Origin: a virus
Reading direction: 5' to 3' (one strand)
Length of the DNA stretch: 44,840 bases
Virus record (IMG/VR): IMGVR_UViG_3300030061_000540
Span: 1-44,840 of that record
Shown here: positions 1-44,840 of the stretch, piece after piece
Layout: the number at the start of each line of letters is the position of its first letter
How positions within the stretch are numbered: the first letter of the stretch is position 1
Translations under genes and position numbers: made by a program
The notes under the pieces: model-generated
Told to the model about the DNA's origin: nothing
The model's input: only the letters and a program-made list of their open reading frames with translations
Database searches by the model: none

Positions 1-112
1 TATCTGTTCTGTGTCCCTTGACACCATTGGTCTTAGCATCGATATTTTGGTCACTCAACAATTTAACTGGAGAGCATTCCACCTTGTTTTCACTTGATAT
101 CACCACACTCAT
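1..112 (-). CDS. Possible 5' end of a leftward gene, truncated by the window edge
   Basis: A minus-strand frame opens with ATG at 110-112 and stays open for 37 codons to the window edge. The start of the product reads MSVVISSENKVE. An in-frame stop lies directly upstream, so this ATG is the natural start, and the bases before it (CAACTAA) are A-rich like the other leaders here. The product is not recognised. If real, it makes 113-703 a divergent intergenic region. The stretch is too short to rule out a chance open frame. Confidence 0.4.
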   Translation of the reverse strand, partial: MSVVISSENKVECSPVKLLSDQNIDAKTNGVKGHRTD

Positions 113-703
113 TTAGTTGCATCAAAGTAGTTAGGTATTGGTGATTGATTGTTTGAGTTGAGTTTGAAGTTGAGGGTTTGTTAAGCGTAACCGCTTGACA
201 AGTGATTGAGTGACGCAACATCACAGCGTAACATCACACCACCACACACTAGTATTCATTGAGGTAGATGTAGATGTGACACCACCCCCTCATACAAAAG
301 TTAGGACTGTGGGGGCAACATCAAACCAAAAGCCAAAACCTTTTTCGGCAACTTGAGAAATACAACCCACCGATTAATTTTGAAATCGATTTTTTATTTT
401 GAAAAAAAATAATATTTTATGCTAGAACCCAACATCCCTGAATAAATGACATCACATCACAACAAAGAGAGTTTTTTGAATAAAAAAAACTTCCACAGTA
501 AGGTGTGAATAGTGTGGCAAAAGAACTACGATTACAAAAAGTGTAAACATAGTAACTTATATATAATATAACAACTTACTATCTTTACAGTTTTGTGAGA
601 CTATGGACGATGCCTTTCGACATGTTTGGATATAAAATTTGACATTAGTCTTTAAATCTTTATTTTTAACGTAACTATATATGTATGGGTAATAATATTA
701 AAC
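113..703. promoter_or_regulatory. Non-coding, probably divergent control region with short repeats and hairpins
   Basis: No convincing gene is seen in these roughly 590 bases. The region holds several near-copies of ACATCACA (about 218, 231, 318 with one change, and a double copy near 450-463). A 7-bp inverted repeat TTAAGCG/CGCTTGA spans 181-198. A C5/G5 stem pairs 285-289 with 311-315. An AT-rich stem at 371-388 (CGATT/AATCG) is followed by a T-rich run. Bases 395-420 and 541-580 are very AT-rich. It lies between a possible leftward gene and the long rightward gene array, so it probably carries promoters for both; no confident -7/-33 pair could be picked. Confidence 0.5.
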
Positions 704-1285
704 ATGGCTAGGAAGAACGAAGCTAAATGGAAAAGAATAGTTGCATCTGTCAAGGCAGGTAGCAAGGGTGGTAAACCAGGACAGTGGTCAGCCCGTAAAG
801 CGCAGTTAGCTACACAGCGTTATAAGAAGTCTGGTGGTAAGTACACTGGTAGTAAAACAAAAGCCCAAAAGTCTTTGTCTAAGTGGACAAAAGAGGACTG
901 GGGTACAAAATCTGGGAAGCCATCGACACAAGGTAGTAAGGCTACAGGAGAGAGGTACCTACCTAAAAAGGTCCGTGAAGGTTTAACAAAGAAAGAATAC
1001 GAGGCAACAAGTAGAAAAAAACGAAGTGATATGAAAAAAGGTAAACAATTTAGTAAACAACCAAAGAAAGTGGCTAAAAAAACATCGGAACTAAAAGGTC
1101 CTAGTATGGAGGGGGTACCCCACTACACAAAAGAGGGTAAGTTATGGATGGGGGAGATGCACAAGCACCCAGGTAGGGGGTTAATGTCAGGTGCTGAACA
1201 CACAGACAGTAGTGTAAACCTATTCCACAAGGAAGAGATTCGTAACCCTTACGAGTTGTATAAGTATAAACTAAAGGACAAATGA
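704..1285 (+). CDS. DUF5872-like basic protein
   Basis: This is a 193-residue, very Lys-rich protein. Residues about 7-127 resemble the DUF5872 family, which I know from phages and giant DNA viruses: a KAGSKGGKPGQWSARKAQLA stretch (18-37), WTKEDWGTKSGKPS (61-74) and TGERYLPKKVREGL (81-94). The family has no known biochemical function. The C-terminal part (131-193) starts with KGPSM and carries an acidic FHKEEI patch, so it may be a separate module. The next gene starts at 1282 and overlaps this stop by 4 nt (ATGA), which indicates translational coupling. The high positive charge could suit nucleic-acid contact inside the capsid, but that is inference. Confidence 0.75.
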   Translation: MARKNEAKWKRIVASVKAGSKGGKPGQWSARKAQLATQRYKKSGGKYTGSKTKAQKSLSKWTKEDWGTKSGKPSTQGSKATGERYLPKKVREGLTKKEYEATSRKKRSDMKKGKQFSKQPKKVAKKTSELKGPSMEGVPHYTKEGKLWMGEMHKHPGRGLMSGAEHTDSSVNLFHKEEIRNPYELYKYKLKDK

Positions 1286-1572
1286 AGAAAAAATTAGTTG
1301 GTAATCAAGCAAAGCTTGACATGAATAAAGACGGTAGGCTTTCAAAGGAAGACTTTGACATGTTAAACAAGGGACCTAAAATGCAAGGCTCTTGGATTCG
1401 GAAGCACATTAACGGTGCAGGCCCAAACGCAGAGGGGTTTAAGGTCGTTGGTAAAAAAGATGGTGTAACCAAGTACGAAAACCAAAAGGGTGATATCAGA
1501 TACGGTGTTCCAGGTAAAAAAGGTACAGTGAAAACCTTGAAAACCAAAGAAGGTAAGCCGTATAAAGGATAA
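1282..1572 (+). CDS. Small protein with dockerin/EF-hand-like Ca2+ loop
   Basis: This 96-residue protein has residues D13-x-N15-x-D17-G18-x-L20-x-x-x-D24, matching the 12-residue Ca2+-binding loop of dockerins and EF-hands. The last ligand is Asp, as in dockerins, rather than Glu. Only one loop is visible, whereas dockerins have two and EF-hands usually pair, so binding might need dimerisation. The motifs KGPKM (30-34) and AGPNA (46-50) belong to a peptide family shared by neighbouring small proteins. The gene starts inside the upstream stop codon (ATGA) and is followed 4 nt later by the next gene. Its role is unknown; structural or host-surface adhesion functions are possible. Confidence 0.7.
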   Translation: MKKKLVGNQAKLDMNKDGRLSKEDFDMLNKGPKMQGSWIRKHINGAGPNAEGFKVVGKKDGVTKYENQKGDIRYGVPGKKGTVKTLKTKEGKPYKG

Positions 1573-1576
1573 AAAC

Positions 1577-1849
1577 ATGCCTAAACAGAAGTTAAGTCCA
1601 AAGGCATCCAAAGCTAAGGCCATAAGGGACCATAAAATAGCTATGACCCCTTCTAGAAAGAAGAAGAGGGTGGACAACCAAAGGATTCGTAGGGCTAAAC
1701 TAACCGAAATGGTGGCTAAACTAGGTTCCTTGAGTAAAGCTAAGTCTTGGTTAGCTAAAAGGGACTTTGACCACAAGGATGGTCGGTTTGAATTGATAAA
1801 AAAGAACCGTGGTAATGACGGTAATGGAACAAAATCAGAGAAAAAGTGA
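1577..1849 (+). CDS. Small basic hypothetical protein
   Basis: This 90-residue protein is rich in Lys and Arg, especially over the first 60 residues, and contains a DFDHKDGRFE stretch at about 63-72. There is no membrane segment or signal peptide. Its stop codon overlaps the next start (TGATG), placing it in a tightly coupled cistron series from 704 to 2187. I do not recognise a family. Its charge and position beside other basic proteins suggest a DNA-associated or capsid-internal role, which is inference only. Confidence 0.65.
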   Translation: MPKQKLSPKASKAKAIRDHKIAMTPSRKKKRVDNQRIRRAKLTEMVAKLGSLSKAKSWLAKRDFDHKDGRFELIKKNRGNDGNGTKSEKK

Positions 1850-2187
1850 TGAATAGTACGTGGTTGAGTAGAAGAGTACAGGGTGTAGGTCCAAACATGG
1901 TGGATAAATCCAAAATGGCCTGCAATAAACCCACAAAATCCTCTAGACCTGGCAAGAAAAAGATGGTTAAAGCCTGTTCTGGGGGAAAAGAGAAGATAAT
2001 ACACTTCGGAGCCTCTGGATATGGACATAATTACAGTGATGCAGCTAGAAAAAGCTTTAAAGCACGGCATAAATGCAGTACAGCAAAGGACAAAATGTCA
2101 GCAAGGTACTGGGCATGTAAAAATCTATGGGCTGGCAAGGGTGGTTCCACTAAATCTTCCCCAAAAAGTAGGAGAGGCAAGTATTAA
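1849..2187 (+). CDS. Small Cys/His-containing basic phage protein
   Basis: The product is about 112 residues. I place the start at the ATG at 1849, which overlaps the upstream TGA (TGATG); a GTG at 1846 would add one Met. The body contains ACSGGKEKIIHFG, GYGHNYSDAARKSF and ARHKCSTAKDKMSARYWACK. I recognise this arrangement as a small domain recurrent in phage and environmental viral genomes, without a function. Conserved Cys and His residues could bind zinc. A GVGPNM motif sits near the N-terminus. The high basic charge would fit nucleic-acid binding. Confidence 0.7.
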   Translation: MNSTWLSRRVQGVGPNMVDKSKMACNKPTKSSRPGKKKMVKACSGGKEKIIHFGASGYGHNYSDAARKSFKARHKCSTAKDKMSARYWACKNLWAGKGGSTKSSPKSRRGKY

Positions 2188-2206
2188 AAACATATAAAGA
2201 GAAAAA

Positions 2207-2989
2207 ATGGCAATTAATTACACATATCCCTCAAAATCTACCCCAACAGCTTCTGATGAGGTGTTGATTATAGACAACGAGGACACAACAAACCCACAAT
2301 CAACTAAAACTACAACAATCCAAAGCATCGTCAACCTAGCGAGTGGTTCAAGCCTTAACTCTGGGAAGATATTCGTTGGTAATGCGTCTAATGAGTCAGC
2401 TCAAGTGAACATGACTGGAGATGTAACAATAGACAACACAGGGGTTACAACGGTGGGGACTATTAACTCGGTTGCGGTAGCAACAGTTACAGCTGGGGCT
2501 GCACTAGGTGCCACAGCAAATCAAGACACAACGTCTACAATTTTAGGTGGTAACCTTACGGGTACTGTTAACGGTGTAGCAGTGGCTACAGTTACAAACG
2601 GTGCTGCTGCAGGTGCAATTGCACTACCGTTAGCTGGTGGTGAGATGTCAGGCACTATAGCAGGTAACCAAAACATTATTGGTAAGAGACCAACCATTGT
2701 TGACACAAACGCAACACTCACGCTTCAGGACAATGTACACGAAGGTGCGTTCATATACTCTAACGCTGCTGGTGCCACAACAATAACCATCGACCCATTT
2801 TCTAGTGAACCGTTCACTGATGGTACAGAAATTAAAATAATGAGGGGTGCAACGCCACCAAGTGTTGCTGTAACCCCTGGAAGTGGTGTAACATTAAATG
2901 GAGGCACTGGGAGTATATCCATAGCCTCAGCATATGGGACGATAACATTGAAACAATTGTCAGTTGACGTTTGGGTTGCTTATGTATAA
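2207..2989 (+). CDS. Fibre- or decoration-like structural protein
   Basis: The protein is 260 residues, rich in Thr, Ala, Gly, Val and Asn, with almost no Cys, Trp or Met, typical of trimeric beta-structured phage fibres and decoration proteins. Two repeated segments are visible, each around an NSVAVATVT/NGVAVATVT core (about residues 88-125). The C-terminus (about 168-260) looks like a compact beta domain ending in WVAYV. There is no signal peptide, which fits virion assembly in the cytoplasm. It lies between the small basic proteins and a membrane protein rather than in the tail block. A surface role such as head fibre is plausible but unproven. Confidence 0.6.
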   Translation: MAINYTYPSKSTPTASDEVLIIDNEDTTNPQSTKTTTIQSIVNLASGSSLNSGKIFVGNASNESAQVNMTGDVTIDNTGVTTVGTINSVAVATVTAGAALGATANQDTTSTILGGNLTGTVNGVAVATVTNGAAAGAIALPLAGGEMSGTIAGNQNIIGKRPTIVDTNATLTLQDNVHEGAFIYSNAAGATTITIDPFSSEPFTDGTEIKIMRGATPPSVAVTPGSGVTLNGGTGSISIASAYGTITLKQLSVDVWVAYV

Positions 2990-2992
2990 AAC

Positions 2993-3286
2993 ATGGATAA
3001 TGAAACTTTAATACCAATGCTCGTAGCCCTGATAGGGGCGTTAGGACTAAAGGAGGGTTGGAACATATGGAAGAAGAAAATAGATAACTCAGCCTCCTTC
3101 AAGAGTAGCCTGCGAGAAGACAACAGAAAAAGAATAGGTGAGCTTGAAGAAAAGGTTAAGGGTCTGTATGAAAAAATAGAGGCACTATTATTGGAGAACG
3201 CAACACTAAAGGCTAATGTAGCCAGACTTGAAGAAAGAATATTAATAACAGCAAAGAATAGAGTTAAGAAAGACAAAGACATCTAA
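2993..3286 (+). CDS. Membrane-anchored coiled-coil protein
   Basis: This 97-residue protein has one N-terminal hydrophobic segment (about residues 6-22), then a basic stretch, then a predicted coiled coil (about 48-90) with regular Leu/Ile spacing. It starts 3 nt after the previous stop. Possible roles include an inner-membrane spanin subunit, a holin accessory protein or a virion membrane-channel component; the sequence does not decide. It lies 3 kb upstream of the main lysis genes, and the chaperonin gene follows after a short AT-rich leader. Confidence 0.6.
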   Translation: MDNETLIPMLVALIGALGLKEGWNIWKKKIDNSASFKSSLREDNRKRIGELEEKVKGLYEKIEALLLENATLKANVARLEERILITAKNRVKKDKDI

Positions 3287-3332
3287 CGCTGGGGGTTTTC
3301 GTCTTTACGAGTAGTAAATTAAATTTAATTAA

Positions 3333-4874
3333 ATGTCAGACAATATAATTAAACACCTTAGCTTCGGTGATGAGGCTAGGGAAAATGTGTTTAACGGTAT
3401 AGATAAGCTATACCTAGCAGTAAGTTCAACACTAGGTGCTAGTGGTAAGTGTGTACTCCTAGAGGACGGTTCGGGAGGACCAGTGGTAACAAAGGACGGT
3501 GTCACTGTAGCCAACGCAGTCACACTAATAGACCCAGTTGAAAACATGGGTGCAACCCTACTCAAGCAGGCCGCAAGGAAGACGGTGGAGGAGGCTGGTG
3601 ACGGGACAACCACCGCCACTATACTAGCGCACTCAATCATAAGTGAGGCACAAAAAATAAATGGGTTTAGTGAAAGGGAGGTTAAGGCTGGTATAAACTC
3701 AGCAACATCTAAAGTAATTAAGTACCTAGAAGACCGAGCTACAGAGGTAAGTGGTAATATGCTAAAGCACGTTGCCACGATATCGTCAAACAATGACGAG
3801 GAGTTGGGTGAGATAATATCATCTGCGTTTAACGCCTCTGGTAAGGGTGGGGTGGTAACAATGGAGATATCTAGAGACGAGAACACATCGTTTGAGGTTG
3901 TTAACGGAGCAACGCTAGATAATCCACTAAAGAACTTTCATTTCATTACAGACAAGGAAAGTGGTTCTTGTGTACTAAACAACCCATTGGTCCTTATTGT
4001 AGAGAACAAGATAGAGAACATAAGGAAGATAGAGCCGATACTTGCATACGTCATAAAGAACCACAAGGAGTTACTTATAATCGGGGATACTGATGAGCAG
4101 GTTGTTTCTGCCTTGGCTATGAATAAGATAAAGGGTAACATAAAGGTCAATGTTGTTGACGCACCAGACTACGGTATCAACAGGAAGGAAAGAATGCAGG
4201 ACCTAGCTGTTATCACAGGCGCAACGGTAATCAACGAAGACCTCGGTGATGACATGGACCTCATACAGCCAGAACACTTGGGCGAATGCTCAAAGGCTAT
4301 AACCAACAAGGATGAGACAATCCTTGAGGTGGATGAATTAAATGACGAAGTAAAAGAGCTTGTAGAACTGGTTAAGTCTCAGATGGAGGAAACAAAGTTC
4401 CCAGGCAAAAAGTTACAACTAGAAAAAAGACTTGCCATACTATCGTGTAAGGTATCAGTCATAAAGGTTGGAGCCAACTCTGAAGTAGAACTAAAAGAAA
4501 AAAGTGACAGGGTTGAGGACGCAATCTGTGCAACAAGGGCCGCCATAAAGGAGGGAATACTCCCAGGTGGTGGTGTAGCACTACTAAATGCGTCCAAGAA
4601 AGTTAAGGCCGTAAATGAGGTCGAAGAAAGCCTTTTAAGGGCCATTAGAAAGCCTTACGAGGTTATTATGACAAATGGTGAGTACGATGAGATTATCTAC
4701 GATAAGAGGACGGGATATGGGGTCGATGTCAAAACAGGTAAGACTGTGAACATGATAAAGGCTGGAATCATTGACCCACTACTTGTAACCAAGAGTGCAT
4801 TAAAGAATGCCGTGTCTGTGTCCACAACCATTATGTCCACAAACTGTGTAATCAATAACCTTAGACAGAAATGA
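3333..4874 (+). CDS. groEL: Phage-encoded chaperonin GroEL (Cpn60)
   Basis: The protein is 513 residues; bacterial GroEL is about 548. The group I chaperonin signatures are present: TKDGVTVA (53-60), the nucleotide-binding GDGTTT (89-94), and the Asp needed for ATP hydrolysis in RVEDA (about 396), followed by GGGVAL. The apical part keeps VDAPDYGINRKERMQDLA and an ITGATVINEDLG stretch. It ends in VINNLRQK with no Gly-Gly-Met tail. The chamber should fold client proteins in the cytoplasm with a GroES lid, encoded immediately downstream with a 4-nt overlap. The order groEL-groES is the reverse of the usual bacterial operon. Capsid protein is the natural client by analogy with phages that depend on host GroEL, but this is inference. 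Confidence 0.95.
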   Translation: MSDNIIKHLSFGDEARENVFNGIDKLYLAVSSTLGASGKCVLLEDGSGGPVVTKDGVTVANAVTLIDPVENMGATLLKQAARKTVEEAGDGTTTATILAHSIISEAQKINGFSEREVKAGINSATSKVIKYLEDRATEVSGNMLKHVATISSNNDEELGEIISSAFNASGKGGVVTMEISRDENTSFEVVNGATLDNPLKNFHFITDKESGSCVLNNPLVLIVENKIENIRKIEPILAYVIKNHKELLIIGDTDEQVVSALAMNKIKGNIKVNVVDAPDYGINRKERMQDLAVITGATVINEDLGDDMDLIQPEHLGECSKAITNKDETILEVDELNDEVKELVELVKSQMEETKFPGKKLQLEKRLAILSCKVSVIKVGANSEVELKEKSDRVEDAICATRAAIKEGILPGGGVALLNASKKVKAVNEVEESLLRAIRKPYEVIMTNGEYDEIIYDKRTGYGVDVKTGKTVNMIKAGIIDPLLVTKSALKNAVSVSTTIMSTNCVINNLRQK

Positions 4875-5131
4875 GGACTATAGGTAAGTACATGCTAATC
4901 CAGCCAGTGAAGGAGGGAAGCACGAAGAACGAGAGTGGTTTAATATTGTCTGACGCTCATAAGGAGGATATAAGGTACAGAGAGGCTACAGTATCTAGGA
5001 TTGGTAACCTTGTTGAAGGTATCACTGAGGGTGACACGGTTTATTACGACAGACACGCTGGCTTCGATATGGAGATAAAGGGTGTAGTGTACAAGGTGAT
5101 AAAAGAGTTTGACGTTGTCGTTGTTTTATGA
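4871..5131 (+). CDS. groES: Phage-encoded co-chaperonin GroES (Cpn10)
   Basis: The protein is 86 residues; E. coli GroES is 97. It aligns with the Cpn10 fold: an N-terminal GKYMLIQPV strand, a candidate mobile loop STKNESGLIL (17-26) that would contact GroEL, the REATVSRIGN strand, EGDTVYYDRHAG and a C-terminal YKVIKEFDVVVV strand. It would form the heptameric lid of the adjacent phage GroEL. Its start overlaps the groEL stop (ATGA), and its own stop overlaps the next start the same way, so the three genes are probably translated together. The shorter length suggests trimmed roof or base loops. Confidence 0.92.
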   Translation: MRTIGKYMLIQPVKEGSTKNESGLILSDAHKEDIRYREATVSRIGNLVEGITEGDTVYYDRHAGFDMEIKGVVYKVIKEFDVVVVL

Positions 5132-5568
5132 GGATAGAACCGCAGACCCTAAAAGACATAAACCTACTAAAGCATTACAGGACAATAAGGAAGTGGGCAT
5201 GTAAAACAAATGGTTTATCAGACTCTGACCTAGAGCTTTTGATATACCTAGACTGCGAGGGTAGGTTCACCAAGAGGGATTACGAGACTGGTGTGTTTTC
5301 TTATAGCTGGGACAAGAGGAGATGGGATAGGTTACTCAAGAACGGTTGGATTGTGGTTTGGAGAAAAAGAAACCACACAACGCAGAAGTACCATGTGTAC
5401 GAGGTTTCCCTAAGAACTAAGCAGCTAACAAATAAGATGTATAAGATAATGCTTGGGTACGAAGATTTACCCACCAGCACTCATAATAAGATTATGTTAG
5501 GTAGGAGTTATATGGATAAAGTTTTATCTAAATCAATTATTTCTGCGAATAATGATAAAAACAGGTAA
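5128..5568 (+). CDS. Winged-helix-like DNA-binding protein candidate
   Basis: This 146-residue basic protein contains LSDSDLELLIYLDCEGRF (about 30-47), then WDKRRWDRLLKNGWIVVWR (68-86) and KYHVYEVS (95-102). The helix-helix-wing pattern resembles MarR-like winged-helix domains. The C-terminal NKMYKIMLGYEDLPTS segment is a feature I associate with conserved phage proteins of unknown function. It is coupled to groES by an ATGA overlap. It could regulate late genes or be a DNA-associated morphogenesis factor. Only the fold class is reasonably supported. Confidence 0.65.
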   Translation: MRIEPQTLKDINLLKHYRTIRKWACKTNGLSDSDLELLIYLDCEGRFTKRDYETGVFSYSWDKRRWDRLLKNGWIVVWRKRNHTTQKYHVYEVSLRTKQLTNKMYKIMLGYEDLPTSTHNKIMLGRSYMDKVLSKSIISANNDKNR

Positions 5569-5592
5569 TATACATAATACAACACTGTACTA

Positions 5593-5808
5593 ATGGAAGA
5601 AAAAATAAGTATATATAACGCATCTAAGCCTTTACTTAGCAGAGATTCATACAAGAAAGCTAGGATGAAGGCCCGACAAGAAAATCGAATCAATGAAAAC
5701 GATGAGTCGGTTGATGTGTCTGGTCCAGCAATGATGGCTATAGATAGAGCCATTAGTAGAAGTAGTAGAAGAAGTAAGGCTGCACCTAGAAAAATGAGGA
5801 GGGACTAA
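5593..5808 (+). CDS. Small hypothetical protein
   Basis: This 71-residue protein has a charged N-terminal half and a very basic, Ser/Arg-rich tail (RSSRRSKAAPRKMRRD). A SGPAMMAID segment (43-51) matches the Gly-Pro motif repeated in neighbouring small proteins. It ends TAATG with the next gene starting in the overlap. No family is recognised. The Arg-rich tail could bind nucleic acid. Confidence 0.6.
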   Translation: MEEKISIYNASKPLLSRDSYKKARMKARQENRINENDESVDVSGPAMMAIDRAISRSSRRSKAAPRKMRRD

Positions 5809-6218
5809 TGAGAACAAAAAAAGAAAAAGGGCCAAATTTATTAGGTATAGGTAAAAAAATTAACAATGTTGTTGATAGGGTTACTAATTTAAAACCCACA
5901 ATAACATTTAATAATACACCGCCACCACCTACAATAACTCCACCCACACCACCAACTCCAGAAACAGAAACAGAAACAGAAACACCAGTGGTTAACCCAC
6001 AGGAAGAGGAGTTAAAAAGACAGGCTAGAGAGGTTATGTCTGGTAATGTAAACGCAGCACAGGCTGAGTACTTTAGACAGCAAAATGAAGGGTTGTTCGA
6101 GCTGAATGAGCGTAAAGGCGAAAAAATGACGGGTGTAAACCCTGTGTCTAATAGAAGAGATGGAATGAGCGAGTTGTTTGGTGGTCTTTACGGCTCTGAA
6201 GAATCAAGAGGTTTTTAA
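5808..6218 (+). CDS. Small protein with Pro/Thr-rich linker
   Basis: The product is 136 residues. The N-terminus carries KGPNLLGIG (7-15). Residues about 37-66 form a low-complexity Pro/Thr/Glu linker, including a short TE dipeptide repeat. A charged, probably helical segment follows (about 66-105), then a Gly-rich tail. The layout suggests two short binding regions joined by a flexible spacer. Its start overlaps the previous stop by 1 nt. I do not recognise the family. Confidence 0.6.
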   Translation: MRTKKEKGPNLLGIGKKINNVVDRVTNLKPTITFNNTPPPPTITPPTPPTPETETETETPVVNPQEEELKRQAREVMSGNVNAAQAEYFRQQNEGLFELNERKGEKMTGVNPVSNRRDGMSELFGGLYGSEESRGF

Positions 6219-6238
6219 AAAAAATAAATAACTACAAA

Positions 6239-6406
6239 ATGAGAAAAGATTTAGGTATAAATTCAGTATGGGACGGGCCACTAGATATGAGTGAGTTCCC
6301 AACAGAAAAGGGTGACAGTAACGGTATTAAGGGTATTAAGCTTTTAGCCAAGAATCAGCCACCATGCAAGATGGGTCCTATAACCGAACGAGCTAAAGGT
6401 TTTTAG
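6239..6406 (+). CDS. 55-residue small protein with two Gly-Pro motifs
   Basis: An ATG at 6239 opens a 55-codon frame ending in TAG at 6404-6406, filling exactly the gap between its neighbours. The leader (TAAATAACTACAAA) is A-rich like those of other genes here, and the next gene starts 1 nt after the stop. The peptide begins MRKDLGINSVWDGPLDM and contains CKMGPITE near the end; both Gly-Pro sites match the motif seen in surrounding small proteins. No known family. Position, spacing and the shared motif argue it is real. Confidence 0.6.
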   Translation: MRKDLGINSVWDGPLDMSEFPTEKGDSNGIKGIKLLAKNQPPCKMGPITERAKGF

Positions 6407-6407
6407 T

Positions 6408-6650
6408 ATGTCTTTCTGGGATATATTTAGAACAAGAAACAGGTACAACGAAAAGAACATCGTTGGTTTTCTATCATTTGCGGTGATGACAATATTTGCT
6501 GCTGTTGACATTGCTACTGGTATATACGGTAAAGAGTTAGTACACAGCGATGTAATATTTAATTCATTCGTTATAGTAACACTTGGTGCTTTTGGTATTG
6601 CCGAAGCTGGTCAGATTTTCGGTAAGAAAAGTGATACGGAACAAAAATAA
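6408..6650 (+). CDS. Holin-like small membrane protein
   Basis: This 80-residue protein has two hydrophobic segments (about residues 18-40 and 48-70) separated by a short polar turn, an N-terminus with charged residues and a charged C-terminus (KKSDTEQK). This is the class II holin layout. It lies two genes upstream of the endolysin and shares its direction. A holin would oligomerise in the inner membrane and time lysis by releasing endolysin. Holins share little sequence, so the call rests on topology and position. Confidence 0.6.
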   Translation: MSFWDIFRTRNRYNEKNIVGFLSFAVMTIFAAVDIATGIYGKELVHSDVIFNSFVIVTLGAFGIAEAGQIFGKKSDTEQK

Positions 6651-6652
6651 TA

Positions 6653-6820
6653 ATGACAATATTTAAGTTGATGTATAACGAAATAAAAATTGTGTTAATT
6701 AATATGTTAACCCTTGGGATATCTTTTAGCAGCTTAGAGATGTCTTTAAAGATAATCTTACTGTCTGTGACCATAGGGTACACCGTCCATAAATGGATAA
6801 CCATTAAAAAGAAGAAATAA
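6653..6820 (+). CDS. 55-residue membrane protein in the lysis cassette
   Basis: An ATG at 6653 overlapping a TAATAATG run starts a 55-codon frame that ends TAA at 6818-6820, directly before the endolysin start at 6821. The peptide is hydrophobic throughout, with one or two possible membrane segments (about 11-25 and 30-48) and a strongly basic tail (KWITIKKKK). Size, position and basic C-terminus fit a second holin, an antiholin or a pinholin-type partner. Confidence 0.55.
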   Translation: MTIFKLMYNEIKIVLINMLTLGISFSSLEMSLKIILLSVTIGYTVHKWITIKKKK

Positions 6821-7285
6821 ATGAAGGTAACTGAGCATGTTTCTTATAAGGAGGTAACCAAAAGCAACACCGCTATTAGAAGGGGTATAGAAAACATACC
6901 AAGCGGTGAGCAAATGGAGAAGATAAAGCTACTCTGTAAAAAGGTTTTTGAACCACTCAGGGAACATGTGGGTGGCCCTATAGCTATAAACAGTTTGTTT
7001 AGAAGTGTAGAGTTAAATAGAGCTATCGGGGGTTCGTCAAGTTCACAGCACTGCGCTATTAATGGTGCGGCTATGGACATTGATGACACACTAGGGTATA
7101 TGTCTAACACAGACATGTTTAACTTTATAAAAGACAACTTAGACTTTGACCAGCTTATCTGGGAGTACGGTGACGATGACAACCCAAACTGGGTTCATGT
7201 TTCTTACAAGGAAAGAGAAAATAGAAATCAAATATTGAAATGCAAAAGAGTAAAAGGAAAGACGGTATATTCTTTATTCTCTTAA
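6821..7285 (+). CDS. Endolysin, peptidase M15 family-like
   Basis: The protein is 154 residues and resembles M15 (VanY/L-Ala-D-Glu type) zinc peptidases, which cut peptidoglycan stem peptides. The zinc ligands appear as H77, D86 in GAAMDID and H126 in NWVHVSY; Ser residues and an Arg-containing INSLFRSVELN substrate-side segment precede them. The usual spacing is H-x2-G-x-A-x-D; here it is H-x4-G-x-A-x-D, two residues longer. There is no signal peptide, so release would need a holin. The last 46 nt overlap the spanin-like gene in another frame. Confidence 0.85.
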   Translation: MKVTEHVSYKEVTKSNTAIRRGIENIPSGEQMEKIKLLCKKVFEPLREHVGGPIAINSLFRSVELNRAIGGSSSSQHCAINGAAMDIDDTLGYMSNTDMFNFIKDNLDFDQLIWEYGDDDNPNWVHVSYKERENRNQILKCKRVKGKTVYSLFS

Positions 7286-7731
7286 CTGTATTTTTATTTA
7301 ACTCATGCTCTGTTGAGCAGAGGTTAGAAAATAAATTTAGAAGAGCTGAGCGAAGGATAGAAAAACTTACAATTAAGTACCCTAAGCTTTTAAATAATGA
7401 CACTTTACATGATACCTTTAAGATTATATCGGATAGGGTTAAACACGACACTTCGTTTGTTGACATACCTGGAGATACTACTTATGTATATAAGGATAAG
7501 CTTAGAATTAAGTACGTTAGGGTGGGTGATACGACATACATACAGGGTGAGTGTAAAAGCGATACAATCATACGCACAGTGGAGGTACCGTTTGAAAGAG
7601 TAGTTGTAAGGGAGGAAGGAATACTAGACCAAATCAAAAGGTACCTAAAGAGGTATCTGTTTTGGATTATACTAATAATATCACTTGCGGTCTTGGTTAA
7701 GATTGGGTGGAAATTTATAAAACCGTTTTAA
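7240..7731 (+). CDS. Unimolecular spanin (u-spanin) candidate
   Basis: This 163-residue protein has a basic N-terminus, a hydrophobic stretch and a lipobox-like FNSC ending at Cys23, so it should be an outer-membrane lipoprotein. The central 110 residues are periplasmic in type, and a single transmembrane helix (about 140-157) precedes a short basic C-terminus. A lipoprotein N-terminus plus a C-terminal inner-membrane helix is the layout of u-spanins such as phage T1 gp11, which fuse inner and outer membranes in the last step of lysis. It overlaps the endolysin gene by 46 nt. Sequence similarity cannot be judged here; the call rests on topology and context. Confidence 0.7.
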   Translation: MQKSKRKDGIFFILLTVFLFNSCSVEQRLENKFRRAERRIEKLTIKYPKLLNNDTLHDTFKIISDRVKHDTSFVDIPGDTTYVYKDKLRIKYVRVGDTTYIQGECKSDTIIRTVEVPFERVVVREEGILDQIKRYLKRYLFWIILIISLAVLVKIGWKFIKPF

Positions 7732-7741
7732 TAAAAAAACA

Positions 7742-8416
7742 ATGGGTAAAAAGAAAAAAGCATTACAAGCTGAGATAGATAGGCTTAATGCGCAGAGACC
7801 TAAAACAGAGGTAACTAGCTACAAGAACATAGACCAAACACCAAGGACTAGCGTTGCTACCACACTAGGTAGCTCAATGACTGGATATAAGACAAGCTCT
7901 GGTCCATCAATGTATGGTGCTGCATACAACTACAAAAACATTAACTCTTGCGGGCCTTCTTTTACTGGTATTAAGCTTAAAGAAAAAGAAGAATCCAAAA
8001 GTAATTCCACTACTAAAAGGGGTGAAGAAATTATAAGTAAGATGCCTACTACTAAGACATATGAGCCACCAAAAAAATTAGAGTCGAGACAACAAGAATA
8101 TCATTCACCAACAACTTTACCTAAAGAAAGATTTGTAAAAATACGTTTAGCTCCTTATAAATTATCGCAGAAGGTTAAAGCTAAAGCGGACAAAATTGAA
8201 GGTAAACATCCTGGTATTAAAAAAATGGCAGCAGAATCTTTGTTTAGATTAGGTGAAGCTGGGGTGAAGAGTGCTGCAAACCTTATAGCTAATAAAAGAA
8301 AAGCTAACCTTGGTTCAAGCAATGCTTTTGCTCCAAGACAAAGAAGTGGTGGAGGCGGCTACTCGTCTAAAAGCCAACCGTCTTACGCTCAACTACTAAG
8401 TAAATATCAATCTTAA
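7742..8416 (+). CDS. Hypothetical basic protein, possible virion component
   Basis: This 224-residue protein is rich in Lys, Ser and Thr. A short charged helix (1-18) is followed by a disordered-looking middle with SGPSMYGAAYNYKNI (53-67) and CGPSF (70-74). A more helical Ala/Lys segment lies at about 140-195, and the tail is Gly/Ser/Gln-rich. The repeated Gly-Pro-Ser motif links it to the nearby small proteins. There is no signal or membrane segment. It directly follows the lysis cassette. Function not recognised. Confidence 0.6.
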   Translation: MGKKKKALQAEIDRLNAQRPKTEVTSYKNIDQTPRTSVATTLGSSMTGYKTSSGPSMYGAAYNYKNINSCGPSFTGIKLKEKEESKSNSTTKRGEEIISKMPTTKTYEPPKKLESRQQEYHSPTTLPKERFVKIRLAPYKLSQKVKAKADKIEGKHPGIKKMAAESLFRLGEAGVKSAANLIANKRKANLGSSNAFAPRQRSGGGGYSSKSQPSYAQLLSKYQS

Positions 8417-8429
8417 AAAAATAAATAAA

Positions 8430-9422
8430 ATGGGTTATAAAATGAAGGACGGTAAAGGTCCTAACGCATTACCTCTGTTGGCACTAATACCCGCTGCTGC
8501 TGCTGCTGGTAAAGCTATACTTGGTGCAGGAACTCTTGCTGGAGCAGCTAAGGCTGGGATTGCAGCTGGAACCGCTGCTGCTGCTGCTAAAACTGCCGCT
8601 GGGGCCGCAGGAACCGCAGGAGCTATTGCTGGTAAACTTGGAGCTGGTGGTAAAATTATTGCTGGGGTTGGTAAAGCTGCTAAAGCAGTTAAGGGGGTTG
8701 GTAAAGCTGCTAAAGCAGTTAAAGGTGCTGTTGAAAGCACTAAAGCTGCTAAAGCAGTTAAGGGTGCTGTTGAAAGTACTAAACTTGCAAAACAAGTTAA
8801 AGGTGCTGTTGAAAGTACTAAACTTACAAAAGGAGTTAAGGGGGTTGTTGAAAGTACTAAACTTACAAAAGGAGTTAAGGGTAGCAAGCTTGGTGATGCT
8901 TTGGGTAAGGTAGCAGAGAAAAAGGTTTTAGGTTCTACCGTAAAGGAACACGCTACCTCTGCCTTGAAAAACAAGATTATGCAAGCCCCTGGAAAAGCAA
9001 AGCAAGAAATTGAAGAAAGAAAAGCATTAGAACAACAAAAGCAAGAATTATTTAAAAGTAAATTTTCTCCATCTATGATGGGGAGTAAAAAAGGACCGAA
9101 TATGAAAAAAAGTAGAAAAAGAATTGCTCAAGATTACGCAAGAAACGCAATTGTAGATAGAAAAGAAGGGCGCACTAAGGACGCAAACTATGAGCAAAAG
9201 CAAGCAACTAGGGTTGCCGCAGGTGAATCACCAATGATGATGGGTCATAGCCCTATATCTAAGCACATGGGTGGACGAGGCACTAACATGTATGGAGACC
9301 CTATGATGATGGGGAAGAAGCCTATGATGATGGGAAATAAGCCTATGATGATGGGTGAAAACGTAATTGTAAGAGACGCTAAGTCTGGCGGTAAAAATCA
9401 ATACGACAAGTACGGAAAGTAA
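8430..9422 (+). CDS. Ala/Gly/Lys-rich tandem-repeat protein
   Basis: This 330-residue protein starts with KGPNALP, then a long Ala/Gly hydrophobic stretch (about 14-75) able to form membrane-associated helices. Two 10-residue repeats (GVGKAAKAVK, residues 79-98) and four 13-residue repeats of GAVESTKLAKQVK type (residues 99-150) follow. A charged helix (about 185-210), a second KGPNM motif (221-225) and three PMMMG-type 7-residue repeats near the C-terminus follow. The repeat region resembles histone H1-like or amphipathic late-embryogenesis-type repeats. A role in internal capsid packing or membrane passage is possible. The DNA repeats force long open frames on other strands, which are not genes. 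Confidence 0.65.
   Translation: MGYKMKDGKGPNALPLLALIPAAAAAGKAILGAGTLAGAAKAGIAAGTAAAAAKTAAGAAGTAGAIAGKLGAGGKIIAGVGKAAKAVKGVGKAAKAVKGAVESTKAAKAVKGAVESTKLAKQVKGAVESTKLTKGVKGVVESTKLTKGVKGSKLGDALGKVAEKKVLGSTVKEHATSALKNKIMQAPGKAKQEIEERKALEQQKQELFKSKFSPSMMGSKKGPNMKKSRKRIAQDYARNAIVDRKEGRTKDANYEQKQATRVAAGESPMMMGHSPISKHMGGRGTNMYGDPMMMGKKPMMMGNKPMMMGENVIVRDAKSGGKNQYDKYGK
8664..8879 (+). repeat. In-frame tandem repeats: two 30-nt units, then four 39-nt units
   Basis: Two 30-nt units (8664-8693, 8694-8723) nearly identical in sequence are followed by four 39-nt units (8724-8762, 8763-8801, 8802-8840, 8841-8879). All keep the reading frame. Units 2-4 of the longer type differ by only a few bases, so they look recently amplified. 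The 39-nt unit appears to be the 30-nt unit plus an AVEST-like insert. Confidence 0.9.
9300..9362 (+). repeat. Three 21-nt in-frame repeats (PMMMGxK)
   Basis: Three consecutive 21-nt units encode PMMMGKK, PMMMGNK and PMMMGEN. Related MMMG and SMMG segments occur upstream at about residues 213-217 and 270-274 of the same protein. The Met-rich cluster at the C-terminus is unusual and could be a docking or metal/thiol-sensitive patch. Confidence 0.85.
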
Positions 9423-9763
9423 TGAGCTTTAAGTTAGACAAGCCACCATATAATCTTGACGGGCCTGCCGTATACTTAAATGACTTTACAGATGAGCCTG
9501 CTGTTCTTGGTAGAACCAATAAGAACGGTACCATACTACTTAATAAAGAACTTGACCCAAAGTATCACGATGCGGTCATCAAACACGAAAAGGTCCACGT
9601 TGACCAAATCGAGAGAGGTGACCTAGATTGGGATGGACCTAATTTTTATTGGAAGGGAAAGAAATATTCTCGTTCACTAAACATGATGGGTACTGGTAAA
9701 GAGCCTTGGGAAAAAGAGGCATATAAAAAAGGTGGGGTACCTTTTGGTAAAATACCCGTTTAA
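9422..9763 (+). CDS. Small putative zinc metallopeptidase (HEKVH)
   Basis: This 113-residue protein has an HExxH motif, H55-E-K-V-H59, in a helix-like IKHEKVHVDQ context, and a candidate third ligand in PWEKEAY (about 95-101), the arrangement of small gluzincin-type zinc peptidases. Two DGP motifs (LDGPAVY at 12-18, WDGPNFY at 70-76) match the shared Gly-Pro motif of neighbouring proteins. The start overlaps the previous stop (TAATG). It could be a virion-maturation or host-directed protease, or an inactive relative. There is no signal peptide. Confidence 0.6.
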   Translation: MSFKLDKPPYNLDGPAVYLNDFTDEPAVLGRTNKNGTILLNKELDPKYHDAVIKHEKVHVDQIERGDLDWDGPNFYWKGKKYSRSLNMMGTGKEPWEKEAYKKGGVPFGKIPV

Positions 9764-9796
9764 TAATTAATAAAAAACAAAAAAAACTAAAACAAA

Positions 9797-10078
9797 ATGG
9801 CACAATTTATTCAAATCAATGTGGCCGCTGCTGGAACACTAAACAACGGAGCTTTCTTAGTTCAGGTGGACCAAATCGAAAACATTGTACAAACGGCATC
9901 AACAACAACTGTAATCACATTAATTGATGCGACTACCTTTACGTTGACGCACACCGCATCTTCTCCAGTAACTACACCAACAGCTAAAAATGCTATTGTA
10001 AGTGCATTAACAGCCGCTCCTAGTGGAGAGACTGTTTTGTATTCAGGCCCAGCTGTTTCGGGTATTGTTATTGCTTAA
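9797..10078 (+). CDS. Small beta-rich virion-type protein, paralogue of the next gene
   Basis: The protein is 93 residues, rich in Thr, Ala, Val and Ile with few charged residues. Segments LVQVDQIENIVQ and ASSPVTTPTAKNAIV recur with changes in the C-terminal part of the protein at 10104, so the two are paralogues. Such small beta-rich proteins are typical of capsid decoration or fibre-adaptor proteins. The A-rich 33-nt leader has no Shine-Dalgarno sequence. No named family recognised. Confidence 0.6.
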   Translation: MAQFIQINVAAAGTLNNGAFLVQVDQIENIVQTASTTTVITLIDATTFTLTHTASSPVTTPTAKNAIVSALTAAPSGETVLYSGPAVSGIVIA

Positions 10079-10103
10079 TTATAAATTATTAATATAAATT
10101 AAG

Positions 10104-10670
10104 ATGGTAAAATTCATAGAATTAACTGAAAATGTAGGTGACGTAACAGCTTTGTCTACAGCTGTTGGAGCTTTAACTGGCTCTATCACAACTAACTCAT
10201 CAGATGCTACTAATCAAGCCGCCACTGGAACTGCATTTACAGCAACAGGAAGCGGAACTGGAGCAACATTTGACGTAACTATTGCAGGAAACGCAGTAAC
10301 TGTAGTTACAGCAACAGCTGCTGGAAGTGGATACGCTGTTGGTGATGTAATTACTTTCCCAACTTCTGCTATTGGTGGAACTACAGCCGTTGCTGTAACA
10401 TTGGTGGCTGATGATTTTGTTAACAACAATGTTAATGTTGGGTCGTATTTATTACCAGTAAATAAGCTTCAGAGTATTGTACAAAGCACATCCACATTGA
10501 CTACTGTAACAAGTGTTGATGGTGCATACGCAATCACTCATGCGGCTTCTTCTCCAGCAACTACACCAACAATGAAAGACGCTATTGTGGAGGCTATTGT
10601 AGCTAACCCAGGAAGCCCTTTTATTGCTAAGGTTGCTGGTCCAGTAATATCGGATATAACTGTAAGTTAA
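10104..10670 (+). CDS. Beta-rich virion-type protein with an inserted module
   Basis: The protein is 188 residues. The C-terminal part (about 110-188) and the first 30 residues match the 93-residue upstream protein, with LLPVNKLQSIVQ and ASSPATTPTMKDAIV as landmarks. Between them, residues about 34-106 form an extra domain with the pattern GSGTGATFDV...AAGSGYAVGDVITFP...VADDF. The same pattern appears in the LamG protein, a ring protein and twice in the nozzle. The gene therefore looks like a duplicate that gained a display-type module. Probably a surface or decoration protein. Confidence 0.6.
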   Translation: MVKFIELTENVGDVTALSTAVGALTGSITTNSSDATNQAATGTAFTATGSGTGATFDVTIAGNAVTVVTATAAGSGYAVGDVITFPTSAIGGTTAVAVTLVADDFVNNNVNVGSYLLPVNKLQSIVQSTSTLTTVTSVDGAYAITHAASSPATTPTMKDAIVEAIVANPGSPFIAKVAGPVISDITVS

Positions 10671-10684
10671 AATAAATTACATAC

Positions 10685-10718
10685 AACACCCCTGTAGGAT
10701 AAAACCTATGGGGGTGTT
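10685..10718 (+). terminator. Strong hairpin between structural genes
   Basis: A 14-bp stem (685-698 with 705-718 of the 10 kb block, two G-U pairs) encloses an ATAAAA loop, with a C4/G4 core. It lies between stop 10670 and start 10735. The 3' side has only a weak T-run (GTTAACTT), so it may be an inefficient terminator, an RNA-stabilising hairpin or a processing signal. Confidence 0.6.
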
Positions 10719-10734
10719 AACTTAAATAAATAAA

Positions 10735-11001
10735 ATGGGACAATTCGGAAATCAACCAGATTTTGGAACAGAGGCAGCTACAGTAGCGGCATCAGACACT
10801 ATATCAGTAGCGACTAACCTTACTGGTTCTATACTGTATGTCGGTACAGGTGGGTCTGTTAAAGTTTTAATGCCAGGAAAAAGAGACGTTGGAGATGCAA
10901 TTATTTTTGCAAATGTGCCTGACGGAAGTTTTCTACCAGTCACTGTAGACTATGTTCTAGCGACTGGAACTACAGCTAGTGACATCATATCTTTGAAGTA
11001 A
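10735..11001 (+). CDS. Small virion structural protein of a marine-phage type
   Basis: This 88-residue beta-rich protein contains SILYVGTGGSVKVLMPG (33-49) and DGSFLPVTVDYVLATGTTAS (63-82). I recognise this pattern from short structural proteins in many marine phages, probably decoration, spike or fibre-adaptor proteins. The product starts MGQFGNQPDFG; the major capsid protein also starts MGQF. The leader TTAAATAAATAAA is typical of the genome. The LamG protein follows after 1 nt. Confidence 0.6.
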   Translation: MGQFGNQPDFGTEAATVAASDTISVATNLTGSILYVGTGGSVKVLMPGKRDVGDAIIFANVPDGSFLPVTVDYVLATGTTASDIISLK

Positions 11002-11002
11002 T

Positions 11003-12877
11003 ATGTCTTTAGGCTTAGGTATAGACTTAGCGGTTATAGGCCCAGGAGGTTTTGCTGTGCCATTTGAGTTTGTTAACTCGCTGTACAGTGATGGTGACCG
11101 AAGCTTTGCACAGCTGTCATCTGCTGTAAACAAGCCAGCAGCTACAAGTGGGTTTGCATTAAGCTGTTGGGTTCATTTTGATGGTAGTATTTCTAATGAG
11201 TATATCTTTGGCCATGTGGGTGACGCTGACATGTTCTTCCGATTTGATTCGAGTACATCCGCTACATTTCAAACTGCGGCTGGCACTAACACTACATGGA
11301 CTATATCTGCCAACTCCACAGGGTGGAATCACGTAGCTATATCATTAAATGGTGGTGTCAACGAGCTGTGGATTAACGCGGTAAAATCCACGGGTACAAC
11401 AGAAGACTACGACGCACAAGCTATAAATATAAGTCTTATAGGTAGGAGTAATACATCTTATGGTTTGTTTGTTATGGATGAACTAATTATAGATGCAGAC
11501 GGGACACTAACTCAGGCTCAAGTAAACTCATTATATAAAGCAGGAAAAGGAGTGTTAAGCAATACCGTAATAACAACCCCTGATATCTTTTACAGGTTTG
11601 ACCAAACAAGTGGAATCACTGTTGTTGACTCAAGCGGTAACGGAAACAACGCAACAATAAACTTTCCAACAAACGGGGATTGGTCACCACATTTATTAGC
11701 GGCCCCAACAATCACAGGGGGTTCTGTAAATACTACATCACCAGCTCAAGTTGTTCTAACAGGCACAAACTTTTATTCTGTTACAGGTTTAAGCGCATCT
11801 GGTACTGCTGTTGTTGATAGCTACACTATAAATAGTGTCACGCAGATAACGGCAATAGTCGATGTGGAAACCGCAGGAGACTACAGCATAACGGTAAATA
11901 ACATTGTAGGCTCTGCTACTATAGCTAGTCAAACAATAGCGTTATACGATTTCGGTAACTTTATTCAACCATCAGTAGGTAATACAACCGAAAGTGGCAC
12001 AATAGCTACAGCTTGGAATAGCACAGATAGATTTTCTAATATAATTGTAGCTTACTGGGCTAAAAGACCCGTAGGTGCTTCCTCATCTAAAACTAATGCA
12101 ATAGCGTCAGGTAACACCAACAACAGCACATACATATATCACAGAAACACCTCCCCATTCATTAGATTTGCCACTGACGGAGATAATAATCACAGAAGAG
12201 TTGAGTGGAACTTAAACATAACAGACAACGATTGGCATCATTTCTATTACTTTTATAATAACAACTCATTAACTGAGGACATAACACAGCAACCGACAGG
12301 TGCTGCCGATGGCACTTACTCTTCAATTTCCCCATCGGTTTATCCTCCTGGAGGCACAGGATTACAAATGACGGCAATTGTTTCAGGAGGTTCTGGGAAT
12401 ATAACTAGACTTAGCGTAACCGCTGTAGGCTCTGGTTATAGGACGGGTGATGAAATTACTTTTACAGTAGATGGACAAACAGCAAAAGCAGTTTTATCAA
12501 AAATTCCAGACAGTGTTGACGGTGAACTTTATCTTGTTTATGACGGGGTGCTACAAACAAGGTCAAGTTCTGAATTTCAATTTGATGGCGTTGATAATTT
12601 TGGAACATTTTTCGCAAGAGGCAGTGGCGGTTTTGACTCTGAAATAGGTGTTGACGATATCTTTTTTCATGAAAGAGTTAGTACAGTTGTTGAAGCACAG
12701 GCAATATATAATAACGGAAGAGCTGGAAACGTAACAAACATACTTGGTAGCCAACCTCTTTATTGGTACAAGTTTAATGAATCAATTCCCGCAACAACCA
12801 TAGCGCAAAGCGGTTCTGTTGGTAGTGCAGACATGACCCTCACTAACTTTACAGGAAGTTATTTGCCTACGCATTAA
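11003..12877 (+). CDS. LamG/IPT multi-domain fibre protein, receptor-binding candidate
   Basis: The product is 624 residues. Residues about 28-170 fit a LamG/concanavalin-like jelly roll (SCWVHFDG, WNHVAISLNGGVNELWIN). Residues about 230-312 resemble an IPT/TIG immunoglobulin-like domain (VVLTGTNFYSVTGLS). A second LamG-like domain spans about 335-600 (DNDWHHFYYFYN, DGELYLVYDGVLQ), but it is interrupted at about 432-502 by the recurrent GSGYRTGDEITF module. LamG folds bind glycans, so this is a good candidate for host recognition at the virion surface. It sits before the packaging genes, not in the tail block. Spacing to its neighbours is tight. Confidence 0.75.
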   Translation: MSLGLGIDLAVIGPGGFAVPFEFVNSLYSDGDRSFAQLSSAVNKPAATSGFALSCWVHFDGSISNEYIFGHVGDADMFFRFDSSTSATFQTAAGTNTTWTISANSTGWNHVAISLNGGVNELWINAVKSTGTTEDYDAQAINISLIGRSNTSYGLFVMDELIIDADGTLTQAQVNSLYKAGKGVLSNTVITTPDIFYRFDQTSGITVVDSSGNGNNATINFPTNGDWSPHLLAAPTITGGSVNTTSPAQVVLTGTNFYSVTGLSASGTAVVDSYTINSVTQITAIVDVETAGDYSITVNNIVGSATIASQTIALYDFGNFIQPSVGNTTESGTIATAWNSTDRFSNIIVAYWAKRPVGASSSKTNAIASGNTNNSTYIYHRNTSPFIRFATDGDNNHRRVEWNLNITDNDWHHFYYFYNNNSLTEDITQQPTGAADGTYSSISPSVYPPGGTGLQMTAIVSGGSGNITRLSVTAVGSGYRTGDEITFTVDGQTAKAVLSKIPDSVDGELYLVYDGVLQTRSSSEFQFDGVDNFGTFFARGSGGFDSEIGVDDIFFHERVSTVVEAQAIYNNGRAGNVTNILGSQPLYWYKFNESIPATTIAQSGSVGSADMTLTNFTGSYLPTH

Positions 12878-12896
12878 TAGAATTAAATTAAATTAA

Positions 12897-13124
12897 ATGA
12901 AAATAGAAAAAGAAGAGCTTGACAAGATTGTTGAGCAGCAGGTAGAATTAAACAATCTACTTAAAAGAATAGGTTTTATAGAGACCGAAAAAGATAGTCT
13001 TTTAAAGATGTACATTGAAGTGTTGGGGGAGTCTAATGCCACCAAGAAAGAGCTTGAAGATAAGTATGGGGCTATTAACATAGACCTATCCGATGGCTCG
13101 TATACTAAGGTTGAAACTGAGTAG
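12897..13124 (+). CDS. Small coiled-coil phage protein
   Basis: This 75-residue protein is highly charged and mostly helical, with a coiled-coil pattern over about 3-60 (EELDKIVEQQVELNNLLKRI) and a conserved-looking C-terminus KYGAINIDLSDGSY. Such proteins are common beside phage head genes; the helical pair plus strand might act as an assembly factor. The start follows an exact AATTAAATTAA leader. No named family. Confidence 0.65.
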   Translation: MKIEKEELDKIVEQQVELNNLLKRIGFIETEKDSLLKMYIEVLGESNATKKELEDKYGAINIDLSDGSYTKVETE

Positions 13125-13126
13125 CT

Positions 13127-13351
13127 GTGTCTATAATAAGGAAGATAACCATAGGTAAGGAGTACAAGGATAATGCCATGCACTACGCTGTAGGTCAAGA
13201 GGTTTATGGTGGTCACTGCGTTTCAAACATAGAAGACATCGAGAAGGATAATGTGTACAGGATATACATAACCAAGAACGATGAGGTGATGCCCTGGAAG
13301 GACTTCAATAAGAACATGGGTATATCTGTGGAGTACGACCTAAAATACTAA
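13127..13351 (+). CDS. Conserved-type small phage protein (GTG start)
   Basis: The 74-residue product appears to start at GTG 13127, 2 nt after the previous stop; no in-frame ATG lies nearby that would keep the MSIIRKITIGKEY start. It contains AMHYAVGQEVYGGHCVSNI (17-35) and ends in a compact VEYDLKY. I associate the pattern with phage proteins of unknown function near packaging genes. A small beta fold is likely. The next gene begins 5 nt later. Confidence 0.65.
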   Translation: MSIIRKITIGKEYKDNAMHYAVGQEVYGGHCVSNIEDIEKDNVYRIYITKNDEVMPWKDFNKNMGISVEYDLKY

Positions 13352-13356
13352 CACCC

Positions 13357-13953
13357 ATGAGGAGTGTGTACGACTTTATTGTTAAGCCTATATCTGGTAG
13401 GTATAACAATACCAAAGATATTGGTGGAGTTAAGTTTGTAACTAACACAAAGATTGAAAGCTACAAAAGCGTTAGTAATGAGGCAGAAGTAATAGCCACG
13501 CCACTATCCATTGTAACAGACATCAAAGTTGGTGACAAGGTTATTGTCCACCATAATGTATTTAGAAGGTTTTACGACATAAGGGGTAATGAAAAGGATA
13601 GCCGTAGCCACATAAAAGAAGATATGTACGCTTGTTCACCAGAGCAGATATACCTTTATAAGGACAATGAATCACACCTTGATTATTGTTTTGTACAGCC
13701 AGTTGTTAATGACGATGAGTGGTCATCTCAAAAAGAAAAACCACTTACAGGTATACTTAGGTATGGCAACAAGGTTCTTGAAAAGAACGATGTACACCCA
13801 GGAATGGTTGTAGGATTCACCCCAGAGTCAGAGTTTGAGTTTGTTGTGGATGGTGAGTTATTATATTGTATGAAATCTAAAAATATTGTTTTGACCTATG
13901 GAAACGAAGGAAGCGAAACTAAATATAATCCAAGCTGGACGAGCAGCGGTTGA
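13357..13953 (+). CDS. Tandem Cpn10-like (GroES-fold) protein candidate
   Basis: The product is 198 residues and appears to have two halves. Residues 1-103 show Cpn10-like landmarks: YDFIVKP, a loop with DIGGVKFV, EAEVIATP, IKVGDKVIVHHN and EDMYACSPEQIYLY. Residues about 109-182 repeat the order in shorter form: YCFVQPV, TGILRYGN, HPGMVVGFTPESEF and LLYCMKSKNIVLTY. If the fold assignment is right, it would be a second co-chaperonin-type protein, next to the packaging genes. It could partner the phage GroEL, the host GroEL or neither. The 3' end overlaps the next gene by 56 nt. The assignment is from pattern only. Confidence 0.5.
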   Translation: MRSVYDFIVKPISGRYNNTKDIGGVKFVTNTKIESYKSVSNEAEVIATPLSIVTDIKVGDKVIVHHNVFRRFYDIRGNEKDSRSHIKEDMYACSPEQIYLYKDNESHLDYCFVQPVVNDDEWSSQKEKPLTGILRYGNKVLEKNDVHPGMVVGFTPESEFEFVVDGELLYCMKSKNIVLTYGNEGSETKYNPSWTSSG

Positions 13954-14179
13954 GGAGCTAATTAAGGTGGCTAGAGAGCCAATAGTTACTGGAAGTGAGG
14001 ATGATGTATCAGCGGATAGATTAAAGAACGCAGCGGCCACTAAAAAGCTTGCGATATTTGATGCGTTTGAAATATTAAACAGGATTAACGAAGAGGAGAA
14101 TATGCTCAACAACGTAGAAAAAGTTGAGGCACCAAAAAAAGTATTCTCTGGTTTTGCTGAGAACAGGTCTAAGAAGTAA
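13898..14179 (+). CDS. terS: Putative terminase small subunit
   Basis: This 93-residue mostly helical protein lies immediately before the large terminase, whose start overlaps its stop (TAATG). It begins METKEAKLNIIQAGRAAVEE, contains KVAREPIVTGSEDDVSADRL (about 23-42) and a helix LKNAAATKKLAIFDAFEILN. Its helical make-up and gene position fit a DNA-recognising small terminase. No clear helix-turn-helix is visible and the family is not recognised with certainty, so the call leans on location. It overlaps the upstream gene by 56 nt. Confidence 0.5.
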   Translation: METKEAKLNIIQAGRAAVEELIKVAREPIVTGSEDDVSADRLKNAAATKKLAIFDAFEILNRINEEENMLNNVEKVEAPKKVFSGFAENRSKK

Positions 14180-16395
14180 TGTACGAACAGACATTAATAA
14201 ATATAATAGATGACCATATAAAGCCACATGTTCTGAAAAGAATGAACAAAGGCAAGAAATGGAAGTATGGGTACAATGAAGCGCACGACATTGTGGTTAT
14301 AAGTAAGAGCGGTCAGATTGGTGAGATATACGAGATACAAAACCTAAAGATAGCTTTACCAATAGAGTTTGATGTCGTTAAGTTTAAAGATAACAAATGG
14401 TGTTACACTGACTACCCAAAAGAGTTATCTAGGTTTAAGAGTGTTTTTGATTGGAACGAAGCCCCAGATGAGTTTAAGAATAAATGGTTCGACTACATAG
14501 ACACAGAGTTTACCAGAAGGGAAGATGGCTTTTGGTTTGTAAACAAGAACAAACCAACATACATAACAGGTTCTCACTACAACTACTTACAGTGGTCTAA
14601 GATAGATGTTGGTAAACCAGACTTTAGGGAATCTAACAGATTGTTCTTTATATTTTGGGAGGCTTGTAAAGCTGACCACAGAAGCTACGGGATGTGCTAC
14701 TTAAAGAATAGACGCTCTGGTTTTTCTTTTATGTCATCAGCAGAAACTGTAAACTTAGCAACACTGTCTAGTGACTCAAGGTTTGGTATACTGTCTAAGA
14801 CAGGACCCGATGCTAAGAAGATGTTCACAGACAAGGTAGTGCCAATATCGGTGAACTACCCGTTCTTCTTCAAGCCCATACAGGATGGTATGGATAGACC
14901 TAAGACAGAGCTTGCGTACCGTGTACCAGCGTCTAAGTTTACTAGAAAGAAGCTGGATACAAACAACAAAGTTGAGGACATTACAGGTCTTGACACAACC
15001 ATAGACTGGAAGAACACAGGAGATAACTCATACGATGGTGAAAAACTATCGTTGTTGGTACACGATGAGAGTGGTAAGTGGGAGAAGCCCACAAACATAC
15101 TTAACAACTGGAGGGTCACTAAGACATGTCTAAGGTTGGGTAGTAGGGTGATTGGTAAGTGTATGATGGGGAGTACATCAAACTCTTTGGATAAAGGGGG
15201 TGAGAACTTCAAGAAGTTGTATGAAGACTCTGACGCAACCAAGAGAAACGCCAACGGACAGACAGCGTCTGGGTTGTATAGCCTGTTTATACCGATGGAG
15301 TGGAACTACGAGGGATACATAGACGAGTATGGATACCCCGTGTTTGACACACCAGAGAAAAAGGTTTGTGACACCTTTGGTAATGAAATACGGATGGGTG
15401 TTATTGATTATTGGGAGAACGAGGTAGAGGGATTAAAGAACGACCAGGATGGTCTTAATGAATTTTATAGGCAGTTCCCAAGAACAGTGGAGCATGCGTT
15501 TAGGGATGAGGCCAAGAACTCTTTGTTTAACCTCACTAGGATATATCAGCAGATAGATTATAACCAAGACCTAAGAAATACCAACATACTCACAAAGGGT
15601 AACTTTCAGTGGGAGAACGGTATAAAGGATACAAGGGTAATATTTTTACCTAGTAACAACGGAAGATTTTTAATTTCATGGGTTCCTAACACAAATCTGC
15701 AAAATAGAGTAATAATAAAGAATGGGGTTAAGTATCCTGGTAACGAACACCTAGGGGCATTTGGGTGTGATAGTTACGATATATCAGGAACTGTAAGTGG
15801 CATAGGCTCAAATGGTTCTCTTCACGGATTAACAAAGTTTTCTATGGAAGAGGCACCAGCAAACCACTTTTTTCTAGAGTATATATCTAGGCCACAGACC
15901 GCTGAGATATTTTTTGAGGATATATTAATGGCTATTATTTTTTACGGTATGCCAATACTTTGTGAGAATAATAAGCCAAGACTTTTATATCACGTTAAAA
16001 GAAGGGGTTACAGGGGATACTCCATGAACAGACCAGATAGGGTTTGGAACAACCTCTCACAAACGGAAAAAGAGATAGGTGGTATACCTAACTCAAGTGA
16101 AGACATTAAGCAGGCTCATGCAGCCGCAATAGAGACTTACATAGACGAATGTGTTGGAGTCATAGGTGATGACCAATACGGGGATATGTATCTCGACAGA
16201 ACATTAAATGATTGGGCAAGATTTGATATAAACAACAGAACGAAGTTTGATGCGTCTATTAGTTCAGGACTAGCGATAATGGCTTGTAACAAAAATAGAT
16301 ACGCACCTATAAACAAAGTGGTTAGAAACAATATTAAACTTGGCTTCAAAAGATATGACAATACTGGTAGTGTTTCCAAAATAATAGATAGATGA
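14179..16395 (+). CDS. terL: Terminase large subunit (packaging ATPase-nuclease)
   Basis: The protein is 738 residues, within the long range for this family in Bacteroidota phages. It should translocate DNA into the prohead and cut concatemers. The ATPase motor shows a Walker A-like segment LKNRRSGFSF (175-184), lacking the usual GK[ST], and a Walker B LSLLVHDESG (290-299) with acidic D296/E297. The RNase H-like nuclease starts at about FGCDSYD (528-534, D531), with further acidic candidates near IDECVGVIGDD (about 657). The gene overlaps its neighbours by 1 nt (upstream) and 4 nt (portal). Motor motifs plus position give high confidence. Confidence 0.9.
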   Translation: MYEQTLINIIDDHIKPHVLKRMNKGKKWKYGYNEAHDIVVISKSGQIGEIYEIQNLKIALPIEFDVVKFKDNKWCYTDYPKELSRFKSVFDWNEAPDEFKNKWFDYIDTEFTRREDGFWFVNKNKPTYITGSHYNYLQWSKIDVGKPDFRESNRLFFIFWEACKADHRSYGMCYLKNRRSGFSFMSSAETVNLATLSSDSRFGILSKTGPDAKKMFTDKVVPISVNYPFFFKPIQDGMDRPKTELAYRVPASKFTRKKLDTNNKVEDITGLDTTIDWKNTGDNSYDGEKLSLLVHDESGKWEKPTNILNNWRVTKTCLRLGSRVIGKCMMGSTSNSLDKGGENFKKLYEDSDATKRNANGQTASGLYSLFIPMEWNYEGYIDEYGYPVFDTPEKKVCDTFGNEIRMGVIDYWENEVEGLKNDQDGLNEFYRQFPRTVEHAFRDEAKNSLFNLTRIYQQIDYNQDLRNTNILTKGNFQWENGIKDTRVIFLPSNNGRFLISWVPNTNLQNRVIIKNGVKYPGNEHLGAFGCDSYDISGTVSGIGSNGSLHGLTKFSMEEAPANHFFLEYISRPQTAEIFFEDILMAIIFYGMPILCENNKPRLLYHVKRRGYRGYSMNRPDRVWNNLSQTEKEIGGIPNSSEDIKQAHAAAIETYIDECVGVIGDDQYGDMYLDRTLNDWARFDINNRTKFDASISSGLAIMACNKNRYAPINKVVRNNIKLGFKRYDNTGSVSKIIDR

Positions 16396-18797
16396 ATATA
16401 AGTACAAATCCAAATAGTTCGTTCCCAAGCCAAGTCGTTAGCGATGAGGAGAAAAAAAGCTTTGAATATGGCGTTCAAGTAGGAAGAGCTATAGAGGGTG
16501 AGTGGTTTCATGGTGGGAGAAGCGGTAACAGGTTTGCTACTAATTGGAACAAGTATCACAACCTAAGACTTTACGCTAGAGGTGAACAGCCAATACAAAA
16601 GTACAAGGATGAGTTATCCATTAATGGTGACCTATCATACCTTAACTTAGATTGGAAGCCAGTGCCAGTTATATCTAAGTTTGTTGACATCGTTGTTAAT
16701 GGTATGTCAGAGAAGAAGTATAAGATTAATGCTTACGCTCAAGACCCATCATCACTAAAAGAAAGAACAAACTACGCAGAAAACCTACTTAGAGACATTG
16801 TAGCCCAGGAGGACATACAAATACTTAGGGATAGTATAGGTGTGGACACAGCGAACTTTAAAGGTAAAACTGACTTACCAGAAACGCCTGAAGATGTTTC
16901 TCTATATATGCAGCTCAAGTATAAGCCGTCCATAGAAATAGCTGAAGAAGAAGCCATAAATAATACTTTAGCTAAAAATAAATTTGAGTTGGTAAGGAGA
17001 AGATTAAACTATGACCTAGCGGTACTTGGTATTGCTGCGGTAAAGACTGATTGGAACAAGGCTGAGGGGGTTGTAGTAGACTACTGCGACCCAGCAAAAA
17101 TGGTTTGGTCTTACACTGAGGACCCAAACTTTGAAGATATTTACTATGTTGGTGAGGTTAAGTCTATAACAATACCAGAGCTTAAAAAACAGTACCCGTT
17201 TATTTCTGAGGAAGAGTTGGATAGAATATCTAAGATGGGTAACAGAAGCGATTATGTTGTTGGTTGGAATGACTATGACGATAACACTGTTCAAGTTTTA
17301 TACTTTGAGTACAAAACGTACATGAACCAAGTGTTTAAAATAAAACACACAGCAAACGGGTTAGAAAAAGCTATAGAAAAAACAGATTCTTTTAACCCAC
17401 CAGAAGCGGACACATTTAAAAAGGTATCCAGGACTATAGAAGTTTTGTATACTGGGGCTAAGATTCTTGGTTACGACCAAATGATTGATTGGAGAGTGTC
17501 AGAAAACATGACAAGACCTAAATCAGACACGACTAAGGTTTGCATGAATTATTCTATTGCCGCACCTAGAATGTACAAGGGTAGGATAGAATCGACAGTA
17601 AGTAAGATTACTGGGTTTGCTGACATGATAAACATCACTAACCTGAAGATTCAACAGGTAATGTCTAAGCTAGTGCCAGACGGTGTATATCTAGACATTG
17701 ACGGATTGGCTGAGGTGGATTTGGGTAATGGTACAAGTTATAATCCTCAAGAGGCTCTGAACATGTATTTCCAAACGGGTAGTATACTTGGTAGGTCTCT
17801 GACACAGGAGGGTGATATGAATAGGGGTAAGGTTCCTATACAGGAACTAAGTTCGTCAAATGGTCAGGCAAAGTTATCGGCATTAATTAACACCTATCAG
17901 TATTACTTGCAAATGATTAGGGATGTCACAGGGCTTAACGAAGCTCGTGACGGTAGCGCACCTATGGAGGACACTCTTGTAGGACTGCAAAAGCTTGCCG
18001 CTAACGCATCGAACGTAGCGACACGACACATACTACAGTCTAGCCTTTATTTAATCGCTAGAACCTGTGAAAACATATCGTTAAGAATATCAGATTCTGT
18101 TGAGTTTGCTTTGACCGACCAATCTTTAAGAAGGGCTATAAGCTCATTTAACGTGGGTACGCTAGAGGAAATATCAAGCCTGCACTTGCACGACTTTGGT
18201 ATATACCTAGAACTTGAACCAGAAGAAGAGGAGAAAGCGCAGCTTGAGCAGAACATACAAGCTTCTATAAAAATGGGGGGTATTGATATTGAGGATGCAA
18301 TAGACATCAGACAAATAAATAACCTAAAGCTTGCTAACGAGGTTCTAAAGCAGAAGAGAAAGAAGAGGCTAGAAAGAGAGCAACAGCAACAGCAGTCTAA
18401 CATACAGATGCAGGCCCAGGCTAACGCTGAGGCTGCTGAAAAAGCGGCAATGGCTGAGGCACAAAAACAACAAATCCTAACTCAAGAAAAGATTAGTATA
18501 GAGCAGGCTAAGTCTCAGTTTGAAATACAAAGACTTCAGACTGAAGCTGAAATAAAAAGAGGGTTAATGCAGGCTGAGTTTGATTTTAACATGCAGTTGG
18601 CTCAAGTGAGGGCTAATGCTGAGGGTCAAAAAGAACAAGATATAGAGGACCGAAAGGATAAAAGAATTAGGATGCAGGGTACTCAGCAGAGTGAACTCAT
18701 CAACCAAAGAAAAAACAACTTACTACCAACAGATTTTGAGTCCTCTGGAAACGATGTGTTGGGTGGTATCGGATTAGAGCAATTTGAGCCGAAGTGA
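16392..18797 (+). CDS. Portal protein
   Basis: The product is 801 residues, directly after the terminase (ATGA overlap) and before scaffold and capsid, which is the standard portal position. The body has alternating helices and strands with a LNLDWKPVPVISKFVDIVVN segment (about 77-96) and a long MIRDVTGLNEARDGSA stretch (about 512-527) typical of podovirus portals. The C-terminal 190 residues form a very Gln/Glu/Ala-rich helical barrel-like or coiled-coil extension, including a QQQQQ run near 663. A dodecameric ring at the DNA entry vertex is the known role of the family. Confidence 0.85.
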   Translation: MNISTNPNSSFPSQVVSDEEKKSFEYGVQVGRAIEGEWFHGGRSGNRFATNWNKYHNLRLYARGEQPIQKYKDELSINGDLSYLNLDWKPVPVISKFVDIVVNGMSEKKYKINAYAQDPSSLKERTNYAENLLRDIVAQEDIQILRDSIGVDTANFKGKTDLPETPEDVSLYMQLKYKPSIEIAEEEAINNTLAKNKFELVRRRLNYDLAVLGIAAVKTDWNKAEGVVVDYCDPAKMVWSYTEDPNFEDIYYVGEVKSITIPELKKQYPFISEEELDRISKMGNRSDYVVGWNDYDDNTVQVLYFEYKTYMNQVFKIKHTANGLEKAIEKTDSFNPPEADTFKKVSRTIEVLYTGAKILGYDQMIDWRVSENMTRPKSDTTKVCMNYSIAAPRMYKGRIESTVSKITGFADMINITNLKIQQVMSKLVPDGVYLDIDGLAEVDLGNGTSYNPQEALNMYFQTGSILGRSLTQEGDMNRGKVPIQELSSSNGQAKLSALINTYQYYLQMIRDVTGLNEARDGSAPMEDTLVGLQKLAANASNVATRHILQSSLYLIARTCENISLRISDSVEFALTDQSLRRAISSFNVGTLEEISSLHLHDFGIYLELEPEEEEKAQLEQNIQASIKMGGIDIEDAIDIRQINNLKLANEVLKQKRKKRLEREQQQQQSNIQMQAQANAEAAEKAAMAEAQKQQILTQEKISIEQAKSQFEIQRLQTEAEIKRGLMQAEFDFNMQLAQVRANAEGQKEQDIEDRKDKRIRMQGTQQSELINQRKNNLLPTDFESSGNDVLGGIGLEQFEPK

Positions 18798-18824
18798 TTT
18801 TAAACAATTATATATTATATTATT
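18798..18824 (+). promoter_or_regulatory. AT-rich leader with TTTTAAAC 19 nt before the start codon
   Basis: The portal-scaffold gap starts with TTTTAAAC (18798-18805), then 19 AT-only bases up to the scaffold ATG. The same octamer with the same 19-nt spacing precedes the gene at 21612. It could be a promoter or a translation-initiation element. No mapped promoter exists to confirm it. Confidence 0.35.
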
Positions 18825-19994
18825 ATGTCAGAAACAAAAGTAGACTTGTCAAAAGTCAAGCCTAAGAAGGCTAAACAAACAGTAACTAAGTTAGACCTTT
18901 CTAAAAAGAAAGAAGAACTAAAAGAAAAAGAAGATGCCGTTCAAGAGCAAAGCACAGATGAAGTACCTGTACTCAACAAACCCGAAACTAGCGGAGAAGT
19001 GGAGGAAGGAACACCCGAATCAAAACCTGAAAACACTCCCGCAGAAGTCACCAGTTCAGATGATGGGGGTAAGTCAGAAGAAGGAGAAGTAGTAATACAA
19101 GAGATTACTGAAAAAGAAGAAGAGAAAGAAGAAGTAGCACCCGTTGTTGAACAAACAGAAGACAAGGTTAAGATAAATCTACCAGAGGGTGTAGATAAGC
19201 TTGTGAAGTTTATTGACGAAACAGGTGGTGACCTACAGGACTATGTGCGATTAAACACAGACTACTCGAACGTAGATGAAAAAACACTACTAAGAGAGTA
19301 CTATAAGAAAACAAAACCGCATCTTAACGATGAGGAAATAGATTTTGTAATGGAAGAAAACTTTCATTACGATGAAGAACTTGATGATGAGCGAGACATC
19401 AAGAGAAAAAAACTTGCTCAAAAAGAAGAGGTTTCAAAAGCCCATTCATTTCTAAATGATTTGAAGGATAAATACTACGAGGAAATCAAGTCGAGGCCCA
19501 CGCAGTCCAACGAACAAAGAAAAGCAATGGACTTTTTTAATCGCTACAAGGAGAGTGAACAACAAGCTGAAGAATCTAGAGGTTTATTCAAATCTAAAAC
19601 TAAAGATTTTTTCCAAAACGATTTCAAAGGTTTTGATTTTAAAGTTGGGGAAAAGAAATTTAGATACGGGGTAAGTAATCCAGAATCAATTGCTGATACT
19701 CAGTCTAGCATTAATAATATATTGGGGAAGTTTCTCGATGAAGGTGGTAATGTAAAAAGATTTGACGAGTATCATAAAGCAATGTATGCGGCCCAAAATG
19801 TTGACAAAATTGCTTCACACTTTTACGAACAGGGTAAGGCTGACGCTATCAAGGATGTTTCTGTTAAGTCTAAAAACATAACAGGTGAGGCACCTAGACA
19901 AACGTCAAACGATAGTCTGTTTATAAATGGGTTAAAGGTTAAGGCTGTCAACGGCATCGACTCTTCAAAACTTAAAATTAATAAAAAAACCTAA
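18825..19994 (+). CDS. Capsid scaffolding protein candidate
   Basis: This 389-residue protein lies just before the major capsid gene. The first 115 residues are low-complexity and strongly acidic (Glu/Pro/Lys/Val), then a structured segment contains LVKFIDETGGDLQDYVRLN (about 126-144) and DERDIKRKKLAQKEEVSKA. The C-terminus is basic (SSKLKINKKT). A disordered acidic part, a helical middle and a basic capsid-binding tail are typical of internal scaffolds, which shape the prohead and then leave. No protease domain is visible in it. Confidence 0.7.
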   Translation: MSETKVDLSKVKPKKAKQTVTKLDLSKKKEELKEKEDAVQEQSTDEVPVLNKPETSGEVEEGTPESKPENTPAEVTSSDDGGKSEEGEVVIQEITEKEEEKEEVAPVVEQTEDKVKINLPEGVDKLVKFIDETGGDLQDYVRLNTDYSNVDEKTLLREYYKKTKPHLNDEEIDFVMEENFHYDEELDDERDIKRKKLAQKEEVSKAHSFLNDLKDKYYEEIKSRPTQSNEQRKAMDFFNRYKESEQQAEESRGLFKSKTKDFFQNDFKGFDFKVGEKKFRYGVSNPESIADTQSSINNILGKFLDEGGNVKRFDEYHKAMYAAQNVDKIASHFYEQGKADAIKDVSVKSKNITGEAPRQTSNDSLFINGLKVKAVNGIDSSKLKINKKT

Positions 19995-20006
19995 AAATTA
20001 AAAATT

Positions 20007-21533
20007 ATGGGACAATTTGCAACTAACGACCCGTTAGGTTCGTTTTCCTTGGTACCTACTCCATTTAAGAGTATTACTCAAGGTTCTTATTTAAACTTTG
20101 CTGATGGAAGCGGAAACGACTTCGCACAGCAGTATCTACCCGAAATCTATGAAGCTGAAGTAGAGCGTTACGGTAACCGTACAATCTCTGGTTTTCTTCG
20201 TATGGTTGGGGCTGAGATGCCAATGACTTCTGACCAAGTTGTTTGGTCTGAGCAGAACCGTCTACACCTTTCTTTCGAGAGTGGTATGGGTGGAGCTGGA
20301 GCTACTACTGCTTCTGCTATTACTATTGCTGCTGGAGGAACTTTAGTTTCTGATGTAGCTGGTGAGAACTCTGCTGGAGAGTCTATTCAACCTATTATCC
20401 GAGCTGGTTCTACTGTAGTTATTTATAACACAGTTAGTTTAGCGTCTGTTAAGTGTTTTGTTGACACTGAGCCTGTTGCTGGAGCTGGTAATAACTTTGA
20501 TTTCAATGCTTATCCATATGATGCAGCTAACTTAAACGCTGTTTCTACTGCTGGTGGACAGCCAGGAGCTGGAGGAAGTATTAAAATCTTTGTATATGGT
20601 TCTGAATTTGCTAAGGGTACTGACTCTATGGCTGGTTCTATTACACCATCTTTCACTCAATTTAACAACAGCCCAGTAATCATCAAGGACCAGTATGAGG
20701 TTTCAGGTTCTGACGCTGCACAAATTGGTTGGGTTGAAGTTACTGATGAGGCTGGACTTTCTGGATACCTATGGTATTTGAAGGCTGAAGGTGAAACTCG
20801 TCTACGTTTTCAGGACTACCTAGAGATGGTTTCTATAGAGGGTGAACTTGCTGCTGCTGGTTCTGCTGCTATTGGACGTTCTGCTGGTGGACTTACTCCA
20901 GGAGCCGCTGCTCCAAACGTAAAGGGTACTGAGGGTCTGTTTGCCGCTATTGAGGCACGAGGAAATGTTTATAACAACTTCTCTGCTGCAACTGGTTTAA
21001 CTGACTTTGACAAGATTCTTGCCAACCTAGATAAGCAAGGTGCTATTGAAGAAAACATGCTTTTCTTGAATCGTAACACTTCCTTAGATATGGATGACAT
21101 GCTTGCTGCTCAGAACTCTTACGGTGCTGGTGGTACTTCTTACGGAGTATTTGAAAACAGCTCTGAGATGGCTTTGAACTTAGGATTCTCTGGATTCCGA
21201 AGAGGTTCTTATGACTTCTACAAGACTGATTGGAAATATCTTAACGATGCTTCTACTCGTGGTCTTACTGAAGACATCGATGGAGTTTTGATTCCTGCTG
21301 GAACAACTACTGTTTACGACCAAATGCTAGGTACTAACATTCGCAGACCATTCTTACATGTACGTTACCGTGCATCTGAGGCTGATGACCGAAGAATGAA
21401 GTCTTGGATTACAGGTTCTGTAGGTGGTGCTGCTACTTCAGGAGAAGACGTAATGAAGGTTCATTTCCTTTCTGAGCGTTGTTTGGTTACTCAGGCTGCT
21501 AACAACTTCGTGTTGTTTAAGGCTACTGCGTAA
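20007..21533 (+). CDS. Major capsid protein
   Basis: The product is 508 residues, between the scaffold gene and a strong terminator. It starts MGQFATNDPLGSFSLVPTPF; YLPEIYEAEVERYGNRTI (about 46-63) is a long-helix-like segment near the N-terminus, and the body is rich in Ala, Gly, Ser and Thr, consistent with an HK97-fold subunit with surface insertions. Codon use differs sharply from neighbours: Arg is nearly always CGT/CGA, with only a few AGA and no AGG, and GCT/TCT/GGA dominate, a mark of very high expression. Icosahedral shell subunit; identity rests on context, length and expression signature. Confidence 0.85.
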   Translation: MGQFATNDPLGSFSLVPTPFKSITQGSYLNFADGSGNDFAQQYLPEIYEAEVERYGNRTISGFLRMVGAEMPMTSDQVVWSEQNRLHLSFESGMGGAGATTASAITIAAGGTLVSDVAGENSAGESIQPIIRAGSTVVIYNTVSLASVKCFVDTEPVAGAGNNFDFNAYPYDAANLNAVSTAGGQPGAGGSIKIFVYGSEFAKGTDSMAGSITPSFTQFNNSPVIIKDQYEVSGSDAAQIGWVEVTDEAGLSGYLWYLKAEGETRLRFQDYLEMVSIEGELAAAGSAAIGRSAGGLTPGAAAPNVKGTEGLFAAIEARGNVYNNFSAATGLTDFDKILANLDKQGAIEENMLFLNRNTSLDMDDMLAAQNSYGAGGTSYGVFENSSEMALNLGFSGFRRGSYDFYKTDWKYLNDASTRGLTEDIDGVLIPAGTTTVYDQMLGTNIRRPFLHVRYRASEADDRRMKSWITGSVGGAATSGEDVMKVHFLSERCLVTQAANNFVLFKATA

Positions 21534-21546
21534 GCATTAATCTTAT

Positions 21547-21588
21547 AAACTTGGGGTCATATTGTGTGGCCCCAAGTTTTATTTTTTT
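21547..21588 (+). terminator. Rho-independent terminator after the capsid gene
   Basis: A 10-bp stem AAACTTGGGG/CCCCAAGTTT (547-556 with 570-579 of the 21 kb block), extended by three more pairs, is followed by a T-rich run TTTTATTTTTTT. It lies 14 nt after the capsid stop and is the clearest intrinsic terminator on the plus strand. It should cap the abundant capsid mRNA and lower expression of the genes downstream. Confidence 0.9.
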
Positions 21589-21611
21589 AAACTATTTAAT
21601 TATATTATATC
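21585..21611 (+). promoter_or_regulatory. Second TTTTAAAC-N19-ATG leader
   Basis: TTTTAAAC (21585-21592) overlaps the end of the terminator T-run and lies exactly 19 nt before the ATG at 21612; the spacer is AT-only except for one C. This matches the leader of the scaffold gene in octamer and spacing. A promoter restarting transcription after the terminator would make sense here. Confidence 0.35.
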
Positions 21612-22490
21612 ATGGCAAGGCCAAGAAAAACAACAACAACAACAAAACCTCAAGTAGAAGAGGTTGTGCAAGAAACTGTACAAGAAAATGAAACTGTAAT
21701 TGAAGCTCCAGTAGCTCCTAAACCAGTTGAAGTAAAAGAAACCAAGAAGAAAGATGAGTGGGAAATTAAGTCCCGTCAATATTATTTGGCAGGGGGTAAG
21801 TCACCATTAACTTTTACACTAGCAAGTAAACACACACCAAGGCATCCATTACTGTGGTTTGACCCTAAGACAAACTCTCAAAGGGAAATACGGTACGCAA
21901 CTAATCAAAAAAGTTGTTTTGTGGATGAGCAGAACGGCTCTGTAACAATGGAGCATATTGTGTTTAAAGATGGCGTGTTAAATGTGCCTAAAGAAAAGCA
22001 GAGTTTACAAAAACTTTTATCTATTTATCATCCCCACAAAGACAGACTTTATAATGAGTTTGACCCAATACAAGAGGCTGAATATGGACTAGAGGACTTA
22101 GAGACTGAGCTTGAGGCAATGACAGCTGCAAGGGAGATTGACATCGACCATGCTGAAGCAATTCTAAGAGCAGAAAGTGGTTCTAGCGTATCAAAAATGA
22201 CAAGTAAGGAGATACGAAGAGACTTGATGGTACTAGCTAAAACAAATCCAAGACTATTTATTAGCCTAGCACTAGATGATAATATTCAGCTTAGAAACTT
22301 TGCGATTAAAGCTGCTGAACAAGGTATCATTAAGCTGTCTCAAGACCAACGTACATTTACATGGGCCAGTAATGGTAGAAAGTTAATCACTGTTCCATTT
22401 GATGAACACCCATACTCAGCTATGGCTTCATTTTTCAAGACAGACGAGGGTATGGAAATATTTTCATCTATCGAGAAAAAACTAATGTAA
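21612..22490 (+). CDS. Conserved head-associated protein
   Basis: This 292-residue protein follows the major capsid protein. Residues 1-50 are low-complexity (Thr run, Val/Glu/Pro). Residues about 58-130 form a beta-rich domain containing YYLAGGKSPLTF and HTPRHPLLWFDP. The C-terminal half is helical, with REIDIDHAEAILRAESGS, KMTSKEIRRDLMVLAKTNP and a final FFKTDEGMEIFSSIEKKL. I associate this protein with capsid-adjacent genes of flavobacterial phages. A head-completion or capsid-vertex role is likely but not established. Confidence 0.65.
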   Translation: MARPRKTTTTTKPQVEEVVQETVQENETVIEAPVAPKPVEVKETKKKDEWEIKSRQYYLAGGKSPLTFTLASKHTPRHPLLWFDPKTNSQREIRYATNQKSCFVDEQNGSVTMEHIVFKDGVLNVPKEKQSLQKLLSIYHPHKDRLYNEFDPIQEAEYGLEDLETELEAMTAAREIDIDHAEAILRAESGSSVSKMTSKEIRRDLMVLAKTNPRLFISLALDDNIQLRNFAIKAAEQGIIKLSQDQRTFTWASNGRKLITVPFDEHPYSAMASFFKTDEGMEIFSSIEKKLM

Positions 22491-22504
22491 CAACGTAATA
22501 TATA

Positions 22505-22546
22505 TTATAGGGTTAGGTCAGTAGAAATCTGGCCTATCCCTTATAA
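22505..22546 (+). terminator. Imperfect hairpin between head and ring protein genes
   Basis: TTATAGGG and its partner CCCTTATAA (one bulged T) enclose a second stem AGGTCAG/CTGGCCT with a 7-nt loop. It lies 15 nt after the stop at 22490 and 16 nt before the next start. The 3' side is A/T mixed (TTAATAAAAAATAAAT) without a pure T-run, so it may be a weak terminator or an mRNA-stabilising element. Confidence 0.5.
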
Positions 22547-22562
22547 TTAATAAAAAATAAAT

Positions 22563-23579
22563 ATGGCTATAAACATTAACGAGGTATATAAAACCGCATT
22601 ACTGATTCTTAACAAGGAACAGAGGGGTTATGTTACACCTAATGAGTTCAATAAGATAGCCAATCAAGTTCAACTGCAAATGTTTGAAAACTACGCAGAG
22701 GAACTAAACCAGCAGCTCCGTGTTCCACAGGCAGACGCTGATTATTCAAACAGAATAATGAATACAGACGAAAAGCTTTCTATATTCAAAGCTTTCGGTG
22801 ACGCAACATACGACAACGCCACAACTCCAAGCACACCATATTATACACTACCATCTGACCTATATCGCTTAGGTACAGTGGTTTACACTGGTATAAATGG
22901 GAATCAAGTAGAACTTCAGAGATTGCAGAGAAATGATTTTTACAACATACAGAAGTCATTACTGACGGCATCCTCAAAATTTTTCCCAACATACCTTTAC
23001 GAGAATGAAAGGATGTATGTTAAACCAGACAGTATAAACTCAGGGGTTGTTGTAAACTACCTTAGAAAGCCTACAGAGCCAAGGTGGGGTTACAGTGTTG
23101 GTTCATTGGGTCAGTACATATATGACGCTACTGTTTATGGTGCGTCTTTACTGAACACAGGTACAAACACACTAACAAGTAGCATCACCGCTGGTATTGC
23201 TGGAGGTACTCTTGGTACATACACCCCATCATACACTGGGGGTTCGGGTACAGGACTTGTAATATCTGCAAATGTAACCACACCTACAAACGTAACACTG
23301 AGTGTAACCACAGCAGGTACAGGGTATGTGGTTGGAGATGTTATAACAATTCCTGCTGCTCAACTTGGTGCTAGTGGAGATACAATAATAACACTTCAAG
23401 CGTCTGACTTTAATAGTGGAAGCACATACGGCTCAACAAACATAGAGCTACATCCATCAGAGCAAACTGACTTCATAATCAAGTTATTGTTCTACTTCGG
23501 TGTAGTGATTAGAGACCCACAAATAGTTCAAGCTGCTGTACAAGAGGCTAGAACAGAAGAGATAAACGAAAAAAGCTAA
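22563..23579 (+). CDS. Tail ring/adaptor protein 1 with an inserted module
   Basis: The protein is 338 residues. It begins with helices (ININEVYKTALLILNKEQRG, TPNEFNKIANQVQLQMFENY) and a YYTLPSDLYRLGTVVY core, then VVVNYLRKPTEPRWGY (162-177) and, near the end, IELHPSEQTDFIIKLLFYFG (294-313). This order matches ring-type neck proteins of podovirus tails in Bacteroidota phages. Residues about 212-283 form the recurrent module (GTGYVVGDVITIP, LQASDF), lying between the RKP and HPSEQ segments, where related proteins as I recall them have only a short loop. The next gene follows after 6 nt. Confidence 0.7.
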   Translation: MAININEVYKTALLILNKEQRGYVTPNEFNKIANQVQLQMFENYAEELNQQLRVPQADADYSNRIMNTDEKLSIFKAFGDATYDNATTPSTPYYTLPSDLYRLGTVVYTGINGNQVELQRLQRNDFYNIQKSLLTASSKFFPTYLYENERMYVKPDSINSGVVVNYLRKPTEPRWGYSVGSLGQYIYDATVYGASLLNTGTNTLTSSITAGIAGGTLGTYTPSYTGGSGTGLVISANVTTPTNVTLSVTTAGTGYVVGDVITIPAAQLGASGDTIITLQASDFNSGSTYGSTNIELHPSEQTDFIIKLLFYFGVVIRDPQIVQAAVQEARTEEINEKS

Positions 23580-23585
23580 TAGAAT

Positions 23586-24791
23586 ATGTCAACACCAAAC
23601 GGAGGTTTAGTTACCGAAACAAATGAAGAATATTATGTTGGCCAAAAAGCTTACACACTTGGGGCTGCAACAACTCAAAGTGAGTTTGTAACAACCTTCA
23701 ATACTGAACTTACAGACGGTGTTGCAGGTGAGTATGACAGAAACTATTACCTACAGACAAGTAACGACAATGGGGTGACATGGGTTACTGTACCCTCAGA
23801 GGTTAAGACAAACACAAGTAACACTATAATAAGTGGTACAAACGCTGTCCCCGTGAATTTGGGACCAAGTATTCTTGTAAGGGTGGCATTATTTGTGACC
23901 GCAGTACAGTCTAATTACGGGGGTTATTCATACATAAAGCTAGGAGACATCATAAACAACTTTTTAATCGCTTACGTTGGAGCTGGTAAGCTTATACCTA
24001 GCGTTAAAAGAACCGATGTTATATTCCACGCAAAGAGAGGGTTGCAAGAGTTTACATACGACACACTAAAAAGTGTAAGTTCAATAGAACTAACTATACC
24101 ATCAAGCCTAAGTTTACCGTTGCCGCAGGACTATGTCAATTACGTTAGGGTATCTTGGATAGACTCTATAGGTGTTAAGCATATTATATATCCAGCTAAT
24201 AACCTGACAATCAACCCAGTACAAAGCCCAGAGCAGGACTCTACAGGTGAGATTGTACAAGATGGTTTCGGGACTAACGTACAACTTAGTTCACAGACAG
24301 AAGAAAACTGGAAGACTAACGACACAAATCAAATCACAGGTATATTTACTCAAGACCAAGTTAATCAAGGGTATGATTGGTGGGGATATGGTCAGGGTTA
24401 TGCTTGGGGCTACGGTGGATACTTTGGTCAGAGATACGGGTTAGACCCAACATTGACACAAGGTAACGGGTGGTTCAGTATAAGTGAAAGAACCAACTCG
24501 TTTAGCTTCTCAAGTAACCTTGCAAACCAATTAGCTGTAATAGAGTATGTGTCCGATGGTCTAGCTTATCATGAAGACTCTAGGGTGCCTAAGATGGCTG
24601 AGGATGCAATGTACGCACACTTAGTATACTCTATACTATCAACAAGGTCTAACCAACCAGAGTATGCCGTAAGAAGATGGAAGCAAGAGAGGTACGCTAA
24701 GTTAAGAAACGCTAAGATTAGACTCTCTAACCTCAAGATAGGAGAGCTTACCCAAGTAATGAGGGGTAAGTCCAAGATGATTAAAAACTAG
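23586..24791 (+). CDS. Tail ring/adaptor protein 2
   Basis: This 401-residue protein starts with a beta-rich part, has KRTDVIFHAKRGLQEFTYD at about 141-159, a strand-rich LPLPQDYVNYVRVSWID, and a helical end (AEDAMYAHLVYSILSTR, VRRWKQERYAKLRNAKIRL). Residues about 263-281 are an unusual Trp/Tyr/Gly run (YDWWGYGQGYAWGYGGYFG). In podovirus tails such proteins link portal to nozzle, like phage T7 gp11. It lies directly between ring protein 1 and the nozzle, which supports the role. Only position and general pattern were used. Confidence 0.7.
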   Translation: MSTPNGGLVTETNEEYYVGQKAYTLGAATTQSEFVTTFNTELTDGVAGEYDRNYYLQTSNDNGVTWVTVPSEVKTNTSNTIISGTNAVPVNLGPSILVRVALFVTAVQSNYGGYSYIKLGDIINNFLIAYVGAGKLIPSVKRTDVIFHAKRGLQEFTYDTLKSVSSIELTIPSSLSLPLPQDYVNYVRVSWIDSIGVKHIIYPANNLTINPVQSPEQDSTGEIVQDGFGTNVQLSSQTEENWKTNDTNQITGIFTQDQVNQGYDWWGYGQGYAWGYGGYFGQRYGLDPTLTQGNGWFSISERTNSFSFSSNLANQLAVIEYVSDGLAYHEDSRVPKMAEDAMYAHLVYSILSTRSNQPEYAVRRWKQERYAKLRNAKIRLSNLKIGELTQVMRGKSKMIKN

Positions 24792-24797
24792 AATTAA

Positions 24798-27700
24798 ATG
24801 GCAGAAACTAAAAATGTTTTTCTTGGGGCTAAGATGAATAAAGACCTAGACCCAAGATTAATATCTAACCGAGAATACATAGAGGCTAGAAATGCTTCGG
24901 TTACAGACTCTGCTGGGGGTGACTCAGGGGTGCTGGAGAATGTTCTTGGTAACATAGAGCTGACAAATTTTGGTTTAACCGACTCCAATCTAAAGATTAT
25001 AGGCTTTTATGTAGACACCACTAATGATAGGTTGTTTGCGTTTATAACTAACTACACAGACTCTTCCCCCACAGCTTTAACAAATCCAGCACCAGCAGCA
25101 TCTGCACATTACATAGCTGTATATAACACAATATCAAACGATTACACGGTATTGGTCGGTGGTAGCTTTTTAAACTTTTCTGATACACACGAGGTTTTGG
25201 GCATCGACCTTATAGAGAACTTATTGTTTTTCACTGACAACAGAAACCAACCAAGAAAGATTAACGTAAACCTAGCATTAGCAAACCCATACGGTTCTGC
25301 AAATCCATACTACACATCTGAGGACCACATATCTGTAGCTAAGTATTACCCATGCCTTGCACCAGATATTACAAAGCTTTCAGGTGATGGTCAACTATTT
25401 GTAAATAGTGAACTACAAATACAAACCAACGCAACACTTTTGATTAACCCACTAACGATATCTATTGCTACTTTTACTGTTGGTACTGGTGGAGTCACAA
25501 CGAGTGGTTCTGGAGCAGGAACATTAAGTTTTACTGTTACTATTGTAGAGACAGGGACAAGCTCAAACAGGTATGTTTTACGTCCAGGGGTTATAACGTC
25601 TGGAGGACTAACCTACGACCCAGATGACACTATAACTATACCTAAAGCCACACTACAATCAACCTTTGGTTCTAGCAATACCCCTGATGACGCAGTGTTT
25701 GTTGTCACTAGAGAAAACATGGTTAGAACACCATCTATGTATGATGTTACCAGCCCTCTATTACCTGATGGGGTTACATCTAACCCTTACTACGATGCGT
25801 CATTTACGGGAGATGAACAGTTCTTGTCAGATAAGTTTGTAAGATTTAGTTACAGGTTTAAGTTTGAAGACAACGAATACTCTTTGATAGCACCATTCTC
25901 TCAGGCAGCGTTTATACCGAAGCAAGATGGATATTTTTTAGAGGATTCTATACCCACGAGTGTATTAGACAACGATGCTAATAGTGATGAGTTAAATACG
26001 ATTAAAAGCACTGTGGTTGACTTTTTTGAGAATAAGGTTGATAAGGTAGAGTTAAGTATACCAATGCCTGATGGTGTAGTGTTAGACGGCCTTAATAACA
26101 ACCTTTACGATAAGTACAAAGTTACGGCCATAGATGTACTATACAAAGAGTCTGAAGGCACCACTATAAGGGTGGTGGACACCATAACATTTGACGAGAT
26201 AGAAACAGTTGATTCTGGCATCGACTATGTTTACACATATAACTCGTCAAAACCAATAAAGTCATTACCATCAAAAGAAACCATTAGGGTTAGTGATAGA
26301 GTTCCGTTAAGAGCTAAGGCTCAAGCGGTTGCAGGAAACAGAGTGATGTATGGTAACTTAACATTAAGAGGTGCGTCTTTAGACTCATTAAACTATACTG
26401 TATCAACGGGCAATAAAATTACATTTGGACAATATGGCTCAACATCTCAGAGAGAGTACCCAAACCACACGCTAAAGCAAAACAGAACTTATCAAGTTGG
26501 GGTTGTTTTATCTGACAAGTATGGAAGACAGTCAGACGTTATACTATCCCCTAACTCAACGGTGTTTAACCCCTACAAGAGTTCGGTAATGGACTTAGAG
26601 TATCTTGGTGACTCGCTACAGGTATTGTTTAACGCACCAATACCATCAACATCGTCAAATTTAGGGTATGCGGGATTGTATGACGAGACAACAAACCCCT
26701 TGGGTTGGTACAGTTATAAGCTTGTGGTTAAGCAACAAGAGCAAAGCTACTACAATGTATACCTACCTACCATACTAAACGGGTATCCACAAGATGTTTT
26801 TCGTGGAACAGAACTTTCTGAAGGACCAGGCGCATTAACCGACAGTATAACCACTAATCAAACAGATTTTAATGCAGGAACTTATACAGGAACAGTTGGG
26901 GTAACGTCTGGGTATACCACTAGCGGCAGTGGTACAGGGCTTATAATAAGTGTAATAGTACCTACCACCCCTGGTTCCGCACAAACTGTAACAGTGGTAA
27001 ACGGAGGGACTGGTTTTACTGCTGGGGATACAATAACGGTTACTGGGTCTGGTGGTGTTTTGGGTGGTTCTACGGGTAACTTAGTTATAACAATTCAGGC
27101 ATCTGATTTAAACACATACAAGGTATCTACAGACCAAGCGCACATAACTCTTTTCTCTGACAACATAAACAAGGTCCCTAGAGACCTGCAGGAAGTTGGT
27201 CCTCAAGACGTTCAGTTTTCTAGCTCTGTTAGATTGTTCGGTAGAGTTTGGAATGAAGGGTTTTTAACCAACTCAGGAAGAACTAATTTACAATATTTCC
27301 CTAGTAATATTGGTGATGAGGTAATACTTATAGGTGATAGGAATGAGATAGGTTTAGATAAAACAGAAAACGGTGATGGGTATTATAGCTCACCCTTCTA
27401 TAGTATACCGACTGATGGGGTTGGAGATACTATAGGTGATGGTTCAGCCTTGAAAGGAGCAAACCCATACATAGGCAGAGTTTCAACGATAAATAGGATA
27501 GGTGCTTTAGGGGGTGGTGATTTAAGCACAGACCCACCATACGAAACAGTTACCAACTTAATGGTAAGGCTTAATGTGTATGAGACGGCACCAACATTTT
27601 CAAATCTAGATATATTTTGGGAGTCTAGCAGCTCTGGACTTATATCTGAATTAAATAGAAGCGTGGCACAAAACTTCTCTGTATTGCCAGTACAACTAAA

Positions 27701-28493
27701 TACCTTTACCTGGAGTTTGTCTGAAGACGATGCGCCAGGTGACTTGGTTTGCTCTTTTGATTTAGCAACCGCTGGAGGACAGGATATAGTTGGTGGTTCA
27801 GAGGACGCAACATTAATAGAGGTTAGGGATGGTAATGGCGGTATTGTCACTGATAAGTTTGTATTATCAAAAGCTGCTGTGCAGCCTCAGTTTCAACTTA
27901 AAACAACAACAGGAACGTACTTTAAGTACACACAGTTTAGCCCCATAAAAGACAACTACACGTTTACAATACAGGCAACAAGTGGGTTTGGTGTTAATCT
28001 TGGGACATCCTTAATATCTACGGGGTATGGTAACTACCTCGCAAATGTAGCACCATCGGGTACGGCCACTGCAAACGACCCATTACCAGAGATAAGACCG
28101 CCTTCAACATGGGGTGATTTTGCTGTATTAAATGGGAGTAACGGTGCGGCACAGACATCTGACCAAAAGGTTGGATTAGTTTGGGAGGTTACAAAGGTTG
28201 AGTTCCTTTGGGTTGGAAACGGTAGTGTGTTTACTGAGTATCAGACATCTCCATACGACATTTTTAGAATTGTGAAGGGTAGTGGTCAAGAAATCGCAGA
28301 GACACTACAGTACAATAATCAACTCATATGTTTAGATGTAAACGCCACAAACAGTACAGCACTTTACACATATCAAAATAGAACATCGACATCTGTAAGG
28401 GTCACACTAAAATTAACGGATGCAAGTGGGACAGGATTGACTAATTCATTACCAATTGTAACAACACCTATCGTACTAAATAGAACAGACTAA
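24798..28493 (+). CDS. Tail nozzle (muzzle) protein, N-terminal part
   Basis: The product is 1231 residues. The start LGAKMNKDLDPRLISNREYI and the following GVLENVLGNIEL are the signature I associate with T7 gp12-like and crAss-type nozzle proteins. Repeated beta-blade-like segments follow (AVYNTISNDYTVLVGGS, VLGIDLIENLLFFTDNRNQP). Two copies of a beta module lie at about 222-307 and 690-772. It should form the tapered distal end of the tail. The protein ends at LNRTD, and one nt later a new gene continues with sequence that belongs to single nozzle proteins elsewhere, so the nozzle seems split. Confidence 0.75.
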   Translation: MAETKNVFLGAKMNKDLDPRLISNREYIEARNASVTDSAGGDSGVLENVLGNIELTNFGLTDSNLKIIGFYVDTTNDRLFAFITNYTDSSPTALTNPAPAASAHYIAVYNTISNDYTVLVGGSFLNFSDTHEVLGIDLIENLLFFTDNRNQPRKINVNLALANPYGSANPYYTSEDHISVAKYYPCLAPDITKLSGDGQLFVNSELQIQTNATLLINPLTISIATFTVGTGGVTTSGSGAGTLSFTVTIVETGTSSNRYVLRPGVITSGGLTYDPDDTITIPKATLQSTFGSSNTPDDAVFVVTRENMVRTPSMYDVTSPLLPDGVTSNPYYDASFTGDEQFLSDKFVRFSYRFKFEDNEYSLIAPFSQAAFIPKQDGYFLEDSIPTSVLDNDANSDELNTIKSTVVDFFENKVDKVELSIPMPDGVVLDGLNNNLYDKYKVTAIDVLYKESEGTTIRVVDTITFDEIETVDSGIDYVYTYNSSKPIKSLPSKETIRVSDRVPLRAKAQAVAGNRVMYGNLTLRGASLDSLNYTVSTGNKITFGQYGSTSQREYPNHTLKQNRTYQVGVVLSDKYGRQSDVILSPNSTVFNPYKSSVMDLEYLGDSLQVLFNAPIPSTSSNLGYAGLYDETTNPLGWYSYKLVVKQQEQSYYNVYLPTILNGYPQDVFRGTELSEGPGALTDSITTNQTDFNAGTYTGTVGVTSGYTTSGSGTGLIISVIVPTTPGSAQTVTVVNGGTGFTAGDTITVTGSGGVLGGSTGNLVITIQASDLNTYKVSTDQAHITLFSDNINKVPRDLQEVGPQDVQFSSSVRLFGRVWNEGFLTNSGRTNLQYFPSNIGDEVILIGDRNEIGLDKTENGDGYYSSPFYSIPTDGVGDTIGDGSALKGANPYIGRVSTINRIGALGGGDLSTDPPYETVTNLMVRLNVYETAPTFSNLDIFWESSSSGLISELNRSVAQNFSVLPVQLNTFTWSLSEDDAPGDLVCSFDLATAGGQDIVGGSEDATLIEVRDGNGGIVTDKFVLSKAAVQPQFQLKTTTGTYFKYTQFSPIKDNYTFTIQATSGFGVNLGTSLISTGYGNYLANVAPSGTATANDPLPEIRPPSTWGDFAVLNGSNGAAQTSDQKVGLVWEVTKVEFLWVGNGSVFTEYQTSPYDIFRIVKGSGQEIAETLQYNNQLICLDVNATNSTALYTYQNRTSTSVRVTLKLTDASGTGLTNSLPIVTTPIVLNRTD

Positions 28494-28494
28494 T

Positions 28495-30228
28495 ATGAGT
28501 GCATTAATAGAGGTAAAGTATTTTAATTCGTTTATTATAAAGAAGGTTATTGACACCAGAGATGGGTTTGCTATGTGGCCTGGTCTTCCTTGGAGTCCTT
28601 ATAATGCGACCGTCACTCCGCCTATCACCCCAAATCCTATAACATGGCCTGCTAACAATAAATCAACAACAACACCTGGCTTTCTTCAAACAGCGAACCC
28701 AAGCACAAGCTACATGTGGTATTTAGAGGAGTCTAGAATTAGAGGTGGGTACAACAACACTGAAGTTGGTTATGGTGTAAGGGCTTACATAACAGAAGAA
28801 AATGACGATGAGATAGTGTCATCAAACTCTTTAACATACTCTGGTATATACAACGCTCTAACGGACTTTAACGAGACAAACGTATTCTCTATAGGTGAGA
28901 ACATTACAAAGAGTGTAGACCCAACATACGGGAGCATACAGAGGATATACACTAACGATGGTAACCTTATGGTGTTTCAAGAAGATAAGGTTAGTAGGGC
29001 GTTGATAGATAAGTCTGCAATATACTCAGCACAGGGTGACGCAACTGTGACCTCTAGCGACCTTGTAATAGGACAGGTGACACCATACGCTGGTGAGTAC
29101 GGTATAAGTAAAAACCCAGAGTCATTTGCACAGAAGGGTTATAGGATATACTTTGCCGACCAATCAAGGGGTGCTGTAATGAGGCTATCTAGGGACGGAA
29201 TCACTGAAATTAGTGATTATGGTATGAGAGATTACTTTAGGGACGCATTTTCGCCAATAACGAGTAATTATAATTTAAGTGACCTACTTAGTTTCGATGG
29301 TGCATATAATGGGACAACAACTGTTGCATTGTCTAATGGTAGTGTAAGTCTTATAGAGCTTGGGATGAGTATATATGGAAACTATCAAGGGTCAAGTGGT
29401 GCGTATGTCACAGATATATCTATAACTGGGGCAGCTACAGCGAGCGTTACTTTTAGTCAGTCTATAGGCTCAGGTTCAGGGACCGCCTCACTAAATCTGT
29501 ACAAGCTAGTTAGGGACAAGGTTGTTGGTGGATTTAATAACTACGCAGATGCGTATGTTGTATCTATACAACCATCGGTAACCGACCTTTCTGCTGGTGA
29601 CGGGGAATATGACACAGTTTCGTTTAACAATGCCAACAACGGTTGGACAAGCTTCTGGGATTATAAACCAGACTTCGCTAACACCTTGAACGCTAGTTAC
29701 TACACATGTAAAAATGGTAGTATATGGAAGCACTACGATACAACCACAGATAAGAACAGGGGTCAGTTTTACGGAGTTCAGACTGACACAAGTGTAACCT
29801 TTGTGTTTAACCCACAGGTAGGTGTTTCTAAAAACTTTAACACCATATCATACGAGGGTATGAACGGGTGGGAAGTTGAAAGCTTTAAATCAGATACTCA
29901 AGGCATTGACCTTAATACTTATTCTGGTCCACCTAGTTTAAATGACTACCAAGACGTAACCGCAAACGTCTATAGCTATGATGAAGGTTCGTACACAGAG
30001 GGTGGGGTTATATACCGAGCAGGTTTTGACAGGAAAGAAGGTAAGTATGTGTCCAACCTTGTTAATAATAGTACCGCAAGAATTGATGAAGTTATATTCG
30101 GTGTAGACATGTCAGGGATAAAGGGGTACTACGCAACAGTAAAAGTAAAGACAGACGCAACAACAGACGTTGGTGGTTTAAAGCAAGTGTTTGCAGTGTC
30201 CACTAACAATGTTTTTTCATCACAATAA
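28495..30228 (+). CDS. Tail nozzle protein, C-terminal part (split gene)
   Basis: The product is 577 residues. Landmark segments are ESRIRGGYNNTEVGYGVRAY, NALTDFNETNVFSIGENITK, GSIQRIYTNDGNLMVFQEDK, GEYGISKNPESFAQKGYRIY and VMRLSRDGITEISDYGM. I recognise these as the C-terminal beta-propeller half of nozzle-type proteins that are usually one chain. It starts 1 nt after the stop of the 1231-residue protein and lies in a different frame (+1), with its own ATG. The two chains would be expected to assemble together. The rest is beta-rich and Tyr/Ser/Gly-rich. Confidence 0.7.
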   Translation: MSALIEVKYFNSFIIKKVIDTRDGFAMWPGLPWSPYNATVTPPITPNPITWPANNKSTTTPGFLQTANPSTSYMWYLEESRIRGGYNNTEVGYGVRAYITEENDDEIVSSNSLTYSGIYNALTDFNETNVFSIGENITKSVDPTYGSIQRIYTNDGNLMVFQEDKVSRALIDKSAIYSAQGDATVTSSDLVIGQVTPYAGEYGISKNPESFAQKGYRIYFADQSRGAVMRLSRDGITEISDYGMRDYFRDAFSPITSNYNLSDLLSFDGAYNGTTTVALSNGSVSLIELGMSIYGNYQGSSGAYVTDISITGAATASVTFSQSIGSGSGTASLNLYKLVRDKVVGGFNNYADAYVVSIQPSVTDLSAGDGEYDTVSFNNANNGWTSFWDYKPDFANTLNASYYTCKNGSIWKHYDTTTDKNRGQFYGVQTDTSVTFVFNPQVGVSKNFNTISYEGMNGWEVESFKSDTQGIDLNTYSGPPSLNDYQDVTANVYSYDEGSYTEGGVIYRAGFDRKEGKYVSNLVNNSTARIDEVIFGVDMSGIKGYYATVKVKTDATTDVGGLKQVFAVSTNNVFSSQ

Positions 30229-30239
30229 AATAAAAAGTA

Positions 30240-30920
30240 ATGGGGAGAAGAAAAAAGTTTAATCAAATATATATAGCTACTCAAAGGCAGAACGAGTATG
30301 CTATGCAGGCATCTTTAGCTGAAGCAGAGTTAAACAACATAAGGAATCAAAGGGCTGCTATCGTAGACCCGTCTTCTGCTGTAAAAGACCTAAGCGGTAC
30401 GTTTTCAAATCCATACGCAAACTTAGGTGTTGCAACAAAGGCGGCTGAAATGCAGGTTGAACAAACAGATGCTGCATTAGCGAACACACTAGACACACTT
30501 AGGGCTACAGGCTCAGGTGCTGGTGGTGCCACTGCACTTGCGCAGGCTGCACTACAAAGTAAGAACTCTGTTTCTGCTAGTATACAACAACAAGAGGCTC
30601 AAAACCAAAAACTTAAAGCTCAAGGGGAAGACCAGTTGCAAAAAATGGTTGCAAGCGAACAACAAAGAGTCCAGGCAGCTAAAGCCGCTGGTATGGAGTT
30701 TGTGTTCTCAGCAGAGGAGGCTAGAACAAATGCAGACCTAGACTATGCTGCAAACAAAGAGCAGTTGGCGGACGATAGAAGGTACCAAGCGGAGGGTGAT
30801 ATAGAAGCTGCTGCAAATCAGTTTAGAAAACCTTTTAGACAATTTGAGGCTCTTTTTGGCGGTGAAGACCCAAGAAAATACCAGCGGGGAGCTGCCTCAA
30901 TATATGATTATCAAGAATAA
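30240..30920 (+). CDS. Internal virion/ejection-type protein
   Basis: This 226-residue protein is helical and rich in Ala, Gln and Glu, with a coiled-coil pattern over about 12-45 and 110-185, a central LRATGSGAGGATALAQAAL segment (about 88-106) of small residues, and an RKPFRQFEALFG end. Composition and position after the tail nozzle fit the small ejection proteins of podoviruses, comparable to T7 gp14, which leave the capsid to make a conduit across the cell envelope. The A-rich leader AATAAAAAGTA precedes the start. Confidence 0.6.
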   Translation: MGRRKKFNQIYIATQRQNEYAMQASLAEAELNNIRNQRAAIVDPSSAVKDLSGTFSNPYANLGVATKAAEMQVEQTDAALANTLDTLRATGSGAGGATALAQAALQSKNSVSASIQQQEAQNQKLKAQGEDQLQKMVASEQQRVQAAKAAGMEFVFSAEEARTNADLDYAANKEQLADDRRYQAEGDIEAAANQFRKPFRQFEALFGGEDPRKYQRGAASIYDYQE

Positions 30921-30929
30921 AAGAATAAA

Positions 30930-33065
30930 ATGGGATACAGAAGTCAATCAGGAGAAAGTCAATTTAGGGGTTCAACACAGCCACAACAAGACAATGTAGG
31001 GCAGCAAATCGTTGGCTCTGTAGTAGATGTTGTTGGAACAGAACTCATAAATATTGGTAAGGCAAACAGGTTAAGAAAAGAAGTTAACAGTCAGCTTGCA
31101 CAAGAGTCGATGAATAATCAAGAGCGACTAATGAATGAAATTGGTGGGTTTGGAAAGGTTGACGGAGATAGTCCAGAAATTGGGCCTGACTCTAAAAATC
31201 TTCAAGACATATTCACTGGGGTTGTTAGTGAATTATCAAAGGCTCAGTTAAACTTATCTCAGCACGGTAACGCAACGTATACTTACAAGTACATCGACCC
31301 AAATACTGGAGAAGAGTCCATGAGAACTAGGGAGGACGATGAGGCCATCATTAATTCCAATAAAAATCTAATAAGAGGTGCGCAAGACTTTATTGGCGCA
31401 CATGAATATAATATAGGTGTTGTGGAGACAGCTATAGAAGAAGGTAAGATTGGTAATGATAGAGGGCAAACTCCATTAAACAAAATTGACCCGTATGTTT
31501 ATGCTGCGGCACTAGCGGGAAACGCATTAAATGGACAGGCCGTGAAAGAAAGGTATTTCTTTGAAAAAGACGAGAACGGAAACAGGGTCATGATGATTGA
31601 ACTTAAAGGGCAATCAATAGCCCAAGTAAACAAAGCAAGAGGTGTAGAGGGTGACACACATGTTATGAACCTAAAAAGACTTTCTGAAATACAGTCATCT
31701 GTGTCTTCTTTACCTAATAACTCCGCAGGGTCTAACACAGCGCATGACTACACAGAACAATTTAATCAAAGCTTACAAAAAGCTGGGGCTTGGAAAGAAG
31801 GTCAATTCACAGAAAACTTTTATATTGATGACCCAGACGAAATAACTGACATATCTGGTAGAACTAAAATTACATCTAAAGTTAAGGCTTTTGACTACAA
31901 CGCAGCCGAACAGCAAACTGACGCTATAGCTAAAGCATTGTCACAGCAGTCTGCAAAGGGTGGTCCAGACCAGTTACTTATTGATTTAGCTGCATATAGC
32001 GTTAAAACGGAAGACCCTGAAACTGGTGAGGTAGTTTTTTCTCTTGTACCAGGACCAGAGTTTAATGAAGACAAAGAATCAAAAAAATATGGATTGATTT
32101 TGTATAACGAAGACAGAAGCCCAAAAATGAAAGAACCAAAAAGGCTTCTTGATGACGATGGTTTGTTTATTCAAGAAAACTTTCCTGGTCAAAAAATTGA
32201 AGATGTACTTAAAGATGTTATTCAGCAATCTATAATGTTGGACGGTGGGGCTTATAACTCGCAAGAAAAGATAAAAGTTGCTAGTTCAATTATACCTGAT
32301 TCAGATGATAGTGGTGGAGACAGGAAGTTAGCTAAGTGGGAAGTGGTTTCTAAACAAAATTTATCTTTGATTGAAAATGCTTCTGAAGAGCTGTCTGGCT
32401 TAACTATCGAACAAATGAAAGATGACCCTACAATGGTTGAGGGTGTATTGGAAAGCTTACTGGGAATATCAAGAAATAAAGCAAATGCTGTAAGGGTTTC
32501 AAATATAAAAGGAGTACCTACAGCTGTGTTTGTGCATCAAGATTCTGATGGGATAGATATAGAAGAGTTCATACCCTTGGATGATATGAAAAAGTTTCAG
32601 CAAAGAATGCAAAACATATCGGAAGTATATGAGTTGGATGATTCTGGTATACCTAAATTAGTACAGGGCGTTGCTACCGCTAAACCTACTGATGCTGTTA
32701 AGTTAAAAGAAACTAAGGCTTCTAGAGCTTTAAAAAGTAAAAATATTCTCAAGCAGGGAAGTAAAGACACCGTTGCTGAGTCATTTGTTGACAACATTTT
32801 AAAGATTAACGTGAGTGACGATGAAACTATAGGAAGTTTAGCTAACGCTAAAGGGTTAAATATAGAGTTTAGTGATGAAAATTGGACAGGGTTTTTTGGT
32901 ACTAGAGAGCTAATAATAGGTGATGTGAAACTTGATTTAGGACCTCTTGATAAAAAACCCACAACAGCTGCGGAAATAAAGGAAAATAAAGAGGACATTA
33001 AGGTGATTCAAAATAGAATTTTAGAGATATTAGAAGAACAAGATTTATACAAAAAGACGAAATAA
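30930..33065 (+). CDS. Large internal/cargo-type virion protein
   Basis: The product is 711 residues. It begins with a Gln/Ser-rich flexible part (1-25) followed by GQQIVGSVVDVVGTELINIG. The middle has mixed alpha/beta segments (ATYTYKYIDPNTGEES, DPYVYAAALAGNALNG) and several acidic stretches. No signal or transmembrane segment is visible and no catalytic motif is clear. Location between the small ejection-type protein and the giant polyvalent protein suggests a capsid-internal protein ejected with DNA. Function inferred from context only. Confidence 0.55.
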   Translation: MGYRSQSGESQFRGSTQPQQDNVGQQIVGSVVDVVGTELINIGKANRLRKEVNSQLAQESMNNQERLMNEIGGFGKVDGDSPEIGPDSKNLQDIFTGVVSELSKAQLNLSQHGNATYTYKYIDPNTGEESMRTREDDEAIINSNKNLIRGAQDFIGAHEYNIGVVETAIEEGKIGNDRGQTPLNKIDPYVYAAALAGNALNGQAVKERYFFEKDENGNRVMMIELKGQSIAQVNKARGVEGDTHVMNLKRLSEIQSSVSSLPNNSAGSNTAHDYTEQFNQSLQKAGAWKEGQFTENFYIDDPDEITDISGRTKITSKVKAFDYNAAEQQTDAIAKALSQQSAKGGPDQLLIDLAAYSVKTEDPETGEVVFSLVPGPEFNEDKESKKYGLILYNEDRSPKMKEPKRLLDDDGLFIQENFPGQKIEDVLKDVIQQSIMLDGGAYNSQEKIKVASSIIPDSDDSGGDRKLAKWEVVSKQNLSLIENASEELSGLTIEQMKDDPTMVEGVLESLLGISRNKANAVRVSNIKGVPTAVFVHQDSDGIDIEEFIPLDDMKKFQQRMQNISEVYELDDSGIPKLVQGVATAKPTDAVKLKETKASRALKSKNILKQGSKDTVAESFVDNILKINVSDDETIGSLANAKGLNIEFSDENWTGFFGTRELIIGDVKLDLGPLDKKPTTAAEIKENKEDIKVIQNRILEILEEQDLYKKTK

Positions 33066-33079
33066 AAAATATCAGATTA

Positions 33080-36000
33080 ATGGCTGAAAAAAAATATAAA
33101 ACACCCGCTGGTAATATATACACAGAGTCTGAGTTAAGAAAAAAATATCCAGACCAGTTTGATTCTTTGGTTTCTAATAATAAACTCACATTAGTTAGTG
33201 ATGAGGGTGATGTGACTGAAGAAGAAGAAGAGGTTGTTGAAGAACCTGCTGTGGAAGAGCCTGTTGTAGAGGAACCTGCTGCAGAAGAGCCTGTTGTGGA
33301 AAAGGTTGAAGCCCCAATTACAGACTACGGTTCGTATCTTGGCTATACGCCACCAGCTATTACTACTGACCAACTAGGTGATGCTACAAAAACCTCTGGC
33401 GATGTGTTTTTACAAGAGCTTGAAAAGCGTAAAAAAACGATATTTAAAGAAGAGGCTGAGTTATCTGAAAGGTTAGGTGAGATTGAAAAACAAAAGAGAG
33501 CTGAGTTGTTGGAAGAAGAAGAGGCTCAACAAAAAAAATCAACGGAAATAAGGGAGTCAGAAAAGTTTAAATCTGTGCTAGATGGTATAGATAAAAGTTT
33601 AATAAAGCAAGAGGAAGAGATAGTTGTCCCACAACTTAAAGAAGACTTTATTGACTACGGTTTTGTTTTTGAAGAGACGGGTATTGGTGACGCACTAACT
33701 GTTACAACAAATGACGGTAAAAGCAGCATCGTCATAGACCTAGACCCGTTTACCGAAAGCGGTGCTGAAAAAGAAACAAAGAGGTTAAAGGATTTTTTAT
33801 CATCAAACGTATCTTTTGAGAGAAAAGAAGAAAAGGTTATAGAAGGAACTAGTAAAGCAGAATCTTTTTATAAAAACCGTAACCTAAACTATCAGGCAGA
33901 AAAAAACTCCTACGATGAATATGTAAAAGTAAGGGATGAAATAGACAGAATAGAAGAAATAAAAAACTTAGGCTTTGATTTAGGGACGCAGGCTGATGAA
34001 TCCGCTTACTACACTGACCTATCTGACTTAAAAGAAAAAGAGTCTGCTTTGTTTGATGTAGTAATGAGGGACGAAGCAAAAGAAACTAGAGAGGGTTACG
34101 ACCAATACATTGGTGGGTTAATAAAACTCAGTATGGATAAGGCTAACGATGTATATATAAGTGCGGAAAACAAACAAGCTGACTTAGATGTGTACTCTAA
34201 AGAAACATTTGGGGTTGGATTAGACGGTCTGCAAACATACAAAGCTAAAAGCCAAGAAGAGGTTGATGTTATCAACGATATATTTAACGACTACAATAAA
34301 TCAAACGCTGAAAAAAGACTAGCTCAAGACAAATACGACTTGTCTATATCGTACTTTGATACACAAGTAGACAAACAGATTGAGCAGGAGTATTCAGAAA
34401 ATTTAAGTGGTTTTTTAAACGAATTTGATAAAGGGTTGCAGCAGGGTCTGGCGGCTGAGGTTATACTCATGTCTGCACTAGGTATTGGTTATGACATGGA
34501 TGACCAAGACTCAAGGATGGAGGCTGCTAAAAAAATATATACTCATCTATCTAAAAACCCTGGTGCTTCATCTAAAGTGTTGTCTCAGTACAACAAAGCA
34601 GTAGGGGCTAAAGAGACCGCAGATATACTTTTTAACGACCCGTTTGAGCTAATGACTACCTTGGCAGCAAGCTCATTATCCATGATGCTACCATACGGTT
34701 ATAAAATAGTCGGTTCAACAACATTGTTAGGTGCTGGAATTGGTACTGGTGCGGGTGCGGCTTTTGCTGGTGTGGGTGCCTTACCTGGTTTTATTACGGG
34801 TACCGCTAAAGGTTTTCAAACAGGTATGTCTGCTACTAGTTTGGCAATGGAATACACTAATGAGGTGTTAGACGCAGCTAGAGAAAAGTACGATATAATG
34901 AACGACCCAACTGGTGAGGAAATGGCAAAAGCATTGGCTGACCCAGAGGTTTGGGCAACGGGTAAAGAAAGGGGTTTAAAAAGAGGTATACCTATTGCGG
35001 TTATGGACCTTATATCAGGACAACTTGCGGGTAAAATATTTACAGCTGGAAAATTTTCAGGGGTTGGTGCTAGGGTTGGTGCGCAAATAGTAGAAAGAGC
35101 TGTGTTTGACCCCTTGGCTGAAGCCGCTGGTGAAGCTTTGGCACAGACGGTTGTTGGTGATGACTTGGAGTATAAAGAAATACTTTCAGAATCCCTTGGA
35201 AGCGTGGGTAATAACACCACAAACATGGCGGTTAATTTAGGTCTTGAGGCTGCTCTTAATAAAAACAAGGCTCTTGGGAAAAACTTAATGATGGCAGATT
35301 TTGTGGCAAAAGAGTCTGCCTCTGACGAAACTATTGCTAACTGGGCAAACAGGAGAGAGAAAGCTGGTAAGATGTCTAAGGAGGACAATCAAAAAATACA
35401 AAAAAATGTAGCCACAAGAAGAGAGGCTCGTCAGCTTTTGGATGTTGGAGAAAAGAAGTCAAGAAAAAATTCTAAGGTGTTGTCTAGGACAATGATACTA
35501 CTAAACACAAAAGAAATACTTTCTTCTGACCCAGTAAGGAAGTCAACTTTCTCTAAGCTAATAAAAGAAATAAGTAACGAACTTGAGGTTATTGCCACCA
35601 CTAAAAAACTATCTGACAAGCCAGTTGATGTGTCTGCGTTTGTAAAGGAAGCTGTAATAGAGCAAGTCACCACTAAGAGTAAGCCGAAGTACGAAAAGCC
35701 GACAATGTTCACAACCACTACACCTGAAAAGTATGGGACAGTAAACAGACAAGACGGTAAGGGTGAGGTAGTCCTTACAGAAGAGGAGTACAACGCTGAG
35801 ATGGAGAAGTTTGCCCCTGTTGAAGAGGTTACGCCTACCGAAGAGGCTGTGGTTGAAGAGGCTGCTCCTGTTGATGTGGTTGAAGGGGCGGTCCCTGAAG
35901 TTGGAGAAGTAGTTTATCATGGTTCTCCAACTGATATTGAGGGTGGAGTTTTAAAGAAGGGTGTATCGGGGGCAATTTTTTTAACGCCATCTCGCAAATA

Positions 36001-39000
36001 TGCAGAAAGTTATGCCCCTCAAGGGACAGGCTCTGTTACGGAGTTTACAATTTCTGAAGAAAAAAAGAATAATCTTTTTGACATAAGAAACGAGGAACAT
36101 ATTGAAAGATTAAAAGAAGGATTCATCAACAACAATGAAGACTTAGAAATAGAGTATGATTCTGAAGAAGACGCGTTAAGAGATTACGATAACGCTATTC
36201 GGAGTATGAAAGAAGCGTCTGAGGGTAGAGAAGGGGTAAATGATTGGGCAAGCGGCAGTCAGTTTATAGAGGCTATGGAGAATGCTGGTTTTGAAGGAGC
36301 TTTATTTGCCGAAAGACCAGCAGGTTTAATTAGCGAAGATGTAGTATTAAGCTATGCTTTATTTGATAATGAATTAGAAATTAAAAAAGCACAAGATGCC
36401 GTTCAAAAGTCAAGCACAGAAACTACAGCAGAAGCTATACCTGAACCGATTAAAAAAGCTACCAAAGAAGATAGGGACGCTTTTGATGCAGGCACAATGG
36501 ATGAAGAAAGAACTGGTGGAATTATATCTGACATAGCTGACAGAATTATATCTGGTAGAAAACTAACCCCATTTCTAAAAAGGTTTCAAGAGAAAAACAA
36601 AGAAAAGGTGGAGGAGATGATTTCTTTTAAATCAGAAGTGTCTGATTTAGAGGCATCTATAAACGAAACATTTGAGCAGGTTAATAATGCTGTTGACGGC
36701 AAGCCTCGTATGCGAAAGGGTGAAGATGAAGTAGCTGCTGAGGACTATGTAGATTTAGTGTCGGTAATTAAGGAGATGAACGAACTTGACCCTAGACTTG
36801 TCAACTACACAACACCAAAACTTTCTGAAGACATCGAAGTGAGTCCTATATCTGAAGCCACAGACACAAGCCCTATCCCGCAAGAGATTCTTGATTTCTA
36901 CGGAGTGAAGGACGCTACTGAGTTTGAAAAATCTATTGAAGAGTTTGAGGGTATTCCTATGGTGAGAGGAGGCATGACTGATATGCTAGGTGGTGGGAAG
37001 GTAAAAGACTCTATGGGTAATGACATGGAGATAGGTGGAGGTATTATGTTCAGTTTAAGAAACATTGCCAACAAAGGACTAGCTTGGGCTGGTATTGATA
37101 AAACAGGGGCAAACACACAATACAAGGACGCTGTAAAATTATACAACGACAACAAGGCTCTTTTTGAAAGGCTTTGGAAGGAAGAGAGACTACCAAACGG
37201 TCATATCCCAATGACCATTACAAAGATGGCAGATTCTGGAGTTAATTCCAACGAGGCTGTGTTCAGGTATGTCCTTCCAAAGTTAAAGTCTGTTCCATTA
37301 GAAAACAGAAAGAAGTCCTTTGATGCCTTGATGGATAGAATGTTTAGTAAAAGAACAAAAAAAGACGGTACAGTACTTCCCCCTCTAATTTCAGAAAAAG
37401 AAGTTAAAGAAGGAGAAGAGAAAAAGATTCCGAGGGCTAAAAAAGTACGGTCACTTATTGAAACTTACAAGGTAACTACTATGGATGGTTTTTTTGAGGC
37501 TATAGTTAAGGACGCTAACCTACGAGCTAAAGACGAGACAAAAGCAATCCTAACCCTTGATGATAGGTCAGCAATATTTAATATTATTTTTTCTAAAGGA
37601 GCTAAAACTACAAAAACTGGTAAGCCAGCGATAGGCAATAATTTACCACACTCAAAAGCTTTGTTTGAGGGTATAGAAAAAGACCCTTATTTACTCAATG
37701 CTGAAAACGTGTATGATGCAATAGCTGAAAAAAGTGTAAAGGACACGCCTAAAGGATATGTGGTTGCGGTTGTGGGTATAGACGTGTTAAACGGTGGGGT
37801 TACTAAAGCGTCTCACACAAACTATGGGTTTGGGCCTAAAGGGCGTTTAATAGGTTTAATAACAAACCCAAGACACCAGGCAGATATATTTCCTGAGCAG
37901 ACAGCAAGAGCTGCTGGTCAAGCTAAGTTAAAGAAAAGTGAAAAGACAGGTGAAGTAACTATGACATCTGACAAGACAATTCTTGGTCAAGCCCTTGGTA
38001 ATTTCTTTAATATGAATGTAGCTCAAGGCCAAAAGGCTAGAGTAAAACCTGACACCACCCAGCAACTTATTGGGTTAATGCGATTAACATTCCCGTCAGT
38101 GCAAGCATATACAAGTCAAGCTGAGTTTGATAACATACTACAGGAAGAGGGTGTAAGAGAACACCTTGTAGATGGTGTACCTGTTCTTGGTTTAACTAAA
38201 GACGGTAAGATATACATAAATCCATCTCAACCCTCCATTAACACACCTATTCATGAGTTTGGCCATATTTGGACTGACATGCTTAGGTCTAGCAAAAAAG
38301 GCCGTGAGCTTTTAGCAAAAGGTTTGTCGATGGTAGACTCTGACCCTAAAGCATACGAAGCAGCTAAGAGAAAGTATGCTGAGTACGATGCGGACGGCAA
38401 CATTACTAATGAAGAGTTAGTGAGGGAAGAGGCGTTGGTTTCTATGATTGCCGCTAAAGGAGAAGGTATTGTAGACGCAGCTCAAAAGTCAAACTTTAAG
38501 AATTGGCTTAAAGGTGTGATGGAGTATGTTAAGAAAAACTTTAAGGGAACTTTTGAAGCTATCGGAACAGGAAAAAATAAAAAAGTAAAGTCCATTATTA
38601 ATGATAAGATGGTTGAAGAACTATCTCTTGATGGTTTTTTAAACATGGCTATAGCTGACCTTCTTTCGGGAGAAGTATCCGCTGTTCAACCAGAGAAGTC
38701 CCCAACTCCACAAGAGTCAAGAGCTAAGATGTCTAAAAAACAAACTGAATCTTTAGAGTCCTCTAGTGTCAGGTTTTCCAAGGGTTCAGATGTGTCGATG
38801 TCATCCATCATAAACGAAGGGCGAAGACTAGGGTTCAGTGAAAAAGCAATCAAAGAAATATTAAGAAGAAGAAAGTTTAAAGTAAGTGATATAAATAAAG
38901 CTTTAGAGGTATCTATTGACTTACTAACTCCATTGCCACCTGAGTTTGGAGATATAGAGGGTGGTGTTGAAGCTGGAGAAAAACTCTACAGGTCTGTTCG

Positions 39001-42000
39001 TAAAAAACTAGGGAGCTTTGTAAAAAGAGGTATAAAGGACTCTGAGGGTAAAAGAAGGGATGTTTCGTTTTCAGAAACACAAAGAAAAGCAATAGAGCTT
39101 TTAAAGCAAGACGCTGTGTTTAAAAATCAACCAGAGGTAACTCAAAAAGCCTTAATCGTGGCTATGGATGCGTCTTTAAATGTTGATAACAGCAACCCTG
39201 TTTCGTCTGAAATTGGAGCAATAAAGGCATCACTGTCTAAACTAGATACAAAAAAACAAGGGAAGAGAGAGGTAAAAGAACTGCAAACTAGGTTGAAAAA
39301 CTTTATAAGAAAAAGTCTAATAAAGTCTGATAATTACAGTCAAGCGGATATCAATAAACTGATAAGAACGGTGGTTGACATCGACTCAATAACTTTCAAC
39401 GAAAAAGCTATAGCTGACTTTCAGATTTCAGCTCAAAAGGCACTAGAGGTCGTAGAAAAGCAGAGAGATAGAAAGAAGAATAAAACTATATCTAAAATAA
39501 TATCTAGAGTAAAGAAGGGAGCGCAAAAGAAAAGGGGTTCTGGTAGTGCTGCTGGTAAAGTAAAGGCAGGCGTAACTGAACAAGAAGGTCAAGTGTTTTT
39601 TGCTCAGGCACAAAAGATATTAGAGGCGGTTAAAAACGGTACTGTGGATGAAGTTAGAAAGAGCCTTAACGAGCCAGAGATATTAGAAATAATAGAAAAC
39701 GCTATAGTAAAAGAAAACAACGGGGAAAGCCTAACTCAAAAAGAGAAAACACTATTAAATAGGGCGTATGCTCTAGACACCTTTGGGAATATAATGAACA
39801 TGGAGATTGAGGCTCTTGAGGCAATGCTTGAAAGTGTGAACGATGTTAGAAAATTTAGTGCTTTACAGTTAAGGTCAAGAAGACAGGCACGAACATTAGA
39901 AAACGCAGAACTAAACTCTGAAGGAACTCGTCAAATTGAAAAAGGGTTTCCATCGTTATTTAAAACAATTGGTTTAGAAAATAAAAAAGGCACAACTAAA
40001 AAAGTATTAAAGGACGATAACGAACGTAACTCAGACAAAAAGGCTATTGCTAATGAATTTAAGAAAGGTAAGGTTTTTAGCTCGATAGCTAAAGTCACAA
40101 AAAGAATTATGGAGTTTAGAACAAACCCTATAGATTTTGCATTAAGAGGTAACATCTATCACTTAGGTACATTAACAAATATACTTGATAGAGGTGGTAA
40201 TTTTTTAACTAAAAATATTTATGATGCTCTTAACAACGCTAACGAAGTAAAGCTTCAAGGTTTTGACAACCAAATGGACTTTTTAAATTCTATAGCGGAA
40301 ACTTTTGATGGCATTAAAGGAACCCCACTAAACCCAGCGTATCGTCAATTTAAAAACAAATTAAATAAAAAAGAATTAAACATAGGTAAAATCAGAGATA
40401 AGGAAGGTTTTTTAGAGGAAAACGAAACAATGCTAACAACGCAACAAGCGATGAGGTTATATGCTTTGTCTAAAAACCCTGTTCAAAGAGCGAAGCTTGA
40501 AGCTATGGGTATAGGAAAAGAAACTATGGGCCAAATTATAGCGCACATAGGTAAAGACGCTGTTACTTTGGTTGACGCTACAGTGGACTACCTTAGTAAT
40601 GATTATTTTGAGTCGATTAATTCCGTTTACTCTCAGACTAACGATGTTAATTTGAATTATGTAGAGAACTATTTTCCAACAAGGTCTGTCATGGATGGGA
40701 CTACAGAGGTTTCGGAGCAAGGTTTAGATTTTTCAAAGCAATTCACAGCAGAAAATGAATCCGCACTTAATAAGAGAGTTGACATGTCATCACCGATTCT
40801 TGTTTCTCAATCTTTTGACGTTGCATTGGATGCATACTTTGACTCAATGGAAAACTATAAGGCTCACGCTGTAACAGTAAAAAAGATAAACGCAATATTT
40901 AAAAATAAAGCTGTTGCAGCTTTGCTTAAAGAAACGGGATTAAAAGACTTAATGCGAAGCCAAATAAACTACGCTATTAATGGTACCACTCCTTATCAAG
41001 TAGCAGCTAAAGCTGGTGTGCTTTGGACCAGTTTTGTAGGTGTAGCCCTAGGTCTTAAAGCTATACAAATACTCAAACAAGCCACATCGTTTGTGCAAGC
41101 GTTTGAAGATTATAGTTTTAGAGGGCAGGGAAAGAAAAAGATACCTGGTCTAGACCTAATGATGTTTATGTTAGATGGTGCGTATACATACGCTACGTTT
41201 CCACTTCAAATTAAAAAGGCATGGGGTGTGTCTGCAACATTTCGAGATAGACTTAGAAGGGGATTAGACGGTGACGTTTATGGGTTAGAAAGTGGAAGAA
41301 ACCAATACAAATTAGTTAGTCAAAACAACAATAAACTAAAAGCTATAAAAAGAGGATGGAGAGCATTGACAGTTGCCCCAACCGTTTTTGGTGATGTTTT
41401 AGGTGTTTTAGGGTATATGATTAATTATAACAGAAACATAAAAAACGGAATGTCAAAGGCTGAGGCGGTTGAAAAACTAAATAACTACAACGCAACACAG
41501 CAGACTAGAAGAAACACTGAGGTATCTCAGATTAGTCAAAACAAAAACGTATTAATTAGGGTTTTTACCACGTTTGGTAGCACATTATTTCTTCAAATCA
41601 ATAATGTTTCTCAGGCCTTTACTAACATAATGAGAGGCATGAAGAAAGGTGAAAAGGTAAAAGCTAAGGATATTAGAAAACTAGCTTTAAACATGTCTAT
41701 AGCTAACGGTCTATTTGTTGGTGCGTCTAACATAGCTAAAATAATAAAGGGTGACGAGGATGACCGTGAGGAGGTAATGCATGAAATGATTAAGGCTCTT
41801 ACTGGACTAAACCTTTTGTTTGGTGTGCCACTTATTGGGGTTGCTGCTGAAGGGGCATATGATGCAGCAAGGGGTCAGAAAGTATATGCAGGTGGTGGGA
41901 TAAACCCGTATTCAGATTTTGTAAATAAATTCAGAAAAGCATTAAACAGCGAAGAAGTTACATTAGAGGCATCAAAAGTCATAACAAGTATTATGATTAA

Positions 42001-42238
42001 AGCAAACGTAGACCCTATAGTAGCTGTATATAATGGGTTTGTAACCGATGAAGGTTTTGATGCTAAAACAGTAATGGAACTTATCGGAATATCTCCATCC
42101 TACAGACCAGCTGAATCAAGCGGCAGTGCCGCACCACTTGAACGAACACTTGATGATATGGTGCAAGATGGTGATTTTGATGATATAGATACAAATGTGG
42201 ATATTGACACTGATTTTGAAACAAATGTGGATTTTTAA
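33080..42238 (+). CDS. Giant polyvalent protein with ART-like and HEFGH peptidase domains
   Basis: The product is 3052 residues, a fifth of the window. In order: an acidic Val/Pro/Glu repeat linker (about 48-73); charged coiled coils (about 110-520); a Gly/Ala-rich hydrophobic stretch (about 526-582) that could cross or lean on a membrane; a second Val/Glu/Pro linker before VYHGSP (945-950), starting an ADP-ribosyltransferase-like domain to about 1104 (IFLTPSRKYAESYA); a domain with FGPKGRLIGLITNPRHQ; an HEFGH zinc peptidase motif (1725-1729) with E1783/E1784 as third-ligand candidates; then long helical regions and a hydrophobic C-terminal part of polyvalent type (GVLWTSFVGVALGLKAIQI). Such proteins are thought to be ejected with the DNA and act early in the host. 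No RNA-polymerase DxDGD motif was seen. Confidence 0.75.
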   Translation: MAEKKYKTPAGNIYTESELRKKYPDQFDSLVSNNKLTLVSDEGDVTEEEEEVVEEPAVEEPVVEEPAAEEPVVEKVEAPITDYGSYLGYTPPAITTDQLGDATKTSGDVFLQELEKRKKTIFKEEAELSERLGEIEKQKRAELLEEEEAQQKKSTEIRESEKFKSVLDGIDKSLIKQEEEIVVPQLKEDFIDYGFVFEETGIGDALTVTTNDGKSSIVIDLDPFTESGAEKETKRLKDFLSSNVSFERKEEKVIEGTSKAESFYKNRNLNYQAEKNSYDEYVKVRDEIDRIEEIKNLGFDLGTQADESAYYTDLSDLKEKESALFDVVMRDEAKETREGYDQYIGGLIKLSMDKANDVYISAENKQADLDVYSKETFGVGLDGLQTYKAKSQEEVDVINDIFNDYNKSNAEKRLAQDKYDLSISYFDTQVDKQIEQEYSENLSGFLNEFDKGLQQGLAAEVILMSALGIGYDMDDQDSRMEAAKKIYTHLSKNPGASSKVLSQYNKAVGAKETADILFNDPFELMTTLAASSLSMMLPYGYKIVGSTTLLGAGIGTGAGAAFAGVGALPGFITGTAKGFQTGMSATSLAMEYTNEVLDAAREKYDIMNDPTGEEMAKALADPEVWATGKERGLKRGIPIAVMDLISGQLAGKIFTAGKFSGVGARVGAQIVERAVFDPLAEAAGEALAQTVVGDDLEYKEILSESLGSVGNNTTNMAVNLGLEAALNKNKALGKNLMMADFVAKESASDETIANWANRREKAGKMSKEDNQKIQKNVATRREARQLLDVGEKKSRKNSKVLSRTMILLNTKEILSSDPVRKSTFSKLIKEISNELEVIATTKKLSDKPVDVSAFVKEAVIEQVTTKSKPKYEKPTMFTTTTPEKYGTVNRQDGKGEVVLTEEEYNAEMEKFAPVEEVTPTEEAVVEEAAPVDVVEGAVPEVGEVVYHGSPTDIEGGVLKKGVSGAIFLTPSRKYAESYAPQGTGSVTEFTISEEKKNNLFDIRNEEHIERLKEGFINNNEDLEIEYDSEEDALRDYDNAIRSMKEASEGREGVNDWASGSQFIEAMENAGFEGALFAERPAGLISEDVVLSYALFDNELEIKKAQDAVQKSSTETTAEAIPEPIKKATKEDRDAFDAGTMDEERTGGIISDIADRIISGRKLTPFLKRFQEKNKEKVEEMISFKSEVSDLEASINETFEQVNNAVDGKPRMRKGEDEVAAEDYVDLVSVIKEMNELDPRLVNYTTPKLSEDIEVSPISEATDTSPIPQEILDFYGVKDATEFEKSIEEFEGIPMVRGGMTDMLGGGKVKDSMGNDMEIGGGIMFSLRNIANKGLAWAGIDKTGANTQYKDAVKLYNDNKALFERLWKEERLPNGHIPMTITKMADSGVNSNEAVFRYVLPKLKSVPLENRKKSFDALMDRMFSKRTKKDGTVLPPLISEKEVKEGEEKKIPRAKKVRSLIETYKVTTMDGFFEAIVKDANLRAKDETKAILTLDDRSAIFNIIFSKGAKTTKTGKPAIGNNLPHSKALFEGIEKDPYLLNAENVYDAIAEKSVKDTPKGYVVAVVGIDVLNGGVTKASHTNYGFGPKGRLIGLITNPRHQADIFPEQTARAAGQAKLKKSEKTGEVTMTSDKTILGQALGNFFNMNVAQGQKARVKPDTTQQLIGLMRLTFPSVQAYTSQAEFDNILQEEGVREHLVDGVPVLGLTKDGKIYINPSQPSINTPIHEFGHIWTDMLRSSKKGRELLAKGLSMVDSDPKAYEAAKRKYAEYDADGNITNEELVREEALVSMIAAKGEGIVDAAQKSNFKNWLKGVMEYVKKNFKGTFEAIGTGKNKKVKSIINDKMVEELSLDGFLNMAIADLLSGEVSAVQPEKSPTPQESRAKMSKKQTESLESSSVRFSKGSDVSMSSIINEGRRLGFSEKAIKEILRRRKFKVSDINKALEVSIDLLTPLPPEFGDIEGGVEAGEKLYRSVRKKLGSFVKRGIKDSEGKRRDVSFSETQRKAIELLKQDAVFKNQPEVTQKALIVAMDASLNVDNSNPVSSEIGAIKASLSKLDTKKQGKREVKELQTRLKNFIRKSLIKSDNYSQADINKLIRTVVDIDSITFNEKAIADFQISAQKALEVVEKQRDRKKNKTISKIISRVKKGAQKKRGSGSAAGKVKAGVTEQEGQVFFAQAQKILEAVKNGTVDEVRKSLNEPEILEIIENAIVKENNGESLTQKEKTLLNRAYALDTFGNIMNMEIEALEAMLESVNDVRKFSALQLRSRRQARTLENAELNSEGTRQIEKGFPSLFKTIGLENKKGTTKKVLKDDNERNSDKKAIANEFKKGKVFSSIAKVTKRIMEFRTNPIDFALRGNIYHLGTLTNILDRGGNFLTKNIYDALNNANEVKLQGFDNQMDFLNSIAETFDGIKGTPLNPAYRQFKNKLNKKELNIGKIRDKEGFLEENETMLTTQQAMRLYALSKNPVQRAKLEAMGIGKETMGQIIAHIGKDAVTLVDATVDYLSNDYFESINSVYSQTNDVNLNYVENYFPTRSVMDGTTEVSEQGLDFSKQFTAENESALNKRVDMSSPILVSQSFDVALDAYFDSMENYKAHAVTVKKINAIFKNKAVAALLKETGLKDLMRSQINYAINGTTPYQVAAKAGVLWTSFVGVALGLKAIQILKQATSFVQAFEDYSFRGQGKKKIPGLDLMMFMLDGAYTYATFPLQIKKAWGVSATFRDRLRRGLDGDVYGLESGRNQYKLVSQNNNKLKAIKRGWRALTVAPTVFGDVLGVLGYMINYNRNIKNGMSKAEAVEKLNNYNATQQTRRNTEVSQISQNKNVLIRVFTTFGSTLFLQINNVSQAFTNIMRGMKKGEKVKAKDIRKLALNMSIANGLFVGASNIAKIIKGDEDDREEVMHEMIKALTGLNLLFGVPLIGVAAEGAYDAARGQKVYAGGGINPYSDFVNKFRKALNSEEVTLEASKVITSIMIKANVDPIVAVYNGFVTDEGFDAKTVMELIGISPSYRPAESSGSAAPLERTLDDMVQDGDFDDIDTNVDIDTDFETNVDF
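33226..33306 (+). repeat. In-frame acidic repeat encoding EEPAVEEPVV units
   Basis: A 30-nt-like unit recurs about two and a half times, encoding alternating EEPA and EEPVV steps near the N-terminus of the giant protein. A related Val/Glu/Pro linker recurs before the ART-like domain (about 35815-35895). They look like flexible spacers between functional parts. Confidence 0.75.
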
Positions 42239-42240
42239 CT

Positions 42241-42280
42241 AAAAAAAGGGGGTGTCTTATGATATGAACACAACACCCCC
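42241..42280 (-). terminator. Rho-independent terminator of the leftward genes
   Basis: The 8-bp stem GGGGGTGT (42248-42255) with ACACCCCC (42273-42280) and a 17-nt loop is followed, on the minus strand, by seven T residues (A-run at 42241-42247). It ends leftward transcription 75 nt after the reductase stop. On the plus strand no T-run follows, so the rightward operon may end less efficiently here. The remaining gap to 42354 contains two CAATCACAAAT direct repeats and two CATATG sites, with no gene. Confidence 0.85.
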
Positions 42281-42354
42281 TCCTAAACCAATCACAAATC
42301 AATCACAAATATATACACATATGTCATACATACATATGCGTATAGCATAATTAT

Positions 42355-44076
42355 TTATCCATCGCAGCTTATACAGTTTTCATCTGTAGCACTAGCTGCA
42401 ATATCACCCCTAAGTACAGACTCAGTCCTCACATAGTACAAGGTCTTTATACCCTTCTTCCATGCGTCAAGGTGTACCCTGTTAATAAACTTAGGGTCAA
42501 CCGTTGATGGGAACGCTAGGTTAAGACTAACACCCTGGTCTATGTACTGCTGACGTATACCAGCTTGGTTCACAACCTCTAGTTGATTAATCTCCTTGAA
42601 CGTCTTGAATACCTCCTTGGCTGAAATCTTATGCTTACCAAGTAAGACATCGTCCAACTCCTTCACCCCCTGAACAGAACCACCGTCCTCAAGAATCTTA
42701 CCCCACACCTTATCGTTGTTTAAGTCGTTGTGCTTCAGCACCTTCTCTAGACTAGGATTCTTTCTAATAAACGTACCCTTAAGTGACTGCTCTGTAAAGA
42801 CATTGGCCGCCCAAGGCTCGATGCCAGGACTAACATTACCACTAAGTTTCGAGTTAGATACAGTGGGAGCAACAGCACGAAGGTGGGTGTTCCGCATTCC
42901 TGTACCAACGCACCAAAGCGGCTCACCGAAAGCTTCTGCAAGAGCCATAGAAGCTCTCTCTGTTTCAATCTTGATTTGGCTAAATATTCTACGAGTCTCG
43001 TACTGCGATAGTAAACCCTCGAAAGGTAGTCCCTTCTCCTGAAGGTAAGTATGCCATCCGAGTACTCCCAGTCCCAAGGCACGTCCCTTCTCAGCAGAAC
43101 GGACGGAGTTTTCAAAGCCAATCTTTCCTTTCGCCTTCTGTATAAACTCCTCAAGTACCCCATCAAGGAACCATGTCGCATCATATATAAGGTTAGTGTC
43201 TTTCCATTCATCATACTTAGCTAGGTTTAAACTTGATAGGCAGCACACAAAGCTGTGACTCTCATCGGTGTGTAAAGTAATCTCAGAGCAAATGTTTGTC
43301 ATGTGTACCTTCAAACCAAGCCTCTTGTACTGCTCTGGGTTCTGCTTGTTTACATTACCCTTGAACATTATGTACGGCTCACCTGTGGCCTTACGCTTCT
43401 GTAACAGCTTACCCCATTTGGTTCTAGCCTCAGTGTCACCGTCAAGGAGTTTACGCATAAACTTATCCCCAACAACAGCACACTGATGAAGGTTAAGTGA
43501 CTGCCGATTAACGTCACCCCTTGGCTCCCTTATCTCTAACCAGTCCTCAAAGTCTTCGTGTTCGATGTTTAGGTTAACACTTGCTGCACCCCTTCTAACA
43601 GCCCCTTGGTTGGTGGCTAATATACTAGAGTCGTATATCTTACAGAATGGTACAACACCATCAGATGTCCCGTTACCTTTTATGGACGCACCAGCGGGTC
43701 GTATCTGGTTTATACCAACACCGACACCACCACCGTGTTTGGCGAGTAGCATCATCTCTAAATTCTTACTACCAATGTCAGCTATAGAGTCAGCAACATC
43801 GATACCAAAACAACTGATTGGTAAGCCCCTGTTTGTACCTGTGTTAGAAAGTACAGGGGACGCTAAACAAAGCCAACCTTTCCATATGTACTCAAAGAAT
43901 CTTTCAGCCATCTCAGGACGCTCTAAATGTGCGGCAACAGTGTTAGCCACCCTCCAGTAAGCATCCTTTGGTGTCTCATCGTTAATGAGGTATCCACCAG
44001 CTATTGTTTTCTTATATACGTCTGACTCAGCCCAATTCGGGTAGTCCCTACCCTTCACCCACCTGTGACTTGACAT
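42355..44076 (-). CDS. nrdA: Class I ribonucleoside-diphosphate reductase, large subunit
   Basis: The protein is 573 residues; E. coli NrdA is 761. It reduces ribonucleotides to deoxyribonucleotides for phage DNA synthesis, with a small radical-generating subunit not present in this window. Visible residues: redox Cys C89 (RGLPISCFG), the active-site N261-x-C263-x-E265 (TNICSEITL), the partner Cys in FVCCLSSLN (278 or 279), the radical-transfer pair Y547-Y548 (TLYYVRTES), and the C-terminal C568-x-x-C571 that accepts electrons from thioredoxin or glutaredoxin. The N-terminal ATP-cone that sets overall activity is missing. It overlaps the upstream gene by 29 nt and ends before a terminator. 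Confidence 0.95.
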   Translation of the reverse strand: MSSHRWVKGRDYPNWAESDVYKKTIAGGYLINDETPKDAYWRVANTVAAHLERPEMAERFFEYIWKGWLCLASPVLSNTGTNRGLPISCFGIDVADSIADIGSKNLEMMLLAKHGGGVGVGINQIRPAGASIKGNGTSDGVVPFCKIYDSSILATNQGAVRRGAASVNLNIEHEDFEDWLEIREPRGDVNRQSLNLHQCAVVGDKFMRKLLDGDTEARTKWGKLLQKRKATGEPYIMFKGNVNKQNPEQYKRLGLKVHMTNICSEITLHTDESHSFVCCLSSLNLAKYDEWKDTNLIYDATWFLDGVLEEFIQKAKGKIGFENSVRSAEKGRALGLGVLGWHTYLQEKGLPFEGLLSQYETRRIFSQIKIETERASMALAEAFGEPLWCVGTGMRNTHLRAVAPTVSNSKLSGNVSPGIEPWAANVFTEQSLKGTFIRKNPSLEKVLKHNDLNNDKVWGKILEDGGSVQGVKELDDVLLGKHKISAKEVFKTFKEINQLEVVNQAGIRQQYIDQGVSLNLAFPSTVDPKFINRVHLDAWKKGIKTLYYVRTESVLRGDIAASATDENCISCDG

Positions 44077-44278
44077 CTTCTTTTTCTTTTTTGATTTGTT
44101 CTAGGTTCTTTTCTTTTAGGTCCTCCAATGCCTTGTCGTAGTCTGGCATCATCTTGATTAACTCAAGTGTACCAACAGACATCTCAGTGAGCCTTTGGTT
44201 TTCGTTTATTATGTGTTGAACCACACGAGTAAGTGACTCAACCTTCTGCTGCATTTCTATCAGTGTACTTTCTTTCAT
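44048..44278 (-). CDS. Small coiled-coil protein upstream of nrdA
   Basis: This 76-residue protein is charged and helical (VESLTRVVQHIINENQRL at about 13-30) with a Lys/Glu-rich tail, and a coiled coil is likely. It overlaps the start of the reductase gene by 29 nt. An AATTAAATTAA leader lies 5 nt before its ATG. No family recognised. Confidence 0.6.
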   Translation of the reverse strand: MKESTLIEMQQKVESLTRVVQHIINENQRLTEMSVGTLELIKMMPDYDKALEDLKEKNLEQIKKEKEDVKSQVGEG

Positions 44279-44302
44279 TGTATTTAATTTAATTAATGTT
44301 GA

Positions 44303-44446
44303 TTATACGTTACTTCTTTTTATTTTTTGCTTTTTAATGTTTAATCGTTTAACCAAACGACTTTCTTCAATAACAGACGGGTCGTTTACAACAATTGCTC
44401 TTAACGTACAATCTAATATTTGTTTATATGTTTCAAGTTTTTCCAT
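44303..44446 (-). CDS. 47-residue hypothetical protein
   Basis: ATG at 44444-44446 opens a 47-codon frame ending TAA at 44303-44305. The exact leader AATTAAATTAA abuts the ATG, and the downstream neighbour starts 24 nt later with the same leader. The peptide starts MEKLETYKQILDCTLRAIVV and ends in a very basic KKQKIKRSNV. Leader, spacing and lack of overlap support it as a real gene, but no function is recognised. Confidence 0.55.
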   Translation of the reverse strand: MEKLETYKQILDCTLRAIVVNDPSVIEESRLVKRLNIKKQKIKRSNV

Positions 44447-44455
44447 TTAATTTAA

Positions 44456-44840
44456 TTATTGTGAGGGTAATAAAAAACAATCACACTCATTAATAGGAAC
44501 CCGATACATTTCATCGTTTCCCTTTCTGTCATGCTTGTTCAAATGTAATTCTTGTTTGTATTTATCATTAAAAATATTACTCGAATGACAGAACATAACG
44601 CAGTCGGTTTCATAACATAGTATCATATAATAATACGGCATAATATTATGTAATCTACGCTTTCTTCCTAAGAAACTAACGCTGTCAAATTTATAGTCTT
44701 TTTTACTAACGAACGGGTAGTTTCTTTTTACTTCAAACTCAAAGAAAAAAATCTTTCCGTTTTTTTTAGTTACTAAGTCGTGATTATAATTCTCTTTATC
44801 TTGTAATACAAGATGGCCTCTGTTTATTAAAAACTTTGTT
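44456..44840 (-). CDS. Partial gene with a PD-(D/E)XK-like nuclease motif
   Basis: A minus-strand frame stays open from the window edge (no start seen) to TAA at 44456-44458, about 127 codons. Reading toward the C-terminus, it contains NYNHDLVTKKNGKIFFFEFE followed by VK: an Asp, a beta hairpin and E-x-E/V-K, fitting the D...ExK core of PD-(D/E)XK nucleases. A Cys-rich region follows with YYYMILCYETDCVMFCHSS. An internal ATG at 44641 would give only 61 residues and would lose the motif, so the longer reading is preferred. Candidate phage DNA-processing nuclease; the N-terminus is needed to be sure. Confidence 0.5.
   Translation of the reverse strand, partial: TKFLINRGHLVLQDKENYNHDLVTKKNGKIFFFEFEVKRNYPFVSKKDYKFDSVSFLGRKRRLHNIMPYYYMILCYETDCVMFCHSSNIFNDKYKQELHLNKHDRKGNDEMYRVPINECDCFLLPSQ

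Follow-up and report, generated by a model that had tools for sequence, protein, structure and literature searches.

A giant, cysteine-free phage protein of the polyvalent type with an exchangeable cargo slot and an overlapping small gene

Introduction

Phage polyvalent proteins are very long, multidomain proteins that have been proposed to be packaged in the virion and injected into the host (Iyer et al. 2017, PMC5512222). Giant proteins are also described in N4 and RPP1 (gp50 and the vRNAP of Schitoviridae, PMC12633501), in the T7 ejectosome, and in the isolated flavophages elemoA, Gundel_1 and phi38:1. Here, we analyse a 44,840-base viral fragment (IMG/VR record IMGVR_UViG_3300030061_000540; hereafter the window, meaning this whole stretch of DNA) that encodes a protein of 3052 aa. 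The protein is a variant of the phage polyvalent and ejection proteins (PMC5512222; N4 vRNAP, PMC12633501) rather than a new category. A cassette swap, a cysteine signature and an overlapping small gene set it apart from an ordinary new member of this group. The swap and the overlapping gene were both absent from an initial annotation made from the sequence.

The giant protein shares with polyvalent proteins its length, its virion-gene neighbours, its proposed packaging and injection, and a predicted combination of a zincin-type peptidase with ART-like and other enzyme-like regions, and a further link runs through the relative L007, which has an LPD23 domain above the Pfam cut-off. Unlike them, it brings no Pfam polyvalent domain over its cut-off in the window, and its peptidase is not recognised as MPTase-PolyVal; searches of the window for MPTase-PolyVal (PF18818) and LPD38 (PF18857) gave no match. 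Direct cassette exchange in a near-identical giant protein and an overlapping small gene at the slot are further differences. Like N4 gp50 and the RPP1 vRNAP (about 3000–3800 aa), the window protein places a candidate HExxH peptidase ahead of a large helical C-terminus. Like N4 gp50, it is the third of a small-mid-giant set, putatively for ejection in the window phage (N4 gp52 with 150 aa, gp51 with 644 aa, then gp50) and free of cysteine, as N4 gp50 is over the counted first 2675 residues; the RPP1 vRNAP carries a fused ART. In contrast to these proteins, the giant has no detected RNA polymerase, a different core and no detected sequence similarity. The T7 ejectosome shows the same order and size series (gp14 196 aa, gp15 747 aa, gp16 1318 aa), is also cysteine-poor and also carries an enzyme domain in its largest member, whereas the window protein lacks the transglycosylase of gp16, is more than twice its size and has exchangeable cargo. 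Searches with Pfam and PHROG profiles found no RNA polymerase or transglycosylase domain in the giant protein. The flavophage giants elemoA gp90, Gundel_1 gp074 and phi38:1 gp101 occupy the same operon position, and the elemo giant matches the window core by predicted structure. Cargo differs among them: a GNAT domain in Gundel_1, an ART-like sequence in elemo, and none seen in phi38:1.

Layout of the giant protein

The window encodes TerL, portal and structural proteins, GroEL, GroES and the large subunit of ribonucleotide reductase (RNR), and the virus is most likely a podovirus-like phage of Bacteroidota-type bacteria. The phage-encoded GroEL (513 aa) and GroES-like protein (198 aa) lie at 3333–4874 and 13357–13953, and the RNR gene (42355–44076, − strand) is convergent with the giant gene. 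All window features described below are on the + strand.

The giant ORF, a candidate third ejection protein of the polyvalent type (33080..42238), runs from ATG to TAA with zero internal stops and encodes 3052 aa with no cysteine. The single intact chain proposed in the initial annotation is therefore borne out, as are the motif positions it gave (VYHGSP from residue 945, HEFGH from residue 1725), its linkers, its Gly-rich hydrophobic segment and its hydrophobic C-terminal region. The linkers are acidic and rich in E, P and V. Near the N-terminus, a Gly/Ala-rich hydrophobic segment (34667..35269, residues 530–730; 14% G, 15% A) belongs to a module common to 10 compared proteins (profile from residues 401–880). 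A variable cargo slot (35827..36419, residues ~917–1114) holds an ART-like cassette (35906..36367, residues ~943–1096) with H947, Y974/Y978, and S1091 at the expected acidic position. A conserved core module follows (36752..38179, residues ~1225–1700), with SNEA.FR and H.NY motifs and a fold that has no known match, and then a gluzincin-type peptidase region (38177..38749, residues ~1700–1890), with HEFGH at 38252–38266 and E1784 as candidate third ligand. The C-terminal helical region (38750..42235, residues 1891–3052) has hydrophobic stretches at residues 2641–2665, 2762–2781 and 2903–2925 and represents one of several exchangeable C-terminal types. The chain joins an ART-like region, below the Pfam cut-off, and a gluzincin-type region with modules of no known family. 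Pfam matches to DUF6861, Glyco_hydro_59, YopD, Gag and the like are sub-cut-off, fall on Gly-rich or helical stretches, and were rejected.

A putative ejection triad without cysteine

The giant gene is part of a block of late virion genes, with TerL, portal and structural genes upstream. The order is portal, a 389-aa protein, the MCP position, and then proteins of 292, 338, 401, 1231, 577, 226, 711 and 3052 aa. The last three genes are consecutive, cysteine-free and downstream of the capsid genes, with the giant at the end. The 226-aa protein (30240..30920) is a relative of Gundel_1 gp072 (E 6e-4), which in turn matches phi38:1 gp099 (E 4e-15). The 711-aa protein (30930..33065) is the putative second member by position and size only; it has no family match, and no relatives were detected among the triad genes compared. 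Small-mid-giant series also stand at the end of the structural block in phi38:1 (200/549/1691 aa), elemoA (202/450/3694 aa) and ctfjg026 (302/644 aa and a giant), and Gundel_1 has one of 225, 511 and 2482 aa. The syntenic giants of the isolated flavophages phi38:1, elemoA and Gundel_1 are labelled structural protein in their annotations.

Cysteine is nearly excluded from this family. The 27 giant homologues hold 5 cysteines in 73,074 residues, with none in the window protein. None occurs in T7 gp15 and gp16, in N4 gp51 and gp52 or in the first 2675 residues of N4 gp50, and T7 gp14 has one. The comparison proteins contain more: 10 in 738 residues of TerL, 10 in 573 of RNR, 3 in the 1231-aa structural protein, 3 in phi38:1 gp097 and 4 in N4 gp53. 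In our reading, cysteine may be avoided by proteins that unfold and cross the periplasm, and its exclusion from the giant family supports ejection without recourse to homology.

The initial annotation had placed the giant after ejection-type proteins, which agrees with its position as third gene of the putative set, and had suggested capsid carriage and injection. Position, triad, the structural annotation of relatives and near-zero cysteine all favour that suggestion, and it is from these that we infer packaging and ejection; carriage of the giant in the virion appears likely, if unproven. A long, helical protein encoded inside the structural gene block, whose relatives are annotated as structural and nothing more, might also be an internal protein of a tape-measure-like or scaffold type that stays out of the cell and whose domains are incidental. 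We regard this as improbable, given the 226/711/3052 triad with its podovirus-type synteny, a cysteine exclusion common to known ejected proteins, and the enzyme-type domains at the slot (ART-like in the window protein, GNAT in Gundel_1).

Cassette exchange at the cargo slot

Comparison of the ejection candidate with its nearest relative, L002 (88% identical overall), delimits the slot sharply. At the DNA level the two are 98.3% identical over 2754 bp ending at 35826, show no similarity over 35827–36419, where L002 has unrelated sequence, and are 94% identical from 36420 onwards. The ART regions of L012, L013 and L035 are 71–77% identical to that of the window, and their other regions only 22–49%. 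The slots of a second pair, L022/L025 (77% identical), also differ: one holds an ART-like sequence (FYTGRG...ISYVVLD, recognised by eye and without a Pfam match), the other a short linker. Gundel_1 has at the slot position a GNAT domain (PF00583, 21.3 bits against a cut-off of 20.7). Together, the block swap in L002, the recurrence of the ART in divergent backbones, the L022/L025 difference and the Gundel_1 GNAT indicate that the slot is a true exchange site and that the ART is one cargo among several. N- and C-terminal modules are likewise exchanged between similar proteins (L006/L007, L019/L032 and L021/L025). The contigs compared at the slot are all metagenomic, and an assembly chimera could in principle mimic such a swap. 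This is highly improbable, however: the L002 version is present in two assemblies, with 100% identity between the L002 and L003 proteins, three additional phages carry the ART cassette, L022 and L025 provide an independent pair, and the reading frame is nowhere broken.

The window cassette matches Pfam ART-PolyVal (PF18760) with E 3.6e-5 (25 bits), or 3.8e-7 (26.2 bits) in a one-genome search, below the curated cut-off of 31.2 bits. At the sensitivity used, phage, plasmid and genome collections yielded no ART homologues beyond the giant family. H947, the strand 1 histidine, and Y974/Y978, the strand 2 tyrosines, are invariant among the four cassette members, and the ERPAG loop is strictly conserved. 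At the acidic third catalytic column all four have serine (S1091), within an invariant S-Y-A-L-F-D. Three further ART-PolyVal domains from Bacteroidota, all scoring above the cut-off, have Asp (Paludibacter), Thr and Thr (L067, L068) in this column. Structure prediction, which the initial annotation had proposed as a check, gave models for both the ART region and the core, and neither significantly matches the PDB. For the ART region (pLDDT 77), the top PDB matches are Tpt1/KptA of the ART superfamily, which make up 12 of the best 50 matches, with a best E of 0.9. The ART-like domain of the initial annotation is favoured by the histidine and tyrosine motifs and weakened by a Pfam score under the cut-off, by serine in place of the acid and by non-significant fold matches; we accept a predicted ART fold with moderate confidence.

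Whether that fold uses NAD is a separate matter. Serine at position 1091 in four of four members and a Pfam score under the cut-off would also fit a catalytically atypical or inactive cassette, serving as a binding or structural module, and we give this a substantial probability, clearly short of even. Some mono-ARTs function without the glutamate. Threonine in L067 and L068 argues that a domain can belong to the family without the acid, and the strong conservation of H947, the tyrosine motif and the ERPAG loop also speaks against this reading.

A conserved core with a candidate peptidase

The HEFGH motif lies outside the slot, within a conserved core of about 650 residues; 21 sequences were aligned across residues 1195–1900. 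HE[FM]GH together with E1784 is kept in 20 of these, and HEFGH or HEMGH at this frequency argues that the motif is not a chance occurrence. The exception, L024, has GQFGH and Asp at 1784, a joint change that would follow from a role of E1784 as third zinc ligand. L024 (2128 aa) retains the core despite this dead peptidase motif. The HEFGH region is also shared with the Gundel_1 giant (E 3e-10). The core AlphaFold model (pLDDT 79, pTM 0.78) has a confident helical part around HEFGH, and no PDB entry matches the core/peptidase model with E<=0.001. Against BFVD, the core model gives 19 giant phage protein matches with E<=0.001, among them an elemoC structural protein and PcfJ-like and acetyltransferase-bearing proteins. 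The BFVD matches also include unnamed phage proteins of 419–472 aa in total, which suggests that the core module may also occur as a stand-alone protein. The top PDB match of the core is the N4 mini-vRNAP, and an RNA polymerase was rejected at E 0.22, probability 0.04 and an rmsd of 28 Å. The peptidase named in the initial annotation therefore stands on its motif, E1784 and conservation, with the PDB comparison contributing no matching fold; motif and conservation support a gluzincin-type peptidase.

What this peptidase would cut is best judged from its place. The initial annotation had considered proteolysis of host targets at entry, and other conflict systems do use zincin domains in an effector role (PMC5512222), while the relatives L007 and L008 carry a second HExxH. 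Yet the peptidase region is part of the conserved core, outside the exchanged slot, and the core persists in a relative that lacks the catalytic HE, which differs from what a fast-evolving toxin aimed at the host would show. We therefore consider it unlikely, perhaps one chance in several, that the peptidase is itself an effector that cuts host proteins once injected, and judge self-processing or a role in the core likelier. The phi38:1 giant, gp101, was without peptidase or cargo in our comparison, which suggests that neither part is essential for the role of the protein.

Peptidase motifs vary further among the relatives. L007 has an additional HExxH region with HEVQH (12002–13099), next to its LPD23 domain (36.1 bits, cut-off 27), L008 has an extra HEFGH, making two in all, and the L013 contig carries a separate 340-aa ORF (G007:C1:41446-41784, − strand) that matches MPTase-PolyVal at 105.8 bits.

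An overlapping small gene at the slot

About 15 giant proteins share a linker motif, DA[VI]QKQ..., at their slot, with codons as well as residues conserved among very distant phages. The conserved DNA begins at an ATG that lies mid-codon, and in its +1 frame it encodes a basic protein of about 44 aa (range 41–58 aa), with a stop in most copies; the L021 copy, for example, reads MPFKSKQQVKFLYSQKPELAEKWRKEHPKQQLSKLPKKVSKQSKKK. In the window, an intact gene of 52 aa (MPFKSKAQMKYLYSTNPKLAEKWRKEHPNQNLKTLPQK..., 18934..19092) lies in the +1 frame of a 389-aa ORF at the scaffold position between portal and MCP (18825..19994), and a degenerate copy of 46 codons (MPFKSQAQ...LKKLPKKIG..., 36396..36536, +1 frame) marks the slot's 3′ boundary. 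The nearest relative likewise has two copies, of which the one in the scaffold-position gene is intact and the one in the giant gene degenerate. In elemoA gp90 (L010), a truncated and an intact copy (protein coordinates 1090 and 1222) flank an ART-like segment, YRGTSISEWES....

Two other causes of the conserved DNA were discarded. A peptide signal in the DAVQKQ linker, such as an encapsidation or cleavage site, is contradicted by the conserved codons, by the mid-codon ATG at which conservation begins, by indels that keep the +1 frame, and by changes that concentrate at +1-frame third positions. A structured RNA was considered as well, and Rfam gave no structured-RNA match in the window.

A scan of viral contigs for ATGCCRTTCAARARCAA returned at least 120 matches; tblastn for the small protein was run with a query lacking the K-rich tail, which had given nothing, probably through low-complexity masking. 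The host ORF reads through in the same alternative frame in 76 of the 80 loci read. For the 50 loci with a host ORF of about 400 aa, a portal homologue lies upstream in 50/50 and an MCP homologue downstream in 48/50, which is the place of the window ORF 18825–19994. Across 21 independent pairs, changes at +1-frame codon positions 1/2/3 number 97/62/196, and amino-acid changes 126 in the small protein versus 244 in the host protein. This skew and the smaller number of amino-acid changes make the small frame the constrained one and indicate that the small gene is under purifying selection. In the same frame of the giant genes, 3.4% of ATGs remain open for 35 codons. Free-standing copies also occur 1–2 bases behind the giant's stop in L006 (15472), L007 (16729) and L013 (14170), which shows it to be an independent gene, and stand-alone versions match phrog_1375. 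Further copies are in L004, L008, L010, L017, L019–L022, L025, L029, L030, L032, L033 and loci L072–L151. The pattern was matched in 19 of 26 records, one match, the G311 hit, being an HNH-like protein that begins similarly by chance and lies outside the small-protein family. The annotations of elemoA and ctfjg026 do not include the MPFKSK small gene, and a literature search for MPFKSK found no published description of the small protein.

We tentatively propose, at close to even odds but not quite reaching them, a single basic-protein gene, overlooked on account of its overlap with larger genes in a different frame, that is intact once per phage, at the scaffold gene, at the giant's slot or behind the giant, and whose DNA acts as a seam for cassette exchange.

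Proposed mechanism and implications

A model that we consider quite probable as a whole combines a head-stored, ejected giant with a modular chain, swappable cargo, a self-cutting peptidase and recombination at seams. The sequence itself shows the domain order, the synteny, the exchange, the conserved peptidase motif, the cysteine exclusion and the codon-position bias; the remaining steps are inferred. The three cysteine-free proteins would be carried inside the head and leave it together with the DNA, and the giant would work like T7 gp16 or N4 gp50 in crossing the envelope, with its N-terminal Gly-rich hydrophobic segment probably serving membrane passage. Inside the cell, the peptidase would most probably trim the giant chain or free the cargo from its flexible acidic linkers, and the freed ART-fold cargo could then modify a host component early, in the cytoplasm, as an ADP-ribosylating enzyme would. 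Cargo exchange would proceed by homologous recombination at DNA-conserved seams, one of them the nested-gene copy.

If the model holds, phages would have a route by which to swap enzymes injected at entry, with a fixed delivery and processing chain and an exchangeable slot that resembles the variable tips of polymorphic toxins in bacteria, except that it sits within a virion protein. Near-zero cysteine would offer a simple, homology-free test for further ejected phage proteins. The small gene has more than 80 copies and is absent from the annotations examined, and a conserved small protein of the virion-assembly locus may therefore be missed in many flavophage genomes.
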